Source of the DNA: Scilla litardierei
Lineage: Eukaryota > Streptophyta > Magnoliopsida > Asparagales > Asparagaceae
NCBI GenBank assembly: GCA_030789695.1
Contig: CM061139.1
Coordinates: 102,222,037 to 102,286,036 of the forward strand
Reading direction: 5' to 3'
Length of the DNA: 64,000 nt
Shown: positions 1 to 64,000 of the stretch, in pieces
Position numbering within the stretch: the stretch's first letter is position 1
Layout: each line of letters opens with the position of its first letter
Position numbers and translations under genes: made by a program
Notes under the pieces: generated by a model
What the model was told of the DNA's origin: nothing
The model's database searches: none
Seen by the model: the letters and a program-made list of their open reading frames with translations, nothing else

Positions 1-36
1 GAGCAGAGTCCACACTTAAGGCTGGATAAGGGGGAG

Positions 37-267
37 TGTTGTAAATGGATAATATAGGATTTATATTGGGGATTATGTCTTATCCATAGGATAAGATCAT
101 ATCATTGTATCTTATCCATATCGCTCATCCCTCTACTGTAAATAAAGGACTGGTGTCTTTCCCCAGATCGGATGCTTCATAACACAGTCTACTTCTCTTC
201 TATCTCCTCTTGTTTTTATTATTTTTATTATTGCAATTTCTCTTTGTTCTTTGTTGTTCCAGAAACA
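37..267 (+). mobile_element. Short LTR of a Copia-like element (element E)
   Basis: A purine tract AAGGGGGAG at 28-36 looks like a polypurine tract and is followed by TGTTGTAAAT, a typical LTR start. The LTR probably ends at AACA (267), followed by TTATCAGC, which resembles a Copia primer site. This gives a short LTR of about 231 bp. Sequence before it is the 3' end of an element lying mostly outside the window, while sequence after it is leader plus gag, so the LTR sits between two internal regions. The ends are read by eye without a second copy to confirm them. Confidence 0.6.
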
Positions 268-777
268 TTATCAGCAAGAAGGCTACACAATGTCTAAGTT
301 TTGATCTTCTCCTCTGAGGTAGTACACGTAGTAAGGTTTGATTTTCTTATAAATTCAAATTCTATTGTTGTCGTTATTCTTCGTTTATTCCTTTTTTATT
401 TTTCAATCTTTATTGACACCAGAAGTTGTCATATCGAAATCACCACTTTAAATTAATGTTGACACCTGAAGTTGTCACATGGAAGATAGATTTATTTGAG
501 TATGAAATTGTTACTTAATTTCTTATATTAAAATTGACACCAAAATTTGTCATATAAATCATCACTTTGATTCGTTGTTGGCACTTGAAGTTATCATACT
601 AATATTCATTTTGGCATTATCAACACGTAGAATTATTATCATTTTGACACATGAAATTGCCTTTCTAATTTTAATTTTGAATAAAACAAAATTGTTGCCA
701 AGTTTTTTATAATTATTTTGACACCAGAAGTTGTCATACTAAGTCCATTCATTTTGGAATCATTATATTATAGGGTT
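268..777 (+). repeat. Leader with degenerate repeats of a TTGACACC..GAAGTTGTC motif
   Basis: The untranslated stretch between the LTR and gag holds at least six diverged copies of a TTGACACCnGAAGTTGTCAT-like motif, at about 413, 459, 534, 578, 644 and 719. GAC and GTC at the motif edges are complementary. Spacing is irregular (44-75 bp) and the sequence between is AT-rich. No ORF is visible. The role is unknown; a leader or packaging element is possible. Confidence 0.6.
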
Positions 778-1507
778 ATGGCTAACATTGAGAAGCCCAA
801 ATTCCAAATCATAGATGGGAATGGAAATAGATATCTCTCATAATTCCTTGATATTGAATAGCACCTTCAAGGGTAAAGACTTGAATTATGTGGCGTTAAG
901 CTCACTGAGACTGAGCTTTTAGAGAAGACATTCTTCACTTTTCATGCTTCTAATATTGTGTTGTAGCAACAATATCGAGAACATCAATTTAAGACTTATT
1001 CTGAGCTCATATCAGTCATGCTGACAGTTGAGTAAACAAATGAATTGTTGCTTAAAAATCATGAATTGTGACCTGCTGGCTCTAAGGCATTTCCTGAAGC
1101 AAATGCCAGAGAAAGCAAGACTATTGACCGATCTAAAGGCTGTGAGCGCAAGCATGGTAAATTTTCTCGAAAGGATAATGTAGATCCAATCTTATTAACT
1201 CCCAAAACAATCATAATGGCGGGAAGCCTAAGAAAAAGCATGGTGATAACAACTACCACCATTGTGGGATGACTGATCACTGGTCACACACATGTCGTAC
1301 GATAAAACATTTGGCTGACCTATATCAAGCATCTCTAAAAAATAAGGGCAAGTGAGTTGGGACATATGCCAATGAAAATGACCAGAATTTGGTTGAAGTT
1401 AATGCCACTATTGTCAAGAATGACTCCCCTGCTATTGATATGGGAAAACCTTTTGAAGTCTCGAATTTTTTTGACAATCTTAATGAAATTGCATGACATC
1501 AAGATTC
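778..1507 (+). pseudogene. Decayed Copia-type gag with mutated zinc knuckle
   Basis: From the ATG at 778 the frame reads MANIEKPKFQ and then breaks up through stops and shifts. Recognisable gag pieces return: a basic stretch, then a zinc-knuckle region at about 1254-1297 with residues HHCGMTDHWSHTC. The CCHC pattern should begin with Cys three residues before the visible Cys; that position is Tyr, so the knuckle has lost its first ligand. The downstream segment HLADLYQASLKNKG and an acidic tail are familiar from plant gag-only Copia proteins. No protease, integrase or RT follows before the LTR of element D begins at 1508. It is a dead gag, possibly from a gag-only non-autonomous element. Confidence 0.7.
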
Positions 1508-2707
1508 TGTTGGAGGATATGCCATCAGATCATTTGTATTTGATGGAAATGCAAATTTAAGCTTAGATGGGGACTATTTTGCATATGATGCAGACTGAGT
1601 TAAATGTGTCGTAAATTGTTTACGACAATATTTAATAAAATAAACACGTTGAAAAGGTTACCTAGATGACGGGATCGTCCCGCTCTAAACGCAGATTCAA
1701 ACCGCGTCAAAAACGGAGTCTAAATGCACAAGTTATAGCCAAAACAAGTCAGCCCAAACTGTTAGGCTGAACCCAGCGAAAATGGAGGCCCACCAAGCCT
1801 GTTTCTGGTTAGGGTTTTTTAAAACCCGGATTTTTTTACGGTTGGATTTTCCATCTTTGAATGGTTTTGGCTAACTTTGGACGATCAATTGGAGGGTCAA
1901 ACGGACTCCGATTGACTCGTTGTTTTTTCCTATGCGTTTACCGTTGAACGCCCTTCGATTTAGTAGGTTGTACCAATATTGAAGCTCAATGGTGAGGGAG
2001 TTAAAATTCACGGAAGTTTATCCTTTGTGAAAGGCAAACTAACTTGATTTAATTAACTAAAATTTAATAGTCCCACATCGGTTGTGGAGAAAAGGGGAGA
2101 GTCAGCCGCCTATATAAATAGGGGCCTCCCCCTTCCTCCAAACTCGTCCCAAGCTCAAGATCTGAGCGTCTCCCAAAAACGTTGGAGCACGCTCGGATCA
2201 AAGCTTAAATTAATTCCTCTTCTCCATAAAATTCTGCCTTACTCCTGAAGGGCTCTAGCAAAGCCATAAAGGAGTTCGGATTCGGATCCGAAATCTTGGC
2301 GAAGGCTTTCACTCACGTGAAAATTTCTTCGATGCGTGGTTGGTTCGACGACACGAGGATTGCTCGCCTCGGGATGCGGAGCGGTTCGAGGAGCGGTTCG
2401 AGGAGCGGCTCGATGTGGGACGGGGAGCGGCTTGGAAGACGATGCGGTACACCTTGCCTGCCCCAGGGCAAGGTTCCATGTATGTTTTAGAAGCTTTCGT
2501 TTTAATTATTTGCAGTAGTTTAGATCCCTCTTGGGGTGGTCAGATCCACCCCGATTTGGCAGAGATCCTGGCTAAGGGTCTTGTTCTTTAAGGCTGCAAG
2601 TTAATTAGATTAACATATTATTTTCCGCTGCATATTTTTTTTCCGTGTTCCTGTCTGACTTAGGATGGGCATAGATTTGTGCCCTAAGGGTCCGCCAAAA
2701 CCCTTCA
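1508..2707 (+). mobile_element. 5' LTR of non-coding element D
   Basis: It starts TGTTGGAGGATATGCC and ends CCCTTCA, directly followed by a tRNA-Met-type primer site. The sequence matches, in reverse, the LTRs at 42312-43771 and 48784-50265, which fixes both ends. It is about 1,200 bp, shorter than those copies because it lacks their GC-rich CCTGG-type expansion. It carries a TATA box (2111-2120) and three 12-bp GAGCGGTTCGAG-like repeats at about 2381-2416. Small ORFs inside have no recognisable product. Confidence 0.85.
2111..2120 (+). promoter_or_regulatory. TATA box in LTR of element D
   Basis: TATATAAATA followed by a GGGG run. The same box occurs in both LTRs of element C (42926-42935 and 49387-49396, minus strand), so it is a conserved family feature and very likely the LTR core promoter. 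Confidence 0.7.
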
Positions 2708-2721
2708 GTGGTATCAGAGCC
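2708..2721 (+). other. Primer binding site (tRNA-Met type), element D
   Basis: GTGGTATCAGAGCC lies immediately after the LTR end and contains the TGGTATCAGAGC complement to the 3' end of initiator tRNA-Met used by many plant Copia elements. Confidence 0.85.
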
Positions 2722-5700
2722 ATGTCTGTATGCTGATCTAAGACTGCGATTAATTAATTGAAATGCTTTTAAAATGCATTTAAAATGTTTTAACTTTATG
2801 CATAATTTTAAAAATGGTTTTAGATGCTTTAAAATTTTATGTGATAAAATTTTCTACATGCAAATTTTAATTTGATAATTTTTTAACATATGTTCAAGTA
2901 ATAAAATTATTAGATAATTTTGAACATGAAGCTTTAAATTTTATTAGATAAAATTTTTATGTTTTAAAATTATGTTCCATGTTATGTTTAGTTGAAACAT
3001 AAAATTTTTATGTGATTAAAAAAATTTCTACATGCAAATTTTAATTTGACAATTTTTAACATATATTCATGTAATAAAATTATTTAATAATTTTGAAAAT
3101 GAAGCTTTAAATTTAATTAGATAAATTTTTTTATGGTTTAAAATTAAGTTGCATGTTATGTTTAGTTGAAACATAAAATTTTTATGTGATAAAAAAATTT
3201 CTGCATTCAAATTTTAATTTGATAATTTTTTAACATACGTTCATGTAATAAAATTATTAGATAATTTTGAACATGAAGCTTTAAATTTTAGCACATAAAA
3301 TTTTTTATGTTTTAAAATTATGCTGCATGTTATGTTTAATTGAAACATAAAATAATTATGTGATAATTATTGTTTATTGCTGACACTTAATTTCATATGA
3401 TTTAATTAAGATGTTAGTGTTAATGGCTATGTTATTCTTGTCCCTTATTGGATTACACAAGAAACCCCTTTTAGGCTAGCCATTAAGAATCTTTAAAATT
3501 TATGAAATGAATTTTAATGACATGTTATGTTTTAATAAAACATTAACAACACTTTAAGACCTAATTCCTAATTAGGATAGTCCCTTTAATGAAAATTTTA
3601 ATTCTTAATGTTATGAAATTAATTCTCATTAAAGGACTTCGCTTTTAGCGTTGTTAATAAATTTATTAAAATCCTAATAACAATTAGGATAGCATGTGAA
3701 CCTTATAGTTGATAAGGATTTAATAAAAGTTATTATACAAATCCTAAAATTTTGAATTAAGGATTCAACTAGTTGATAGGATTAATTAGTTGTTAATAAA
3801 AGCCTTTAAGTCTATGGCACGCATATAAAAATGACAAGCTTCATTCAATGGACCATGATCCAGTCAATGTGCTTGGCAAAGTTTGTTGGATTACCCTAGC
3901 TAGTCTAAGGGATAAGTGATCCTGTCTTAGTCAATTTCTTGGCTGTGTTCCGCTAGACCGCAATGATGCGAATCATGACTATATGACACCCTGGACTATA
4001 TCTAAGTCAAATACGTTAATAATCTTCTGCAAGATTAGCCGTAGCCCTCCTTGTTTTAGGGGTTGGCAACTATATGACACGTGTTCCAGTTGTTGAGCTA
4101 CACTCAAGTTGTGACATGGCAATCTTATAGAAACCAATTTCTTAAACACATATGATGTAGTCTAAGACCTGACCCAAACCGACATGTCGTGAATACACCG
4201 AACGCCGGGGCAAGTCAGGCTAGACATGAAAACAAGGGTCAGACTAGACTAGACATTGTAATTTGGATGAGCACACTCGTGATCACTAATGGCTAGGGGT
4301 AAAAACCGTTAAGAGGGTCATATCTGATATGATCGATGAAGAGTCATCTTCCGATTACAGAGTCAAGCAATTTGTCGTGCATACACTGAGGTTGCTAGGC
4401 TCAGGGTGATTGGACATCTTACCCATTAATTTAATTTGATTAAATCATTCATTATTAAAGCTTAGAACGATCACAAAATTAGTGGGAGGGTATAGATAGA
4501 TAAAAGCCAAGCTACCTATATTTAATATTGAACATATGCTAAACTAGGGTAAGCTCTAAGTTTACAAATAGAATCAAAATATAATATTTTAATGAAATAA
4601 GTTAACTGGTCAAATAGGTTGATTAATTGAATATCAAGTTAAATTCTAATTGATAGAATTAAACTATATTCTCGTTGACATTAAAATGACCTTATAAAGA
4701 ACAGACTTAAGAAATATGATTTCATTAAGTTCTAGGTCCAACAAATAAATTCACGCTACATGTCACTCGCCTCTATATGGGGCAGCTTGAACATATAGGA
4801 TATTCGAAGTATGTTTCTCCCTACAACTTGTTGAGCTACACTCAAGGTTGTATGGAAAAACAATTTTGATCCGCAATGTTCGAGAATTTGATCAAACTGT
4901 TTGAGTCGAATACGAGTGCATGAACGGTGCAAGGCTATGTATCCCAACTGGATCTTGAGACAAGCAACTTATTGAGCTTCACTCAAGGTTGCAAAGCTAA
5001 GGCATTTGGATACATGAGATGCTTGCATAGCTATTCATTTATGTTGGGCTATTTAATATCTAAATGTGATTTTAAAAAAGAAGAAGGCACTCCAGAAAGT
5101 CAATCGAGTTAAATAGTTTAATCTATCATTAGTAAAGGCATAAGTAGGAGGAAATGAAAATGTGACATATTTTGATGTCACAATTTCATAATTATTGTTA
5201 TACAAAAGGTTAACACATTTTGACGAATGTCGTCATATTGCTTCTAAAGCAATGAGTAATATGTGTAACGATAATATATATATATTAAATGTTAATATAT
5301 AAATACACAAGATAGTAGCAAACTTATATGGCAAAATAGACTAGGCCGTATCGAGAGACTAAGCTTCACCAGTCACATAAAGAAGGGTCTGACCTCTCGT
5401 ATTATGAAGTCTACGGACACTTGTGAATCTTATCCTCTTAGATATAATGGCCGAAACCCATCTGTAAGACAATGGGAGAATGAGTTGTTGAACTCAGCCT
5501 CGTACATACCGATGTACCCGAGTCTAGATTAACCAAAATAAGTTATTCTTATATTCTATTAAGACACGTGTTCTTGAAGAAACACAAGTCTGATAAAATA
5601 AAAAACGAAATGACAAAAGTATTTAAACTGAGTCGATTAGATCGAATGGTCAAATACTTAGCTATATAAAAATCTTGTGTAATTAAAAGAAAATATGATT

Positions 5701-5889
5701 TTCTCTCAGGTCAAGTTTGTTAACACATTGGTGTGTTAAAAAGATATGAATCGCACTTAGTTAGGCTTGGTGCGATCCATAGCCAGTGACTCTGAGTTAA
5801 GTTCTCCTTTTGGGTTAAGTCCCAAATAGTAATGCCTAGGTTTTGATAATGTTCTATGAGGACAGTATCAATAATATATTCATTAAATC
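2722..5889 (+). mobile_element. Non-coding internal region of element D, 3' truncated
   Basis: About 3.2 kb of AT-rich sequence with no ORF longer than about 61 codons and no recognisable gag or pol. It is collinear with the reverse complement of roughly 45770-48769 in element C, ending where both read AATGCCTAGGTTTTGATAATG and then ATTAAATC. After 5889 the similarity stops, so the last 2 kb of internal sequence and the 3' LTR are missing. Three well-kept copies of a short hairpin motif TTGAGCTACACTCAA lie at 4093, 4831 and 4972. This fits a large non-autonomous retrotransposon derivative (LARD-like), mobilised in trans if at all. Confidence 0.7.
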
Positions 5890-6344
5890 AAGGGTAAATG
5901 ACATTAAAATACCCCAACGTTTGGGCCATTATCACGTATATACCTTATCGTTCAATTTGGTAAAATTTGATACCCGAAACTCAATTTGGCTAACATGGGA
6001 CTTTTCTTGAAACGTCTGACCGTTATGCCCCTGACTTAAATAAAGGGTAAATGACATTAAAATACCCCAACGTTTGGGCCATTGTCACGTATATACCTTA
6101 TCGTATCCAAACGAAACCATTAACCCCACCCCTCTCTCTCTCACTCAAATAAATCGCACGAAATCAAATACAACCCTAATCTATGTTTTTGATGTCTGAA
6201 ATAACTATAAGACTTCATTAGCAAGCTAGTTTAGAAGTAATGCCTCAGCATAGTGTGCATGGCCAGTGGCCACCACAATAACTTAAAACAAGAGAGAGAA
6301 AGAAACAACAGCAGCAAAACATGAGTATAGAATGGCATGCAAAT
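5890..6344. repeat. 60-bp direct repeat and flanking sequence
   Basis: Two nearly identical 60-bp segments beginning AGGGTAAATGACATTAAAAT occur at about 5892-5951 and 6046-6105, differing at one or two positions. The wording (GGGTAAAT..AATACCCC..ACGTTTGGGC) resembles the ends of a class of plant DNA transposons; a related but diverged segment is at about 40848-40885. The rest, 6106-6344, is CT-rich then ordinary sequence and may be the 3' flank of the zinc-finger fragment. No complete element can be delimited. Confidence 0.5.
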
Positions 6345-6727
6345 TCATAACCTCAGAGATAAATCAACTCCATCAGCGACCTCATCATTGCTAGTGCCAC
6401 CAGGCCTCATGTAAATTTCCACAAACACAGGCGCCCCCTCCGGCCTCCTCTGGCTCTGAAACCTACCCACGCCGTACAAGTAGTCATCTCTCATCTTCTC
6501 TGTCCGAGGAGACACCGCTGGGCTCCGCCGCTGCCAGCTGTCGGTAGAGCCGGCCTCGCCGTCATGCGATCAGACAGCGGTGGCCAACTCTCGACTCTGC
6601 TTTGCGAGCTGTAGAATGTCTTTCGACAGTAGTTGCAAGAGAAGATGCACGCGGGCTCCGACGGGGACGAGGGCTGAAAGGCTAGGCTTAGGCTGAGCTC
6701 CTCTCCATCCGCAGGTTGAAGCTCCAT
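6345..6727 (-). pseudogene. C2H2 zinc-finger (EAR-type) gene, frameshifted copy
   Basis: The ATG at 6725-6727 opens a frame beginning MELQPADGEELSLSLAFQ, which has an LxLxL EAR-like repressor motif. It continues into FSCNYCRKTFYSSQ, the first half of a plant single C2H2 finger (Cys pair plus F.SSQ). The expected QALGGH helix cannot be read in one frame; GGCCAC (GH) is seen in another frame, so at least one frameshift falls at about 6600. A third frame gives a continuous C-terminal part from about 6495 ending DLSLRL and a stop at 6345-6347, the usual DLxLxL repressor tail. Plant proteins of this build are short, intronless transcriptional repressors. This copy lies beside truncated S2 and is very unlikely to make a working protein. 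Confidence 0.75.
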
Positions 6728-6769
6728 TAATAATTTTTACGAAAATGAGAGGAAAGTGACGGGGGTGGT

Positions 6770-9667
6770 AGAAGAATATGTGATATACACAATACTTCAA
6801 GCATGAGCAAATATAACGAATAGAATAGCATGCAAGAATATTAAATAAAAATGAATCATATATCGATTCACCCATAATCCCCAATTCTCGACGCAACCGC
6901 ACAAAGGAGTCCTCCTTTAGGGGTTTTGTGAAAATATCGGTGATTTGCTTCTGGGTTTCAACGTACACTAATATGATGTCCTTTTTAGCAACATGATCAT
7001 CTAAGAAATGGTGTCGGACATCTATGTGTTTCGAACGGGAATGGTGTACCGGGTTCTTGGAAAGACATATTGCACTTTGGTTGTCCACCATAATAGGGCA
7101 AGTATCACAGTTTATACCAAAGTCTTTAAGTGTGTGTCTCATCCAAAGAACTTGAGCACACGCAGCACCGACGGCAATGTATTCCGCCTCGGTGGTTGAA
7201 AGTGATACGGAATTTTGCTTCTTGGAAAACCAAGAGACAAGGGAATTTCCTATAAAATGGCAAGTGCCACTAGTACTTTTCCTGTCGGATTTGCATCCCG
7301 CATAATCGGCATCACTATATGAGATTAACTCATACGTGCTATATTTTGGATAAAGTAATCCAAAATCAAGTGTATAACTTAGATAACGGAAAATACGTTT
7401 TACCGCTACTAAGTGAGACTCCTTAGGTTGAGACTGATAACAAGCACATACGCATACGGCAAACATAATATCGGGCCTACTTGCGGTAAGATAAAGTAAA
7501 CTACCTATCATACCTCGATATAGACGAATGTCTACATCCTTACCGCCCGTATCCTTATCAAGATGCGTAGTCGTGCTCATTGGAGTCTTTTTCCCGGAGG
7601 CATTCTCCATTCCAAATCGCTTTAGCAACTCCACCGTGTACTTTGTTTGGTGGATGAAGATTGCATCGTCCATTTGGCGAATTTGGAGACCTAAGAAATA
7701 TTTGAGCTCACCCATGTGACTCATCTCAAATTGATCCTTCATCACATTAGAAAACTCTTCGCAAAGAGCAAAGTTAGTAGCACCGAAAATGATATCATCA
7801 ACATATATATGAACTAAAATTATATCATTATTCGAATGCTTAAAAAAAGTGTAGAATCGGCTTCTCCTATTTTAAAATTCAAATCCAAAAGAAAATTCTT
7901 TAGGCGATCATACCAAGCTCGAGGAGCTTTTCTCAAACCGTAAAGCGCTTTCTTTAGTTTAAAAACATGATTTGAAAATTTTTCATTAATAAAGCCCAGA
8001 GGTTGAGAAACGTAAACTTCCTCAACAACATCTCCATTTAAAAATGCACTTTTAACATTCATTTGAAATAATTTAAAATCCTTATGGCATGCAAAAGACA
8101 ATAATAATCTAATTGATTCTAATCTAGCTACCGGAGCGAAGGATTCTTCGAAATCAATACCTTCCTCTTGACGGTAGCCTTGAGCAACTAACTGAGCTTT
8201 GTTCTGGACGACGACTTGGTTTTCGTCGGTTTTGTTCTTGAAGATCCACTTTGTCCCTATGACAGTGTGGTTCTTCGATGGCAATGGAACAAGCTCCCAA
8301 ACTTCATTCCTCTCGAATTGAATGAGTTCCTCCTCCATGGCTAAGATCCAAGCGCTATCTTCGCATGCTTCATTAACATTCTTTGGCTCTATCGAGGAGG
8401 CAAAAGCACAATGAGCGAAGTAGTTCACTTGCGATCTCGTCTTAACACTATCATGGATATTGCCAATGACTTGCTCATGAGGATGGTCACGAACGGTATG
8501 AAGCCGTTTGGGAATACCTTGATCATTAGGAACATTCTCAATAACTTCATTAGACGGGTTAGTCTCAATAGAATCAATAGAATCAATAGAATCATTAGAG
8601 TTAGAATTACCAATTGAATCACATAAGACATCCATAGAGTCATCATCATTAGTAATTCTAGTTGGAACAAATCCTTCATTAAATGACACATAAAGCGATT
8701 CCTCGATCGTTGAGGTTCGTTTGTTGAATATCCGGTAGGCTTTGCTACGCGAAGAATATCCAACAAAAATCCCATCATCGGATCTTGGATCGAATTTGTC
8801 CAAACTACCATACGTGTTCTTAATAAAACATTTCGAACCAAAAACACGAAAATGTTTAACTTGAGGCAACCTACCAAACAATAATTCATAACAAGTTTGT
8901 TTAGTGTCGGGCCTCAAAAGTATTCTATTAAACACATAGCAAGCGGTATGTACCGCTTCCGCCCAAAATTGATGGCCAAGTTGGCTATCATCAAGCATAG
9001 TGCGAGCACATTCCACTAGCGTCCTATTCTTTCTCTCAACAACACCATTTTGAGGTGGTGCACGAGGGAATGAAAAGGTGTGTGCAATACCAACTTCATC
9101 ACAAAATGTCTCAAAAGACTCATTCTCAAATTCACCTCCATGATCACTACAAATAGTGACAATGGTGGTTCCTAAGAGATTTTGTACTTTCTTAACAACA
9201 ATTGTGAAGTTTTCAAAAGCTTCATTTTTATTACACAATGAAAATACCCAAGTAAACCTAGAAAAGTCATCAACGATGACAAGTCCATATCTAGCATTAC
9301 CTAATGAAGCAACTCTAGTTGGCCCAAATAAATCTAGATGTAATAGCTCTAGAGGCCGCTTAGAGGAAATGCTTTTCTTAGGTTTAAATGAAGATTTTGG
9401 AAGCTTGCCTCGTTGACACGAGTCACAAAAGCTTTTCTTTTGAAAGACAAGCTTAGGGAAGCCTCTAATAGAATTTAACTTGGAAAGCTTAAATAGTGTT
9501 CCAAAGTTCACATGACCAAACCGTCGATGCCATAAGTGTTGTTCACTTGTGTTGGCAATAAGACATTGTTCATGTGATCTTGGAAGATCTAGGATATATA
9601 TATATCCTTATGACGTGTGCCGGAAAACAATAATTCATTATTATCTTTTCTTAAAATATGGCACATT
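6770..9667 (-). pseudogene. pol (IN-RT-RH) of SIRE-like element S2, left part
   Basis: Reads on the minus strand as the integrase, RT and RNase H of a Copia polyprotein, collinear with intact S1 pol. The frame 9511-7820 covers the zinc-binding CDSC, the DLFGP, DHGGEF and VVERKNR integrase segments and the first half of RT. A frameshift near 7845 breaks RT just before the YVDD box, which is readable in another frame at about 7800. The frame 7745-6864 carries RNase H (SDADYAG, STTEAEY, DNQSAI). The natural stop after GIMGES is lost, so the frame runs into spacer. Similarity to S1 fades at about 6770, so S2 lacks ORF2 and its 3' LTR. The 5' side is cut at 9668 by Athila element A and resumes at 21493. 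Confidence 0.85.
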
Positions 9668-9672
9668 CCTTT
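9668..9672. repeat. Target-site duplication CCTTT (left) of element A
   Basis: CCTTT immediately precedes element A and is repeated at 21488-21492. The uninterrupted S1 sequence at the matching place contains a single CCTTT, proving the insertion point. Confidence 0.95.
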
Positions 9673-9968
9673 TGATCACTCCTTATTTTACACTTTTTTA
9701 CCGCATGTTTGCATGCCATTTAGATCGCCCAAATCATGTTTTTTCACGATATATCGACGATATTGCGATGCTTTTCACGATTTGTTGTTTTTGTCGCATT
9801 TCAGGTGATTTGGCGCGATTTGGAGTGATCTTGAGATGCTCTTACTCCATAGGGTCACCGACGACCTCCCCGTGGGGTATTTTTGCTGTTGGAGAGGAGC
9901 GGAAGAAGAACGGACGTCACAGGAGCGACGAGGAGGCCAAAACAAGCAATCTGGGCATTTTTAGTGTC

Positions 9969-10350
9969 CCACTCGGCCGAGTGGAGGAGCCACTCGGCCG
10001 ACCAGCGAGACACCGCTCGGCCGACCAGATCAGACACGATTCCTATGTGCACTCGGTCGAGCGACGGAGACCACATCGGCCGAGTGACGAGACCCCGTCC
10101 GCCCGAGTGGCGCCCAGACGAAGCCATTCAAAAATCGCCATGTTACTGTTTTTCGGCTGCCTGAGCTTCAGAAGACCCACTCGGCCGAGTGGATAATCCC
10201 GACCGCCCGAGTACCATGAAGCCATCGGCCGAGTGACGACAACTCACTCGGCCGAGCAGCCCCCGAAGTGAAGACCCCTGAAGATCGAGACTTACTGGAA
10301 ATTTACAGGGTTTTCACTCAGCCGAGTGACTTTTGTCACTCGGCCGAGTG
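9969..10350 (+). repeat. Array of ACTCGGCCGAGT palindromes, U3 of element A
   Basis: Perfect ACTCGGCCGAGT occurs at 9971, about 10180 and about 10338, with about nine imperfect versions between (for example ATCGGCCGAGT, ACTCAGCCGAGT, CGCCCGAGT). The 12-mer is its own reverse complement. The array lies 85 bp upstream of the LTR TATA-like box and is repeated in the 3' LTR (19962-20343). The same motif recurs upstream of ORF2. Confidence 0.9.
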
Positions 10351-10433
10351 CGACGCGCTGCCTGTAGCGAAAATTGCGAAAAACAGGCTGCGCAGGGGTA
10401 TTTTGGTCACAATTTTTGGACGATTTTGAGGGG

Positions 10434-10440
10434 TATTTAA
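10434..10440 (+). promoter_or_regulatory. TATA-like box of element A LTR
   Basis: TATTTAA lies inside GGGGTATTTAACCCC, downstream of the palindrome array and upstream of the hairpin region, the position expected for the LTR core promoter. Repeated in the 3' LTR at about 20427. The assignment is by position and sequence only. Confidence 0.5.
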
Positions 10441-10829
10441 CCCCTGTTTTTACCCTAGTTTTGAGGGCTTTTCTCTTAGATTTTTGTAGCCTTTTTTAGA
10501 TTAGCTTTTTAGTTTTATTCTTGAGATTGGAGAGGAGACAAAATTGGATTTTTGTTGGATTAATTGAAGAAATCCATTGGTTTGCTTCTCTCTTCTCTAA
10601 AAATTCTATTTTTATTGCATATCTCAATATTGTGATGAATTCTATTGCTTATTTCATTGATTATTTTTGTGATCTTGCTATGAATTGTGAGTAGTCGCCA
10701 CGTCTTGGGGCGTGGGGATGAACCCTACAAGCCCTATTTCATAATTGTGATGAATTGGTAGGAATTTTGCTAGAATTGCTATTAGGAATTAGATTGGGAT
10801 CAATTTACTACGGACGGCTAGGAATTCAC

Positions 10830-11137
10830 ATCGATTGGGATTTGCAAGAGATTGGATCCCAATTCGATAGGAACCCCTAGAAATCAGAATTGGGTTGGAA
10901 TCGAATTTCCGTAGTATCGGTTTGCAAGAGATTGGACCGATACTAGGGTTTCCGGTTGCAATTCCACGCCAATACCCGTTTGCAAGAGATTGGACGGGTA
11001 GGAACTATCCCAAACTAGGTCGCGGACCGAGTTTGCAAGAGATTGGGCTCGGTGCGCGATTGAACGATGATGTTGATCCTAATGCTAGCTTCCCTAGGCT
11101 AGGGTTTGCAAGAGATTGGGCCCGAACCTAGGGTAGC
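10830..11137 (+). other. Five hairpins with one invariant loop and different stems
   Basis: Five copies of the 14-nt sequence TTGCAAGAGATTGG each sit between complementary arms, and the arms differ between copies. HP1 10830-10868 pairs ATCGA/TTGGGAT with ATCCCAATTCGAT, one bulge. HP2 10913-10944 pairs AGTATCGGT with ACCGATACT, perfect 9 bp. HP3 10973-11000 pairs TACCCGT with ACGGGTA, perfect 7 bp. HP4 11021-11058 pairs 12-nt arms with one mismatch and one T-G wobble next to the loop. HP5 11088-11137 pairs 18-nt arms with three mismatches and one wobble. The array is repeated at 20823-21130. Constant loop with varying but complementary stems suggests a selected RNA structure in the R-U5 leader; function unknown. 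Confidence 0.9.
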
Positions 11138-11500
11138 TATAGGCCGGCAACAGCGCGAGAGCGTGAGCTTGGTTCTACATTCAGTTGCAACTAGTTCATC
11201 CAAAATCTTATTCTAGCAATTTTGATACCGATGAACCACTTTTACGAAATATAGTGTGTAGCAGGAATTCCCCATTCCCTAGACGTCCTTTATTTGATTT
11301 GATATTTCTATACTTTGTCTGACGATTGTGACAGGATCGCCAAAGGCAAAATTTTCTCTCTTCTTAAATAGCCAGGTTGATTGGAGCAAGCACGGTCATT
11401 CGTCCTCCCTGTGTTCGATAACCCGCTCGCTGCTACACCGTGCACTTGTGGTAAAACTTCAACCGTTCTTTAGGGTTACATCCCGGAGCGACCAAGTTTT

Positions 11501-11518
11501 TGGCGCCGTTGCCGGGGA
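11501..11518 (+). other. Primer binding site (Athila/Tat type), element A
   Basis: TGGCGCCGTTGCCGGGGA lies six bases after the LTR end. It matches the primer site usual for Athila and Tat Gypsy elements, taken to pair with the 3' end of tRNA-Asp. Confidence 0.9.
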
Positions 11519-11550
11519 GGCGATTACGTTTGATCTTACGATCCTAGCTA

Positions 11551-11582
11551 TTTCTTATTATTATTATTATTATTATTATTTC
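11551..11582 (+). repeat. (TTA)n microsatellite in the element A leader
   Basis: About ten TTA/ATT units in the short stretch between the primer site and gag. Nothing else is recognisable between 11519 and 11651. Confidence 0.85.
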
Positions 11583-11651
11583 CATTTCTTTATTTTTACC
11601 TAACCCTTCCACGGTGCTAATCATTTCTTTGAAACTCTGTTTTCCCCGTGC

Positions 11652-14423
11652 ATGTACACGAGATCTACGGCGGACCCCGAAGCTATATTGTTTGATCCCG
11701 AGATCGAACGTACCGCGCGGAGACTTAGAGCGGAAAGGAGACAAAATCCGGAAGGGAGGTTTATGACCAACCCGGAAACTGCGGACCAATTAGCGGCAAG
11801 GATGGCGAGGATAATTTCTATTCGAGATAGGCTTCGGCCTACGACCTCTTCTACGACCTCATCCATTGCCATGCCGGAGTTGGCGGCTGACAAGAACTTC
11901 GAGCTTAAGACTGGACTAGTGGTTCTGATGCAGCAGGATCCATTTTATGGGAATGCCCATGAAAATCCTCACTACCACATCCAATTATTCTTGTCGAAGT
12001 GCGCCACATTCCAAATGCCGGGGGTCTCTATCGATGCCATCAGACTGCGTCTCTTCCCCTTCACGCTAAAGGACAAGGCACTCTATTGGTTGAGGACGCA
12101 GGCTGAGGGTGTTTTCACCACTTGGGACGAGTTGGCGAGTGCATTCATTGACAAGTTCTTTCCGCCCTCCAAGACGGTGAAGATTCGGAGCGCTCTCATG
12201 TCCTTCAAGAAAGGACCCCAAGAGACGCTCTATGAAGCTTGGGAGCGTTTTAAGGATCTGCAGCATCAATGCCCGCACCATAGCATTGAAGATTGGGAGC
12301 TAGTTCATAGCTTCTACAACGGTCTCCAACCGGGGACCAAACAAATTATTGATGCCGCGGCGAATGGTGCTATCTTGTCTAAGACTCCCGAGGAAGCTAC
12401 GGCCCTAATTGAGGAGATGGCCTTAAACAATCAACAATGGGGCGATGAGCGAGGACACTCTACGTCCTCCTTGAAGCCAACTAGTATCTATGAGGCGAAG
12501 GTCGTAGCGGAGCTTACAAGCAAGTTTGATTCTCTCCACAAGGTAGTGGAGAGACTGGAGAAGTTTATCACGGAGCCCCAAGGAACCCCTTCCACCCCCG
12601 CTCCAACGAACCAAATGTGTGATTGGCAAGACCAATCTCAAGCCATGTATGCGGGAGGAGAGCAAGGAGAAGGATCCTTGGAGCAAGTACAATATGTCAC
12701 GGGGAACCAAGGATATTGGGCCAATCCGGCCACAAGAAATCATCCCGGATTCTCTTACGTAAACAATGAAGGAGCTTTGAACCCGCCACAACAACCACCT
12801 CAACAAGTTCGACCACCACCACCCCAACAACAACACTATCCGCCGAGGGGGCCTCCACAACAAAATTTCCAACCGAAGCAACAAGTTCCACCATATAGGC
12901 CGCCCGGATACAACCAAGGGTGGAGGAATCAAAATCAAAACCCTCCACAAGCTCAACAACGATCCGACTTCGAAGCTAGAGTGGAGGCGTTTATGGTCGA
13001 GCAAAATAAGGTCAATGCTACCTTGAAGGCAGGGCAAGACTCCCTTAATACCGTTGTGGCTCAAATATCGGAGCAATTGGCGTTGCTCAATCGGAACACT
13101 CAACGATTGCCGGCGCAACCCGAGCAAAACCCACGGGGCAACACCGGCCACATCAATGCCGTAGTTGCTGTTACTACTAGAGGCGGGAAGGATACCACCC
13201 CCGCCATGATTCCTACCGAGGAGCCCGTGGAGGAAAGCTTGGAGCCAATTGAGCCTGTAGTTGAAGTTGATAAGGAGAAAGAGCCACAAGAAAAGGAGAA
13301 ATCTAGAGCGGAGCAATTGATTGAGGAAAGGCGCTTCATGCCACCGGTCCCATTTCCCCAAAGGCTTGCTAGAGCGAAAATGGAGAAAAGGCTAGCAAAG
13401 TTTCTCGAGTATCTTAGAGGAGTTAGCCTCAACATTCCCTTCCTCGACGCCATCGTGGAGATCCCCACATATGCTAAATTCTTAAAGGACTTGATTTCGG
13501 GGAGAAAGAGGAAGGAGAAGATTATGCTAGCCGAGGAGGGCTCTTGGTTCACCAAGAGAGAGAAGGAGCCGGCCAAATTTAAAGACCCGGGGAGTTTTCG
13601 GATTCCTTGCACCTTGGGCGGCGTCCCTATTCAAAAGGCGTTGGTAGATCTTGGGGCTAGTGTGAGCCTCATGCCTCTCTCCATGTTCTTAAGGCTAAAC
13701 ACCGGGACGAAGTTGAAACCTACCGACATGCGGATACAATTGGCCGATGGGCGAATAACAAGGCCGGTAGGGATCGCCGAAGACATCCCGCTACAAGTCC
13801 CGGGGGGAATATGCTTGCCATGTGACTTCGTGATCATGGACGTTAAGGAGGAGGGAGATACTTCATTGATACTTGGACGCCCGTTCCTCGCCACCGCCGA
13901 AATCATTGTCGACGTGCGCGAAGGTACCCTAACTTTAAATGTCGGCAACATCGAGGTGGAGCTTCACATTCCTAAGGCTATGAAACACATGCCTTACCAC
14001 GAGGAGCTTGACTACATGGACCTCCTTGATGAGGTGATAGAAGAGGCGATCCCCCACTCGATTGGCGCTCTATTCGATGAGGATTTCGAGGAAGGCCCGG
14101 ATTTAGGCCAAGATGAGAAGATAGATGATTCCCCCGACCTCTCCGCTAAAAATGATGAAGGCGACGCTGATGTCGCAAGGATTCGAGAGCTCTGCATGCT
14201 CTCGAAATTAAAGTCTCCGAAGAAATCCCCGCCGATACGGAAATCGGCGTCACCGGTGAAGCCGTTGACCGGAGCAAACGCTAGCTTGGGAGAGCCTCCC
14301 CCCAACACTATTCGAGACAAGAGACCACCGAGGGAGAACACGCCGCCGCAACTTCCGAATCCAAGCGTTCTCCCCGGAAAGTTTGATGGGTGCATCTCAT
14401 ATGCACCGAACATCCCGCATTAA
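11652..14423 (+). CDS. gag: Athila gag-protease polyprotein (923 aa)
   Basis: An uninterrupted frame. Residues about 85-290 form the Retrotrans_gag capsid-type domain (ALYWLRTQAEG, FIDKFFPP, YEAWERFKDL, HSFYNGL are typical). Residues about 370-470 are Pro/Gln-rich; residues 530-580 are acidic. A retropepsin-like domain follows at about 645-750, with VDLGASVSLM where Athila elements carry the active-site Asp, and LILGRPFLAT later. No CCHC knuckle is present, as is usual for Athila. The acidic, lysine-rich C-terminal tail ends at YAPNIPH. In a full Athila element RT-RNase H-integrase would continue here; instead the frame stops and a conserved hairpin follows 45 bases on. The frame is intact although its element lacks pol. 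Confidence 0.93.
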   Translation: MYTRSTADPEAILFDPEIERTARRLRAERRQNPEGRFMTNPETADQLAARMARIISIRDRLRPTTSSTTSSIAMPELAADKNFELKTGLVVLMQQDPFYGNAHENPHYHIQLFLSKCATFQMPGVSIDAIRLRLFPFTLKDKALYWLRTQAEGVFTTWDELASAFIDKFFPPSKTVKIRSALMSFKKGPQETLYEAWERFKDLQHQCPHHSIEDWELVHSFYNGLQPGTKQIIDAAANGAILSKTPEEATALIEEMALNNQQWGDERGHSTSSLKPTSIYEAKVVAELTSKFDSLHKVVERLEKFITEPQGTPSTPAPTNQMCDWQDQSQAMYAGGEQGEGSLEQVQYVTGNQGYWANPATRNHPGFSYVNNEGALNPPQQPPQQVRPPPPQQQHYPPRGPPQQNFQPKQQVPPYRPPGYNQGWRNQNQNPPQAQQRSDFEARVEAFMVEQNKVNATLKAGQDSLNTVVAQISEQLALLNRNTQRLPAQPEQNPRGNTGHINAVVAVTTRGGKDTTPAMIPTEEPVEESLEPIEPVVEVDKEKEPQEKEKSRAEQLIEERRFMPPVPFPQRLARAKMEKRLAKFLEYLRGVSLNIPFLDAIVEIPTYAKFLKDLISGRKRKEKIMLAEEGSWFTKREKEPAKFKDPGSFRIPCTLGGVPIQKALVDLGASVSLMPLSMFLRLNTGTKLKPTDMRIQLADGRITRPVGIAEDIPLQVPGGICLPCDFVIMDVKEEGDTSLILGRPFLATAEIIVDVREGTLTLNVGNIEVELHIPKAMKHMPYHEELDYMDLLDEVIEEAIPHSIGALFDEDFEEGPDLGQDEKIDDSPDLSAKNDEGDADVARIRELCMLSKLKSPKKSPPIRKSASPVKPLTGANASLGEPPPNTIRDKRPPRENTPPQLPNPSVLPGKFDGCISYAPNIPH

Positions 14424-14751
14424 TTGAAAATCATAGGGGGTCGAGCTCACGACCTTAAACGAGCACTTGTCGGGAGGCAACCCGACGGTTATTGCTTTAT
14501 TTTTACTTTTTCTTTATTTTTGTTGTAGAAATTTTTAGTGTTTTGAGTCGTTCGCCCAAAAATTTTGTGATAATGGGTCCTATTTTTCTTGACAGGAGAG
14601 GAGATAGGCAAATCCATCACGAGGAGGATGAACGAGACGACGAGGAGCGCCCAAGGAAGACGCTCGATGCCTAGGAGTAAGATGAAATCGACTTGAGGAA
14701 GAAAGACGGAGTTTAGAGCCCAAACGAAGACAAACAGCAGAACATAAGGCT
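14424..14751 (+). other. Post-gag spacer with conserved hairpin
   Basis: A non-coding spacer. The hairpin GTCGGGAGGCAACCCGAC at 14469-14486 has a perfect 6-bp stem. Its context (TCGAGCTCACGACCTTAAAC before it) matches the sequence just after the integrase end in element B (55943-55995, minus strand). In element A the whole pol has thus been lost between protease and this landmark. The remainder is AT-rich and then purine-rich, without a gene. Confidence 0.75.
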
Positions 14752-15077
14752 CACTCGGCCGAGTATACAAGTCACTCAGCCGAGTGCACAAGTTCGTCCG
14801 GCCGAGCCGCTCACGAACGAGGGAAGTCTGCTGTACCCAACTCTCTGTTTATTTTCCTAAATTCAGTATAACTGCTACTCGGCCGAGTATATATTTTCAC
14901 TCGGCCGAGTAAAACGGATACGTTCCTAAGGCGAGTCTTGCCGAGTAGCTTGAGCCACTCGGCCGAATGGACTTACTCCACTCGGCCGAGGCTGGCAAAG
15001 CCACTCGGCCGAAGCGTAAGCGGGGAGGATTTTCCATTGATCCCACTCGGCCGAGTGACCTAGTCACTCGGCCGAGT
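14752..15077 (+). repeat. Second ACTCGGCCGAGT array, upstream of ORF2 of element A
   Basis: Five perfect ACTCGGCCGAGT palindromes (about 14753, 14879, 14900, 15043 and 15066) and at least five imperfect ones. They repeat the motif of the LTR U3 array in the spacer between gag-protease and ORF2. The last copy ends 10 bp before a TATA-like box. Confidence 0.92.
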
Positions 15078-15086
15078 CGTAACTTT

Positions 15087-15099
15087 TATTATATAAGGG
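15087..15099 (+). promoter_or_regulatory. Candidate internal promoter for ORF2 (TATA-like)
   Basis: TATTATATAAGGG lies 10 bp after the last palindrome. It is followed by a 550-bp stretch that looks like a plant 5' UTR: first CT- and CCG-rich, then ordinary, ending at the ORF2 ATG (15646). Array, then TATA, then leader, then ORF repeats the order seen in the LTR. This suggests that ORF2 is transcribed from its own promoter rather than only from the LTR. It is inferred from sequence order alone. Confidence 0.5.
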
Positions 15100-15645
15100 G
15101 CTGAGGGGGGGCACGTTTTTCGAAACGCAAAAAACCCAATCGCTCGCCCGACCCTTCAGCTCCTCTCGCCCGCTCGCCTCGCTCGCGCCCTCACTCGCCA
15201 GACCACCGGTCGCCGTGCCGCCGCTCGGCCCGCCACCGCCGGTCGAGCACCGCCGCGCCTCGCCCGAGTCGCCGCCGGTGGCCTCCGCTCCGACCACCTC
15301 CGGTATCGCCTGTTTCGCCCTCTTTCCCCTCTTTTTGTGTATTTTTCGAGGATCCATGTGTTTAATGACCCCCAAACCCTAATCAATTTCTATATCTATC
15401 TAATATACCCCTAATGCTCCATACGTTTTGAATATTACCCGCTGATATCGCCATTTCATGCGCAGGTTGTTTTTGGGAGCTTAGGGGAGCCCATGGGAGC
15501 TTCTACGGACTGATTTGGGCTTCGCGGAGGCGCTATCTTCGCACTCTTCCATTGCTTAGCACTCGCGGCGTGTCGAGGTATACTCTTTCCTTTCTTTTGC
15601 ACACGCCGCACTTTTTACACTTTTCGGCGCGCGCTCGGGGCCTAT

Positions 15646-17721
15646 ATGCCGCCCCGGACACGGCCGTGGTCGAGGAGAGCTTCCGCCAAGCAGAAGCGGT
15701 CGGATGACGCCGGCCCCTCCCACGAGTTGGAGGACTCTCCTCCGCCCTCTCCCACACACCCCATCCACCCAGCACAGCCTGCAGGCCCCGCACACCCCGC
15801 ACAGCCTGCAGCGCCCACACAGCCCGTACAGCCCGCACAGCCACTCCCTGCCGCTCCACAGCCACCACCTCCGGCTCCACTGGTCGGGCCGCTCGGGATT
15901 ACGTTCCGAGACGACGCACACCGCGCCGTCTTCGAGCGTATCTCCCAGCGCTCGATCGTACCCTCCAGGTTTGCACACCTTGCTGACCTAGGACGCTTGG
16001 GGGTACTAGAGGGGATGCTCACGTTGTACGACAACGTGGGCTGGCGAGATTTCTTTCAGGTGTCGGTGGACACGTTTATCCATCCGACACTTGAGGTACT
16101 TAGTTCGATCGCCCGGACCGACGAGGGATGCTCGTTTCAGTTCATGGACCGGGAGTGCCAGGTCACTCTCGATATGATGAGAGCATTTTTCTCGTGGCCC
16201 GCTGTCCCCGGAGCCAATCGTGGTTACGGTCCCACCCATATCCCCCCACCTTCCTTCGATGCCGGTGCCTTCTGGGCCCGGATTATGGGTCTTCACGCTG
16301 CCTTTGACCCTAGTAGGGCCAAAGCCTCGGCCATTGTCCATCCCTGCCTCCGTATTGCTCAGCGCCTTATGGCGACGACCTTTTTGGCCAGATATGAGCC
16401 GGGCACGATGTCTACGCCGGAGCTCTACATGCTCTACGCGATGACCCGTCCCAGAGCTATATCTAGGGATGGCGATGAGCTTGTCCCCACCGTCGTGATT
16501 GATGTCGCGGCTTGGTTTTTGGACCGCATCATTGTATCGGTGGGCGCTCGCTCACCGATATGCTGTGGCGGCTTGATCACCTTGCTTGCCCTTATGACCG
16601 GCGAGGACTTCCCTGACGACCTGCGACGAGTATCGGGCCCCACTTCTTTGTCGATCGATGTTATGGCCCGGATGAAGATGCTTCGTCCGCACGGTGAGCG
16701 TCACTGGGTCTGGTTGCACGGCCCTTACGGTGCCGATTACATGATTCTTCCGAGCCCAGCTCGGACTCAGATTTCACCAGCCCACGTCGACTGGCTCCCT
16801 GCGATGGATGTTCTCATCCCCGCTGCTTATGTGCTCGAGGCCGAGGAGGCCGAGCAGGCCCACGCTGCCCCCGCAGACCCTGTTGCACCTGCCGAGCCTG
16901 CCGCCCCTGTTGACCCCGTGGCCCCTCAGCCTATACCTGATGTTTCCGCTGCTCCTGACACCTCTGTCCCCACCTCTGTCAGTGTCGGGAGTACCTTAGC
17001 TGATCCCACCTCCACTGCTTCCGCGGCTGTCACCACCACCACTGGCCCTCTGTCTGCTGAGCCTGTTTCTTCTGCACCACCCGAGCGCCCGCCGACCATA
17101 GTTGAGTGTGGAGAGCCCTCTGTTTCCACTGTTGCTGTATTTTCCGAGAGTGTCGTGGCGTCTGTCCACACTTCTGTGCCACTGACCTCTCTGGCCGCCT
17201 CGCTGCCACTTTTGCACTCTTCTTTCGTTGCCGCTGCCTCCACTTCTCACCAGCCGGTGCCCCGGCCTCACACTGAGGCCAGGCCCACATTTGCGAGCGC
17301 AGCGCCTTTCGTTCCCTTCCCCGCTGAGCCCGTCACATACGCGACCCGAGTACGCCAGCCCCGCCCTGCACAGCCCCGCCCGGTGCGTCCCTCTGCACCA
17401 CCTCCCCCTGACACTGTACTTCAGAGCATTCGTGCTCTAGAGGGGGCGGTGAGTGGCCTCCGAGGCGACCTTAGGACCCTGTCCTCCACCGTCTCTGCGA
17501 TGGCTGACCGCTTCGACCTGCTCCCGCAGATTCACTACTGTCTTACCCAGGTCCTGGAGCGTCTCCCCCGCGTACCGCCACCCACCCAGCAGGTTCCCAC
17601 CCACACTTCCACACACACTCAGCCTGCTACCACTTCCACACCAACACCCACTCAGCGGCCTGTCCAGCCACCACCACCACTTCCGCCTCAGGACGGAGAC
17701 GGCGCAGCACCACCTTCTTAG
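15646..17721 (+). CDS. Athila ORF2 (envelope-position protein, 691 aa)
   Basis: An intact frame starting MPPRTRPWSRR with a basic N-terminus, a Pro/Ala repeat region (residues 45-85), then a globular part (about 85-390). The globular part resembles the plant Athila ORF-1 family found downstream of pol in Athila elements (ITFRDDAHRAVFERI, GWRDFF, TLDMMRAFFSWP, HVDWLPAMDVLIPA). Residues 395-691 are Pro/Ser/Thr-rich and low-complexity, ending PPQDGDGAAPPS. No convincing signal peptide or transmembrane helix is visible. The position is that of env in retroviruses, but an envelope role for the family is unproven. An intact frame in a pol-less element suggests recent descent from a functional source. 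Confidence 0.88.
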   Translation: MPPRTRPWSRRASAKQKRSDDAGPSHELEDSPPPSPTHPIHPAQPAGPAHPAQPAAPTQPVQPAQPLPAAPQPPPPAPLVGPLGITFRDDAHRAVFERISQRSIVPSRFAHLADLGRLGVLEGMLTLYDNVGWRDFFQVSVDTFIHPTLEVLSSIARTDEGCSFQFMDRECQVTLDMMRAFFSWPAVPGANRGYGPTHIPPPSFDAGAFWARIMGLHAAFDPSRAKASAIVHPCLRIAQRLMATTFLARYEPGTMSTPELYMLYAMTRPRAISRDGDELVPTVVIDVAAWFLDRIIVSVGARSPICCGGLITLLALMTGEDFPDDLRRVSGPTSLSIDVMARMKMLRPHGERHWVWLHGPYGADYMILPSPARTQISPAHVDWLPAMDVLIPAAYVLEAEEAEQAHAAPADPVAPAEPAAPVDPVAPQPIPDVSAAPDTSVPTSVSVGSTLADPTSTASAAVTTTTGPLSAEPVSSAPPERPPTIVECGEPSVSTVAVFSESVVASVHTSVPLTSLAASLPLLHSSFVAAASTSHQPVPRPHTEARPTFASAAPFVPFPAEPVTYATRVRQPRPAQPRPVRPSAPPPPDTVLQSIRALEGAVSGLRGDLRTLSSTVSAMADRFDLLPQIHYCLTQVLERLPRVPPPTQQVPTHTSTHTQPATTSTPTPTQRPVQPPPPLPPQDGDGAAPPS

Positions 17722-19665
17722 GCACCCTTGATGCCATCGATTATTCCTGCCGTTGTGCTGCCCGTTTCTGCTGGGTCCTGCTGCATTTTTGCCCCCCCTC
17801 CCCTCACTTATTTTGGGTTTCTCATTCAGATCGTATCCTTATATATCTTTTTTTGGGAGAGAGGGAGAGTTTTGGTGCCCCACCTTTATATATGTATCAC
17901 TCCTATCTGTGCATGCATCATGTCCACATCATATTTTTCGTTTCTTTTTTTTCATTTATTTTCCTTTTTTTCCCCTTCATGCATGCATCCTCACTTACCC
18001 CTCACACTTCTTGTCTCTCGGTGTGCCACACTTTGCACATTGAGGACACTGTGCCATTTAGCTTGGGGGAGTGAGTTCTCACGTTCTTTTTCGGTTTGCC
18101 ACCTTTATTTTTATTTTTTCACGTCATTCTTCGCTTTTGCACTTATTTTTCATCATTTTTCTTTTATTTTGCCATGCATCACGTTTTTCTTATTTTTCTG
18201 TGTGCCGCATTGTAAATAGTTCTATTTTCCCTTTATCTTTATTTCTTTCTTTTTCATCTCATGCTAGAGATGATTTTTCTGTGATGATGATGACGTGGAG
18301 TTAGCTTATTCTATATGCATGCTTTATTTGTCATGTCTTAGACTTTATTTTTGATATCATATGCTATGACTTGCCTTGCATCTAGAGATAGTAACCCACA
18401 CTTTTTCCACATGAAAATGGATGAAATTTTATTATTAGCTGAGTCTGAATATTCATATGTATGCTATCACAGAAAACACACCAAGATTCACGCATTGAAT
18501 GCATATATCTGGAGTACTGATTTCTTTTCCTATATCACTTCTATATGCATGAATTGTACATTTCACTTCAGGATGATTGAATGATGTTAGCTATGATAAA
18601 TCTGGATTAGTTAGCTTTTTTGTGATCGAAACTGAGTAGATTAGATTACCCTGCTGAAGTTGTTGTGCATGTCTTATAGAGTGAACCGAGTGATATATTT
18701 ATTTCTTTCTCCACAAATCTTGAACATCATTTCTCTACTTTTAAAATCATTGGTGAATCTCCCCTTAGCGATTCTATTATATGGCATTTCCCCCGCTACT
18801 AATTCCTAGCTCCAAATTTCTTATTCAAAAAAAAGAGAGAGAAAAGAGAAAATATTCTTGTATATCATTATCTCTCCTTGAGTTGGGATCGTTGTGTATA
18901 TATGCTATTGCTTCAAAAAAAAGGAGAAAAAAGAAAAGAGGAAAAATCCTCAATAAAAGATCCCATCTCACTTTCTTTCTTTCTCTTCTCTTTTCGTTGC
19001 TTTTGGAGCTTTATAAAAATGGGGATGTAAATATTTTTTTATGCCACCACGCTTATAGATAAGCTTGGGGGAGGGGATCCATTGATGTGTGAGAGAGTGA
19101 CTACTTGACGTTGCACGACAACCTAGGCTAAGTAATATTCTATACTCAATGAGATTATTTTTAGCTTTACGACATCCAGAAATCTAAGCCTAGCATTCAT
19201 ATCATGAAATCCATACTTTTCTATTCTCTCTATTCTATAGTGTGGTACTCTTATACTCCGGATAGAAAGCATTCAATTGAAAAGTGTGTGATCTGTGATT
19301 TGTATACCGCTTTAAATGATTCAGACGATGTTAATTCTAAGATTATTCCGTTTTTCACGATTATATTGTTGTTCGTGGGTTTTCTATTTCTATTTGCACT
19401 ATTATACTATGATATCAAAATAAAATTCTTTGACATGTGTTTTTCGTTCAGTGCATGCTATATGAGTAAGCGGAACCCACGTCCTGAGGAAATGATCTAG
19501 CAGCCTACCTCATCGCTTCTTTCTTTCTTCTTTATTTTTATTTCGTTTTTCATTCTTCTCCGTTTTTCATTCTTCATTCTTCGCCGTTTTCACTTTTCGA
19601 ATCCACCGGGTTCGCCTTTTACTTATCTTCCTCGAGGACGAGTAAGAGGCAAGCTTGGGGGATTT
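17722..19665 (+). other. 3' region of element A with repeated polypurine-like motifs
   Basis: Nearly 2 kb of T-rich, largely pyrimidine sequence without a credible gene. Three copies of AGCTTGGGGGA occur: 18060-18070, 19062-19072 and the true polypurine tract at 19652-19662, just before the 3' LTR. The first follows TTGAGGACACTGTG, a context known from Athila elements. Small ORFs here are compositional. Confidence 0.75.
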
Positions 19666-21487
19666 TGATCACTCCTTATTTTACACTTTTTTACCGCATG
19701 TTTGCATGCCATTTAGATCGCCCAAATCATGTTTTTTCACGATATATCGACGATATTGCGATGCTTTTCACGATTTGTTGTTTTTGTCGCATTTCAGGTG
19801 ATTTGGCGCGATTTGGAGTGATCTCGAGATGCGCTTACTCCAGAGGGTCACCGACGACCTCCCCATGGGGTATTTTTGCTGTTGGAGAGGAGCGGAAGAA
19901 GAACGGACGTCGCAGGAGCGACGAGGAGGCCAAAACAAGCAATCTGGGCATTTTTAGTGTCCCACTCGGCCGAGTGGAGGAGCCACTCGGCCGACCAGCG
20001 AGACACCGCTCGGCCGACCAGATCAGACACGATTCCTATGTGCACTCGGCCGAGCGACGGAGACCACATCGGCCGAGTGACGAGACCCCGTCCTCCCGAG
20101 TGGCGCCCAGACGAAGCCATTCAAAAATCGCCATGTTACTGTTTTTCGGCTGCCTGAGCTTTAGAAGACCCACTCGGCCGAGTGGATAATCCCGACCGCC
20201 CGAGTACCATGAAGCCATCGGCCGAGTGACGACAACTCACTCGGCCGAGCAGCCCCCGAAGTGAAGACCCCTGAAGATCGAGACTTACTGGAAATTTACA
20301 GGGTTTTCACTCGGCCGAGCGACTTTTGTCACTCGGCCGATTGCGACGCGCTGCCTGTAGCGAAAATTGCGGAAAACAGGCTGCGCAGGGGTATTTTGGT
20401 CACAGTTTTTGGACGATTTTGAGGGGTATTTAACCCCTGTTTTTACCCTAGTTTTGAGAGCTTTTCTCTTAGATTTTTGTAGCCTTTTTTAGATTAGCTT
20501 TTTAGTTTTATTCTTGAGATTGGAGAGGAGACAAAATTGGATTTTTGTTGGATTAATTGAAGAACTCCATTGGTTTGCTTCTCTCTTCTCTAAAAATTCT
20601 ATTTTTATTGCATATCTCAATATTGTGATGAATTCTATTGCTTATTTCATTGATTATTTTTGTGATCTTGCTATGAATTGTGAGTAGTCGCCACGTCTTG
20701 GGGCGTGGGGATGAACCCTACAAGCCCTATTTCATAATTGTGATGAATTGGTAGGAATTTTGCTAGAATTGCTATTAGGAATTAGATTGGGATCAATTTA
20801 CTACGGACGGCTAGGAATTCACATCGATTGGGATTTGCAAGAGATTGGATCCCAATTCGATAGGAAACCCTAGAAATCCGAATTGGGTTGGAATCGAATT
20901 TCCGTAGTATCGGTTTGCAAGAGATTGGACCGATACTAGGGTTTCCGGTTGCAATTCCGCGCCAATACCCGTTTGCAAGAGATTGGACGGGTAGGAACTA
21001 TCCCAAACTAGGTCGCGGACCGAGTTTGCAAGAGATTGGGCTCGGTGCGCGATTGAACGATGATGTTGATCCTAATGCTAGCTTCCCTAGGCTAGGGTTT
21101 GCAAGAGATTGGGCCCGAACCTAGGATAGCTATAGGCCGGCAACAGCGCGAGAGCGTGAGCTTGGTTCTACATTCAGTTGCAACTAGTTCATCCAAAATC
21201 TTATTCTAGCAATTTTGATACCGATGAACCACTTTTACGAAATATGGTGAGTAGCGGGAATTCCCCATTCCCTAGACGTCCTTTATTTGATTTGATATTT
21301 CTATACTTTGTCTGACGATTGTGACAGGATCGCCAAAGGCAAAATTTTCTCTCTTCTTAAATAGCCAGGTTGATTGGAGCAAGCACGGTCATTCGTCCTC
21401 CCTGTGTTCGATAACCCGCTCGCTGCTACACCGTGCACTTGCGGTAAAACTACAACCGTTCTTTAGGGTTACATCCCGGAGTGACCA
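19666..21487 (+). mobile_element. 3' LTR of element A
   Basis: Preceded by AAGCTTGGGGGATT (polypurine tract) and followed by the CCTTT target duplication. Same length and content as the 5' LTR, including the palindrome array (19962-20343), TATA-like box and hairpin array (20823-21130). A few substitutions separate the two LTRs, for example a G-to-A that weakens the outermost pairs of HP5. Confidence 0.95.
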
Positions 21488-21492
21488 CCTTT
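21488..21492. repeat. Target-site duplication CCTTT (right) of element A
   Basis: Repeats 9668-9672. The following CGCAAAG continues the S2 pol sequence interrupted at 9667. Confidence 0.95.
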
Positions 21493-21801
21493 CGCAAAGT
21501 TAACTTTGTAACCTTTGTCACAAAGTTGACTTATTGAAATGAGATTGTGGTTTAATCCTTTAATAAGGTAAACATCACATATAATGGGTTTAGAAGGATT
21601 ACCCACTTTACCAACACCTATGATGGTTCCGCTCTCGTTGCCTCCAAATACGACGCGGTTTCCATTTGCAATGGGAACCACTCCGGAGAGCAATTGAGCG
21701 TCACCCGTCATGTGTTTTGAACACCCGCTATCGAGTATCAAATTCCCCTTGGAGATAAATTTAAATTTGTTACTCCTTTTCTTTTTCTTTTCCTTGAGTA
21801 C
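21493..21801 (-). pseudogene. Protease and start of pol of S2, right part
   Basis: On the minus strand this gives a lysine-rich linker, then [14 protein letters not shown], the Copia protease active-site region (Asp-Ser-Gly), and then [11 protein letters not shown]1 has Trp where S2 has Leu before ILDSG. The frame is interrupted at 21492 by element A and its remainder is at 6770-9667. It begins directly after the candidate mini-intron (21802-21860). Confidence 0.85.
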
Positions 21802-21854
21802 CTAAAGATAGAAAATTTCATATCATGGTACCCAAGGTCATTGGGTCTAAAAGA

Positions 21855-24101
21855 TTAGACCTTTGGAAGCCAAGTCCAAATGGACTTAGACTTCCCCACA
21901 TAATTTCTACTATGCACAACATCCAAAAAATAAGCATTCATGTAAACTTGTTTTTCATCCATGCTTGTGTCCTTTGGGCTCCAAATAGTGAAAATCTTGG
22001 AAGCCCGCATCCTATTGGGTGCATGCATGCGTTGTTGGTTTCTACGTGATGCATGTCGTGGATAGGCATAAGGAACATGATGGAATGGTGCATGTGGATA
22101 GTTATTCATACGATGGTGTGGGTGAACATATGCATGTGGAGGAACACGTTCGTGAGGGTGTCTCACATGGTGTGCACGTGCCCGTGAACGTGTAGCATAG
22201 AAATCATCATATGTGTGAGCCGGTGGAGTAGGACGTGTGTTCCTACGTGGCATAGTATTGGTGTACATATAAGAATGCCCCTTCTTTGGAGGTCCACCCA
22301 AAGTGGGTTTCTTTCCGAAAGAGGGTGTGGACGAGGTGGAAGCACCATTGGTAGAAGAACTACCAATAGAGTGTTTGCTACCACTCGTTAAGTCACCGGA
22401 AGTTGGCCTAACAAAAGTAGTGGCCGATTTGGATGAACTTCCCATCGTATACCCCAAATCAATGTGGTGATTGGCCGGAAGTAAGTCACTTAGGATTTTA
22501 TCCAAATGGTCCTTACCCTTATTAAATTTATTAATTCGGCCTAATGTGTTCTCATATTTCTCGGTGAGAGAACGCATAGAAGTATCCAAATTGGATACTT
22601 GCGATGTGAGCACATAAATACGAGATTTAAGATTCTCATTCTCAATACTCAAAGTCGATTTTTGATAAGTCAAATCCGCTATCTTGTGTTCCTCCGGATC
22701 TTCAATGCTAACATGTTCAAGTTGAGTCTTGAGATTAACAATGTCATTCTTCAACCCTTCAACAACGGTGTCGTTGTTGGTGATGATAGTTTTAGGCGAG
22801 GTTTGAATGCTAGCTAAGTCATCTTTTACTTTAGTATACATATTTACTAATTTAGTATACTTAGACCATAATTGAGAATTAGCATTCCTAAGGTCATCCA
22901 CAGTTACCTCATCGCCTTTGTTGTCGCTATCATCGGAAGAGGAAGATCCTTGATCATGCTCCTCTCTTGCCATGAAGCACATGTGTGCTTGCTCCACTTG
23001 TTCATCATCCGACTCTCCGCTTGAGGAATCCTCGGAGTCGGTGAATGTTGCCCCGACAAGACCCTTTTTGTTCCCTTTCTTGTACTTCTTGGACTTGTCG
23101 TACTTTGGCGCCTTCCACTTCTCCTTTTTCTTGTTTAGAGGACACTCCGCTTTCATGTGTCCTGGCTTGTTGCATTTAAAGCACAAAGAAGAAGAAGAGT
23201 TAGATTAATTGAACTTCGACTTGTTTTTGAAGTGACCTTTCCGGAAGAACCGGTTGAACTTCTTGGCCATGAGTGCCATGGACTCCAAGTCCAACTCGTT
23301 TTCCGAGTTCTCATCATCGGTTGATGTGGAAGTAGATAGAGCGGCCTTGAAAGTAATAGCTTTCTTCTTTGGCTCTTCTTGTTGTAGGTAAGACTTCATC
23401 TTTTCCTGCAACTTCAACTTGCTATCTTTGCGTACCTCATAAGACATCAAGGTACCCATTAGTTGAACAACGGTATATTTGTTCATATCATTACCTTCCT
23501 CGATGGCGAAGGTACACTTTTCCCAACTCGAAGGAAGTCCTTCGATAAGCTTCGAACATTTCTCCTTTTGGGTGTAGGATTTGCCGAGAGCCTCTAACTC
23601 GTTTATGATGTCGACGAAGCGAGCATAATACTCCTTCATCTTCTCACCCTGTAGCATATGAAACATTTCGTAATCTTTATTAACTACAACGAGTTTAGAG
23701 TCTCTTACCCTACTCGTCCTTTCATGTAATATGAGGAGGGAGTTCCATATTTGATATGCACTCTTACATGTGCATATCTTGTTGAAATCCTCGGGCTCCA
23801 AAGCACATTGCAAGGCGTTCATTGCCTTGGCATTGCTCACCTCCGCGGCAACCTCCGCGGGAGTCCATTTCTCGAAATCTTCTTCGGTGGGCTCGACGTA
23901 TTCCTTCATCGTGGTCCTCCATAGTGAAGCACTCCGGAGGAAAGTCTCCATCCGGCATTTACAGTACCCGTAGTTGGTACCGTTGAAGAATGGAGGCCTC
24001 GTTGAGGAATGTCCTTCCATTACCGAAGACGCTCCTTCACGGTTCTTGAAGGTGCTATAGTCGGAAGGTGGACGAACGGTCTTGTTGTCGTTGGCAGACA
24101 T
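21855..24101 (-). pseudogene. gag: gag of SIRE-like element S2
   Basis: Starts MSANDNKTVRPPSDY 13 bases after the primer site. Residues about 50-220 form the UBN2-type gag domain of plant Copia elements (RPPFFNGTNYGY, AYQIWNSL, ALGKSYTQKEKCSKLIEGLP). One in-frame TAA (23205-23207) separates this from the zinc knuckle CFKCNKPGHMKAECP and the long acidic and Ser-rich C-terminal half. The frame ends WLPKV-stop at 21855, exactly as in S1. The canonical Trp in YGYWKC is Cys here. Apart from the one stop the frame is open, so the copy is only moderately old. Confidence 0.85.
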
Positions 24102-24113
24102 AGCTATAGACTT

Positions 24114-24126
24114 GGCTCTGATACCA
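24114..24126 (-). other. Primer binding site of S2 (tRNA-Met type)
   Basis: The minus strand reads TGGTATCAGAGCC two bases after the LTR end, as in S1 at 36658-36670. Confidence 0.85.
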
Positions 24127-24128
24127 AA

Positions 24129-25962
24129 TGTAATGCCCTGCTAAGCTACTGCACAAGTACTAGAGGGGGGGTGAATAGTACTTTAAAATAATTAAGATGC
24201 TAATTCCTAATTACTTTCAAACTCTACCAAACAATGCGGAAAATGCAGAAATGTAAATGTTAGACAACAAAGAAACAATCGCAAACAATGATATTACTGG
24301 GTTCGGATCCACCCAAGTATCCCCGACTTGTTCCCGGTGATCCTACGTCCCAACCACCCGGATCCCCTCCGGATACTTGAGTTAGAAACCCTAACTGAAG
24401 ATTTCCACTATGAAATACTTGTGAAAAACCTTCACAAGTCAAATCATACACAAAGTAATTTGTGACTCCCACAACCCGGGATCACAACCACACTCTCACA
24501 ACCGAGAGTGAAACTTACAATATGAATTGAAATGAAATAGAAACTTCTTACCGACAAAATACCTATGCCTTGAGTAATGCTTACGAATTAGGGCAAAGAT
24601 GATTTTGAGAAAGAAGAAGTGGCACCAAACCCTAGCTCCAAGATGTAGATCAGCAATGGAGAGCTATGGGGATGTTGGTGACCTAGAATCAAGCACTTGG
24701 CTTGGAAGGCTTCACACTCAATGAATCTCTCTTTAGAAGTAAGAATGAGGAGAGATTATTGAATGGAATGAAAGAGCTTTGAATGAGCTTGGAATGATTT
24801 CTCTTGATATCTAAACTTGCAATAATATCAGCCTTTACTTCAATGAATGCAGCCCATCAAGTATTTATAGGATAGAGGAGAGAGAGAAAGAAATTCGAGT
24901 CATTAAATGCTCCAACGGCTCTTTTCTGAACCTAACTAGTCGGTTAAAGAACAACCACCGACCGACTAGTTCATCAACTAGTCGGTCGGTCAATTAACGT
25001 ATACCGACTAATCGAAGAACAGCTAAAAGGTTGAAGCACAAACAAAAGGAATTAGTCGGTCCAAGAAGAGTAGCTGACCGACTAGTTTCACAACTAGTCG
25101 GTCGGTTACTCAACTAAGACCGACTAACAGATAAAACTGAAGTCTGAGCACAAATAGACTTAGTCGGTCCAAGAACAAATGTTGACCGACTAATTCACCA
25201 ACTAGTCGGTCGCCAAATGAGCATAGACCGACTAACGATAAACAGTAAGTTAGGTGAAAATTGGCATGTACAGTAAAGCTAAACTAGTCGGTCCAAGAAG
25301 GAACGTTGACCGACTAGTTCATCAACTAGTCGGTCGATCAATGAACACAGACCGACTAATGATAAACAGTAGCTCAGGCTCAAATGTGCATGTACAGGGA
25401 AAGCTCAACTAGTCGGTCACAGAAGCATCACTGACCGACTAGTTCACAAACTAGTCGGTCGATGAGTCAACTTAGACTGACTAACTGTAAACAGTAAAGA
25501 GCTTGGAAATGACTGTTAAAAACTAGTCGGTCCAACAAGCTTTGCCGACCGACTAGATCACCATCTAGTCGGTCAGTTCTTTTTCTTGAACCAACTAACA
25601 TGCACAAGAAGTCCCGAATCGAAGCGCGATGCTTCGGGGAAGATTGTATGGACTTCAACTAAGATCCTAGAGCTAAGATAGGAGCGTTATGAAGATTTAA
25701 ACCGTAAGACCTACTCAAGGCTTAACATTCTATGAAAGAAGCTTAAAGACTATAAATAAAACTTGACGAAACTGTCTTCAATAGCTTCAATCGAATCTTC
25801 ATGACTTCTAAAATGGTCCATAAGCTTCAACGAAGCTTTAGGCATACGATCACGTGCTTTGAGAAGTCTTGAGACGTCGTAATTGATATTCATATGAATT
25901 TGGCGACGATCTCCATAACTGCGCTCACAAAGTGTTAGTTCACGATATATTTATGTTTGTTC
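24129..25962 (-). mobile_element. 5' LTR of S2, main part
   Basis: Begins TGTAATGCCC in plus-strand view (LTR 3' end) and matches the S1 LTRs along its length. Its last 39 bp lie at 38430-38468, separated by the insertion of S1 with a TGTTC duplication. A TATA box (minus-strand CCTATAAATAC) lies at 24861-24871, and six units of the TAGTCGGTC/GACCGACTA array upstream of it at 24935-25576. Confidence 0.9.
24935..25576 (-). repeat. TAGTCGGTC / GACCGACTA array in the S2 LTR
   Basis: Six units about 110 bp apart. Each unit holds four copies of the 9-mer in alternating orientation: TAGTCGGTC, about 13 nt, GACCGACTA, about 8 nt, TAGTCGGTC, about 16 nt, GACCGACTA. The inner pair is separated by only a short TTCATCA-like sequence, so each unit can fold as a strong hairpin. 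S2 has one unit more than S1. Small ORFs across it are by-products. Confidence 0.92.
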
Positions 25963-26708
25963 TGTAATGCCCTACAAGCTACTGCACAAGTACTAGAGGG
26001 GGGGTGAATAGTACTTTAAAATAATAAGGAGTATAATTCCAAATTAAATTGCAAACAACTAACAAATCAATTTGCGGAAGCTTAAATTGAATGACAACAA
26101 ACTTAACAATGCAAACAAATGATGTTAATGGGTTCGGATCCACCCAAGTCTCCCCGACTTGTTCCCGGTGATCCTACGTCCCAACCACCCGGATCCCCTC
26201 CGGATACTTGAGTTAGAAACCCAAACTCAAGATTTCCACTATGAATATCTTGTGAAAAACCTTCACAAGATCAAATCATACAACAACGGCAATAGTGAAT
26301 CCCACAACCCGGGATCACAACCTTCTCTCACAACCGAGAGAATCAACAAGCAATATAAATGAGTTATATTGAAATAAACAAACTTACCACAAAATCCTAT
26401 ACCTTGAGTTTTTCTTACCCAATAGGTGAAATGAAGGATTTGAGGAAGATGAAGTCACCAAGACCTAGCACCAAGGAAATGACCAGCAATAGGTGCCTAG
26501 GAATGATTTGGAGACTAGGATCAAGCAATAGCTTGAAGAGCTCACCAAGAACAAACTTCGCTCTAGATGGATTCTAGATCTAGAAATGAGAGAGAATGGG
26601 TTTCTTGTGAGGAAGAGAGATTTTGATTTGAGTGAGAATGGCTATCTCTTTTGATCTCAATGAATCTCTGAATGGAAGCTCTAACCTAGATAGAAATGAC
26701 CTAGGTTC

Positions 26709-26720
26709 GTATTTATAGGG
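26709..26720 (-). promoter_or_regulatory. TATA box of the S1 3' LTR
   Basis: The minus strand reads CCCTATAAATAC, about 50 bp downstream of the palindromic array. Same box in the 5' LTR at 37422-37433 and in S2 at 24861-24871. Confidence 0.75.
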
Positions 26721-26771
26721 TCCCATAAAAACAACTTAGGTCATTCTCCAACGGATAGAAATCTGGGAGAA

Positions 26772-27290
26772 TTAGTCGGTCAAAGAACAATCACTGACCG
26801 ACTAGTTCATCAACTAGTCGGTCAGTCAAACAGCATGGACCGACTAAGAGAGGAACTGAGAAGAAAGAGAATTTCAGACCTAGAAATCTAGTCGGTCCAA
26901 GAAGACTTTCTGACCGACTAGTTTCACAACTAGTCGGTCAGTCAGTGAACGTAGACCGACTAAGAGGCAAAATGAAATAGTCTGAACACAAGTTGACTTA
27001 GTCGGTCCAAGAACAAAAGTTGACCGACTAGATTGTCAACTAGTCGGTCACCAAACGTTCTTAGACCGACTAACGATAAACAGTAGCTAAGGAGAAATTT
27101 AGCATGAACAGTAAGTCACAACTAGTCGGTCAAAGAAGCATCACTGACCGACTAGTTCACAAACTAGTCGGTCGGTGAGTCAACGTAGACCGACTAACTG
27201 TAAACAGTAAAGTCCAAGAAATTAAGGAATCAAACTAGTCGGTCCAAGAGGAGTTGCTGACCGACTAGATCACCATCTAGTCGGTCAGTA
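26772..27290 (-). repeat. TAGTCGGTC / GACCGACTA array, S1 3' LTR
   Basis: Five units starting at about 26772, 26888, 26998, 27121 and 27235, each with alternating-orientation copies of the 9-mer. Directly upstream of the LTR TATA box on the minus strand. Repeated in the 5' LTR at 37484-38001. Confidence 0.92.
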
Positions 27291-27711
27291 CTTCTTCTTG
27301 TATCAACTAATATGCACAAACAAGTCCGAATCGAAGCGCGACGCTTCGAGGAAGTTAGAATGAACTTGTGCTAAGATCCTAGAGCTATGATATGAGCGTT
27401 ATGAAGTTAGAATGGTAAGATATACTCAAGGCTTAACATTCTATATATCGAAGCTAAAAAGACTATAAATAAAACCTTAATAAACGATCTTCGAGAGCTT
27501 CGATTGAATCTTCATAACTTCCAAAATGGCGCAAGAGCTTCAACGAAGCTTTGGGCAACAATACGAGTTTTGTGAAGTGTTGAGATGTCGCTTTGAATGT
27601 TCTCGTGAATTTGGCGACGATCTCCAATACTGCGCTCACAAATTGTTAGTTCATGGATTATTTATGTTTGCTCATCATCAAAACCAAATCCGAGGAGTCC
27701 AATATTCAACA

Positions 27712-28634
27712 TTCTCCCCCTTTTTGGTGATGACAAACCAACATAAATAATAATCAAAAATAATGATTCAAATGTAAAATACTTACTCCCCCTGCATTGA
27801 TGACACGTTAATTCTAAAATGAATATATATGAATTGCATCAATCAGATGAGTAAGATAAATAAAGAGAATCGATTTTCGAAATATCGTATTTTGAAAATC
27901 CTTATATGTATCTTAACTCCCCCTGAATCTAACATATCAAACTAGATTCTTGGAAATTGAGTTAAATTTTCATTTGCGCTATTTATTATCATTATCTCTC
28001 CCCCTTTGGCATTATCCCAAAAATGGGGGGCATACAACGACAACAACTAGGAAATGGAAAATCCAACATCGGGAGTCGTAGACAATGACGATGGAACTAA
28101 TTGACACCAAAGGAAAAGCGATAAAATCAAATCACGGTGTGCCAAAATTGTCCATTATCAAAAAGCGATAATCAAAATCATCAAAGATACCAAATAATTA
28201 TTCATTTCTTGAATAAAGAAACATACTCTCCAATATTCAATATTCTTGGTTAAATTTGTGCATGGAAAACAATTCTATACAATTATAGAATTTAAATCTA
28301 TTTAACCAAGTTTTCATGCGTCGAGCGACGAATTCACACATCATATGCATTGAACGAATATTAAATGTGCACGACGAATTAAGACAAAGAGAACGACGAT
28401 GTATATATATAAATGATAACATCATGAGTACATCCAAAAAGATATCGATACATCAAATGCAACATACCCATCAAAAAGAAATACATCATCATTAACAACA
28501 TCAAAATATAATATCAACATCAACATTATCCAAAGTACATCAAAATATCATAACCCTCATACTCTATCCTAACCCAAAATACTCTCACTAAGATATATCA
28601 TCCAAAGCGTAGTGGAGAGTCCTCGGAACAACGA
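27712..28634 (-). other. 3' region of S1 with repeated GGGGGAG motifs
   Basis: Non-coding stretch between ORF2 and the 3' LTR. The polypurine tract CCAAAAAGGGGGAGAA is at 27712-27727. Further CAGGGGGAGT or AAAGGGGGAGAG copies lie at 27785-27794, 27915-27925 and 27996-28009. The rest is AT-rich with no ORF of interest. Confidence 0.8.
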
Positions 28635-30293
28635 TCACGAGGAAGTGGCTGGATCTGCAGTGTCCGTGGGTCCAGTCGACGAAGTGGACTCAGGCTCTGC
28701 AGGGAGGAGAGGTGTCTCAACAGACGGGATCGTCAGGGTAGGAGTGGAAACGACTGGCTCAACAGCAGGGGTCGCAACAGCAGGGGTCTCAACAGCAGCA
28801 GCTGATAGATGTGCAGGCTCGACAGCAGGGTCAGCAGCAGGCTCAGAAGTCTGAAGTGCTGAAGCAGAAGTCTCTGGAGCACCGGAAGTGGTGCCATCTC
28901 CAGGAGCTGAAGTGGTAGCAGCAGCAGCAGCAGTGGCCGTGGCCTCATCGCCACAAGCCAAGGAAGTGACAAGCTCGTCAATCTCCTCATCGTCCATCTC
29001 CTCGGCCTCAGAAACTGAAGGAGGAAGATCAATCCCCATCATCTGAGCCATACGGCAGACGACCTCCTCGGTACGAGCCAAACGCGACTCGTGCCGACGA
29101 AGAAGGCGTACGACATCATCTAATGTAGCAGGAGGAGTGGAGGCTGCAGCAGCTGAGGGAGTAGACTGGGAAGCAGATGCGGTAGACCTCTGCACGTGAC
29201 GAAGCGCCGCTAGAGATTTCTTAACGGCCGTCGCGTTCAGAGGAGTACCCAAGGGACGCTCATCGTCAGGAGGGAGAGGGACACGAAAATGACGAAAGAC
29301 AAGGGTTAGCAGACACGGATATGGGATATGCGCAGATTTATTGGTCTTGTGTATACACTCGAAAGAGTCCATCTTATCGAGTATAACGCGAGCCCAATTA
29401 ATCTCGCAACCCAAGAAAAGAGCATAGATAAGCTTCAAGAATGGCTGGGAAGGAAGTGAAGATGAGCCGTACTTGGGAAGCAAGCACGACTTCAGAATGA
29501 GATTCAAAACCCAGGCATTTGGCTTGAACGACTTAGAAGGAACTCCAATAAAGGCAGGAGGGATCACATGGAAGATGTCAGAAAGAACGGACTGATCCAG
29601 GGAAGATATATCATCGACGGAAATGTCAGAAGGAAGGAGACTAGAAGACGAGCAGCCAAGAATCTCCCCCAAGATTTCTGCCGTGAGAACTATAGGAGTT
29701 CCCAAGACAGTAGTCTCGATGGAGTGACTAGCATCGTACTAGCCTCGAACACGATTGGCATAGAACAATTTCACAAGGCGGGGATAAGGTTTAGGATTCG
29801 CCTTGGGGTCAAAGCGAAGATAATCAAGAAGGCCACTATAGGAGAGAAGATCAGCAAGGCCGAGAAAATCAGAAAACTGAACGTAATGCTCTAACAACAG
29901 TGGACAGTGCTCAATACGGTTGTACGCTGCGAGACACTGAGGGTCATCGCGGCACAACGATATGTCTACACCGCCGACTGGCATAGGAGCTTTACCCTTA
30001 GCCTTACGAGTCTTCGGAGGAGGAGTAGGTTCCCTAGGGCCAGACTCGTCCTCAGGCACGAACTCAGAGTCAGAATCTGGAGGAGTGGCAGGAGAGTGGA
30101 GAATGGGCTTTTTGGTTTTAGATTTTCTGGGTTTTACCGTCGCCGTCCTCGGCTTCTTAGGAGGAGGCGAAGATGGAGAAGCTTGGGTTGATTTGGCACG
30201 ACGTTTAGGCTTAGGTGGATTCCTAGGGTCTGAAGGCTCTACAGTCATGGGAGAAGCCCTAGAAGAGGTGATAGAGATCCGCGTCTTTGCCAT
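28635..30293 (-). pseudogene. S1 ORF2 (post-pol, envelope-position protein) with one amber stop
   Basis: ATG at 30291-30293 in ACCATGGC, a strong plant start context, chosen over the upstream ATG at 30347. The first 75 residues are Pro/Lys/Ser-rich and basic. Residues about 110-330 look globular (CPLLLEHYVQFSDFLGLADLL, LVKLFYANRV, LTAEILGEILG) and resemble the domain annotated as 'putative plant transposon protein' in plant retroelement ORFs; I hold that loosely. The C-terminal 200 residues are Ala/Thr/Pro-rich. A single TAG at 29739-29741 interrupts an otherwise continuous 553-codon frame. No clear transmembrane helix. SIRE-type elements carry an ORF here and stop-codon suppression has been proposed for SIRE1, but that site lies at the pol-ORF2 junction, not inside ORF2. 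Confidence 0.8.
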
Positions 30294-31236
30294 GGTCGTG
30301 GCACGACGAGGACAACCAAACGTCGGGAAGATCAAACAACCTAGCACAAACCCTAGAAGCCCTAGATTCCTACAGCAAACACGAAATGAACAAGCCCTAG
30401 AAGAACTTTGAAACCCTAGGAGCTAGAACTTGAAATCAAGGAGAGCAAACCCTAGAATAGGAAATGAGACCTAGGAGGAGGGGGTTTTACCTAGGAGGAG
30501 GAGACGACGGCGGCGGACGACGGCGATGGCCGGAGAACAGGCCGGAGTCGACGGGAAGATGAAGGGGCTTGAGAGGGGTTTGGGAGTTATCGGGCTGGAG
30601 GAGAGAATAGACCGACTAAAAAGATTTTTAGTCGGACGAGATTGAGCTTAAGTCGGTTTGGAAATCGAAAAGACTCATTTGCCCTAACCAACTTAGTCGG
30701 TCACAGTTCAAGCACTGACCGACTAGATTACGATCTAGTCGGTCGGTCAATGAGCTTGAACCGACTAAGTCGAAACAGGGGCAAACAGGAATTTTAGGAC
30801 TAGAATTAGTCGGTCGCAGTATATTCACTGACCGACTAGTTTTCAATCTAGTCGGTCGGTAAGTGTACTGTGACCGACTAAAGAAAGAAAATGATAAGAT
30901 TAAGATTAAAGCTTGATCTAGTCGGTCTGAGTTTACTTGCTGACCGACTAGATGAGCATCTAGTCGGTTGACAAGTGAATTGAAACCGACTAGAAGAGTC
31001 CAAAAATTGATAATGGATTTCTCTTCACAAACCACTTGGATGAAACATCTTAACACTCTCATTAGTCATCTAAATTACCCCACAAAACGTCGAAATCTCA
31101 AATACGACATTGAAATACGAATTCGATCATAAATTCAAACATATCACATAAAATTCCCAAAAATTCAATATATCTAGCATGAACGAAATATCGCAAAATA
31201 TAATAGCATGCAAGATAATTGAATGAAATATGAATC
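30294..31236 (-). other. pol-ORF2 spacer of S1
   Basis: Contains the second TAGTCGGTC array (30609-30994), then a CT- and CCG-rich stretch (30400-30608) that looks like a plant 5' leader and ends in front of ORF2. No clear TATA box is visible between array and ORF2. No gene. Confidence 0.75.
30609..30994 (-). repeat. TAGTCGGTC / GACCGACTA array upstream of S1 ORF2
   Basis: Three full alternating-orientation units and a shorter inverted pair, with the same 9-mer as in the LTR but different intervening sequence. It occupies the place of the second ACTCGGCCGAGT array in element A. Confidence 0.92.
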
Positions 31237-34200
31237 CTATATCTCGGATTCACCCATAATCCCCAATTCACGACGCAACCGCACAAAGGAGTCCTCCTTT
31301 AGGGGTTTCGTGAAAATATCGGTGATTTGCTTTTGGGTTTCAACGTACACTAAAATGATGTCCTTTTTAGCAACATGATCATCTAAAAAGTGGTGTCGGA
31401 CATCTATGTGTTTTGATCGGGAATGGTGCACCGGATTCTTTGAAAGACAGATAGCACTTTGGTTATCCACCATGATAGGGCTAGTATCACAGTGAATACC
31501 AAAATCCTTCAAAGTGTGTCTCATCCAAAGAACCTGGGCACAAGCGGCACCGGCGGCAATATATTCCGCCTCGGTGGTTGAAAGTGATACGGAATTTTGC
31601 TTCTTGGAAAACCAAGAGACAAGAGAATTTCCTAGAAAATGGCAAGTGCCACTAGTACTTTTCCTGTCGGATTTGCATCCCGCATAATCGGCATCACTGT
31701 ATGAGACTAACTCATACGTGCTAGATTTCGGATAAAGTAATCCAAAATCTAAAGTGTAACTTAGATAACAGAAAATACGCTTTACCGCTACTAAGTGAGA
31801 CTCCTTAGGTTGAGACTGATAACGAGCACATATGCATACGGCAAACATAATATCGGGCCTACTTGCGGTAAGATAAAGTAAACTACCTATCATACCTCGA
31901 TATAGACGAATGTCTACATCCTTACCGCCCGTATCCTTGTCGAGATGCGTAGTCGTGCTCATTGGAGTCTTTTTCCCGGAAGCACTTTCCATTCCAAATC
32001 GCTTAAGCAACTCCACCGTATACTTTGTTTGGTGAATGAAGATTGCATCGTTCATTTGGCGAATTTGGAGACCTAAGAAATATTTGAGTTCACCCATGTG
32101 GCTCATCTCAAATTGGTCCTTCATAACATTAGAAAACTCTTCGCAAAGAGTGAAGTTAGTAGCACCGAAAATGATATCATCAACATAAATTTGAACTAAT
32201 AAAATATCATTATTCGCATGCTTAACAAAAAGTGTAGAATCGGCTTCGCCCATTTTAAAATTCAAATCCAAAAGAAAATTCTTTAGGCGATCATACCAAG
32301 CTCGAGGAGCTTGTCTCAAACCATAAAGAGCTTTCTTTAGTTTAAAAACATGATTTGGAAATTTCTCATTTATGAAGCCCGGAGGTTGAGAAACGTAAAC
32401 TTCCTCAACAACATCTCCGTTTAAAAATGCACTTTTAACATCCATTTGAAATAACTTAAAATTTTTATGGCATGCATAAGACAATAAGAGTCTAATTGAT
32501 TCTAATCTAGCTACCGGAGCGAAGGATTCTTCGAAATCAATACCTTCCTCTTGGTGATAGCCTTGAGCAACTAACCGAGCTTTGTTTCGGATGACGACTT
32601 GATTTTCGTCGGATTTGTTCTTGAAGATCCACTTTGTCCCTATGACGGTGTGGTTCTTCGATGGCAAAGGAACAAGCTCACATACCTCATTCCTCTCGAA
32701 TTGTATGAGTTCCTCCTCCATGGCAAGGATCCAAGAACTATCTTCGCAAGCTTCAACTATTTTCTTTGGCTCTATTGATGAGACAAAGGTACTATTGGCG
32801 AAGTGGTGGACTTGAGATCTCGTCTTGACACTATCATGAATATTGCCAATGACTTGCTCATGGGGATGGTCGCGAACGGTATGAAGCCGCTTGGGAATAC
32901 CTTGATCACTAGGCACATTCTCAACAACTTCAGTAGTCGGGTTAGTCTCAATAGAATCAATTGAATCAATAGACTTAGAATTTTCAAACGAATCACATAA
33001 AACATCCATAGAATCATTATCATTTGAAATTCTAGAAGTAGTAAAATTCTCATTAAAAGAGACATGAAGTGATTCCTCGATCGTAGAGGATCTTTTGTTG
33101 TATATCCGGTAGGCTTTGCTACGTGAGGAATACCCAATAAATATCCCCTCATCCGATCTCGGATCAAACTTGTCCAAATTATCATATGTGTTTTTAATAA
33201 AACATTTTGCGCCGAAAACACGAAAATGTTTAACTTGAGGCAATCTACCAAACAACAATTCATAGCAAGTTTGTTTGGTGCCGGGCCTCAAAAGTATTCT
33301 ATTAAACACATAGCACGCGGTGTGTACCGCTTCCGCCCAAAATTGATAACCAAGTTGACTATCTTCGAGCATAGTGCGAGCACACTCCACAAGCATTCTA
33401 TTCTTCCTCTCAACAACACCATTTTGAGGAGGTGCGCGAGGGAAAGAAAACGTGTGAGTAATTCCAAGATCATCACAAAAATTTGAGAAAGACTCATTCT
33501 CAAATTCACCCCCATGATCACTACGAATAGTGACAATGGTGGTTCCGATGAGATTTTGTACTTTCTTCACAAATATTGTGAAGTTTTCAAAAGCTTCATT
33601 TTTATTACTTAAGAAAAATACCCATGTAAATCTTGAATAATCATCAACGATGACTAGTCCATATCTTGCATTTCCTAAGGAAGCAACTCTAGTTGGCCCA
33701 AATAAATCTAGATGTAATAGCTCTAGTGGCCGTTTCGTAGAAATGCTTTTCTTAGGTTTAAATGAAGATTTAGGAAGCTTGCCACGTTGACAAGAATCAC
33801 AAAAACTTTTCTTTTCAAAAACGAGCTTCGGAAAACCTTTAATGGAATTTAGTTTCGAAAGCTTATAAAGTGTTCCAAAGTTCACATGTCCAAAGCGTCG
33901 ATGCCATAAGTGTTGTTCACTTGTGTTGGCAACGAGACATTGTTCATATGACTTAGGAAGATCCAAAATATAAATATCTTTATGGCGTGTGCCGGAAAAT
34001 AATAATTTATTATTATCATTTGAAATATGACACAATCCTTTCGCAAAGCTAACTTTGTAACCTTTGTCACAAAGTTGACTTATTGAAATAAGATTATGAT
34101 TTAAACCATCAACTAGATAAACATCACTAATTAAGGGTTTAGAAGGGTTACCCACTTTACCAACACCGACGATTGTTCCGCTCTCATTGCCTCCAAATAC

Positions 34201-34350
34201 GACGTGATTTCCATTTGCAATGGGAACCACTCCGGAGAGCAATTGAGCGTCACCCGTCATGTGTTTTGAACACCCGCTATCGAGTATCCAATTCCCTTTG
34301 GAGCTAAATTTAAATTTGTTGCTCCTTTTCTTTTTCTTTTCCTTGAGTAC
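31237..34350 (-). CDS. pol: S1 pol: protease, integrase, RT, RNase H
   Basis: Open from 34350 to the stop at 31237; the first ATG is at 34260. Numbered from that Met: protease [14 protein letters not shown] just before it, integrase zinc site H120/H125/C154/C157, integrase catalytic D185 (LHLDLFGP), D248 (RSDHGG) and E284 (VVERKN). RT covers about 520-760 with YVDD near 691. RNase H follows from about 850 ([28 protein letters not shown]). All catalytic residues expected for a Copia pol are present and no stop interrupts them. It is in frame with gag but separated by stops that lie inside a possible 60-nt intron (34351-34410). Confidence 0.93.
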
Positions 34351-34410
34351 CTAAAGATAGAAACTTTCATATCATGGTACCCAAGGTCATTGGGTCCTCA
34401 AGAGTTAGAC
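34351..34410 (-). other. Candidate 60-nt intron between gag and pol of S1
   Basis: The minus strand reads AAG/GTCTAA at the left edge and CTATCTTTAG/GTACTC at the right, a GT..AG interval with a pyrimidine-rich 3' end. It holds all four in-frame stops between gag and pol. Removing it joins WLPK to VLKEKKKK in frame. S2 has the matching interval at 21802-21860, one base shorter, and removal restores frame there too. It is shorter than most plant introns and the 5' site is not consensus, so ordinary decay remains possible. Confidence 0.35.
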
Positions 34411-36645
34411 CTTTGGAAGCCAAGTCCAATTGGACTTAGACTTCCCCACATAATTTCTACTATGCACAACATCTGAAAAATAAGCATTCATATACATTTG
34501 TTTTTCGTCCATGCTTGTGTCCTTTGGGCTCCAAATAGTGAAAATTTTGGGAGCCATCATCCTATTGGGTGCATGCATGCGTTGTTGATTTCTACGTGAT
34601 GCATGTCGTGGATAGGCATAAGGAACATGATGGAATGGTGCACGACGAGAATTATTTATATGATGTTGTGGGTGAACATATGCATGTGTGGGAACACGTG
34701 CGTGAGGGTGTCTCACATGGTGTGCACGTGCCCGTGAATGTGTTGCATAAAAATCATCATATGTGTGAGGTGGTGGAGTAGGACGTGTGTTCCTACGTGG
34801 CATGATATTTGTGTACATATAAGCATGCCCCTTCTTTGGAGGTCCACCCAAAGTGGATTTCTTTCCAAAAGAGGGTGTGGACGAGGTGGAAGCACCATTG
34901 GTAGATGAACTACCAATAGAGTGTTTGCTACCACTCGTAAAGTCACCGGAAGTTGTTCTAACAAAAGTAGTGGCCGCTTTGGATGGACATCCCATCGTAT
35001 ACCCCAAACCAATGTGGTGATTGGCCGGAAGTAAGTCACTTAGGATTTTATCCAAATGGTCCTTACCCTTATTGAATCTATTGATTCGGCCTAATGTGTT
35101 CTCATATTTCTCTTTGAGAGAACGCATAGAGGTATCTAATGTGGATACTTGCGATGTGAGCACATAAACACGAGATTTAAGATTTTAGTTCTCAATACTC
35201 AAAGTCGAGTTTTGAGAAGTTAAATCCGCTATCCTATGTTCTTCCGGATCATCAATGCTAACATGTTCAAGTTTAGATTTGAGATTAACAATCTCATTTC
35301 TTAACTCTTCAACAACGGTGTCGTTGTTGGTGACGATAGTCTTAGGCGAGGTTTGAATGCTAGCTAGGTCATCTTTTACTTTAGTATATCTATTTACTAA
35401 CTTAGTGTATTTAGACCATAAATGAGAGTTAGCATCCCTAAGGTCATCCATAGTTACCTCATCGCCTTCGTCGTCGCTATCATCGGAGGAGGAAGATCCT
35501 TGATCATGCTCCTCTCTTGCCATGAAGCACATGTGCGCTTGCTCCACTTTGTCATCATCCGACTCTCCGCTTGAGGAATCCTCGGAGTCGGTGAATGTTG
35601 TTCTGACAAGTCCCTTTTTGTACCCCTTTTTGTACTTCTTTGACTTGTCGAACTTCGGCGCCTTCCACTTCTCCTTTTGCTTGTTTTGAGGACAATCCGC
35701 TTTGATGTGTCCTGGCTTATTGCATTTAAAGCACAAAGGTGGAGAGGCGTTAGTAGAAGTAAACTTAGATTTTTGTTTGAAGTTACCCTTTCTGAAGAAG
35801 CGATTGAACTTCTTTGCCATGAGTGTAATGGATTCCATGTCCATTTCTTCTTCCGAGTCCTCATCATCGGTAGAGGTGGATGAAGCCGCCTTGAATGCAA
35901 TCGCCTTTTTCTTAGGCGCATCTTGGTTCAAATAGGACTTCATCTTTTCTTGTAACTTCACCTTGCTATCTTTGCGTACCTCGTATGACATCAAAGTACC
36001 CATTAGTTGAACTACGGTATATTTGTTCATGTCATTACCTTCCTCGATGGCGAAGGTACGTTTTTCCCAAGAAGAGGGAAGTCCTTCAATAAGCTTTGAG
36101 CACTTCTCCTTTTGAGTGTAGGACTTGCCGAGGGCCTCTAACTCGTTTATTATGTCAACAAAGCGAGCGTAATATTCTTTCATCTTCTCGCCCTGTTGCA
36201 TATGAAACATTTCGTAATCTTTGTTAACGACTACGAGTTTAGAGTCTCTTACCCTACTCGTCCCTTCATGAAGTATGAGGAGGGAGTTCCAAATTTGATA
36301 TGCACTCTTACATGTGCATATCTTATTGAAATCCTCGGGCTCCAATATGCATTGCAAGGCGTTCATTGCCTTGGCATTGCTTACCTCCGCGGCGACCTCC
36401 GCGGTAGTCCATTTCTCAAAGTCTTCTTCTTTGGGTTCGATGTATTCCTTCATTGTAGTCCTCCATAAGGATGCACTCTGGAGGAAGGTTTCCATCCGGC
36501 ATTTCCAATACCCATAGTTGGTACCGTTGAAGAATGGAGGCCTCGTAGAGGAATGTCCTTCCATCACCGAAGATGCTCCTTCACGGTTCCTGAAGGTGTC
36601 ATAGTTGGAAGGTGGAGGCACGGTCTTGTTGTCGTTGGCAGACAT
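34405..36645 (-). pseudogene. gag: S1 gag with one in-frame stop
   Basis: Starts MSANDNKTVPPPSNY after the primer site. UBN2-type gag domain at about 50-220; zinc knuckle CFKCNKPGHIKADCP (about 35690-35733). Then a lysine-rich stretch, an acidic Ser-rich stretch, a long helical segment and a His/Arg-rich tail ending WLPKV-stop at 34405. A TAA at 35185-35187 replaces a codon that is GAG in S2, cutting the protein at residue 486; the frame continues unchanged after it. S2 and S1 carry different stops, so both descend from an intact source. Confidence 0.88.
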
Positions 36646-36657
36646 AGCTAAGTATCT

Positions 36658-36670
36658 GGCTCTGATACCA
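36658..36670 (-). other. Primer binding site of S1 (tRNA-Met type)
   Basis: The minus strand reads TGGTATCAGAGCC two bases after the 5' LTR end and 12 bases before the gag ATG. Confidence 0.88.
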
Positions 36671-36672
36671 AA

Positions 36673-38424
36673 TGTAATGCCCTACAAGCTACTGCACAAG
36701 TACTAGAGGGGGGGTGAATAGTACTTTAAAATAATAAGGAGTATAATTCCAAATTAAATTGCAAACAACTACCAAATCAATTTGCGGAAGCTTAAATTGA
36801 ATGACAACAACAAAATTAACAATGCAAACAAATGATGTTAATGGGTTCGGATCCACCCAAGTCTCCCCGACTTGTTCACGGTGATCCTACGTCCCAACCA
36901 CCCGGATCCCCTCCGGATACTTGAGTTAGAAACCCTAACTCAAGATTTCCACTATGAATATCTTGTGAAAAACCTTCATAAGATCAAATCATACAACAAC
37001 GGCAATAGTGAATCCCATAACCCGGGATCACAACCTTCTCTCACAACCGAGAGAATCAACAAGCAATATAAATGAGTTATATTGAAATAAACAAACTTAC
37101 CACAAAATCCTATACCTTGAGTTTTTCTTACCCAATAGGTGAAATGAAGGATTTGAGGAAGATGAAGTCACCAAGACCTAGCACCAAGGAAATGACCAGC
37201 AATAGGTGCCTAGGAATGATTTGGAGACTAGGATCAAGCAATAGCTTGAAGAGCTCACCAAGAACAAACTTCTCTCTAGATGGATTCTAGATCTAGAAAT
37301 GAGAGAGAATGGGTTTCTTGTGAGGAAGAGAGATTTTGATTTGAGTGAGAATGGCAATCTCTTTTGATCTCAATGAATCTCTGAATGGATGCTCTAACCT
37401 AGATAGAAATGACCTAGGTTCGTATTTATAGGGTCCCATAAAAACAGCTTAGGTCATTCTCCAACGGATAGAAATCTGGGAGAATTAGTCGGTCAAAGAA
37501 CAATCACTGACCGACTAGCTCATCAACTAGTCGGTCAGTCAAACAGCATGGACCGACTAAGAGAGGAACTGAGAAGAAAGAGAATTTCAGACCTAGAAAT
37601 CTAGTCGGTCCAAGAAGACTTTCTGACCGACTAGTTTCACAACTAGTCGGTCAGTCAGTGAACGTAGACCGACTAAGAGGCAAAATGAAATAGTCTGAAC
37701 ACAAGTTGACTTAGTCGGTCCAAGAACAAAAGTTGACCGACTAGATTGTCAACTAGTCGGTCACCAAACGTTCTTAGACCGACTAACGATAAACAGTAGC
37801 TAAGGAGAAATTTAGCATGAACAGTAAGTCACAACTAGTCGATCAAAGAAGCATCACTGACCGACTAGTTCACAAACTAGTCGGTCGGTGAGTCAACATA
37901 GACCGACTAACTGTAAACAGTAAAGTCCAAGAAATTAAGGAATCAAACTAGTCGGTCCAAGAGGAGTTGCTGACCGACTAGATCACCATCTAGTCGGTCA
38001 GTACTTCTTCTTGTACCAACTAATATGCACAAACAAGTCCGAATCGAAGCGCGACGCTTCGAGGAAGTTAGAATGAACTTGTGCTAAGATCCTAGAGCTA
38101 TGATATGAGCGTTATGAAGTTAGAATGGTAAGATATACTCAAGGCTTAACATTCTATATATCGAAGCTAAAAAGACTATTAATAAAACCTTAATAAACGG
38201 TCTTCGAGAGCTTCGATTGAATCTTCATAACTTCCAAAACGGCGCAAGAGCTTCAACGAAGCTTTGGGCAACAATACGAGTTTTGTGAAGTGTTGAGATG
38301 TCGCTTTGGATGTTCTCGTGAATTTGGCGACGATCTCCAATACTGCGCTCACAAATTGTTAGTTCATGGATTATTTATGTTTGCTCATCATCAAAACCAA
38401 ATCCGGGGAGTCCAATATTCAACA
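36673..38424 (-). mobile_element. 5' LTR of S1
   Basis: Matches 25963-27711 almost base for base, with array 37484-38001 and TATA box 37422-37433. One array half-site is mutated here (TAGTCGATC near 37838). Confidence 0.93.
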
Positions 38425-38429
38425 TGTTC

Positions 38430-38468
38430 ATCATCCAAAACCAAATCCGGGGAGTCCAATATCCAACA
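38430..38468 (-). mobile_element. Terminal 39 bp of the S2 5' LTR
   Basis: After the TGTTC duplication (38425-38429) the sequence ATCATCCAAAACC..CCAATATCCAACA completes the S2 LTR cut at 25962. This explains why the LTR edge appears twice in tandem here. Confidence 0.9.
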
Positions 38469-40545
38469 AGTATCCCCACACACAGTGTTTACTCTCACTA
38501 TCAATCCTAGTAAAGCTTTCTACCAACTAGCCCCAAACTAGCTGGATCCCACTTGTCTAGTCCCATCTAGACAAGTCCCAAAATAGTCACCAAAAACAGG
38601 TAAAAATTTTCCCTACAGAGAACGTTACACTAAGAAACAAATAAAAGAGTTTAAGGGTTTAGAAATGCTCAGTTTGTGTCCGTGTAGGCGTCTCTGTCAA
38701 TCAGCACGTCGTCAGCTCCAATCTGACGCAAACGGTGTCTCAATCTGACTCTTGGATTGTAAAATACACACTGGTCTGTGCGTAAAGCAATTCAGTTCAA
38801 ATCCTTTTAAACTGGCTGGTCTGTGCGCTCAGCAACTCCTGTTTGATCTTGCGGTCGGTGTGCAAAGCAACTGAGTTCAAATCCTTTTAATTACGTAGCG
38901 GTGCGCAAAGAAACTCACTTAAAATTTCTCGCCACGTCAGCAAGCGGATGTGTCCTCTTCCGTTCGATCTCTTCCGCATGCGTAAATCCCCGTCGTTGCT
39001 TTCGCTTCTCTCCGCACTCATCTTCACATGCCTCCAGTTGCCACGTCAGTACGTAAAACACGCAGCGACTTTCTCTTGACAGTGACGACGGTGACCACGG
39101 CACGGCGACTCGAGATCATGAGGGCGATGACAACTCCAACGACAGCAAAGGCACAGCGACGATGAGCTCCTCGGCGGCTTCTTCTCTTCATAGCGTGCAG
39201 CAACAGTTTCGTCTCCAGGCTTCGTTACCTCGCTCGATGGCTCCAGAAACAAACGATGGCGGATCTTCGTGCAGCAGCGGGTGCGGTGCTTCGAGATGAT
39301 GACGGTGGCTACGTCGACTTCCTCGACTCAGCAGCGATGGTGACTCCGGCAATCAACTCAGCGACGACGACGCCGGCTTCCTCTGTGGCGTCTTCGTTCT
39401 CTTTCTCGGCGGTGATCTTCAAGCGGAGGTCTTCGACAGTGGTGACTTCGACTTCTCCGTCGACGGCAAGTAACAGATGGCAGCAGCGTTGAGCTCTACG
39501 ACGTGATGTCTCTCCAAGCGATGGCGGCTTCAATGCAGGCGGTCAGTGGCACGAGAGAGAGACTTCCACAGCAATGGCGGCGGGGAGCTCTGTTTCGATT
39601 TGCAGCAGCAGCAATGGTGACTTCTTCTCTTGGCGACGTGCAGCTATGAGGGTAGGTTCAATGATAGCTGCGGCCGCTTCTCCACGAAGACGACGGTGGG
39701 TCCTTCAATGTCTTCTCCGAGCGGCGATGCCTCTGCCTCGATGGAGTTGTGGGGATATGGGCTTTCTCCTTTTTGTTTGGATGATAAGGATGTGTTTTTA
39801 TTTGAAGAAACTTGCTTCTCAACAAACGGGGCTAAGTTTGATTTTTGTATAGGATGCTTGAGAGAAATAAAAGAAATAGCCCTAGGCCACTGCACAATTC
39901 TTTGTCTGCCGCATTCTTTTTAAAAATTTTGTATATGGCCGTAAGAGAATTATTTTTGTAGCCTTTCTTAATATTTTTGATTGCCGCGCTTTAGGCTATG
40001 AAGGGGGTGTTTGCTTATATAGGATAGCTTAGGGTTTTGGAAAGAAACCCTAAGAGATAGGAATAGGGAATTTCAAAAAGTGATTTGATTCTATCTCTTT
40101 GTACCATAGATAGGAAATTTGATTTGGAATATGGCTAGGAATAAGTTTGGCTAGGATGAGGACACAACCAACTAGGAAATTTGTAATTGGCTAGGGATTG
40201 GGTTGAATCAATCAATTTGGGATTCAATTTGATCTTGTAGCAAAACTAATGGGATTTGGAAGAATCAAATATTTGTAAATCTTACTAAAAGATTTGATCA
40301 AGTCCATCTCATCCCATCTCATTCCATGTTGGACCAAGTCCAATTTTGCTCTCCATTGACCAAGACAAACTTCTTTGTGCACACACACTCGATCCCTTTC
40401 TCCCAACATGCTATACGAATAGCAATTCTGCCAAATAGTGAAAGTATATTGTTTCGCCAAGCCTGAAACACACTAAGCACACACGTTAGATATAACGACA
40501 TGTTTGTCATCATCAAACCAAGATCCTAGATCGTTGCTCCCAACA
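38469..40545 (-). mobile_element. Probable LTR of another SIRE-like family
   Basis: Read on the minus strand it starts TGTTGGGAGCAACG and continues TTGGTTTGATGATGACAAACA, a typical SIRE-type LTR opening also seen in S1 (TTGGTTTTGATGATGAGCAAACA). A TATA-like CCTATATAAG lies at about 40015. Below it is a long transcribed-looking part with a GC-rich section (39050-39750) whose short ORFs on both strands are not recognisable, and ~55-bp degenerate repeats around GGTCTGTGCG (38770-38935). The other end is cut by S2. No internal region remains. Confidence 0.45.
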
Positions 40546-41055
40546 CTTCTTTTGGCTGTGGCTTATGTGTGAATTTTGGTCGATGTTGGCAACCGCAGCC
40601 AAACTCTCGCGCCCGTAAAATGGGTTTTAATCGCGGTTGCCAACCGAGGCCAAAAGCCAACTTATCCTAGTTAGCACCCACGCATGCGTTGGGCACTGAT
40701 GTGGACGGAACTTAGTCTATTTTACTAGATAGTTTTCAACTTAGCATATTTTGCTAATTTTTTTTACAATATTTGGCTTTTTTTTTCTAAAAATCGTGCA
40801 AGATTTAAAAGGTAAATTTGTAAATAAGAAAGATTTAGGGTAAATTGCAGAAAATACCCTCACGTTTAGGGCATTTTTAAGTTAATAACCTGATGTTTAT
40901 TTTCGTCAAAATATATACCCAAACGCTTTCCGACGCTTTTAAGTTGATACCTTTTTTCCATTTGCCGTACAAAAGACAAAAATTTGGACAAATTTACCCC
41001 TGAATGGGCCTTTTATAAGTTAACACATTCACGTTTGGGCCTTTTATAAGTTAAT
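40546..41055. other. Intergenic stretch with remnants resembling DNA-transposon ends
   Basis: 40546-40690 holds repeated and partly inverted GTTGGCAACCG / GCCAAA segments like sub-terminal repeats of plant TIR transposons. 40848-41055 begins AGGGTAAATTGCAGAAAATACCC, related in wording to the repeat at 5892, and includes a duplicated GGGCCTTTTATAAGTTAA. No complete element or gene is visible. Confidence 0.4.
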
Positions 41056-41806
41056 ACCCTGAATGGGGTGGGTGTGTCCATTGGGGTGTGTAGGTGCATG
41101 TGTGTGTATGTGGAGGGGGTGGGGGTGGGTGTGTCCATTGGGGTGGGTGGGTGCATGGGTGTTGAGGAGTGAGTGTGCGCATTTGGGTTGGTCGGTGCAT
41201 GTGTGTGCACGTGCATGGGGGTGTGTGTGTGGGTGGGTGTGTGTGTGCATGGGTGGGTGGGTGTGGACATGGGGTGTGTGTGCATGGGGTGGAGTGGGTG
41301 TGTGCGGACATGGGGTGTGTGTGCATGGGGTGGAGTGGGTGTGTGCATGGGTGGGTGGGTGTGGGCATGGAGTGTGTGTGCATGGGGTGGGTGTGTGGGT
41401 GCTTGGGGGGGTGGGTGCATTGGTGTGTGTGCATGGGGTGGGTGTGTGTGTGCATTGGGGTGGGTTGGTGCATGGGTGTGTGGGTGGGTGTGTATGTGCA
41501 TGGGGGTGGGTGTGGGCATGGGGTGTGTGTGCATGGGGTGGGGTATGTGTGCGTGCATGGGGGTGTGTGCATTGGGGTGGGTTGGTGCAAGGGTTTGCGT
41601 GTGTGTATGTGCATGGGGTGGGTGTAGGCATGGATGTGCGTGCATGGGGTGGGTGAGTGTGTGCATGGGGTGGTGGATACATGCATTGGGGTGGGTTGAT
41701 GCATGGGTTTGCGTGAGGGTGTGTGCGTGCATAGGGGGTGAGTGTGTGTGCGTGGTGTGGGTGGGGGTGTGCATAGGGGGTGCGGGGGGGTGGGGTGCGG
41801 GGGTGT
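41056..41806. repeat. TG-rich minisatellite (GTGTGTGCATGGGGTGGGTG-like)
   Basis: About 750 bp of degenerate tandem units built from GTGTGTGCATGGGG and GGTGGGTG, strongly G/T-rich on the plus strand. It yields long open frames on both strands (up to about 290 codons) that are pure His/Pro/Thr or Gly/Val/Cys repeats and not genes. It ends exactly at the edge of element B. Confidence 0.92.
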
Positions 41807-42311
41807 TGATCGGCCCGGAATTAACTCCGAAACGATGTCGTTTTACTGCAAGCACACGATATAGTGGCAAGCGGTTATCGAACACGGGGAAGTGGTGCTA
41901 TACTACCTATCTACTCCTAGGTTGGGTTAGACTTGCGAGTTTATTGGTGGATGTGTATTATGGAGTGTCGTGATGGTAATGGATGCGAAAGTCGTGTCAC
42001 TCAACATCGCTAACAATGAACTCCACAAAGAAAGGAATAAAAGACTAGGGCTTTAGGACTTACCACTAGGATCGTCGGATGTCGATGCTAGGTTAAGACT
42101 CTTATGTTGCATTGGCTTTATTAGGGATTGTCGCATCTAAGATGTGAAATTCATGGCTCTAAGCACCATGAATCTAATGTATCGCATTAACCCTGCTCTC
42201 GCGACAGGCGCACACAATCCGTGCATTAAGAATCGATAATATTCATGCCACTCTCATAGTCAGAATGATCCCAACTCACGCCACTCTCATGGGTTAGAGT
42301 TGAGATGTATT
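41807..42311 (-). mobile_element. 3' LTR of element B, distal piece
   Basis: Plus-strand view starts TGATCGGCCCGGAATTAAC, the LTR 3' end, matching 59890 onward. A hairpin with perfect 8-bp arms ATTCATGG/CCATGAAT and a 9-nt loop is at 42149-42173. The last five bases, GTATT (42307-42311), are the target duplication of element C. Confidence 0.88.
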
Positions 42312-43771
42312 TGAAGGGTTTTCTAGGACCCTTGGGGCACAAAAACTCTATTCCCGTCCTAAGTCAGACGGAACATAGACATAAAAACTTGCAGCGGAAG
42401 AATAAACAAGTTAATCTAATTAACATGCAGTTAAACAATTTAACTTAGCCCTAAGGTACAAGATCCTTAGCCAAGATCTATGCCGACTCGGAATGGATCT
42501 GACCATCACAAGAAGGATCTAACCTACTACGATTAAATTAAACTAATGCTTATAAAACACATACCTGGAATCTCAACCCTAGGGTAGGCGAGATGTTCCG
42601 CACCGTCTTCCGAGCCGCTCCCCCGTCCCATGCCGAGCCACTCCTTGAATCGCTCCTCGAACCGCTCCGCATCCCGAGGCGAGCAATCCTCGTGACGCTG
42701 AGTCAACCACGTGCCGAAGAAAGTTTCACGTGAGTGAAAGCCTTCGCCAAGATTTCGGATCCGAATCCGAACTCCTTCGTGACTTTGCTAGAGCCCTCAG
42801 GAGTAAGGCAGAAATATAGGGAGATAGAGAATATTAATTTAAGCCTAGATACAAGTGTGCTCCAACATTTATGAGAGCCGCTCAGATCTGGAGCTTGGGA
42901 CGAGTTTGAAGGAAGGGGAGGCCCCTATTTATATAGGCGGCGGACTCTTCCCTTTTTCGCACAACCGATGTGGGACTATTAAATTAGAGTTAATTAAATC
43001 AAGTTAGTTTGCCTTTCACAAAGTGCAAACTTCCGTAAATTTTAACTCCCTCACCGTTGAGCTTCATGATTGATACAACCTATCAATTCGAAGGGTGTTC
43101 AAAGATGAACGCATAGGAAAAAAATGGTGAGTCAATCGGAGTCTGTTTGACCCTCCAATTGATCGTCCAAAGTTCAACCCAAAGCTTGTTTTTTGCAAAA
43201 ACTGAGCCGTCAAAAACTGCACAACCTAGGTTTCAGAAAACGTACTCTGTGGGGCCCACCATGCCAGCTGGGTGAGCCCAGACCAGGCTAGAACCTGGTC
43301 TGGGCGCGCCTAGCCTGGCGCGCCCAGCCTGGGCGCCTGGCCCAGGCTTGGCCAGGCGGGCGCCTGGCCAAGCCTGGGCCAGGTGGCGCACGGGCCTGGG
43401 CCTGGGCCTGGGCCTGGTGCCCAGGCCCATGCGGGCCTAGCACCCTACCTTTACTGGGCCTGGCCTGGCTTCCAGGCCAAACCCAATCTCGCCTGGGCCA
43501 GCCTGGTTTGGCCTGGTCTAATCCATTGAACTCTTTTGGGCATAACTTGGGCATTTGGCGTCTGATTTGGACACCGTTCGAACCTGGGCGTAGACCGGGA
43601 CATTCCCGTCTTACCCGTGAACTTTTCCTTATGTTTATTTCATTTAATATTGTCTTAAACAATTTAAGATACATTTAATCTCATTTTGCATCATATGCAA
43701 TTTAGTCCCTATCTAGGTTTAAATTTTCATTTGCATCAAATACAAATGATCTGAGGGCATATCCCTCTACA
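42312..43771 (-). mobile_element. 3' LTR of element C
   Basis: The minus strand starts TGTAGAGGGATATGCCC and ends AAACCCTTCA. It has a TATA box at 42926-42935 and, upstream in U3, a GC-rich array of CCTGG/GGCC-type units (43268-43520). ORFs across that array are compositional. Confidence 0.92.
43268..43520 (-). repeat. CCTGG/CCAGG-rich array in the C 3' LTR
   Basis: Built from overlapping GCCTGG, CCAGGC and GGGCGCGCC units, many self-complementary. The 5' LTR has a longer, differently arranged version at 49735-50010; element D lacks it. Dense in CWG and CG methylation sites. Confidence 0.85.
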
Positions 43772-46700
43772 TCTCCCACTTGCACTCAGGATCATTTATC
43801 CCGAATGCAGGAGATTATTGCAAACATCGTTTGCAATATTTTATCCCTTGCATCAAATGCATATTCTCCCTAATGTTTCTACCTATTACTAGACGAAGGT
43901 CACACTCTGTGTGAGACCCTACAGCCTGACCCTTACAACAGGTTGGGCTCGAAGCCCTATACGGCAGTGACCACAAGTAGTGGTTGTCATCCCTGCTTCA
44001 GAATCATCATTATGTGGTTGACTCATCATCATGAATATTGTCGGGACCACCCTGACTGTTTCCGTGATGAATTCTGCAGTTTTAGTCTCTTCGTCTAAAC
44101 TATGTCGTGTAGATCAAGTCTAGGGTACGGTCTAACTGTCAACCCCAATAACTTGACTCTGGTTAGTTTCTATCAATCTTTAGTCAACTAATGTTGGACT
44201 TCTTCCAACATACTCTGCGCAGAGATTTTACTAAAGACCGAACTAACTCTACGACACTAACTCCAATTGACCGGGAGAGACGAATCCTCTCTTGGTCATT
44301 ACTCTCCTCGTACGCTTCAAGTGACACCCAATCAAAGACCTTTCGACGGGCCTAGCCTCGAAGCTAGGTCAATGATCTAAGTGGTCACCGTTCACGCACA
44401 TGTTCGTAAAATGACCTCAAGTCAAAAGACCAACTTGCCTATCATCACTAAGAGTTATCATTGACAGATTGGTCAATATAACCATATGATAACTCTTGTG
44501 GATCGTTCAGTGAACTCATTCTCTAATAAGCACATGTGTCTCGTCTTCGACTTCTCCAAGTCAAACAATCATGAGATCATCGTCACCGCTAAATGGTGAA
44601 GACTAAGACACAATGGTCTATCCGATGTTTCGATATCTTTGTTTCAAAACATATACGACCACGAACCCTTTTAGACGTGTGCTACAGACGGTCAAACATT
44701 TCTTCTTGATCAAGATACTCATCTCGATACCTGTTTGAACTTGCATAAAGTCTCTGGACTTTACCTAAGTTAATATCTAATGTTAACTACAGTTTATATA
44801 ACTCAGATAAATTATTACCAAACAGCTTACTGTTATTTCGAACAAGATGTTTGTACTATTTACACACAGATGTATGCCTCGAGGGCATACATCTCTCTAC
44901 ATCTCCCACTTGCACTCAGGCCCATTTATCCCCTAATACCATTTATACACAATAAGTTTTCCCGACTTCATGTGGTAGAGCCTTCATGAGTGGATCTGCT
45001 AAAACCGTCTACACTATAGACTTAAGGGGTTTCTATGTTCATGTTAGACCAACCATTTGAATCTCATTCTAATAATTCACTTGGTCTTTCGGAATCCATA
45101 ATATTTTTTATTTCCTTGGATCTTATCTAGCTCATTGTACCTTACGATAATAATTTTAAATTAGTTACTGGTCATTTCAAATGGCTCATTTTTATTTCTG
45201 ATAAGGTGTCAAACCTTTTGATAACTTTGTCAAAATAAATGTTCCATCCCTTTGATGTCTCGCATGTAATTTATACGCTCCCACTGATATTAAAAACTTT
45301 CTGGCTAATTCATATAAGTTGGTTCGTCTAAATCATATTTAGAAAAATGAACTTATAAGCGAATGCTCCAATTTTCATGGTCAACATGAGCGTTTACATC
45401 GAGTTTCGTCCGAGTAGATCTGTACACATCTGCTAAACAATTTCATCCTAATCCGTTTTATAGGAATTAGGATGAAAACCGTTCTCGACCAACATGATTG
45501 CACTTCACTAATTTTCTTTCTGCACCAATCTTTCAACTTAAAGATTTACTTACATAAAGTGAGGAAACATTTTCCTTGGGCATGTAAACTAAATTCCAAA
45601 ATTTATTTACGCACACGGACCTATTCTGATTGCATCAAGTTATAAATCGGAGTTACTACTCCGAATTTTATCCCGAAAGTTGACTAAATCATCATCAATT
45701 ATGATGTCTAACTCGACTCTTCGTCCCACAAAATTCGAGTAATTATACAACTTACTAATGATCGATTTAATGAATATCTTATTGATAATGTCCTCATAGA
45801 ACATTATCAAAACCTAGGCATTACTATCTGGGACTCATCCCAGAGGAAGGACTTAACTCAGAGTCACTTGCTATGGATCGCACCAAGTCTAACTAAGTGT
45901 GATGCATTCCTTTTAACACACGGATGTGTTAATAGACTTGACCTGGGAGAAAATCATATTTTCTTTTGATAACGCAAGATTTTATATAGCTAAGTATTTG
46001 ACCATTCGATCTAATCGAATTAGTTTAAATACTTTAGTCATTTCGTTCTTTATTTTATCAGACTTGTGTTTCATCAAGAACATGTGTCTTAATAAAATAT
46101 ACGAATAACTTATTTTGGTTAATCTAGACTCGGGTACAGCAGCATGTACGAGACTGAGTTCGACAACTCATTCTCCCACTGTCTTACAGATGGGTTTCGG
46201 CCATTATATCTAAGAGGATAAGACTCACAAGTGTCCGTAGACTTCATAGTACAAGAGGTCAGACCCCTCTTTATGTGACTTGTGAAGCTTAGTCTCTCGA
46301 TACGGCCTAGTCTATTTTTCCATATAAGTCTGCTACTATCTTGTGTATTTATATATTAACATTTAATATATATATTATCGTTATACATATTACTCATTGC
46401 TTCAGAAGCAATGTGACGACATTCGTCAAAATGTGTTAACCTTTTGTATAACAATAATTATGAAATCGTGACATCAGAATATGTCACATTCTCATTTCCT
46501 CCTAATTATGCCTCTACTAATGATAAATTAAACTATTTAACTCGATTGACTTTCCGGAGTGCCTTCTTCCTTTTCTAAATCATATTTAGTATTTAAATAA
46601 CCCAACATAAATAAATAGCTATGCAAGCATCTCATGTATCCAAACGCCTGAGAGTAGCAATCTTGAGTGTAGCTCAAGAAGTTTCTTGTCTCAAGATCCG

Positions 46701-48769
46701 GTTGGGATACATAGTCTTGCACCGCTCATGCACTCGTATTCGACTCAAACGGTTTGATCGACTTCTTGAACTTTGCGGATCAAAATTGTTTATCCATACA
46801 ACCTTGAGTGTAGCTCGGTAAGTTGTAGGGAGAAACATACTTCGAATATCCTATATGTTCAAGCTGCCATGTATAGACGCGAGTGACATGTAGCGTGAAT
46901 TTATTTGTTGGACCCAGAACTTAATGAAATCATATTTCTTAAGTTTGTCCTTTAGAAGTCATTTTTTATGTCAACGAGAATATAGTTTAATCCTATCAAT
47001 TAGAATTTAACTTGATATTCAATTAATCAACCTATTTGACCAGTTAACTTATTCCAATAAAATATTATATTTTGATTCCTTCGGTAAACATAGTCTTGCC
47101 CAGTTTAGCATAAGGTCAATATTAAATTAGGTAGAATGGCTTTTATCTATATATATCCTCCCACTATTTTACGATCATTTTTAAGCCTTAATAATGAATG
47201 ATTTAATCGAATTAAATAAATGGGTAAGAGATCCAATCACCCTGAGCCTAACAACCTTGAGTGTAGCTCAACAAGTTGATTGTCTTAATGATCGGAAGAT
47301 GACTCTTCATCAATCATATCATATATGACCCTCTTATCGGTTTTTACCCCTAGCCATTTGTGATCATGAGTGTACTCATCCAAATCACAATGTCTAGTAT
47401 AGTCGGACCCTTGTTTTCGTGTCTAGCATGACTTGCCCCGCCGCTCGGTGTATTCACGACCCGTCGGTTGGGTCAGGTCTTAGACTACATCATATGCATT
47501 TAAGAAATTGGTTTCTATAAGATTGCCATGTCACAGCTAGAGTGTAGCTCAACAACTGTAACACGGGTCCTATAGTTGCCAACCCCTAAAATAAGGAGGG
47601 CTACAACTAATCTTGAAAAAGATCATTAACGTATTTGACTTAGATATAGTCCAGGGTGTCATACAATCATGATTCGCGTCATTGCGGTCAGCGGAACACA
47701 GCCAGGGAATTGACTAAGCCAGGATCACTATCCCTTAGAAGGGTGATCCAACAAACTTAGCCAAGCACATTAACTGGATCATGGTCCATTGAATGAAGCT
47801 TGTCATTTTTATATGCATGCCATAAACTAAAAGGCTTTTATTAACAATTAATTAATCCTATCAACTAGTTGAATCCTTAAATTCAAAATTTTAGGATTTA
47901 TTTAATAACTTTTATTAAATCCTTATCAACTATAAGGTTCACGTGCTATCCTAATCGTTATTAGGATTTTAATAAATTTATTAACAACGCTAAAAGCGAA
48001 GTCCTTTAATGAGAATTTTTATCATAACTATTATAATTAAAATTTCATTAAAGGGACTACCCTAATCAGGAATTAGGTCTTAAAGTGTTGTTAATGTTTT
48101 ATTAAAACATAGCATGTCATTAGAATTTATCTCATAAATTATTAACGAGTTCTGTAATGGCTAACATAAGAGGTTGTCTTGTATTATCAAATAAGGGACA
48201 AGATGTCATAGCCATTAAAATAAAGTTACACTAATTTTATCGCATAAAATAAAAGTGTACAACTATTTAACAATTAAATAGACTAATGTTTATCAAATAA
48301 ACAAATTTAGCATGCATACTTAAATTTAACATTTAAATTTAAAAAATGTGATTCTTAAAATATTTTATTTTATCTCATAAAAATAAAAAACTTGCTTTAA
48401 AAAAGATCACAAAATTTGCATACTACTGAAAATATTTATCGCATAAAAATTTTAAACTTTTAAAATCAATTTTAAAAGTATCACATAAATTTAAAACATC
48501 ATTTTAAAAAAATTCATGCTTAAAAATTTATCATATAAAAATTTTTAAATATCTAAAATTATTTTAAATTTATCGCATAAATTTAAAGAAACATTTTCAA
48601 AAGGGCTTCTAAAACATTTTTAAAAAATTATCTCATAACTTTAAAACATTTTATGGGGCATCTAAAAATATTTTAAAATTATCTCATAACTTTAAAACAT
48701 TTTAAAAGTATTTTAAAAAGCATTTCAATGTTTAATAAAATCGCAGTGCTAGATCGTTACACAAACCTA
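43772..48769 (-). other. Internal region of element C, no coding sequence
   Basis: No recognisable retroelement gene in about 5 kb. The half next to the 5' LTR (45770-48769) is collinear with element D. A second copy of the tract-plus-LTR-start wording (CTCTACATCTCCCACTTGCACTC in plus view) lies at 44894, 1.1 kb inside the true one at 43765. Copies of the hairpin TTGAGTGTAGCTCAA or close forms occur at 46663, 46804, 47257 and 47538. The short ORF 46537-46722 matches the one in D (4927-5112), but flanking non-coding sequence matches equally. Confidence 0.8.
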
Positions 48770-48783
48770 GGCTCTGATACCAC

Positions 48784-50265
48784 TGAAGGGTTTTCTAGGA
48801 CCCTAAGAGCACAAAAACTCTATTCACGTCCTAAGTCGAACGGAACATAGACATAAAAACTTGCAGCGGAAGAATAAACAAGTTAATCTAATTAACATGC
48901 AGTTAAACAATTTAACTTAGCCTCAAGGTAGAAGACCCTTAGCCAAGATCTATGCCGACTTAGAATGGATCTGACCATCCCAAGAAGGATCTAACCTACT
49001 GCGATTAAATTAAACTAATGCTTATAAAATACATACCCAGAATCTCAACCCTGGGGCAGGCGAGATGTTCTGCACCGTCTTCCGAGCCGCTCCCCCGTCC
49101 CACGCCGAGCCGCTCCTCGAACTGCTCCACATCCCGAAGCGAGCAATCCTCGTGTCGCCGAGCCAACCACATGTCGAAGAAAGTTTCACGCAAGTGAAAG
49201 TCTTCGCCAAGATTTCGGATCCGAATCCGAACTCCTTCGTGACTTTGCTAGAGCCCTCAGAAGTAAGGCAGAAATATAGGGAGATAGAGAATATTAATTT
49301 AAGCCTAGATCCGAGAGTGCTCCAACATTTACGAAAGCTGCTTAGATCTGGAGCTTGGGACGAGTTTGGAGGAAGGGGGATGCCCCTATTTATATAGGCG
49401 GTAGACTCTCCCCTTTTCCGCACAACCGATGTGGGACTATTAAATTAGAGTTAATTAAATCAAGTTATTTGCCTTTCACAAAGTGCAAACTTCCGTGAAT
49501 TTTAACTCCCTCACCGTTGAGCTTCATGATTGATATAACCTATCAATTCGAAGGGTGTTCAACGGTGAACGCATAGGAAAAAATTGGCGAGTCAATCGGA
49601 GTCCGTTTGACCCTCCAATTAATCACCCAAAGTTCAGCCCAAGGCTTGTTTTTCACAAAAACTGAGCCGTCAAAAACTGCCCAACCTAAGTTTCAGAAAA
49701 CCTACTCTGCGGGGCCCACCAGGCCAGCTGGGCGAGCCCAGACCAGGCCAGAACAGAACCTGGTCTGGGTGCGCCCAGACTGGTGCGCCCAGCCTGGGCA
49801 CCTGGCCCAGGCTTGGCCAGGTGCCCAGGGTGCCTGGGCACCTGGCCTAGGCGCACAGGCGCCCAACGCATGGGCCTGCGCCCAGGCGCCCGGGCCTAGG
49901 CCTGGGCCGGGCACCCAGGCCCATGCGGGCCTGGTGCCCTACCTTTACTGGGACTGGCCTGGCTTCCAGGCCAGACCCAGTCTGGCCTGGGTCAGCCTAG
50001 TTTGGCCTGGTCTGATCCATTGAACTTTTTTGGGCATAACTTGGGCATTTAGCATCCGATTTGGACGCCGTTCGAACCTAGGCGTAGACCGGGACATTCA
50101 CATCTTACCCATAAACTTTTCCTTGTGTTTATTTCATTAAATATTGTCTTAAACAATTTAAGATACATTTAATCTCATTTTGCATCATATGCAATTTAGT
50201 CCCTATCTAGGCTTAAATTTTCATTTACATCAAATACAAATGATCTGAGGGCATATCCCTCTACA
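48784..50265 (-). mobile_element. 5' LTR of element C
   Basis: Ends AAACCCTTCA directly against the primer site GTGGTATCAGAGCC (48770-48783, minus strand). TATA box 49387-49396. GC-rich array 49735-50010. It carries clear differences from the 3' LTR, mostly in the array. Confidence 0.92.
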
Positions 50266-50270
50266 GTATT

Positions 50271-51617
50271 TGGGTGGCTCTCATTGATGCAATGGTGCTA
50301 GCCGTCAAGTAGTAATATAGTTCGTCGGTGGATCCCATCAAGACACGAGCCGGACATGGTCACGAGCCCTAATTGAATCCACTAGCTCCCTAATTAAGTT
50401 TACATGATACTCCTTAAGCTAATCGATTCTACCGACAGTGGGCACGATCTCAGTACGAGTTCTCCTACAAAATTTGCAAGATCAACCAAAATACGTCCCT
50501 TTTATACCAACGCAACCTAAAAATCCTAACTTTGCATCTAAATCCTAAGCTACATGGGCTAATCCATTAGCCCTAGATGGAAATACTCATGCATCATAGC
50601 AATAGCAAAGAACGATTCAATGGATGCAAAAGAAATTCATCATGGCAATAGAAAACATTAAAATCAATAGGAAGTTTAGAGAATTATTACCAACGCATCG
50701 TGAAGCAATAGCAAACCAAAGAGAATTAAGAAAATAAGATTCCTTGCGCAATCGAACAATAAAAATCCAAGCTTTGTCTTCACAAAATTACGACGGCACA
50801 AAACTCTCTATATCTAATAACTCTAATTAAAACTAAACTAAAGTTCTCTCCAAAGTCGTCCTCTGAAAATATGACTAAAAATGTGCTTATATTCATAGGG
50901 TACAAATCCGAAAAAAAATTCAGAAAATCTGGGCATTTGGGCCCACCAACTAATCTGGTCACGTCGTGCTACTCGACCGAGTAGTGGTGCCTGCTCGGTC
51001 AAGTCGACTTCAGGCTCCGTTTGCTACTGCTCCGCTTCTGGCTTATACGGGCTACTCGATCGAGTAGCCCCCTACTCGGTCGAGCTACAATTGATCAGAA
51101 CTTCTTACAAAATGCTGCTCTGTTTGATGACGACTCAGGTCGAGTATGTGAACTGCTCGGTCGAGTTGCTTTGCTGCTCGGTCAAGCTACAGTGCCTTGG
51201 AGAAAAGCTCAAAATCTTCACTCTGTTTGATGCAACTCGGGTCGATTTGGCTATCTGCTCGTAGGTTGAGGCCATTTCCATGTGATTTCTGCGTGTCAGC
51301 TCGGCCGAGTAGCTGATGCTATTTGGTCGAGCCACCTGGGAAATTGAACTGAATTTGGCCAACTTTCGTTCTCTTCTCCGATCTTCTTCCATACCTTGAC
51401 GAACTCTCATGGATACTTGCCAATGACGTCTCGGATGTGCCGGATGTGTCCATGTCCCAAAATAGCTCCAATTCGCTCCAAAACTTTAGAAAATCCATAA
51501 AGCTATACAAAACTCGAATATGGCGTTAGAAGCGCGATAATATATGAAAATATGGAATTTGGAGGCGAATATGACATGAAATGATGCGATAAAAACATGG
51601 TAAATATGGACACATCA
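50271..51617 (-). mobile_element. 3' LTR of element B, proximal piece
   Basis: The minus strand starts TGATGTGTCC after the polypurine tract AAGCTTGGGGGATTT (51618-51632). It holds the CTACTCGGTCGAGTAG array (50969-51333), then a TATA-like GAATATAAGC (50885-50899 region), and continues past element C at 42311. Confidence 0.88.
50969..51333 (-). repeat. CTACTCGGTCGAG array in U3 of element B
   Basis: About ten copies of CTACTCGACCGAGTAG-like sites, perfect at 50969 and near-perfect at about 51051 (ACTCGATCGAGT), others degenerate. The core CTCGGYCGAG is shared with element A. Same relative place as in A: U3, just upstream of the TATA-like box. Confidence 0.88.
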
Positions 51618-53430
51618 AAATCCCCCAAGCTTACCTCTTACTTGTCCTCGAGGAAGACGAATACGAGGCTCACCAGGCAATGAAAATAAAAAATATAGAA
51701 AAAGAATGGAAGATGGAGGGGAGTGCTAGAGTATTCAGTCAGATCTCAAGCCATAGTGACATATCGCAATACTTCGAAGATGGATCACATGCTAATAAGA
51801 ATTTCATATCTTAGCTAAACATATTACTTGCAAGCATTTAAGAACAAAGGAAGTGATCCTCTAAAATCATGCAATCAATTCATATCCACATCGTGCAATT
51901 CATTGAGTTCAATATACCAATGTTGGTGATGCACTTTTCAATCAATAGAGATAAATAAAGCATATAAGAGTAATACCAAGCATGCAATAGAGAATAAAAT
52001 AAGGTTCATTGCATTCATATATTCATCTCAAATCATGAAAAATCTCCACAGCTAATATATTTCGCAAAGTCTAAGCATTATCAAATATCCCCTAATGTGC
52101 ACAACTCCACTCTAATGGTGTACTCACTTGTATAATCAAATGGATTCACCCATTCCCCCAAGCTTAGCTTGAGGCATCGCATCTAAAGAATAATGAATTA
52201 TTTTTTGTGGCTTTTTTCCAAGTATTTTTGTGTAGCTCCAAATAATAAGATATAGGAAATATTTTTCTTTTCTTTTTGGTTTTTGAACTATTTGTTTCTT
52301 TTTCTTTTGAACTCTTTTTTTTTGTAGGAGCAATAGGATATACGTATATTTTTTGGCTCCGTTTTGGCTTTTTGGGGCTTTTTGAAGCTAACTTTTTCTT
52401 TTGGGATTTTTGGGAATAGATGCGGTATAAGTAGCAGCAACGGGGTGAACCCAAGTGACATGTAGAGAATAATAAGATATGTGGAGAAAGAAATAATGTA
52501 TCACTCAGTTCACTCATAAGATGTGCACAATGGTTCAATAAGATAATACTCCAACTAAACTTAAAGCAAGCATAGATATTTTCAATGAATAATGAAGTCA
52601 TGCGGTAAGGCACACAATAATAGCAGGCATGCAACAGAAAGTGAAAGAGATAACAAGGCAGATGCTTCGGATATTCTAATGATGCGTGAATCTCGGTGCA
52701 TATCCAACATAGGCATATTAAATACTATTGCTTACATTCAGTTTCAATTCAATTCATGCATTCATATAGAGAGATCGTCAACAGAATATATATGCAAGCA
52801 TATGAATAGTAATACACTGAAATACTCTAAATAGCATGGCAAAATAATAAGCATCGTGATAGCTACTAAAGCTAAGAGAGACATATCATCATTCGAAATA
52901 TATCTAGCAAAAGGGGAAAAGAAAGTCAGAGAAAATAAAATAAAATCAAGCATGCAAGCATACCAAACATGGAAAATATGATGCTAAAATGGAACAGTGA
53001 AAAAATGGTGGAAAATAAAAATAAAAAGGTGTAAAATGAAAGAAAATGAAAAAAAAAGCGATAGCGCTCATCCTCCAAGCTAAACACAGCAGTGTCATCA
53101 CTATTGAGAACACGCTGGCAAGAAGAGAAAATGAGGCTGGGGTGGGCGGGTGGTGAATAAAAGGAAAATAAAAAATAAAAGCGAAACTATGCAAATAAAA
53201 GAAGAAATGCAGATGCATGACCTAATGCCTAAGATGCAAAAGTATGAACAAGCAGGCATATGATGCAAATGATGACATGATGCAGGTGGAATATATGCAA
53301 ATGCAAAATGATGGAATATACACAAGTGGTGAAAAAGGTCATCCCCCAAGCTATGCAAGGACAAGGCCTCGAAGAGACAGATGGGCACAAAAATAAATAA
53401 GGTGTGACAGGAGAAAAAATAATGTAAGGA
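51618..53430 (-). other. 3' region of element B
   Basis: No gene. Contains polypurine-like AGCTTGGGGGA copies (plus-strand TCCCCCAAGCT) at 51621 (true tract), 52154, 53071 (one mismatch) and 53342. Otherwise AT-rich with short tandem low-complexity stretches. Confidence 0.75.
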
Positions 53431-54153
53431 TCAAGCAGCGGCACCACCCTCTGGAGGTGATGATGGGTCCCGCTGCTGTGAAGCAGAGATAGGGACGTCA
53501 GGCACAGAAGGTGTAGGCTCGACATGTGTGTCGGTCGGTAAGGTAACAGAAGAGACAACATGCTCAGAACAAGGTGAAACAGCTGGAGTGTCGACAGATG
53601 TGAGAACGTGTGTGTCAACAACAGAAGTCTCCAACGGCGATGCAACCGACTTAGGGGAAGAAGTGACAGGCCCTACAGAAGCCTGAGAGTGGGGCACAGT
53701 GAGTGGTGCGGCTGCCACAGTAGAAACGGGGTTTGGCCTAAGAGGAGGGGCATGCTGATGCCTAAGGAGATCGAGAATGATTGGGAGGTCTCACTCTCCT
53801 GACTCCTGATAGGTCCTGCTCCCCTGTCCTAGTAGGAGGAGATAGGCGATGAAATGGTCACCTTGGTCGTCGTTCCTGAAGATGATGTCATATGTCCCCA
53901 GGGCGGGTGGTGGAAGGACTAGACGGGATGGAGGAGCAGTAGTGTGGGTGGTGTGTGGGGCCTCTATGGCTAGAGGCATGGGAGAAGTGGATCGGGACGA
54001 GTCGGACGAGGACGACGAATCGTCCAAGTACTCCTTGGGTGTGGGTGAACATACACGACGTGGACGTCGTGCCGACCGAGAAGAGGAGGCGCCAGCATCG
54101 GCCTTCCTCTTCTTGGCCGGAGGTGGCTTCCTCGACCTAAGGCGAGGAGGCAT
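53431..54153 (-). pseudogene. Element B ORF2, internally deleted
   Basis: Starts MPPRLRSRKPPPAKKRK at 54153, parallel to MPPRTRPWSRRASAKQK of element A. It reaches the beginning of the globular domain (YDIIFRNDDQGDHFIAYLL, compare GITFRDDAHRAVFERI), then passes straight to a stop at 53791-53793 and a Pro/Ser/Thr-rich tail ending PPEGGAAA-stop at 53431 in the same frame. About 240 codons remain against 691 in A, so most of the Athila ORF2 domain has been deleted. Confidence 0.75.
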
Positions 54154-54927
54154 CGTGCGAAAGTGGCAAATGACGATGATATGGTAATAAAAAATGTAGT
54201 GTGGAAAGAGTATACCAATATCCGAGCGTCGCTGCGAAAGCAAAAGTGGAATGTGCACGTGTGAAGCCTCGAATCTAAGCGATCCCCCAAGCTGATCCAA
54301 ACCCAGCTCCTCAAATCCTCGAAGAAGCTCCAAGTGTACCTGCAATATGATAAGTAATTGATTTTAGTAGATATTTAAAAAATCAAATAAGGTTTGGGGT
54401 TCAAATTTAGAAGAAAAAATTAGGGTTGGGGTTCGAAATTGGGGGAGATGGGGAGGATGAGAGGGATGGTGATAGAGGAAATGAAGACGGGGTGTAGGGG
54501 TGGTGTGGGCTGCTCAGCCCGAGCACGGGTGTGCTTGGGTGGTGCGTGCGGCACAGCTCCGGCGAGGCGCCGGAGCCATGTGGGCTGAGAGGTTTGTGGG
54601 AAAGACGGAAGGGGGGAATAGGGTAGGGGAGAGAGGGGAAAGGGATGAGGGATGGGATGGGGATGCGTCGCTAGCGCTGGATGGAGCCGGCGGCGCTGCT
54701 CCTGCGAAATGCCGGAGCAATGGGGGCAGGCTGCGCCTAGGGCATAGCGAGAGGGAGAGAGAGGAAAGGGAGGAAAAAGATAGGGGAGGGGGTAAGAAGG
54801 GGGGTATGCGGCGCCGGTGCTGGGCGGTGTCGGCAGCGTTGCTCCGACGAGGTGCCAGAGCTAAGGCGCTCGAACGGCGGCAACGAATGTGGGTGGAGAG
54901 AGATAGAGAGAGATAGAGGGGGGAAGG

Positions 54928-54971
<44 letters not shown>

Positions 54972-55999
54972 AGAGGGGGGTAGACTGAGCAACAGTAGGT
55001 GGCGGCGCTCGAGCGAAGCGTCTGCGACGATGGCAGAGGTCGGACCGAGTCGGGCTAGGGCTGGGGTAGGGGAGCTCAGGATAATTTGGATTGGCTTAAG
55101 ATTAATCCTGAGTAGTTTATGTTATAAAAGCCAAGTCGAGCTCGGTTAAGTTGTGGGCCCTAGCTGGGTAAGTTGTTGCTCGGGCCGAATAGCGATAGCT
55201 ACTCGGTCGAGTATAAAAGGTTTAAAGTTTTGAAATTAAGCTTAGAAGTTGTGCCCTAGTATTCGACTGAGCTGCTTACTCAGCTTGGTCGAGCTAAATT
55301 AAAACAGAGTTGTTTTCAGCGCTCTTTTGCTCTCCTTGCAGCTCGGCCGAGTAGGGTAGCTACTCGGTCAAGTCCATTAAGCTTTCCAGAGCGCCCTTTT
55401 TAGCACTTTTGGACTCCTCCTGTAGCTCGACCGAGTAGAGAAGCTACTCGGTCGAGTTGAATTAGAAACAGAGTGCTCTTTACAACGTTTTGGACTCTGT
55501 GTGTAGCTCGACCGAGTAGGGTGCTACTCTATCGAGTCGCAATTAATTTCCAGAGCGTCCTTTTGCCTATCTCCTCCAGCTTTCTGCATCTCTGACTGTA
55601 GCTCGACCGAGTAGGGTACTACTTGGTCGAGTCGCGTTTGATTTCCAGAGCGTGTTTTTGCCTATCTCCTCTAGCTCTCTGCAGCTCAACCGAGTAGGGT
55701 ACCTACTGGGTCGAGTCACCTGAAACTCTTCCCCCAAGCTTGTATTTCTTTATCGTTCTCTTCCCTTTGTTCCGTCTCCTTTATTTCATCGTTAGGCGCG
55801 CTCTCCTCATTGTTCAACCTATAGAAGGAAGAACTCATCAGATTTTTATGTTTTTGTATTTTTATAGAATTAAAAACGTATTTTTAGGTTTTTGAATAGG
55901 AAAAGAAAAGCAAAAGGAAAAACAAAAACTAAGAGAAAGAAAATCGGGTTGTCCCACGATAAGCGCTTGTTTTAAGTCGTAAGCTCGACTCCCTCAAGT
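54154..55999 (-). other. pol-ORF2 spacer of element B
   Basis: In minus-strand order: post-integrase hairpin (55943-55960), a polypurine-like TCCCCCAAGCTT in plus view (55730-55741), the palindrome array (55197-55718), a TATA-like CTTTTATAAC (55121-55130), a GC- and GA-rich leader-like stretch with a (GA)n microsatellite (about 54930-54968), another polypurine-like copy (54283-54293), then ORF2. Short ORFs here follow the GC bias and are not genes. Confidence 0.75.
55197..55718 (-). repeat. Paired CTCGACCGAGTAG / CTACTCGGTCGAG array upstream of B ORF2
   Basis: At least five inverted pairs 60-110 bp apart, each CTCGACCGAGTAG, 3-6 nt (GGTA-like), then CTACTCGGTCGAG, so each pair can form a long hairpin. 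Same motif family as the LTR array. Same place as the second array in elements A and S1. Confidence 0.9.
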
Positions 56000-58900
56000 T
56001 ATTCAATCAATGGCGGTGCATTCCTCGAGAAAGTAGGGTTCTTCTTGTCGAATCGGTTCTCCCGCTACGTATGGATTTATTCTTTGGCAATTCACCTTGA
56101 ATTTTTTATTTTTCCCCTCAAGTTCTATGGCACCCACCCCCCCCCCCCCCCCCGGGGACATGCTTATTATCTTGTAGGGGACGGTCCACCTTCATTTTAG
56201 CTTCCCAGGGAAGAGTCGTAGTCTGGAGTTATAGAGAAGTACTTGGTCACGTGCCTCACCGTATATTCTTATCATGATAGACCTTGGTCTTTTCCTTGTA
56301 CATCCTTGCATTCTCATAGGCATGTCGTCGGATTTCTTCAAGCTCGTTAACACTCAAGAATCATCGTGTGGCGACGCTCTTATAATCAAAGTTCAACTTC
56401 TTTATCGCCCAGTATGCTCTGTGTTCCAATTCCATCGGTAGGTGGCATGCTTTTCCGTATACTAACCTATAGGGGGTTGTTCCGATAAGGGTCTTGAAAG
56501 CGGTGCGGTATGCCCAAAGAGCGTCACTCAACTTTTCTTGGCCACTCGTTTGGGGATGATATGCAAGACCGACCTTGTGATGCACTCCATATTTCTTAAG
56601 CAGTGTCTCAAACTTCTTTTCGATTAAGTGACTCCCCCCGTCCCTTATAACCGTTCTTGGGACTCCAAAGCGGGGAAAAATCATATGCTTGAAGAACTTG
56701 GCCACTATCCTTGCGTCATTCATTGAGGTGGCTATGGCTTCCACCCACGTTGAGACGTAATCAACTGCAACTAGGATGTACTTGTTGTCGTTACTTGTTG
56801 GGAAGGGACTCATGAAGTCAACACCCCAGTAGTCGAACAATTCTATCTCCAAAATGCCTTGTAAGGGCATTTCATTTTTCTTCGTGATATTTCCCGTTCT
56901 TTGGCAGCTGTCGCATGCTCTGATGTATTCGTTTGCATCTCTGAAGATGGTGGGCCAATAGAAGCCACTTTGGAGAATTTTCGCAGTGGTTTGAGTGACT
57001 GCTGCATGTCCCCCGCAAGGTTGGTCATGGCAATGTGACATAATGAAAGTGGCCTCCTCTTTTGGAATACATCGTCTGATGATCCCATCGGTGCATGTTT
57101 TGAATAAGTACAGATCATCCCAAAAGTAGTTTCTGGCATCATGTAAGAACTTCCTCCTCTGATAGGTTGCCATCCCATGAGGGATTATATCGCTCACCAA
57201 ATAGTTGACTATGTCAGTGTACCAAGGTGCTTCAGAGGAGGATGCCACGGATAATTGCTCGCCAGTGAAAGAATCATTAGTCGCAAGATGTTGTCTCCAT
57301 GCCTATGAATCAGCCGCGATAGATGGTCTGCCACTACATTTTCGGCCACCTTCTTGTCCTTGATCTATATATCAAACTCTTGGCGGAAAAGAATCCATCG
57401 TATTAAGCGCGGCTTTGCATCCTTCTTGCTTAACAAGTATTTCAACGCTGCATGATCCATGTGGATTATTACCTTGGATCCCAGAAGGTAAGATCTGAAC
57501 TTTTCAATGGAATACACCACGGTTAGTAATTCCTTCTTTGTAGTGGTGTAATTTTTCTGAGCACATCCAAGGTCTTACTAGCATAGTATATTGCGTGAAG
57601 CATTCCCTCTTTCTTTTGCCTGGAACAACTCCCACTGCTTGATCACTAGCATCACACATTAACTCAAAAGGTTAGTTCCAATCTGGTGGATGTATGATAG
57701 GCACAGAAATGAGAGCTTCTTTCAACCTGTTAAAAGCTAGCTAGCTAGTGTCAGAAAACACAAAAGGATGATCCTTCACAAGGAGCTCCGTAAGAGGGCG
57801 AGCAATGCTAGAGAAGTCCTTTATAAAGCGTCGGTAAAATCCTGCATGGCCTAGAAAATCACAGATACCCTTAAGATTAGTGGGAGGCGGCAAGTCTTAG
57901 ATGACCTCAACCTTGGCCTTGTCAACTTCGATCCCCTTAGAGGAGATGTCATGGCCAAGAACTACTCCCTCTATTACCATGAAATGACACTTTTCCCAAT
58001 TTAAAGTCAAATTATTATCTTGGCATCATTCTAAGACTTTAAACAAATTAGCTGCATCAAATTCGGTGCCATAAACAGAAAAGTCATCCATAAAAACTTC
58101 CATTATACTTTCAATGAAGTTCGAGAAAATGGAAGTCATGCACCTTTGGAATGTCACGGGTGCATTACATAATCCAAATGGCATTCTTCGGTATGTGAAG
58201 GTGCTGTAGGGACATGTAAATGACATTTTTTCTTGGTCCTCACGATCCAATGGGATTTGGAAGAATCCGGAATAACCATCAAGGTAACAAAAATATTTAT
58301 GCTTGGCAAGTCGCTCGAGCATTTGATCGATGAATGGGAGGGGGAGTGGTCTTTTCGGGTGGCTTTATTGAGTTTTATATAATCAATGCATATGTGTCAA
58401 CCAGTGACAGTCCTAGTAGATATCAATTCATCTTTATCGTTCCTCACAACGGTCATGCCCCCTTCTTAGGCACAACCTGAACGGGGCTAACCCATCTACT
58501 GTCGGAAATGGGGTAGATAATACCGGCTTCTAGCAGTTTTAGCACCTCCTTTTTTACTACTTTTTTTCATGTTAGGATTCAGTTGCCTTTGAGGCTCAAT
58601 GGAAGTAGCTTCCTTATCCTCGAGGTCGATTCTATGGGTGCATATGGCATCACTAATGCCTTTCAGATCGGCAATGCTATACCCTATCACCTTCCTATGT
58701 GCTCTGAGGGGTTTGAGAAGGCTTTCTAATTGTGGCTCGATCAGGGAGGCACTAACGATGACAGGATAGGTAGAGTTCTCCCCTAAGAAAGCATATTTTA
58801 AATTCGCAGGGAGGGGTTTTAGTTCTACCTGAGGGGGTGTTGTACCCCAATCATCGTTCACCTGTGAAAAGGATGCATCCTAAACTGCTGGTTCAGATGC

Positions 58901-59715
58901 TGGGAATTCTTCGTTGGTAGAGTCATAAGATGAGCAAGGCGATGACGGCGCATCGTGGTAGACGTCTGTGGAGTCCATCTCCATGGCATCAGGTTCTGTA
59001 GTGCACCTATCAATAGGAATAGAGTATTCAGATGCGCACACATTATCAGGTGTAAAGTTAAGAAGGCTTCTCTGATCGATATCGCCTTGGAGTGGTTCAG
59101 AGTCTACGTACTCCCCATGGTCATAGTCTTCGTAGGTCTCAGTCTGTAGGATGTTGTCACCATAGAAGCGTAGAGTGTCTCCCTCGTACTGTACATAGAC
59201 TCTGTCAGAGATGGGGACGCCATCCAAAGCGCATCCTGGAAGGTGCTCGCAATGAAGACCAAGAGTTCTTAAACAATTGGTTCTTCTGCATGGAATTCTA
59301 TCGGGCCGTTGGTACATACATCAGTCACTACGCTCTCCAGTATACTTAAGAGTTGCGGTTCATCCAACGGTTCAATATGATGAGTCGCTCTCCAATACGC
59401 GTCAACCGGTAGAGTTTCAATAGCACAGAGATGCATCACGTCTCCTTCAAATCTAATATGGATGCCATCCTTAATGGTACCATCATCAGAGACATTGTTC
59501 AGTACATGATTCATAACCATCTGTTGATTCTCATTACCTGCCGCGTAGGTTCCTGCTCCAATGAATCTGACTGCATCTAGCAGCTCTCTCACTGCACATT
59601 TGACCATGGCTTCATCCATGCGTGAGTCTTGAAGGCCATATGCTTGGTATGGAGAGAAGCTAAACCTATCTGAGTCACTGTCAGAATAACTGCTCCAGTA
59701 CACTTGCATCTCCAT
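56000..59715 (-). pseudogene. pol: Element B pol: unknown N-terminal domain, RT, RNase H, integrase
   Basis: The first open part (59715-58880, one frameshift near 59300) is not gag; see separate entry. After a stop at 58880 the same frame continues into the linker and RT (ELKPLPANLKYAFLGE, EPQRQLNPNMK), shifts at a T/A run near 58560, and resumes at 58322-58026 with FMDDFSVYG, the RT catalytic box. RNase H (58025-57249) is readable only in pieces with several stops. Integrase (57248-56361) has its HHCC zinc site, the first Asp (GVDFMS) and second Asp (RDGGSH), but the segment between YHPQTSGQ and [10 protein letters not shown] that normally holds the catalytic Glu is missing. The C-terminal tail reaches about 56000 and contains a 17-C run (56137-56153). 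Nonfunctional. Confidence 0.85.
58880..59715 (-). pseudogene. Unrecognised duplicated domain in place of gag-protease (element B)
   Basis: Begins MEMQVYWSSYSDSDSD 150 bp after the primer site. Two halves resemble each other: residues around DGTIKDGIHIRFEGDVM (about 59450) and, after a frameshift, DGVPISDRVYVQYEGDTLR (about 59200). Both have the pattern DG..I.D...[YF]EGD and a downstream EPL...LL...VC segment. The second half runs in frame, through one stop, into the RT linker. No gag, CCHC or protease motif is present. I do not recognise the domain; it could be captured host sequence or a lineage-specific Athila domain. Confidence 0.55.
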
Positions 59716-59865
59716 TATACCTGATTTCTTATAAAGAATATTGGCTGGAGAGAAGCGTTAGTAACTAAAGCGTAAAAATAAAATAAAAGGATGGAAAGAT
59801 AAGAGATGGTAAGAATTGCTAACAAATTCGTCAATAGAAAAATAACCCAAGTAACACTGTTACCT

Positions 59866-59883
59866 TCCCCGGCAACAGCGCCA
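59866..59883 (-). other. Primer binding site of element B (Athila type)
   Basis: The minus strand reads TGGCGCTGTTGCCGGGGA six bases after the LTR end, one base different from element A's site. Confidence 0.85.
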
Positions 59884-59889
59884 TAAACT

Positions 59890-60365
59890 TGATCGGCCCG
59901 GAATTAACTCTGAAACGATGTCATTTTACCACAAGCGCACTGTATAGTGGCAAGAGGGTATCGAATGCGGGGAAGTGGTGCTATACTACCTATCTACTCT
60001 TAGGTTGGGTTAGACTTGCGAGTTTATTGATGGATATGTATTATGGAGTGTCGCGATGGTGATGGATGCAAAAGTCGTGTCACTCAACGTTGCAAACAAG
60101 GAACTCCATAAAGAAAGGAATAAAAGACTAGGGCTTTAGGACTCACCACTAGGATCGTCAGATGTCGATGTTAGGCTAAGACTCTTACACTGCATTGGCT
60201 TTATTAGGGATTGTCGCATCTAAGATGTGGAATTCATGGCTCTAAGCGTCATGAATCTAACGTATCGCATTAACCCCGCTCTTGCGACAGGCGAACACGA
60301 TCCGTGCATTAATAATCGACAATATTCATGTCACTCTCGTGGTCAGAATGATCCCAACTCACGCC
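59890..60365 (-). mobile_element. 5' LTR of element B, partial
   Basis: Matches 41807-42280 with many differences, including the hairpin at 60232-60256 whose stem is kept by a G-T pair. Similarity stops at ACTCACGCC (60365), where another sequence begins. Confidence 0.85.
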
Positions 60366-60367
60366 CA

Positions 60368-61733
60368 TGTAACGGTCGCATTCCGACCATATGATTTTTC
60401 TGTGTGCACGTGCTTTATCGTGCACGTATTTTATTTTGGCTATTTCTGAGCTCTGGCATATGCGATGCGATATGCCATATGCCGTTGCGATCGTTTTGGG
60501 GTGTTGAATTTTATAGTAATTTTTGGGAACGTCGTTTCACGGCTCGTTTTCTCGCAAAACGACTTTGAACGATAGGGGCGTTTTAGTCATTTGACTCAAA
60601 ACGCCGTTTCCAATTTTACGTAAATTCTGGGTAGGCATTATGCATGATCAGGCTCCATATATCTGTGCGTCTTGTCTCCACGATCGCCCCGGTATTTTCG
60701 GATTATTTTTCTGACGCCCAGATTGCGAGTTATCACCCGGATTAACCTCGACCGTCGATTTTTCCCCAATCAGGTTCAAATTTTGAAATTGTTAGCCAAA
60801 TCTGGCTAAATATCTTATTTAAGCTGTTTTAAATATTTTCTAAGCTGTTTTGCTACTCTCCCCTAGTCTTACCCCAACCTATACACCCTCATACCCCATA
60901 TCTCCCCTCCCTTAACATTAAACCCAGTGTTATATAGCTCTTTACCTATTATTATAATAACCCTAATCTTAACCCTAGCTACAAAACCCTAACCCAAATT
61001 CTTTTCCCAATCCCGCAGTAACTAGGGCTACTTCCCACCTCAGCCGCACGTTTTATCACCTCTCCCAAATATTTCAAAACATCTAGGGTATTTTTGTGCT
61101 CAGCCGCCGCAAGCTTAGACTCTCCGAACGATTTTCCCCCTCTCACATCTCACCCTCTCCCTTCAGCCTCGTCGTCGGCACATCCCGCCGCCGTGACCGC
61201 CGCATCTCCCCTCACAGCCGCGCCTCGCTTCTCCCGCCGCCGCTGCGCTAACCGAGAGAGCCGCCGCGATTCTCAGCCGCCCCCGCGACCCCAACACCTC
61301 GCCTGCGATCCGATCCACGGCGAGGCCCCCACCGTGCTCTGCCACGCCTGCGATCAACAGCCACGTGCCTTCCCTCGCCGATCTGCCGCCACGATCCACC
61401 GCCGCAAACAGCCTTCAGCGCCGCCGCCCCTCTCTTTTGCTCTCCACCCCGCGACAACTCGAAACCCCGTGACTCCGACCTTCCCTCTCTTCATCCCGAC
61501 GGCAGCTCGCCACCCAGCTTACTCCGGTGAGCTCCTCTGTAACGACGGCCCTCGCCTCAAGGGCCACCGACCGCCCTCGCTTTCCTCCGCCGCTGACCCC
61601 GATTCCGGCCGCCATCGCTACCCGCCGATGCAGATCTCTCAGTCGCCTGATCCGCAGCCAGTGTCGCCGCCTTGTCCTCGCCCGCTAACCCGAATCCTGA
61701 CTCGACAACAACTTACCGTTGTTCCCACCGTTG
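60368..61733 (+). other. Sequence upstream of the ALG7 copy
   Basis: AT-rich then, from about 61090, very C-rich (CCGCCG, CTCCCC). Contains telomere-like CCCTAA words at about 60959-60995. The 231-codon frame 61094-61789 is Pro/Ser/Arg-rich, overlaps the ALG7 start in another frame, and is probably the leader of the captured gene or composition only. Confidence 0.5.
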
Positions 61734-62388
61734 ATGGCCACTCGAAACACGCGGCTAATTCTCAGGACGCCTCCCAGATTTCCGGCTAGATTCAATCACG
61801 GGTCCGAAATCCGCTTCGGATCTGGATCCACCGCTCGCATCCTCGAAGCTAGGGTTCATTCTGCCCTTCTCGGCTCTCTTGTTCTCCCTTTCTTTTATCT
61901 GGTCTTCTGGCATTATGAGATTGATGAAGATCTGCGGCGATCAATCTATATCAATGCGACCGTGAGCCTCGCCAGTTTCATCACGACCGTCCGATTGATC
62001 CCCGTGGCAGCGAGATAATTGTTGAGAAGGAACATGTTTGGTTATGACATTAACAAGAACGGGACTTCTCGCGGTTCAATCAAGTGCCTGAATCACTGGT
62101 TATTGTTGTAGGAATCATTTACTTGGTCATCGCCATATTTTTCAGCTTTTCAACTTCACATCAGACTCGAACTGGCTTGTTGAATATTATGCAGCTTTAG
62201 CATCTATCTGCTTCAGGATTCTTCTTGGATTCGTTGATGATGTTCTTGACATCCCATGGCGAGTAAAATTTGGTGTTACCATCGTTTGCTGCCCTTCCCT
62301 TATTGATGGCATATGCTGGGCATACTACAATTATCATACCAAAGCCGCTAGTTCAGTATGTCGGGGTAGCCGTTCTGGATTTAGGTAG
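61734..62388 (+). pseudogene. ALG7: Truncated ALG7/DPAGT1 (UDP-GlcNAc:dolichol-P GlcNAc-1-P transferase) copy
   Basis: From the ATG at 61734 the frame reads MATRNTRLIL, then FFYLVFWHYEIDEDLRRSIY, SFITTVRLIPVAAR. After a stop at 62016-62018 it continues LLRRNMFGYDINKNGT. Further pieces in shifted frames are VPESL, ALASICFRILLGFVDDVLDIPWR (the conserved LGFVDDVLD box) and LPSFAALPLLMAYAGHTTIIIPKPL, ending VLDLGR. These match the first ~165 residues of the plant enzyme that starts dolichol-linked oligosaccharide assembly for N-glycosylation at the ER membrane; the normal protein is over 400 residues. It has several frameshifts and stops. No intron-like interruption is seen, suggesting a processed copy. 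It lies inside LTR-like sequence. Confidence 0.85.
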
Positions 62389-63219
62389 ACTCATCCTCGT
62401 TCGATCACCGGAACACCCCGACGACCTCTTCCAGTTACGCTACTCGCAGTCACACACCGATCATCTGCCACTTCGCTGCGCTACCCGCAGTCGCTACGAT
62501 CCTGAGGCGATCCCGAGACGACCTTTACTACGCTACCTGCAGTCGGGGACACGAGCACCGCCACTGTTTCCAGACCCGACGCCAGATTAAATGCGCGTTC
62601 CTCACACCAGGTTGGTCCCCCTAACTCGTAGCACAACCCACACCGTAACGAAACCGAAAACCTAAACTAAAATTGGACAACTATAACTAAATTTACTTTC
62701 AGTACTTGTAAAACATTGCTCATCGAAGAAAGATCGAAAATCGGACAATTTTTTGTACACATAGGATAGTAGTCGATCTAGGTTGAACGAAACACCAAAG
62801 AAAATGTGACTTTGACGAATAGGGTAGTCCCGACAATCTAGAAACAAACCCTAAATAGGACTTATTGAAAAACGCGATTTGACACCATCGTCGTGACCCT
62901 TTTCAGACGGACTACCGCGGACGCGACGACAGGGCGAGACGCCCCGGACAGACGACACACTCGCCATCACAGGCAAGTGTATCCCACTTGCACTTTCGGC
63001 CGTGCTTAGGCCTTAGTTGGTTAGAACTGATAACTGTGAACAAATAGAACCGGACGTGAAATGATAGCGTCCGGGACGACCCCTGACGGCTCAGACTTGA
63101 CGACGAAGTCTGAGCCTGACAATAACAACTTTTGACATCGTATGGCTATCATGAGTGTGCGTGTGTGTGGACACCCTAGAATAACCCTTCTCGTCTTGTC
63201 ACGTCCCGTCCCGTCTTGC
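62389..63219 (+). other. Non-coding stretch after the ALG7 copy
   Basis: Three degenerate repeats around CTACGCTACCTGCAGTC-like words at about 62435-62545. The rest has no recognisable gene. Confidence 0.5.
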
Positions 63220-63390
63220 ACAGCCTGCGGGCAATAAGGCACTCTCCAAGCTAGAGAGAGTGATCCCTTGTACTGATACACAGCCTGCGGGCAATAGGGC
63301 ACTCTCCAAGCTAGAGAGAGTGATCACTTGTACTGATACACAGCCCAGAGGTCAATAGGGCACTCGCCAAGCTAGAGCGAGTGATCTCTT
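63220..63390 (+). repeat. About 2.7 copies of a ~66-bp tandem repeat
   Basis: Units begin CACAGCCTGCGGGCAATA and include CTCTCCAAGCTAGAGAGAGTGATC, which contains an inverted repeat (CTCTC..GAGAG). The third unit is diverged with compensating change (CTCGCC..GAGCGAG). Confidence 0.85.
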
Positions 63391-64000
63391 GTCGTGTTTG
63401 TCTTGTCTTGTCATATTTGGGGTTGGGATTGGGTTGAGCGTGTGCACGGCAAGAGGGTCCGATCCCCCTCGAACCGTAAGGCATGAACCCTTTCGTGTCT
63501 CACTTGTCTTGTCTTGTCTTGTCTTGTCCCGTCACGTCCCGACTTGTCTTGACACCTGTAGGTTAGTCCCGTACTTGGTAGCACACTCTACGACTACTAC
63601 TTGCTACGCCTTACTTTCCTGCTGTGTTACTTCTTTTTGTTAATCATTTATAACCCCAGCATGCTAATCAACCAGAAAATCGTTGTCTAAAAGTTGATAC
63701 ACTTTCAGTAGAGTCTGACCACTTTTTGTAGACTTTACCTGACGTACAGTTTCCTTCTTTGGTGCTGTACGTCATGTGTTGAGCCAGAGTACGTCGACGA
63801 GGCGGACTTGCCAGCAGACGGGGAGCCGGAGGACGTTGATCCGGAGGACGTACCTGATGAGGACCAGACTTAGAGGTCTCTTCTAATGCGGACGTTCAGA
63901 GGTTACTACTTTTAGCTTTTCTCTTTCAGTAGTTGTTGCCATGCTTAGGCTTCCCTCTTTTTTTAGACCTTGTACTCACTGGATATTAATTCTTTATTTT
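63391..64000 (+). other. End of window: microsatellite and coding-like tract
   Basis: (CTTGT)n around 63502-63552. An acidic open tract at 63788-63873 reads EYVDEADLPADGEPEDVDPEDVP and stops; it resembles short coding-like pieces in some long Gypsy LTRs but no product is assigned. Confidence 0.4.

What the first reader, a model, noticed from the sequence alone, without database searches (positions are those of the whole stretch)
10830..11137. Five hairpins with an identical 14-nt loop but unrelated, complementary stems in the LTR of element A
TTGCAAGAGATTGG occurs five times within 308 bp, and each time the flanks are complementary to each other but not to the flanks of the other copies (GTATCGGT/ACCGATAC, TACCCGT/ACGGGTA, ACCGAG/CTCGGT and so on). 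Simple tandem duplication would copy stems along with loops. Keeping pairing while stems diverge is the signature of selection on structure. The array is in the presumed R-U5, so it would be in the 5' leader of genomic RNA and again near its 3' end. It could serve packaging, dimerisation, translation or binding of a loop-specific protein. I know of no description of it.
Basis: seen in the sequence. Interest (0 to 1): 0.92.

Follow-up and report, generated by a model that had tools for sequence, protein, structure and literature searches.

The report
Five matching RNA hairpins in Athila LTR
A very abundant plant jumping gene carries five small RNA hairpins with the same tip but different stems, kept paired by natural selection in its RNA, probably as docking sites for a protein such as the one that packs that RNA.

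Summary
TTGCAAGAGATTGG occurs five times at 10842-11119 and again in the 3' LTR; each copy sits between flanks that pair with each other and not with those of other copies. The '14-nt loop' is itself folded: U.G pair, bulged UG, CAA/UUG stem, GAGA (GNRA) tetraloop.

LTR copies from the same genome (58, then 74 distinct rows, the window's two included) support selection on structure. Paired columns change together 19 times against 4.2 in shuffled pairings; 17 of 19 swap one standard pair for another, also inside the 'loop' (CAA/UUG to CAC/GUG). Single changes mostly keep pairs on internal branches (54:25), not on terminal ones (82:104). Changes giving G-U on the sense strand outnumber the mirror changes 39:10, so sense RNA is the selected molecule.

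The array lies between a conserved TATA box and the primer-binding site. One element read, without recognisable gag or pol, keeps it. Of 68 LTRs picked by primer-binding site, 39 lack it.

Best reading: a multivalent docking site in genomic RNA, most likely for Gag (packaging). Structure and selection are shown; function is inferred. Ten paper searches found no description.

The parts
9673..11494 (+). 5' LTR of element A (TGATC...GACCA); 3' LTR at 19666-21487
   Evidence: 98.6% identical pair of 1,825-bp stretches; 5-bp target duplication CCTTT at 9668-9672 and 21488-21492
10434..10440 (+). TATA box candidate TATTTAA; transcription start inferred some 30 nt downstream
   Evidence: TATTTAA or TATATAA in 24 of 25 aligned LTRs; start not mapped
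10817..10880 (+). Hairpin 1 (long, with two small internal loops); motif 10842-10855
   Evidence: fold; 97.0% of cells paired in 35 rows, 5 pairs with changes on both sides
10912..10945 (+). Hairpin 2; motif 10922-10935
   Evidence: fold; C-G to U-A in 16 of 35 rows at one stem pair; but two mid-stem pairs are unpaired in 16 and 11 of 35 rows
10973..11000 (+). Hairpin 3; motif 10980-10993
   Evidence: fold; two adjacent C-G pairs are U-A in 14 of 35 rows, 98.4% of cells paired
11019..11060 (+). Hairpin 4; motif 11033-11046
   Evidence: fold; 5 pairs with two-sided change; inner pair C-G in 25 and A-U in 8 of 35 rows
11086..11139 (+). Hairpin 5; motif 11106-11119
   Evidence: fold; inner pair A-U in 27 and C-G in 7 of 35 rows, exchanged more than once on the tree
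11140..11177 (+). Hairpin 6: GAGA loop on a GCGC/GCGU stem, without the 14-nt motif
   Evidence: fold; 90.5 and 95.7% of cells paired but no two-sided change, so support is weaker
11501..11518 (+). Primer-binding site TGGCGCCGTTGCCGGGGA (tRNA-Asp type, label recalled)
   Evidence: sequence; 28,303 exact copies in the genome
11652..14423 (+). gag-protease open reading frame
   Evidence: PF03732 and PF13650; no match to one CCHC zinc-knuckle pattern
15646..17721 (+). ATHILA ORF-1 family open reading frame
   Evidence: PF03078, E 6e-11
20835..21112 (+). The same five motifs in the 3' LTR

Best explanation
The array is a cis-acting element of the sense (genomic) RNA of an Athila-type Ty3 retrotransposon family. 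Five presentation stems of arbitrary sequence each display one recognition unit: U.G pair, bulged UG, CA(A/C)-GAGA-(U/G)UG. A protein, most likely the family's own Gag, binds the units side by side, and this multivalent binding marks the RNA for packaging into virus-like particles and reverse transcription. Shown here: the fold by prediction plus covariation, selection for pairing in the sense strand, near-invariance of the recognition unit, location between TATA box and PBS, and retention in one element without recognisable gag or pol. Inferred: that a protein reads it, that the protein is Gag, and that packaging is the outcome.
For: Identical unit on unrelated stems in five places. Coordinated substitutions: 18 against null mean 3.8, maximum 11 in 2,000 shuffles (58 rows); 19 against 4.2, maximum 13 in 5,000 (74 rows); standard pair to standard pair in 14 of 18 and 17 of 19. 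Genome-wide, double changes at the innermost 'loop' pair number 35,241 against 53 for the reversed pattern, and all of the first 100 listed still pair (96 C-G, 4 U-G). Keep:break on internal branches 54:25, on terminal branches 82:104. G-U-making changes outnumber A-C-making ones 39:10 on internal branches, with 88:99 for the same classes in unpaired columns (Fisher p 4e-5): sense RNA rather than DNA or antisense. The unit is 97.3% conserved against 88.1% for stems and 84.5% for the rest; GAGA in 277 of 290 hairpins, the three 5' U (one before the motif and its first two) in 290 of 290. In an otherwise exact motif GAGA makes up 167,774 of 170,673 GNRA loops, which suggests reading of the bases; caution: exact motifs favour young copies. 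Conservation along the LTR is 0.83-0.93 in the array and 0.87-0.91 next to the PBS (25 rows). An element with LTRs spaced 5.8 kb apart and no Pfam-detectable gag or pol keeps array and PBS, as expected of a trans-packaged RNA. Precedents: tetraloop hairpins in packaging of alpha- and gammaretroviruses (passages of PMC516450); conserved dimerisation and packaging signals in gag-less BARE2, packaged by BARE1 (passages of PMC3735527).
Against: No transcript, particle or binding data. The gag-protease frame of element A has no match to a CCHC zinc-knuckle pattern, so the usual retroviral reader of such loops is absent or replaced by a Q/P-rich stretch with basic residues. The array may lie in R, hence also at the 3' end of the RNA and in any spliced RNA that keeps the leader, which a signal for full-length RNA alone would avoid. 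Of 68 PBS-picked places 39 lack the array, so it is not a general need of elements with this PBS. The two-sided changes come from some 18 events on the tree, some shared by large subfamilies; exchange between copies could inflate repeats. In one search the number of further pair types (75) does not exceed shuffles (73.5; 147 of 500 as high) and the number of pairs with two-sided change only modestly (17 against 13.1; 16 of 500). Two mid-stem pairs of hairpin 2 and some outer pairs of hairpin 5 are poorly kept. G-U-making changes are also in some excess on terminal branches (69:51 against 78:113, p 0.005). The short element has weak translated similarity to element A, one 27-residue stretch of it in the ATHILA frame, so its reading as gag-less rests on the lack of Pfam matches. 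It was the only such interior read.
Confidence: 0.5

Rival explanations
1. A host or element-encoded protein binds the array to steer nuclear export, stability or 3'-end processing of the RNA, in the manner of the Rex or Rev response elements of complex retroviruses.
For: Placement between TATA box and, in 7 of 25 LTRs, an AATAAA downstream of the array would put it at both ends of the transcript; multivalent identical sites suit such proteins; element A has an extra reading frame (PF03078). The Rex/Rev comparison is recalled.
Against: No candidate RNA-binding protein was identified; nothing here separates it from packaging.
Confidence: 0.2
2. The hairpins act in translation of the long leader (ribosome shunt or internal entry) ahead of gag.
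For: The inferred leader from the TATA box to the gag ATG is about 1.2 kb with 8 upstream ATGs, poorly suited to plain scanning; a review of viral internal entry sites names GNRA tetraloops 11 times (search listing only, PMC5759354).
Against: The short element without recognisable gag also keeps the array; five equal, independently stemmed units resemble binding sites more than a single folded entry domain.
Confidence: 0.12
3. The palindrome UUGCAA in the loop serves RNA dimerisation by kissing contacts.
For: UUGCAA is a six-base palindrome; kissing loops are proposed to start dimerisation of Ty1 RNA (title and start of abstract of PMC5454406).
Against: In hairpins 4 and 5 of many copies it becomes UUGCAC, which is not self-complementary, and the partner side changes to keep the inner stem: selection keeps the inner pairing, not the palindrome.
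Confidence: 0.05
4. DNA-level inverted repeats (cruciforms, DNA-binding sites) or plain duplication without function.
For: Inverted repeats exist at DNA level by construction; on terminal branches pairs are lost freely (82 kept, 104 broken).
Against: Stems are unrelated between the five copies; tolerated changes on internal branches are strand-asymmetric, 39 to 10, which DNA pairing does not predict.
Confidence: 0.05

Closest known systems
Retroviral packaging region (Psi) with GACG tetraloop hairpins of alpha- and gammaretroviruses (passages of PMC516450)
   Same: tetraloop-capped hairpins in the leader region of an LTR element's RNA
   Different: here GAGA, not GACG; five copies with a fixed bulged unit; inside the LTR upstream of the PBS; no packaging shown; no zinc-knuckle match in Gag
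Multiple packaging signals of RNA viruses: human parechovirus 1 (abstract of PMC5431903), hepatitis B virus RGAG loops (start of abstract of PMC7612645)
   Same: many RNA sites make the same sequence-specific contact with a coat or core protein; for hepatitis B virus the abstract puts the motif in loops of stem-loops (free stems: recalled)
   Different: there spread over the genome; here one compact array of near-identical 14-nt units in a noncoding LTR
BARE and Ty1 dimerisation and packaging signals (passages of PMC3735527; start of abstract of PMC5454406)
   Same: cis-acting RNA signals of LTR retrotransposons; BARE2 without Gag keeps them
   Different: kissing-loop logic is not supported here; no sequence comparison was made
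CsrB/RsmZ-type sponge RNAs (recalled)
   Same: many hairpins with one loop motif and differing stems, bound multivalently
   Different: bacterial, trans-acting, GGA loops; no relation implied

Membership tests
Athila lineage of Ty3-type LTR retrotransposons | ATHILA ORF-1 family protein (PF03078) and Ty3-type gag | tested here: met
   PF03078 E 6e-11; PF03732 E 2.8e-19
Athila lineage of Ty3-type LTR retrotransposons | placement by reverse transcriptase | tested here: inconclusive
   no pol domain in the two long frames of element A or in 10 shorter frames, so this copy offers nothing to place; hence 'Athila-type', non-autonomous
Conserved RNA secondary structure | compensatory base-pair changes beyond chance | tested here: met
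   19 co-substitutions against 4.2, 0 of 5,000 shuffles; one search is mixed: cells and covariation score exceed all 500 shuffles, pair types do not
Conserved RNA secondary structure | strand-specific tolerance of G-U | tested here: met
   39 to 10 on internal branches against 88 to 99 background
GNRA tetraloop hairpin | GNRA loop closed by a paired stem | tested here: met
   GAGA in 277 of 290 hairpins, inner stem with C-G/A-U exchange; structure predicted, not probed
Retroelement packaging signal (Psi) | located in the 5' leader of genomic RNA | tested here: inconclusive
   between conserved TATA box and PBS; transcript ends not mapped
Retroelement packaging signal (Psi) | bound by Gag and needed for packaging | not testable with these tools
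   needs binding and particle assays
Kissing-loop dimerisation signal | conserved self-complementary loop | tested here: not met
   palindrome UUGCAA replaced by UUGCAC in hairpins 4 and 5 of many copies
Any Rfam 15 family | covariance model match | tested here: not met
   0 matches up to E 1 in 9670-11700

The most novel reading that the evidence does not exclude
A plant LTR retrotransposon family uses a multivalent RNA response element, five identical bulged GAGA units on freely exchangeable stems, present at both ends of its RNA and read by an element-encoded protein that is not a zinc-knuckle Gag; gag-less relatives carry the same tag as a passport to exploit the machinery of others. This would be a plant counterpart of Rex/Rev-type or Psi-type recognition built on a new RNA unit.
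Probability: 0.25. Interest if true: 0.85.

Novelty: new variant of a known kind. Interest (0 to 1): 0.7.

Why it matters
Packaging and recognition signals of plant LTR retrotransposons are little known; the BARE paper says fairly little is known of packaged RNA in other LTR retrotransposons (passage of PMC3735527). This array gives a defined, testable RNA unit with 167,774 exact copies in one genome, a strict design (fixed unit, free stem), and a natural experiment in an element that keeps the tag without recognisable gag. It could make the question of how non-autonomous elements are selected for packaging directly testable.

Tried and rejected
Kissing-loop dimerisation: rejected as main reading because the palindrome is lost where the inner pair changes. 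DNA cruciform or chance: rejected by the strand test and tree-based tests. Chance flanking complementarity: rejected by the 120-assignment test. Known RNA family: none up to E 1. Search for two motifs 36-66 nt apart in viral and prokaryote collections: 0 matches each; no related plant genome is held, so the between-species test could not be done, and R-scape was not available. Scan of the 36 PBS-picked LTRs without the array for hairpins sharing a loop of 6-16 nt: no loop occurs more than twice (two-copy cases in 13 of 36, mostly the palindrome CGATCG). GAGA tips with three or more pairs occur in other lineages too: in all 6 LTRs of cluster c3 and, nearer the PBS, in 12 of 19 of cluster c1, besides scattered ones; no chance control was run. 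Sliding-window folding of 18 picked LTRs, 14 of them from other lineages, was noisy (30 shuffles a window) and shows structured stretches elsewhere too, so fold energy alone does not single the array out. A genome-wide count of double changes at the two other inner pairs was not obtained.

Rows dropped and bias: 32 LTR places were picked by an exact motif match, 12 more by the variant pattern, and are biased towards the motif; of 8 blind 10-kb stretches 1 held the array. Identical rows were merged (59 to 58; 75 to 74). Of the 20 loci, 3 gave no BLAST match of 300 letters and were left out. Trees are FastTree, midpoint-rooted, with Fitch parsimony; recombination between copies was ignored.

Full report
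What is there. Element A is an LTR retrotransposon, 9673-21487, with LTRs of about 1.82 kb that are 98.6% identical and a 5-bp target duplication CCTTT. It has a gag-protease frame (PF03732, PF13650) and an ATHILA ORF-1 frame (PF03078); no polymerase or integrase domain was found in these frames or in 10 shorter ones tested between and behind them, so this copy looks non-autonomous. It sits inside a copia-type element. Each LTR holds five exact copies of TTGCAAGAGATTGG.

Is it more than chance. Left and right flanks pair with runs of 9, 10, 7, 7 and 4, and the true assignment of left to right flanks is the best of all 120 (36 of 40 pairs). Multiplying the window-wide frequencies of such runs gives roughly 2e-13 for the five together (my arithmetic, treating them as independent). 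The region folds better than all 100 dinucleotide shuffles, z -5.6.

The unit. The predicted fold shows that the 14 nt are not an open loop: after a U-A or U.G pair comes a U.G pair, a two-base bulge UG on the 5' side, three pairs CAA/UUG, and a GAGA tetraloop of the GNRA type. The stem next to the unit has 4 to 12 pairs and is prolonged in hairpins 1, 4 and 5 beyond small internal loops. A sixth GAGA hairpin of different make-up follows.

Copies in the genome. The genome (3.68 Gb, unnamed) has 167,774 exact motif copies on both strands (84,400 + 83,374) against 5 for the reversed pattern. Thirty-three further LTRs, 32 picked by the motif and one from 8 blind 10-kb stretches, are 75 to 96% identical to the window over 384-402 aligned columns and fall into subfamilies. 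Sampling by the PBS, not by the motif, gave 68 places, of which 29 have the array and 39 do not.

Selection on structure. On the 35-row alignment, 95.5% of cells form standard pairs in a 100-pair structure; there are 116 cells with two-sided change against 42.4 in shuffles, and sliding the partners by 1 to 3 columns drops pairing to 18-46%. The number of further pair types is not above shuffles (75 against 73.5, 147 of 500 as high), and the number of pairs with two-sided change only modestly (17 against 13.1, 16 of 500). Such shuffles ignore relatedness, so I counted events on a tree with Fitch parsimony over 87 pairs of hairpins 1-5: 18 co-substitutions against 3.8 expected with 58 rows, 19 against 4.2 with 74 rows, 0 of 5,000 shuffled pairings reaching it, 17 of 19 from standard pair to standard pair. 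Examples: hairpin 3, CC/GG to UU/AA; hairpin 4, C-G to U-A; and inside the 'loop' of hairpins 4 and 5, exchange of A-U and C-G. Genome-wide, changes on both sides of that inner pair occur 35,241 times against 53 for the reversed pattern, and all of the first 100 listed keep a pair; these descend from few events, so the count is not one of independent changes.

Time and strand. On internal branches single changes keep the pair 54 times and break it 25 times; on terminal branches, where most time after insertion should fall, 82 and 104. With 58 rows the kept share was 70% (43 of 61) against 55% expected on internal branches, and 47% (70 of 148) against 47% on terminal ones. Changes that make G-U on the sense strand outnumber those that make A-C (G-U on the other strand) 39 to 10 on internal branches; in unpaired columns the same classes are 88 to 99 (Fisher p 4e-5). 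On terminal branches they are 69 to 51, background 78 to 113 (p 0.005), so some of the effect is also there. I read this as selection acting on the sense RNA of replicating lineages.

What is kept. Motif columns are 97.3% conserved, stems 88.1%, the rest 84.5% (58 rows; 32 of the fetched places were picked by the motif, which favours it). The three 5' U are kept in 290 of 290 hairpins and GAGA in 277 of 290. In an otherwise exact motif, all GNRA loops together number 170,673, of which 167,774 are GAGA. A loop wanted only for stability could become GAAA or GCGA in some lineage; that this was not seen suggests reading of the bases, with the caution that exact motifs favour young copies.

Where it lies. 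A TATA box (TATTTAA or TATATAA) is found at the same place in 24 of 25 aligned LTRs, some 390 bp before the array; 7 of 25 have AATAAA between array and PBS, the window copy has none. The array is thus inferred to be in the leader, and in those seven probably in R, hence at both ends of the RNA. Conservation along the LTR is 0.83-0.93 in the array and 0.87-0.91 next to the PBS, 0.54-0.83 from 9673 to 10772, and falls to 0.65 between array and PBS (50-bp steps).

Who carries it. Sister LTRs lie about 10 kb apart (for example L019/L020, L030/L031) or 5.1-5.9 kb apart (L011/L012, L013/L014, L034/L035, L036/L037; tree, places). One interior of the short class was read (L129): at DNA level it shares with element A the PBS neighbourhood, the LTR start and two stretches of about 40 bp; translated comparison adds weak stretches, one of 27 residues in the ATHILA frame. 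Its five + strand frames of 90 aa or more match no Pfam family up to E 0.1. An element without recognisable gag or pol that keeps array and PBS fits a cis-acting signal used in trans. Among the LTRs without the array, all 6 of cluster c3 have one or two hairpins with a CCAC-GAGA-GUGG-like tip, close to the CAC-GAGA-GUG form seen here, and 12 of 19 of cluster c1 have a short GAGA-tipped stem nearer the PBS. The unit may therefore be older than the array; no chance control was run on this.

Mechanism. The design, one fixed unit on exchangeable stems and in five copies, is that of multivalent protein docking. Packaging by Gag is the likeliest use (0.5), by analogy with tetraloop hairpins of alpha- and gammaretroviruses (passages of PMC516450), multiple packaging signals of parechovirus (abstract of PMC5431903) and hepatitis B virus (start of abstract of PMC7612645), and gag-less BARE2 (passages of PMC3735527). 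Against it stand the lack of a zinc-knuckle match in this Gag and the probable presence in R. Export or stability control (0.2) and translation (0.12) remain open.

In print. Apart from the passages and abstracts named, papers were seen as listings only; PMC12477314 was searched for Athila and hairpin and its passages had nothing on it. The library lacks most subscription journals.

Noticed in passing
window 10180-10350: Five near-copies of the palindrome CACTCGGCCGAGTG upstream of the TATA box (sequence printed), perhaps a repeated DNA-binding site of U3; at about that place L071 and L079 fold strongly (z -7.6 and -6.6), L088 and L081 do not (-0.4, -2.1).
   Followed up: no
window 14424-15645: Only 1.2 kb lie between the gag-protease frame and the ATHILA frame and no pol domain was found; the element looks non-autonomous although both other frames are long and open.
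   Followed up: partly
L129 (1-4001): Interior of a short array-bearing element: two adjacent stretches of one frame (274 and 260 aa, split by a stop) with tandem DQSAQMGEYYY-like repeats and no Pfam match.
   Followed up: partly
window 11652-14423: Gag-protease frame without a match to a CCHC zinc-knuckle pattern; a Q/P-rich stretch with basic residues lies behind the Gag domain.
   Followed up: partly
L056, L065, L074, L080, L095, L097: LTR cluster c3 has another kept long hairpin (GTGGATC...CACGTGACCATG...CTCGTGCC...GATCCAC in most rows) upstream of its GAGA hairpin.
   Followed up: no
L061 (about -1185 from the PBS), L075 (about -1070): Very stable predicted hairpins in LTRs of two other clusters with the same PBS (z -16 and -8).
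   Followed up: no
window 6790-9672 and 21488-24715: Copia-type element split by element A; a relative lies at 25963-38425 with terminal repeats 98.7% identical and internally repeated.
   Followed up: no
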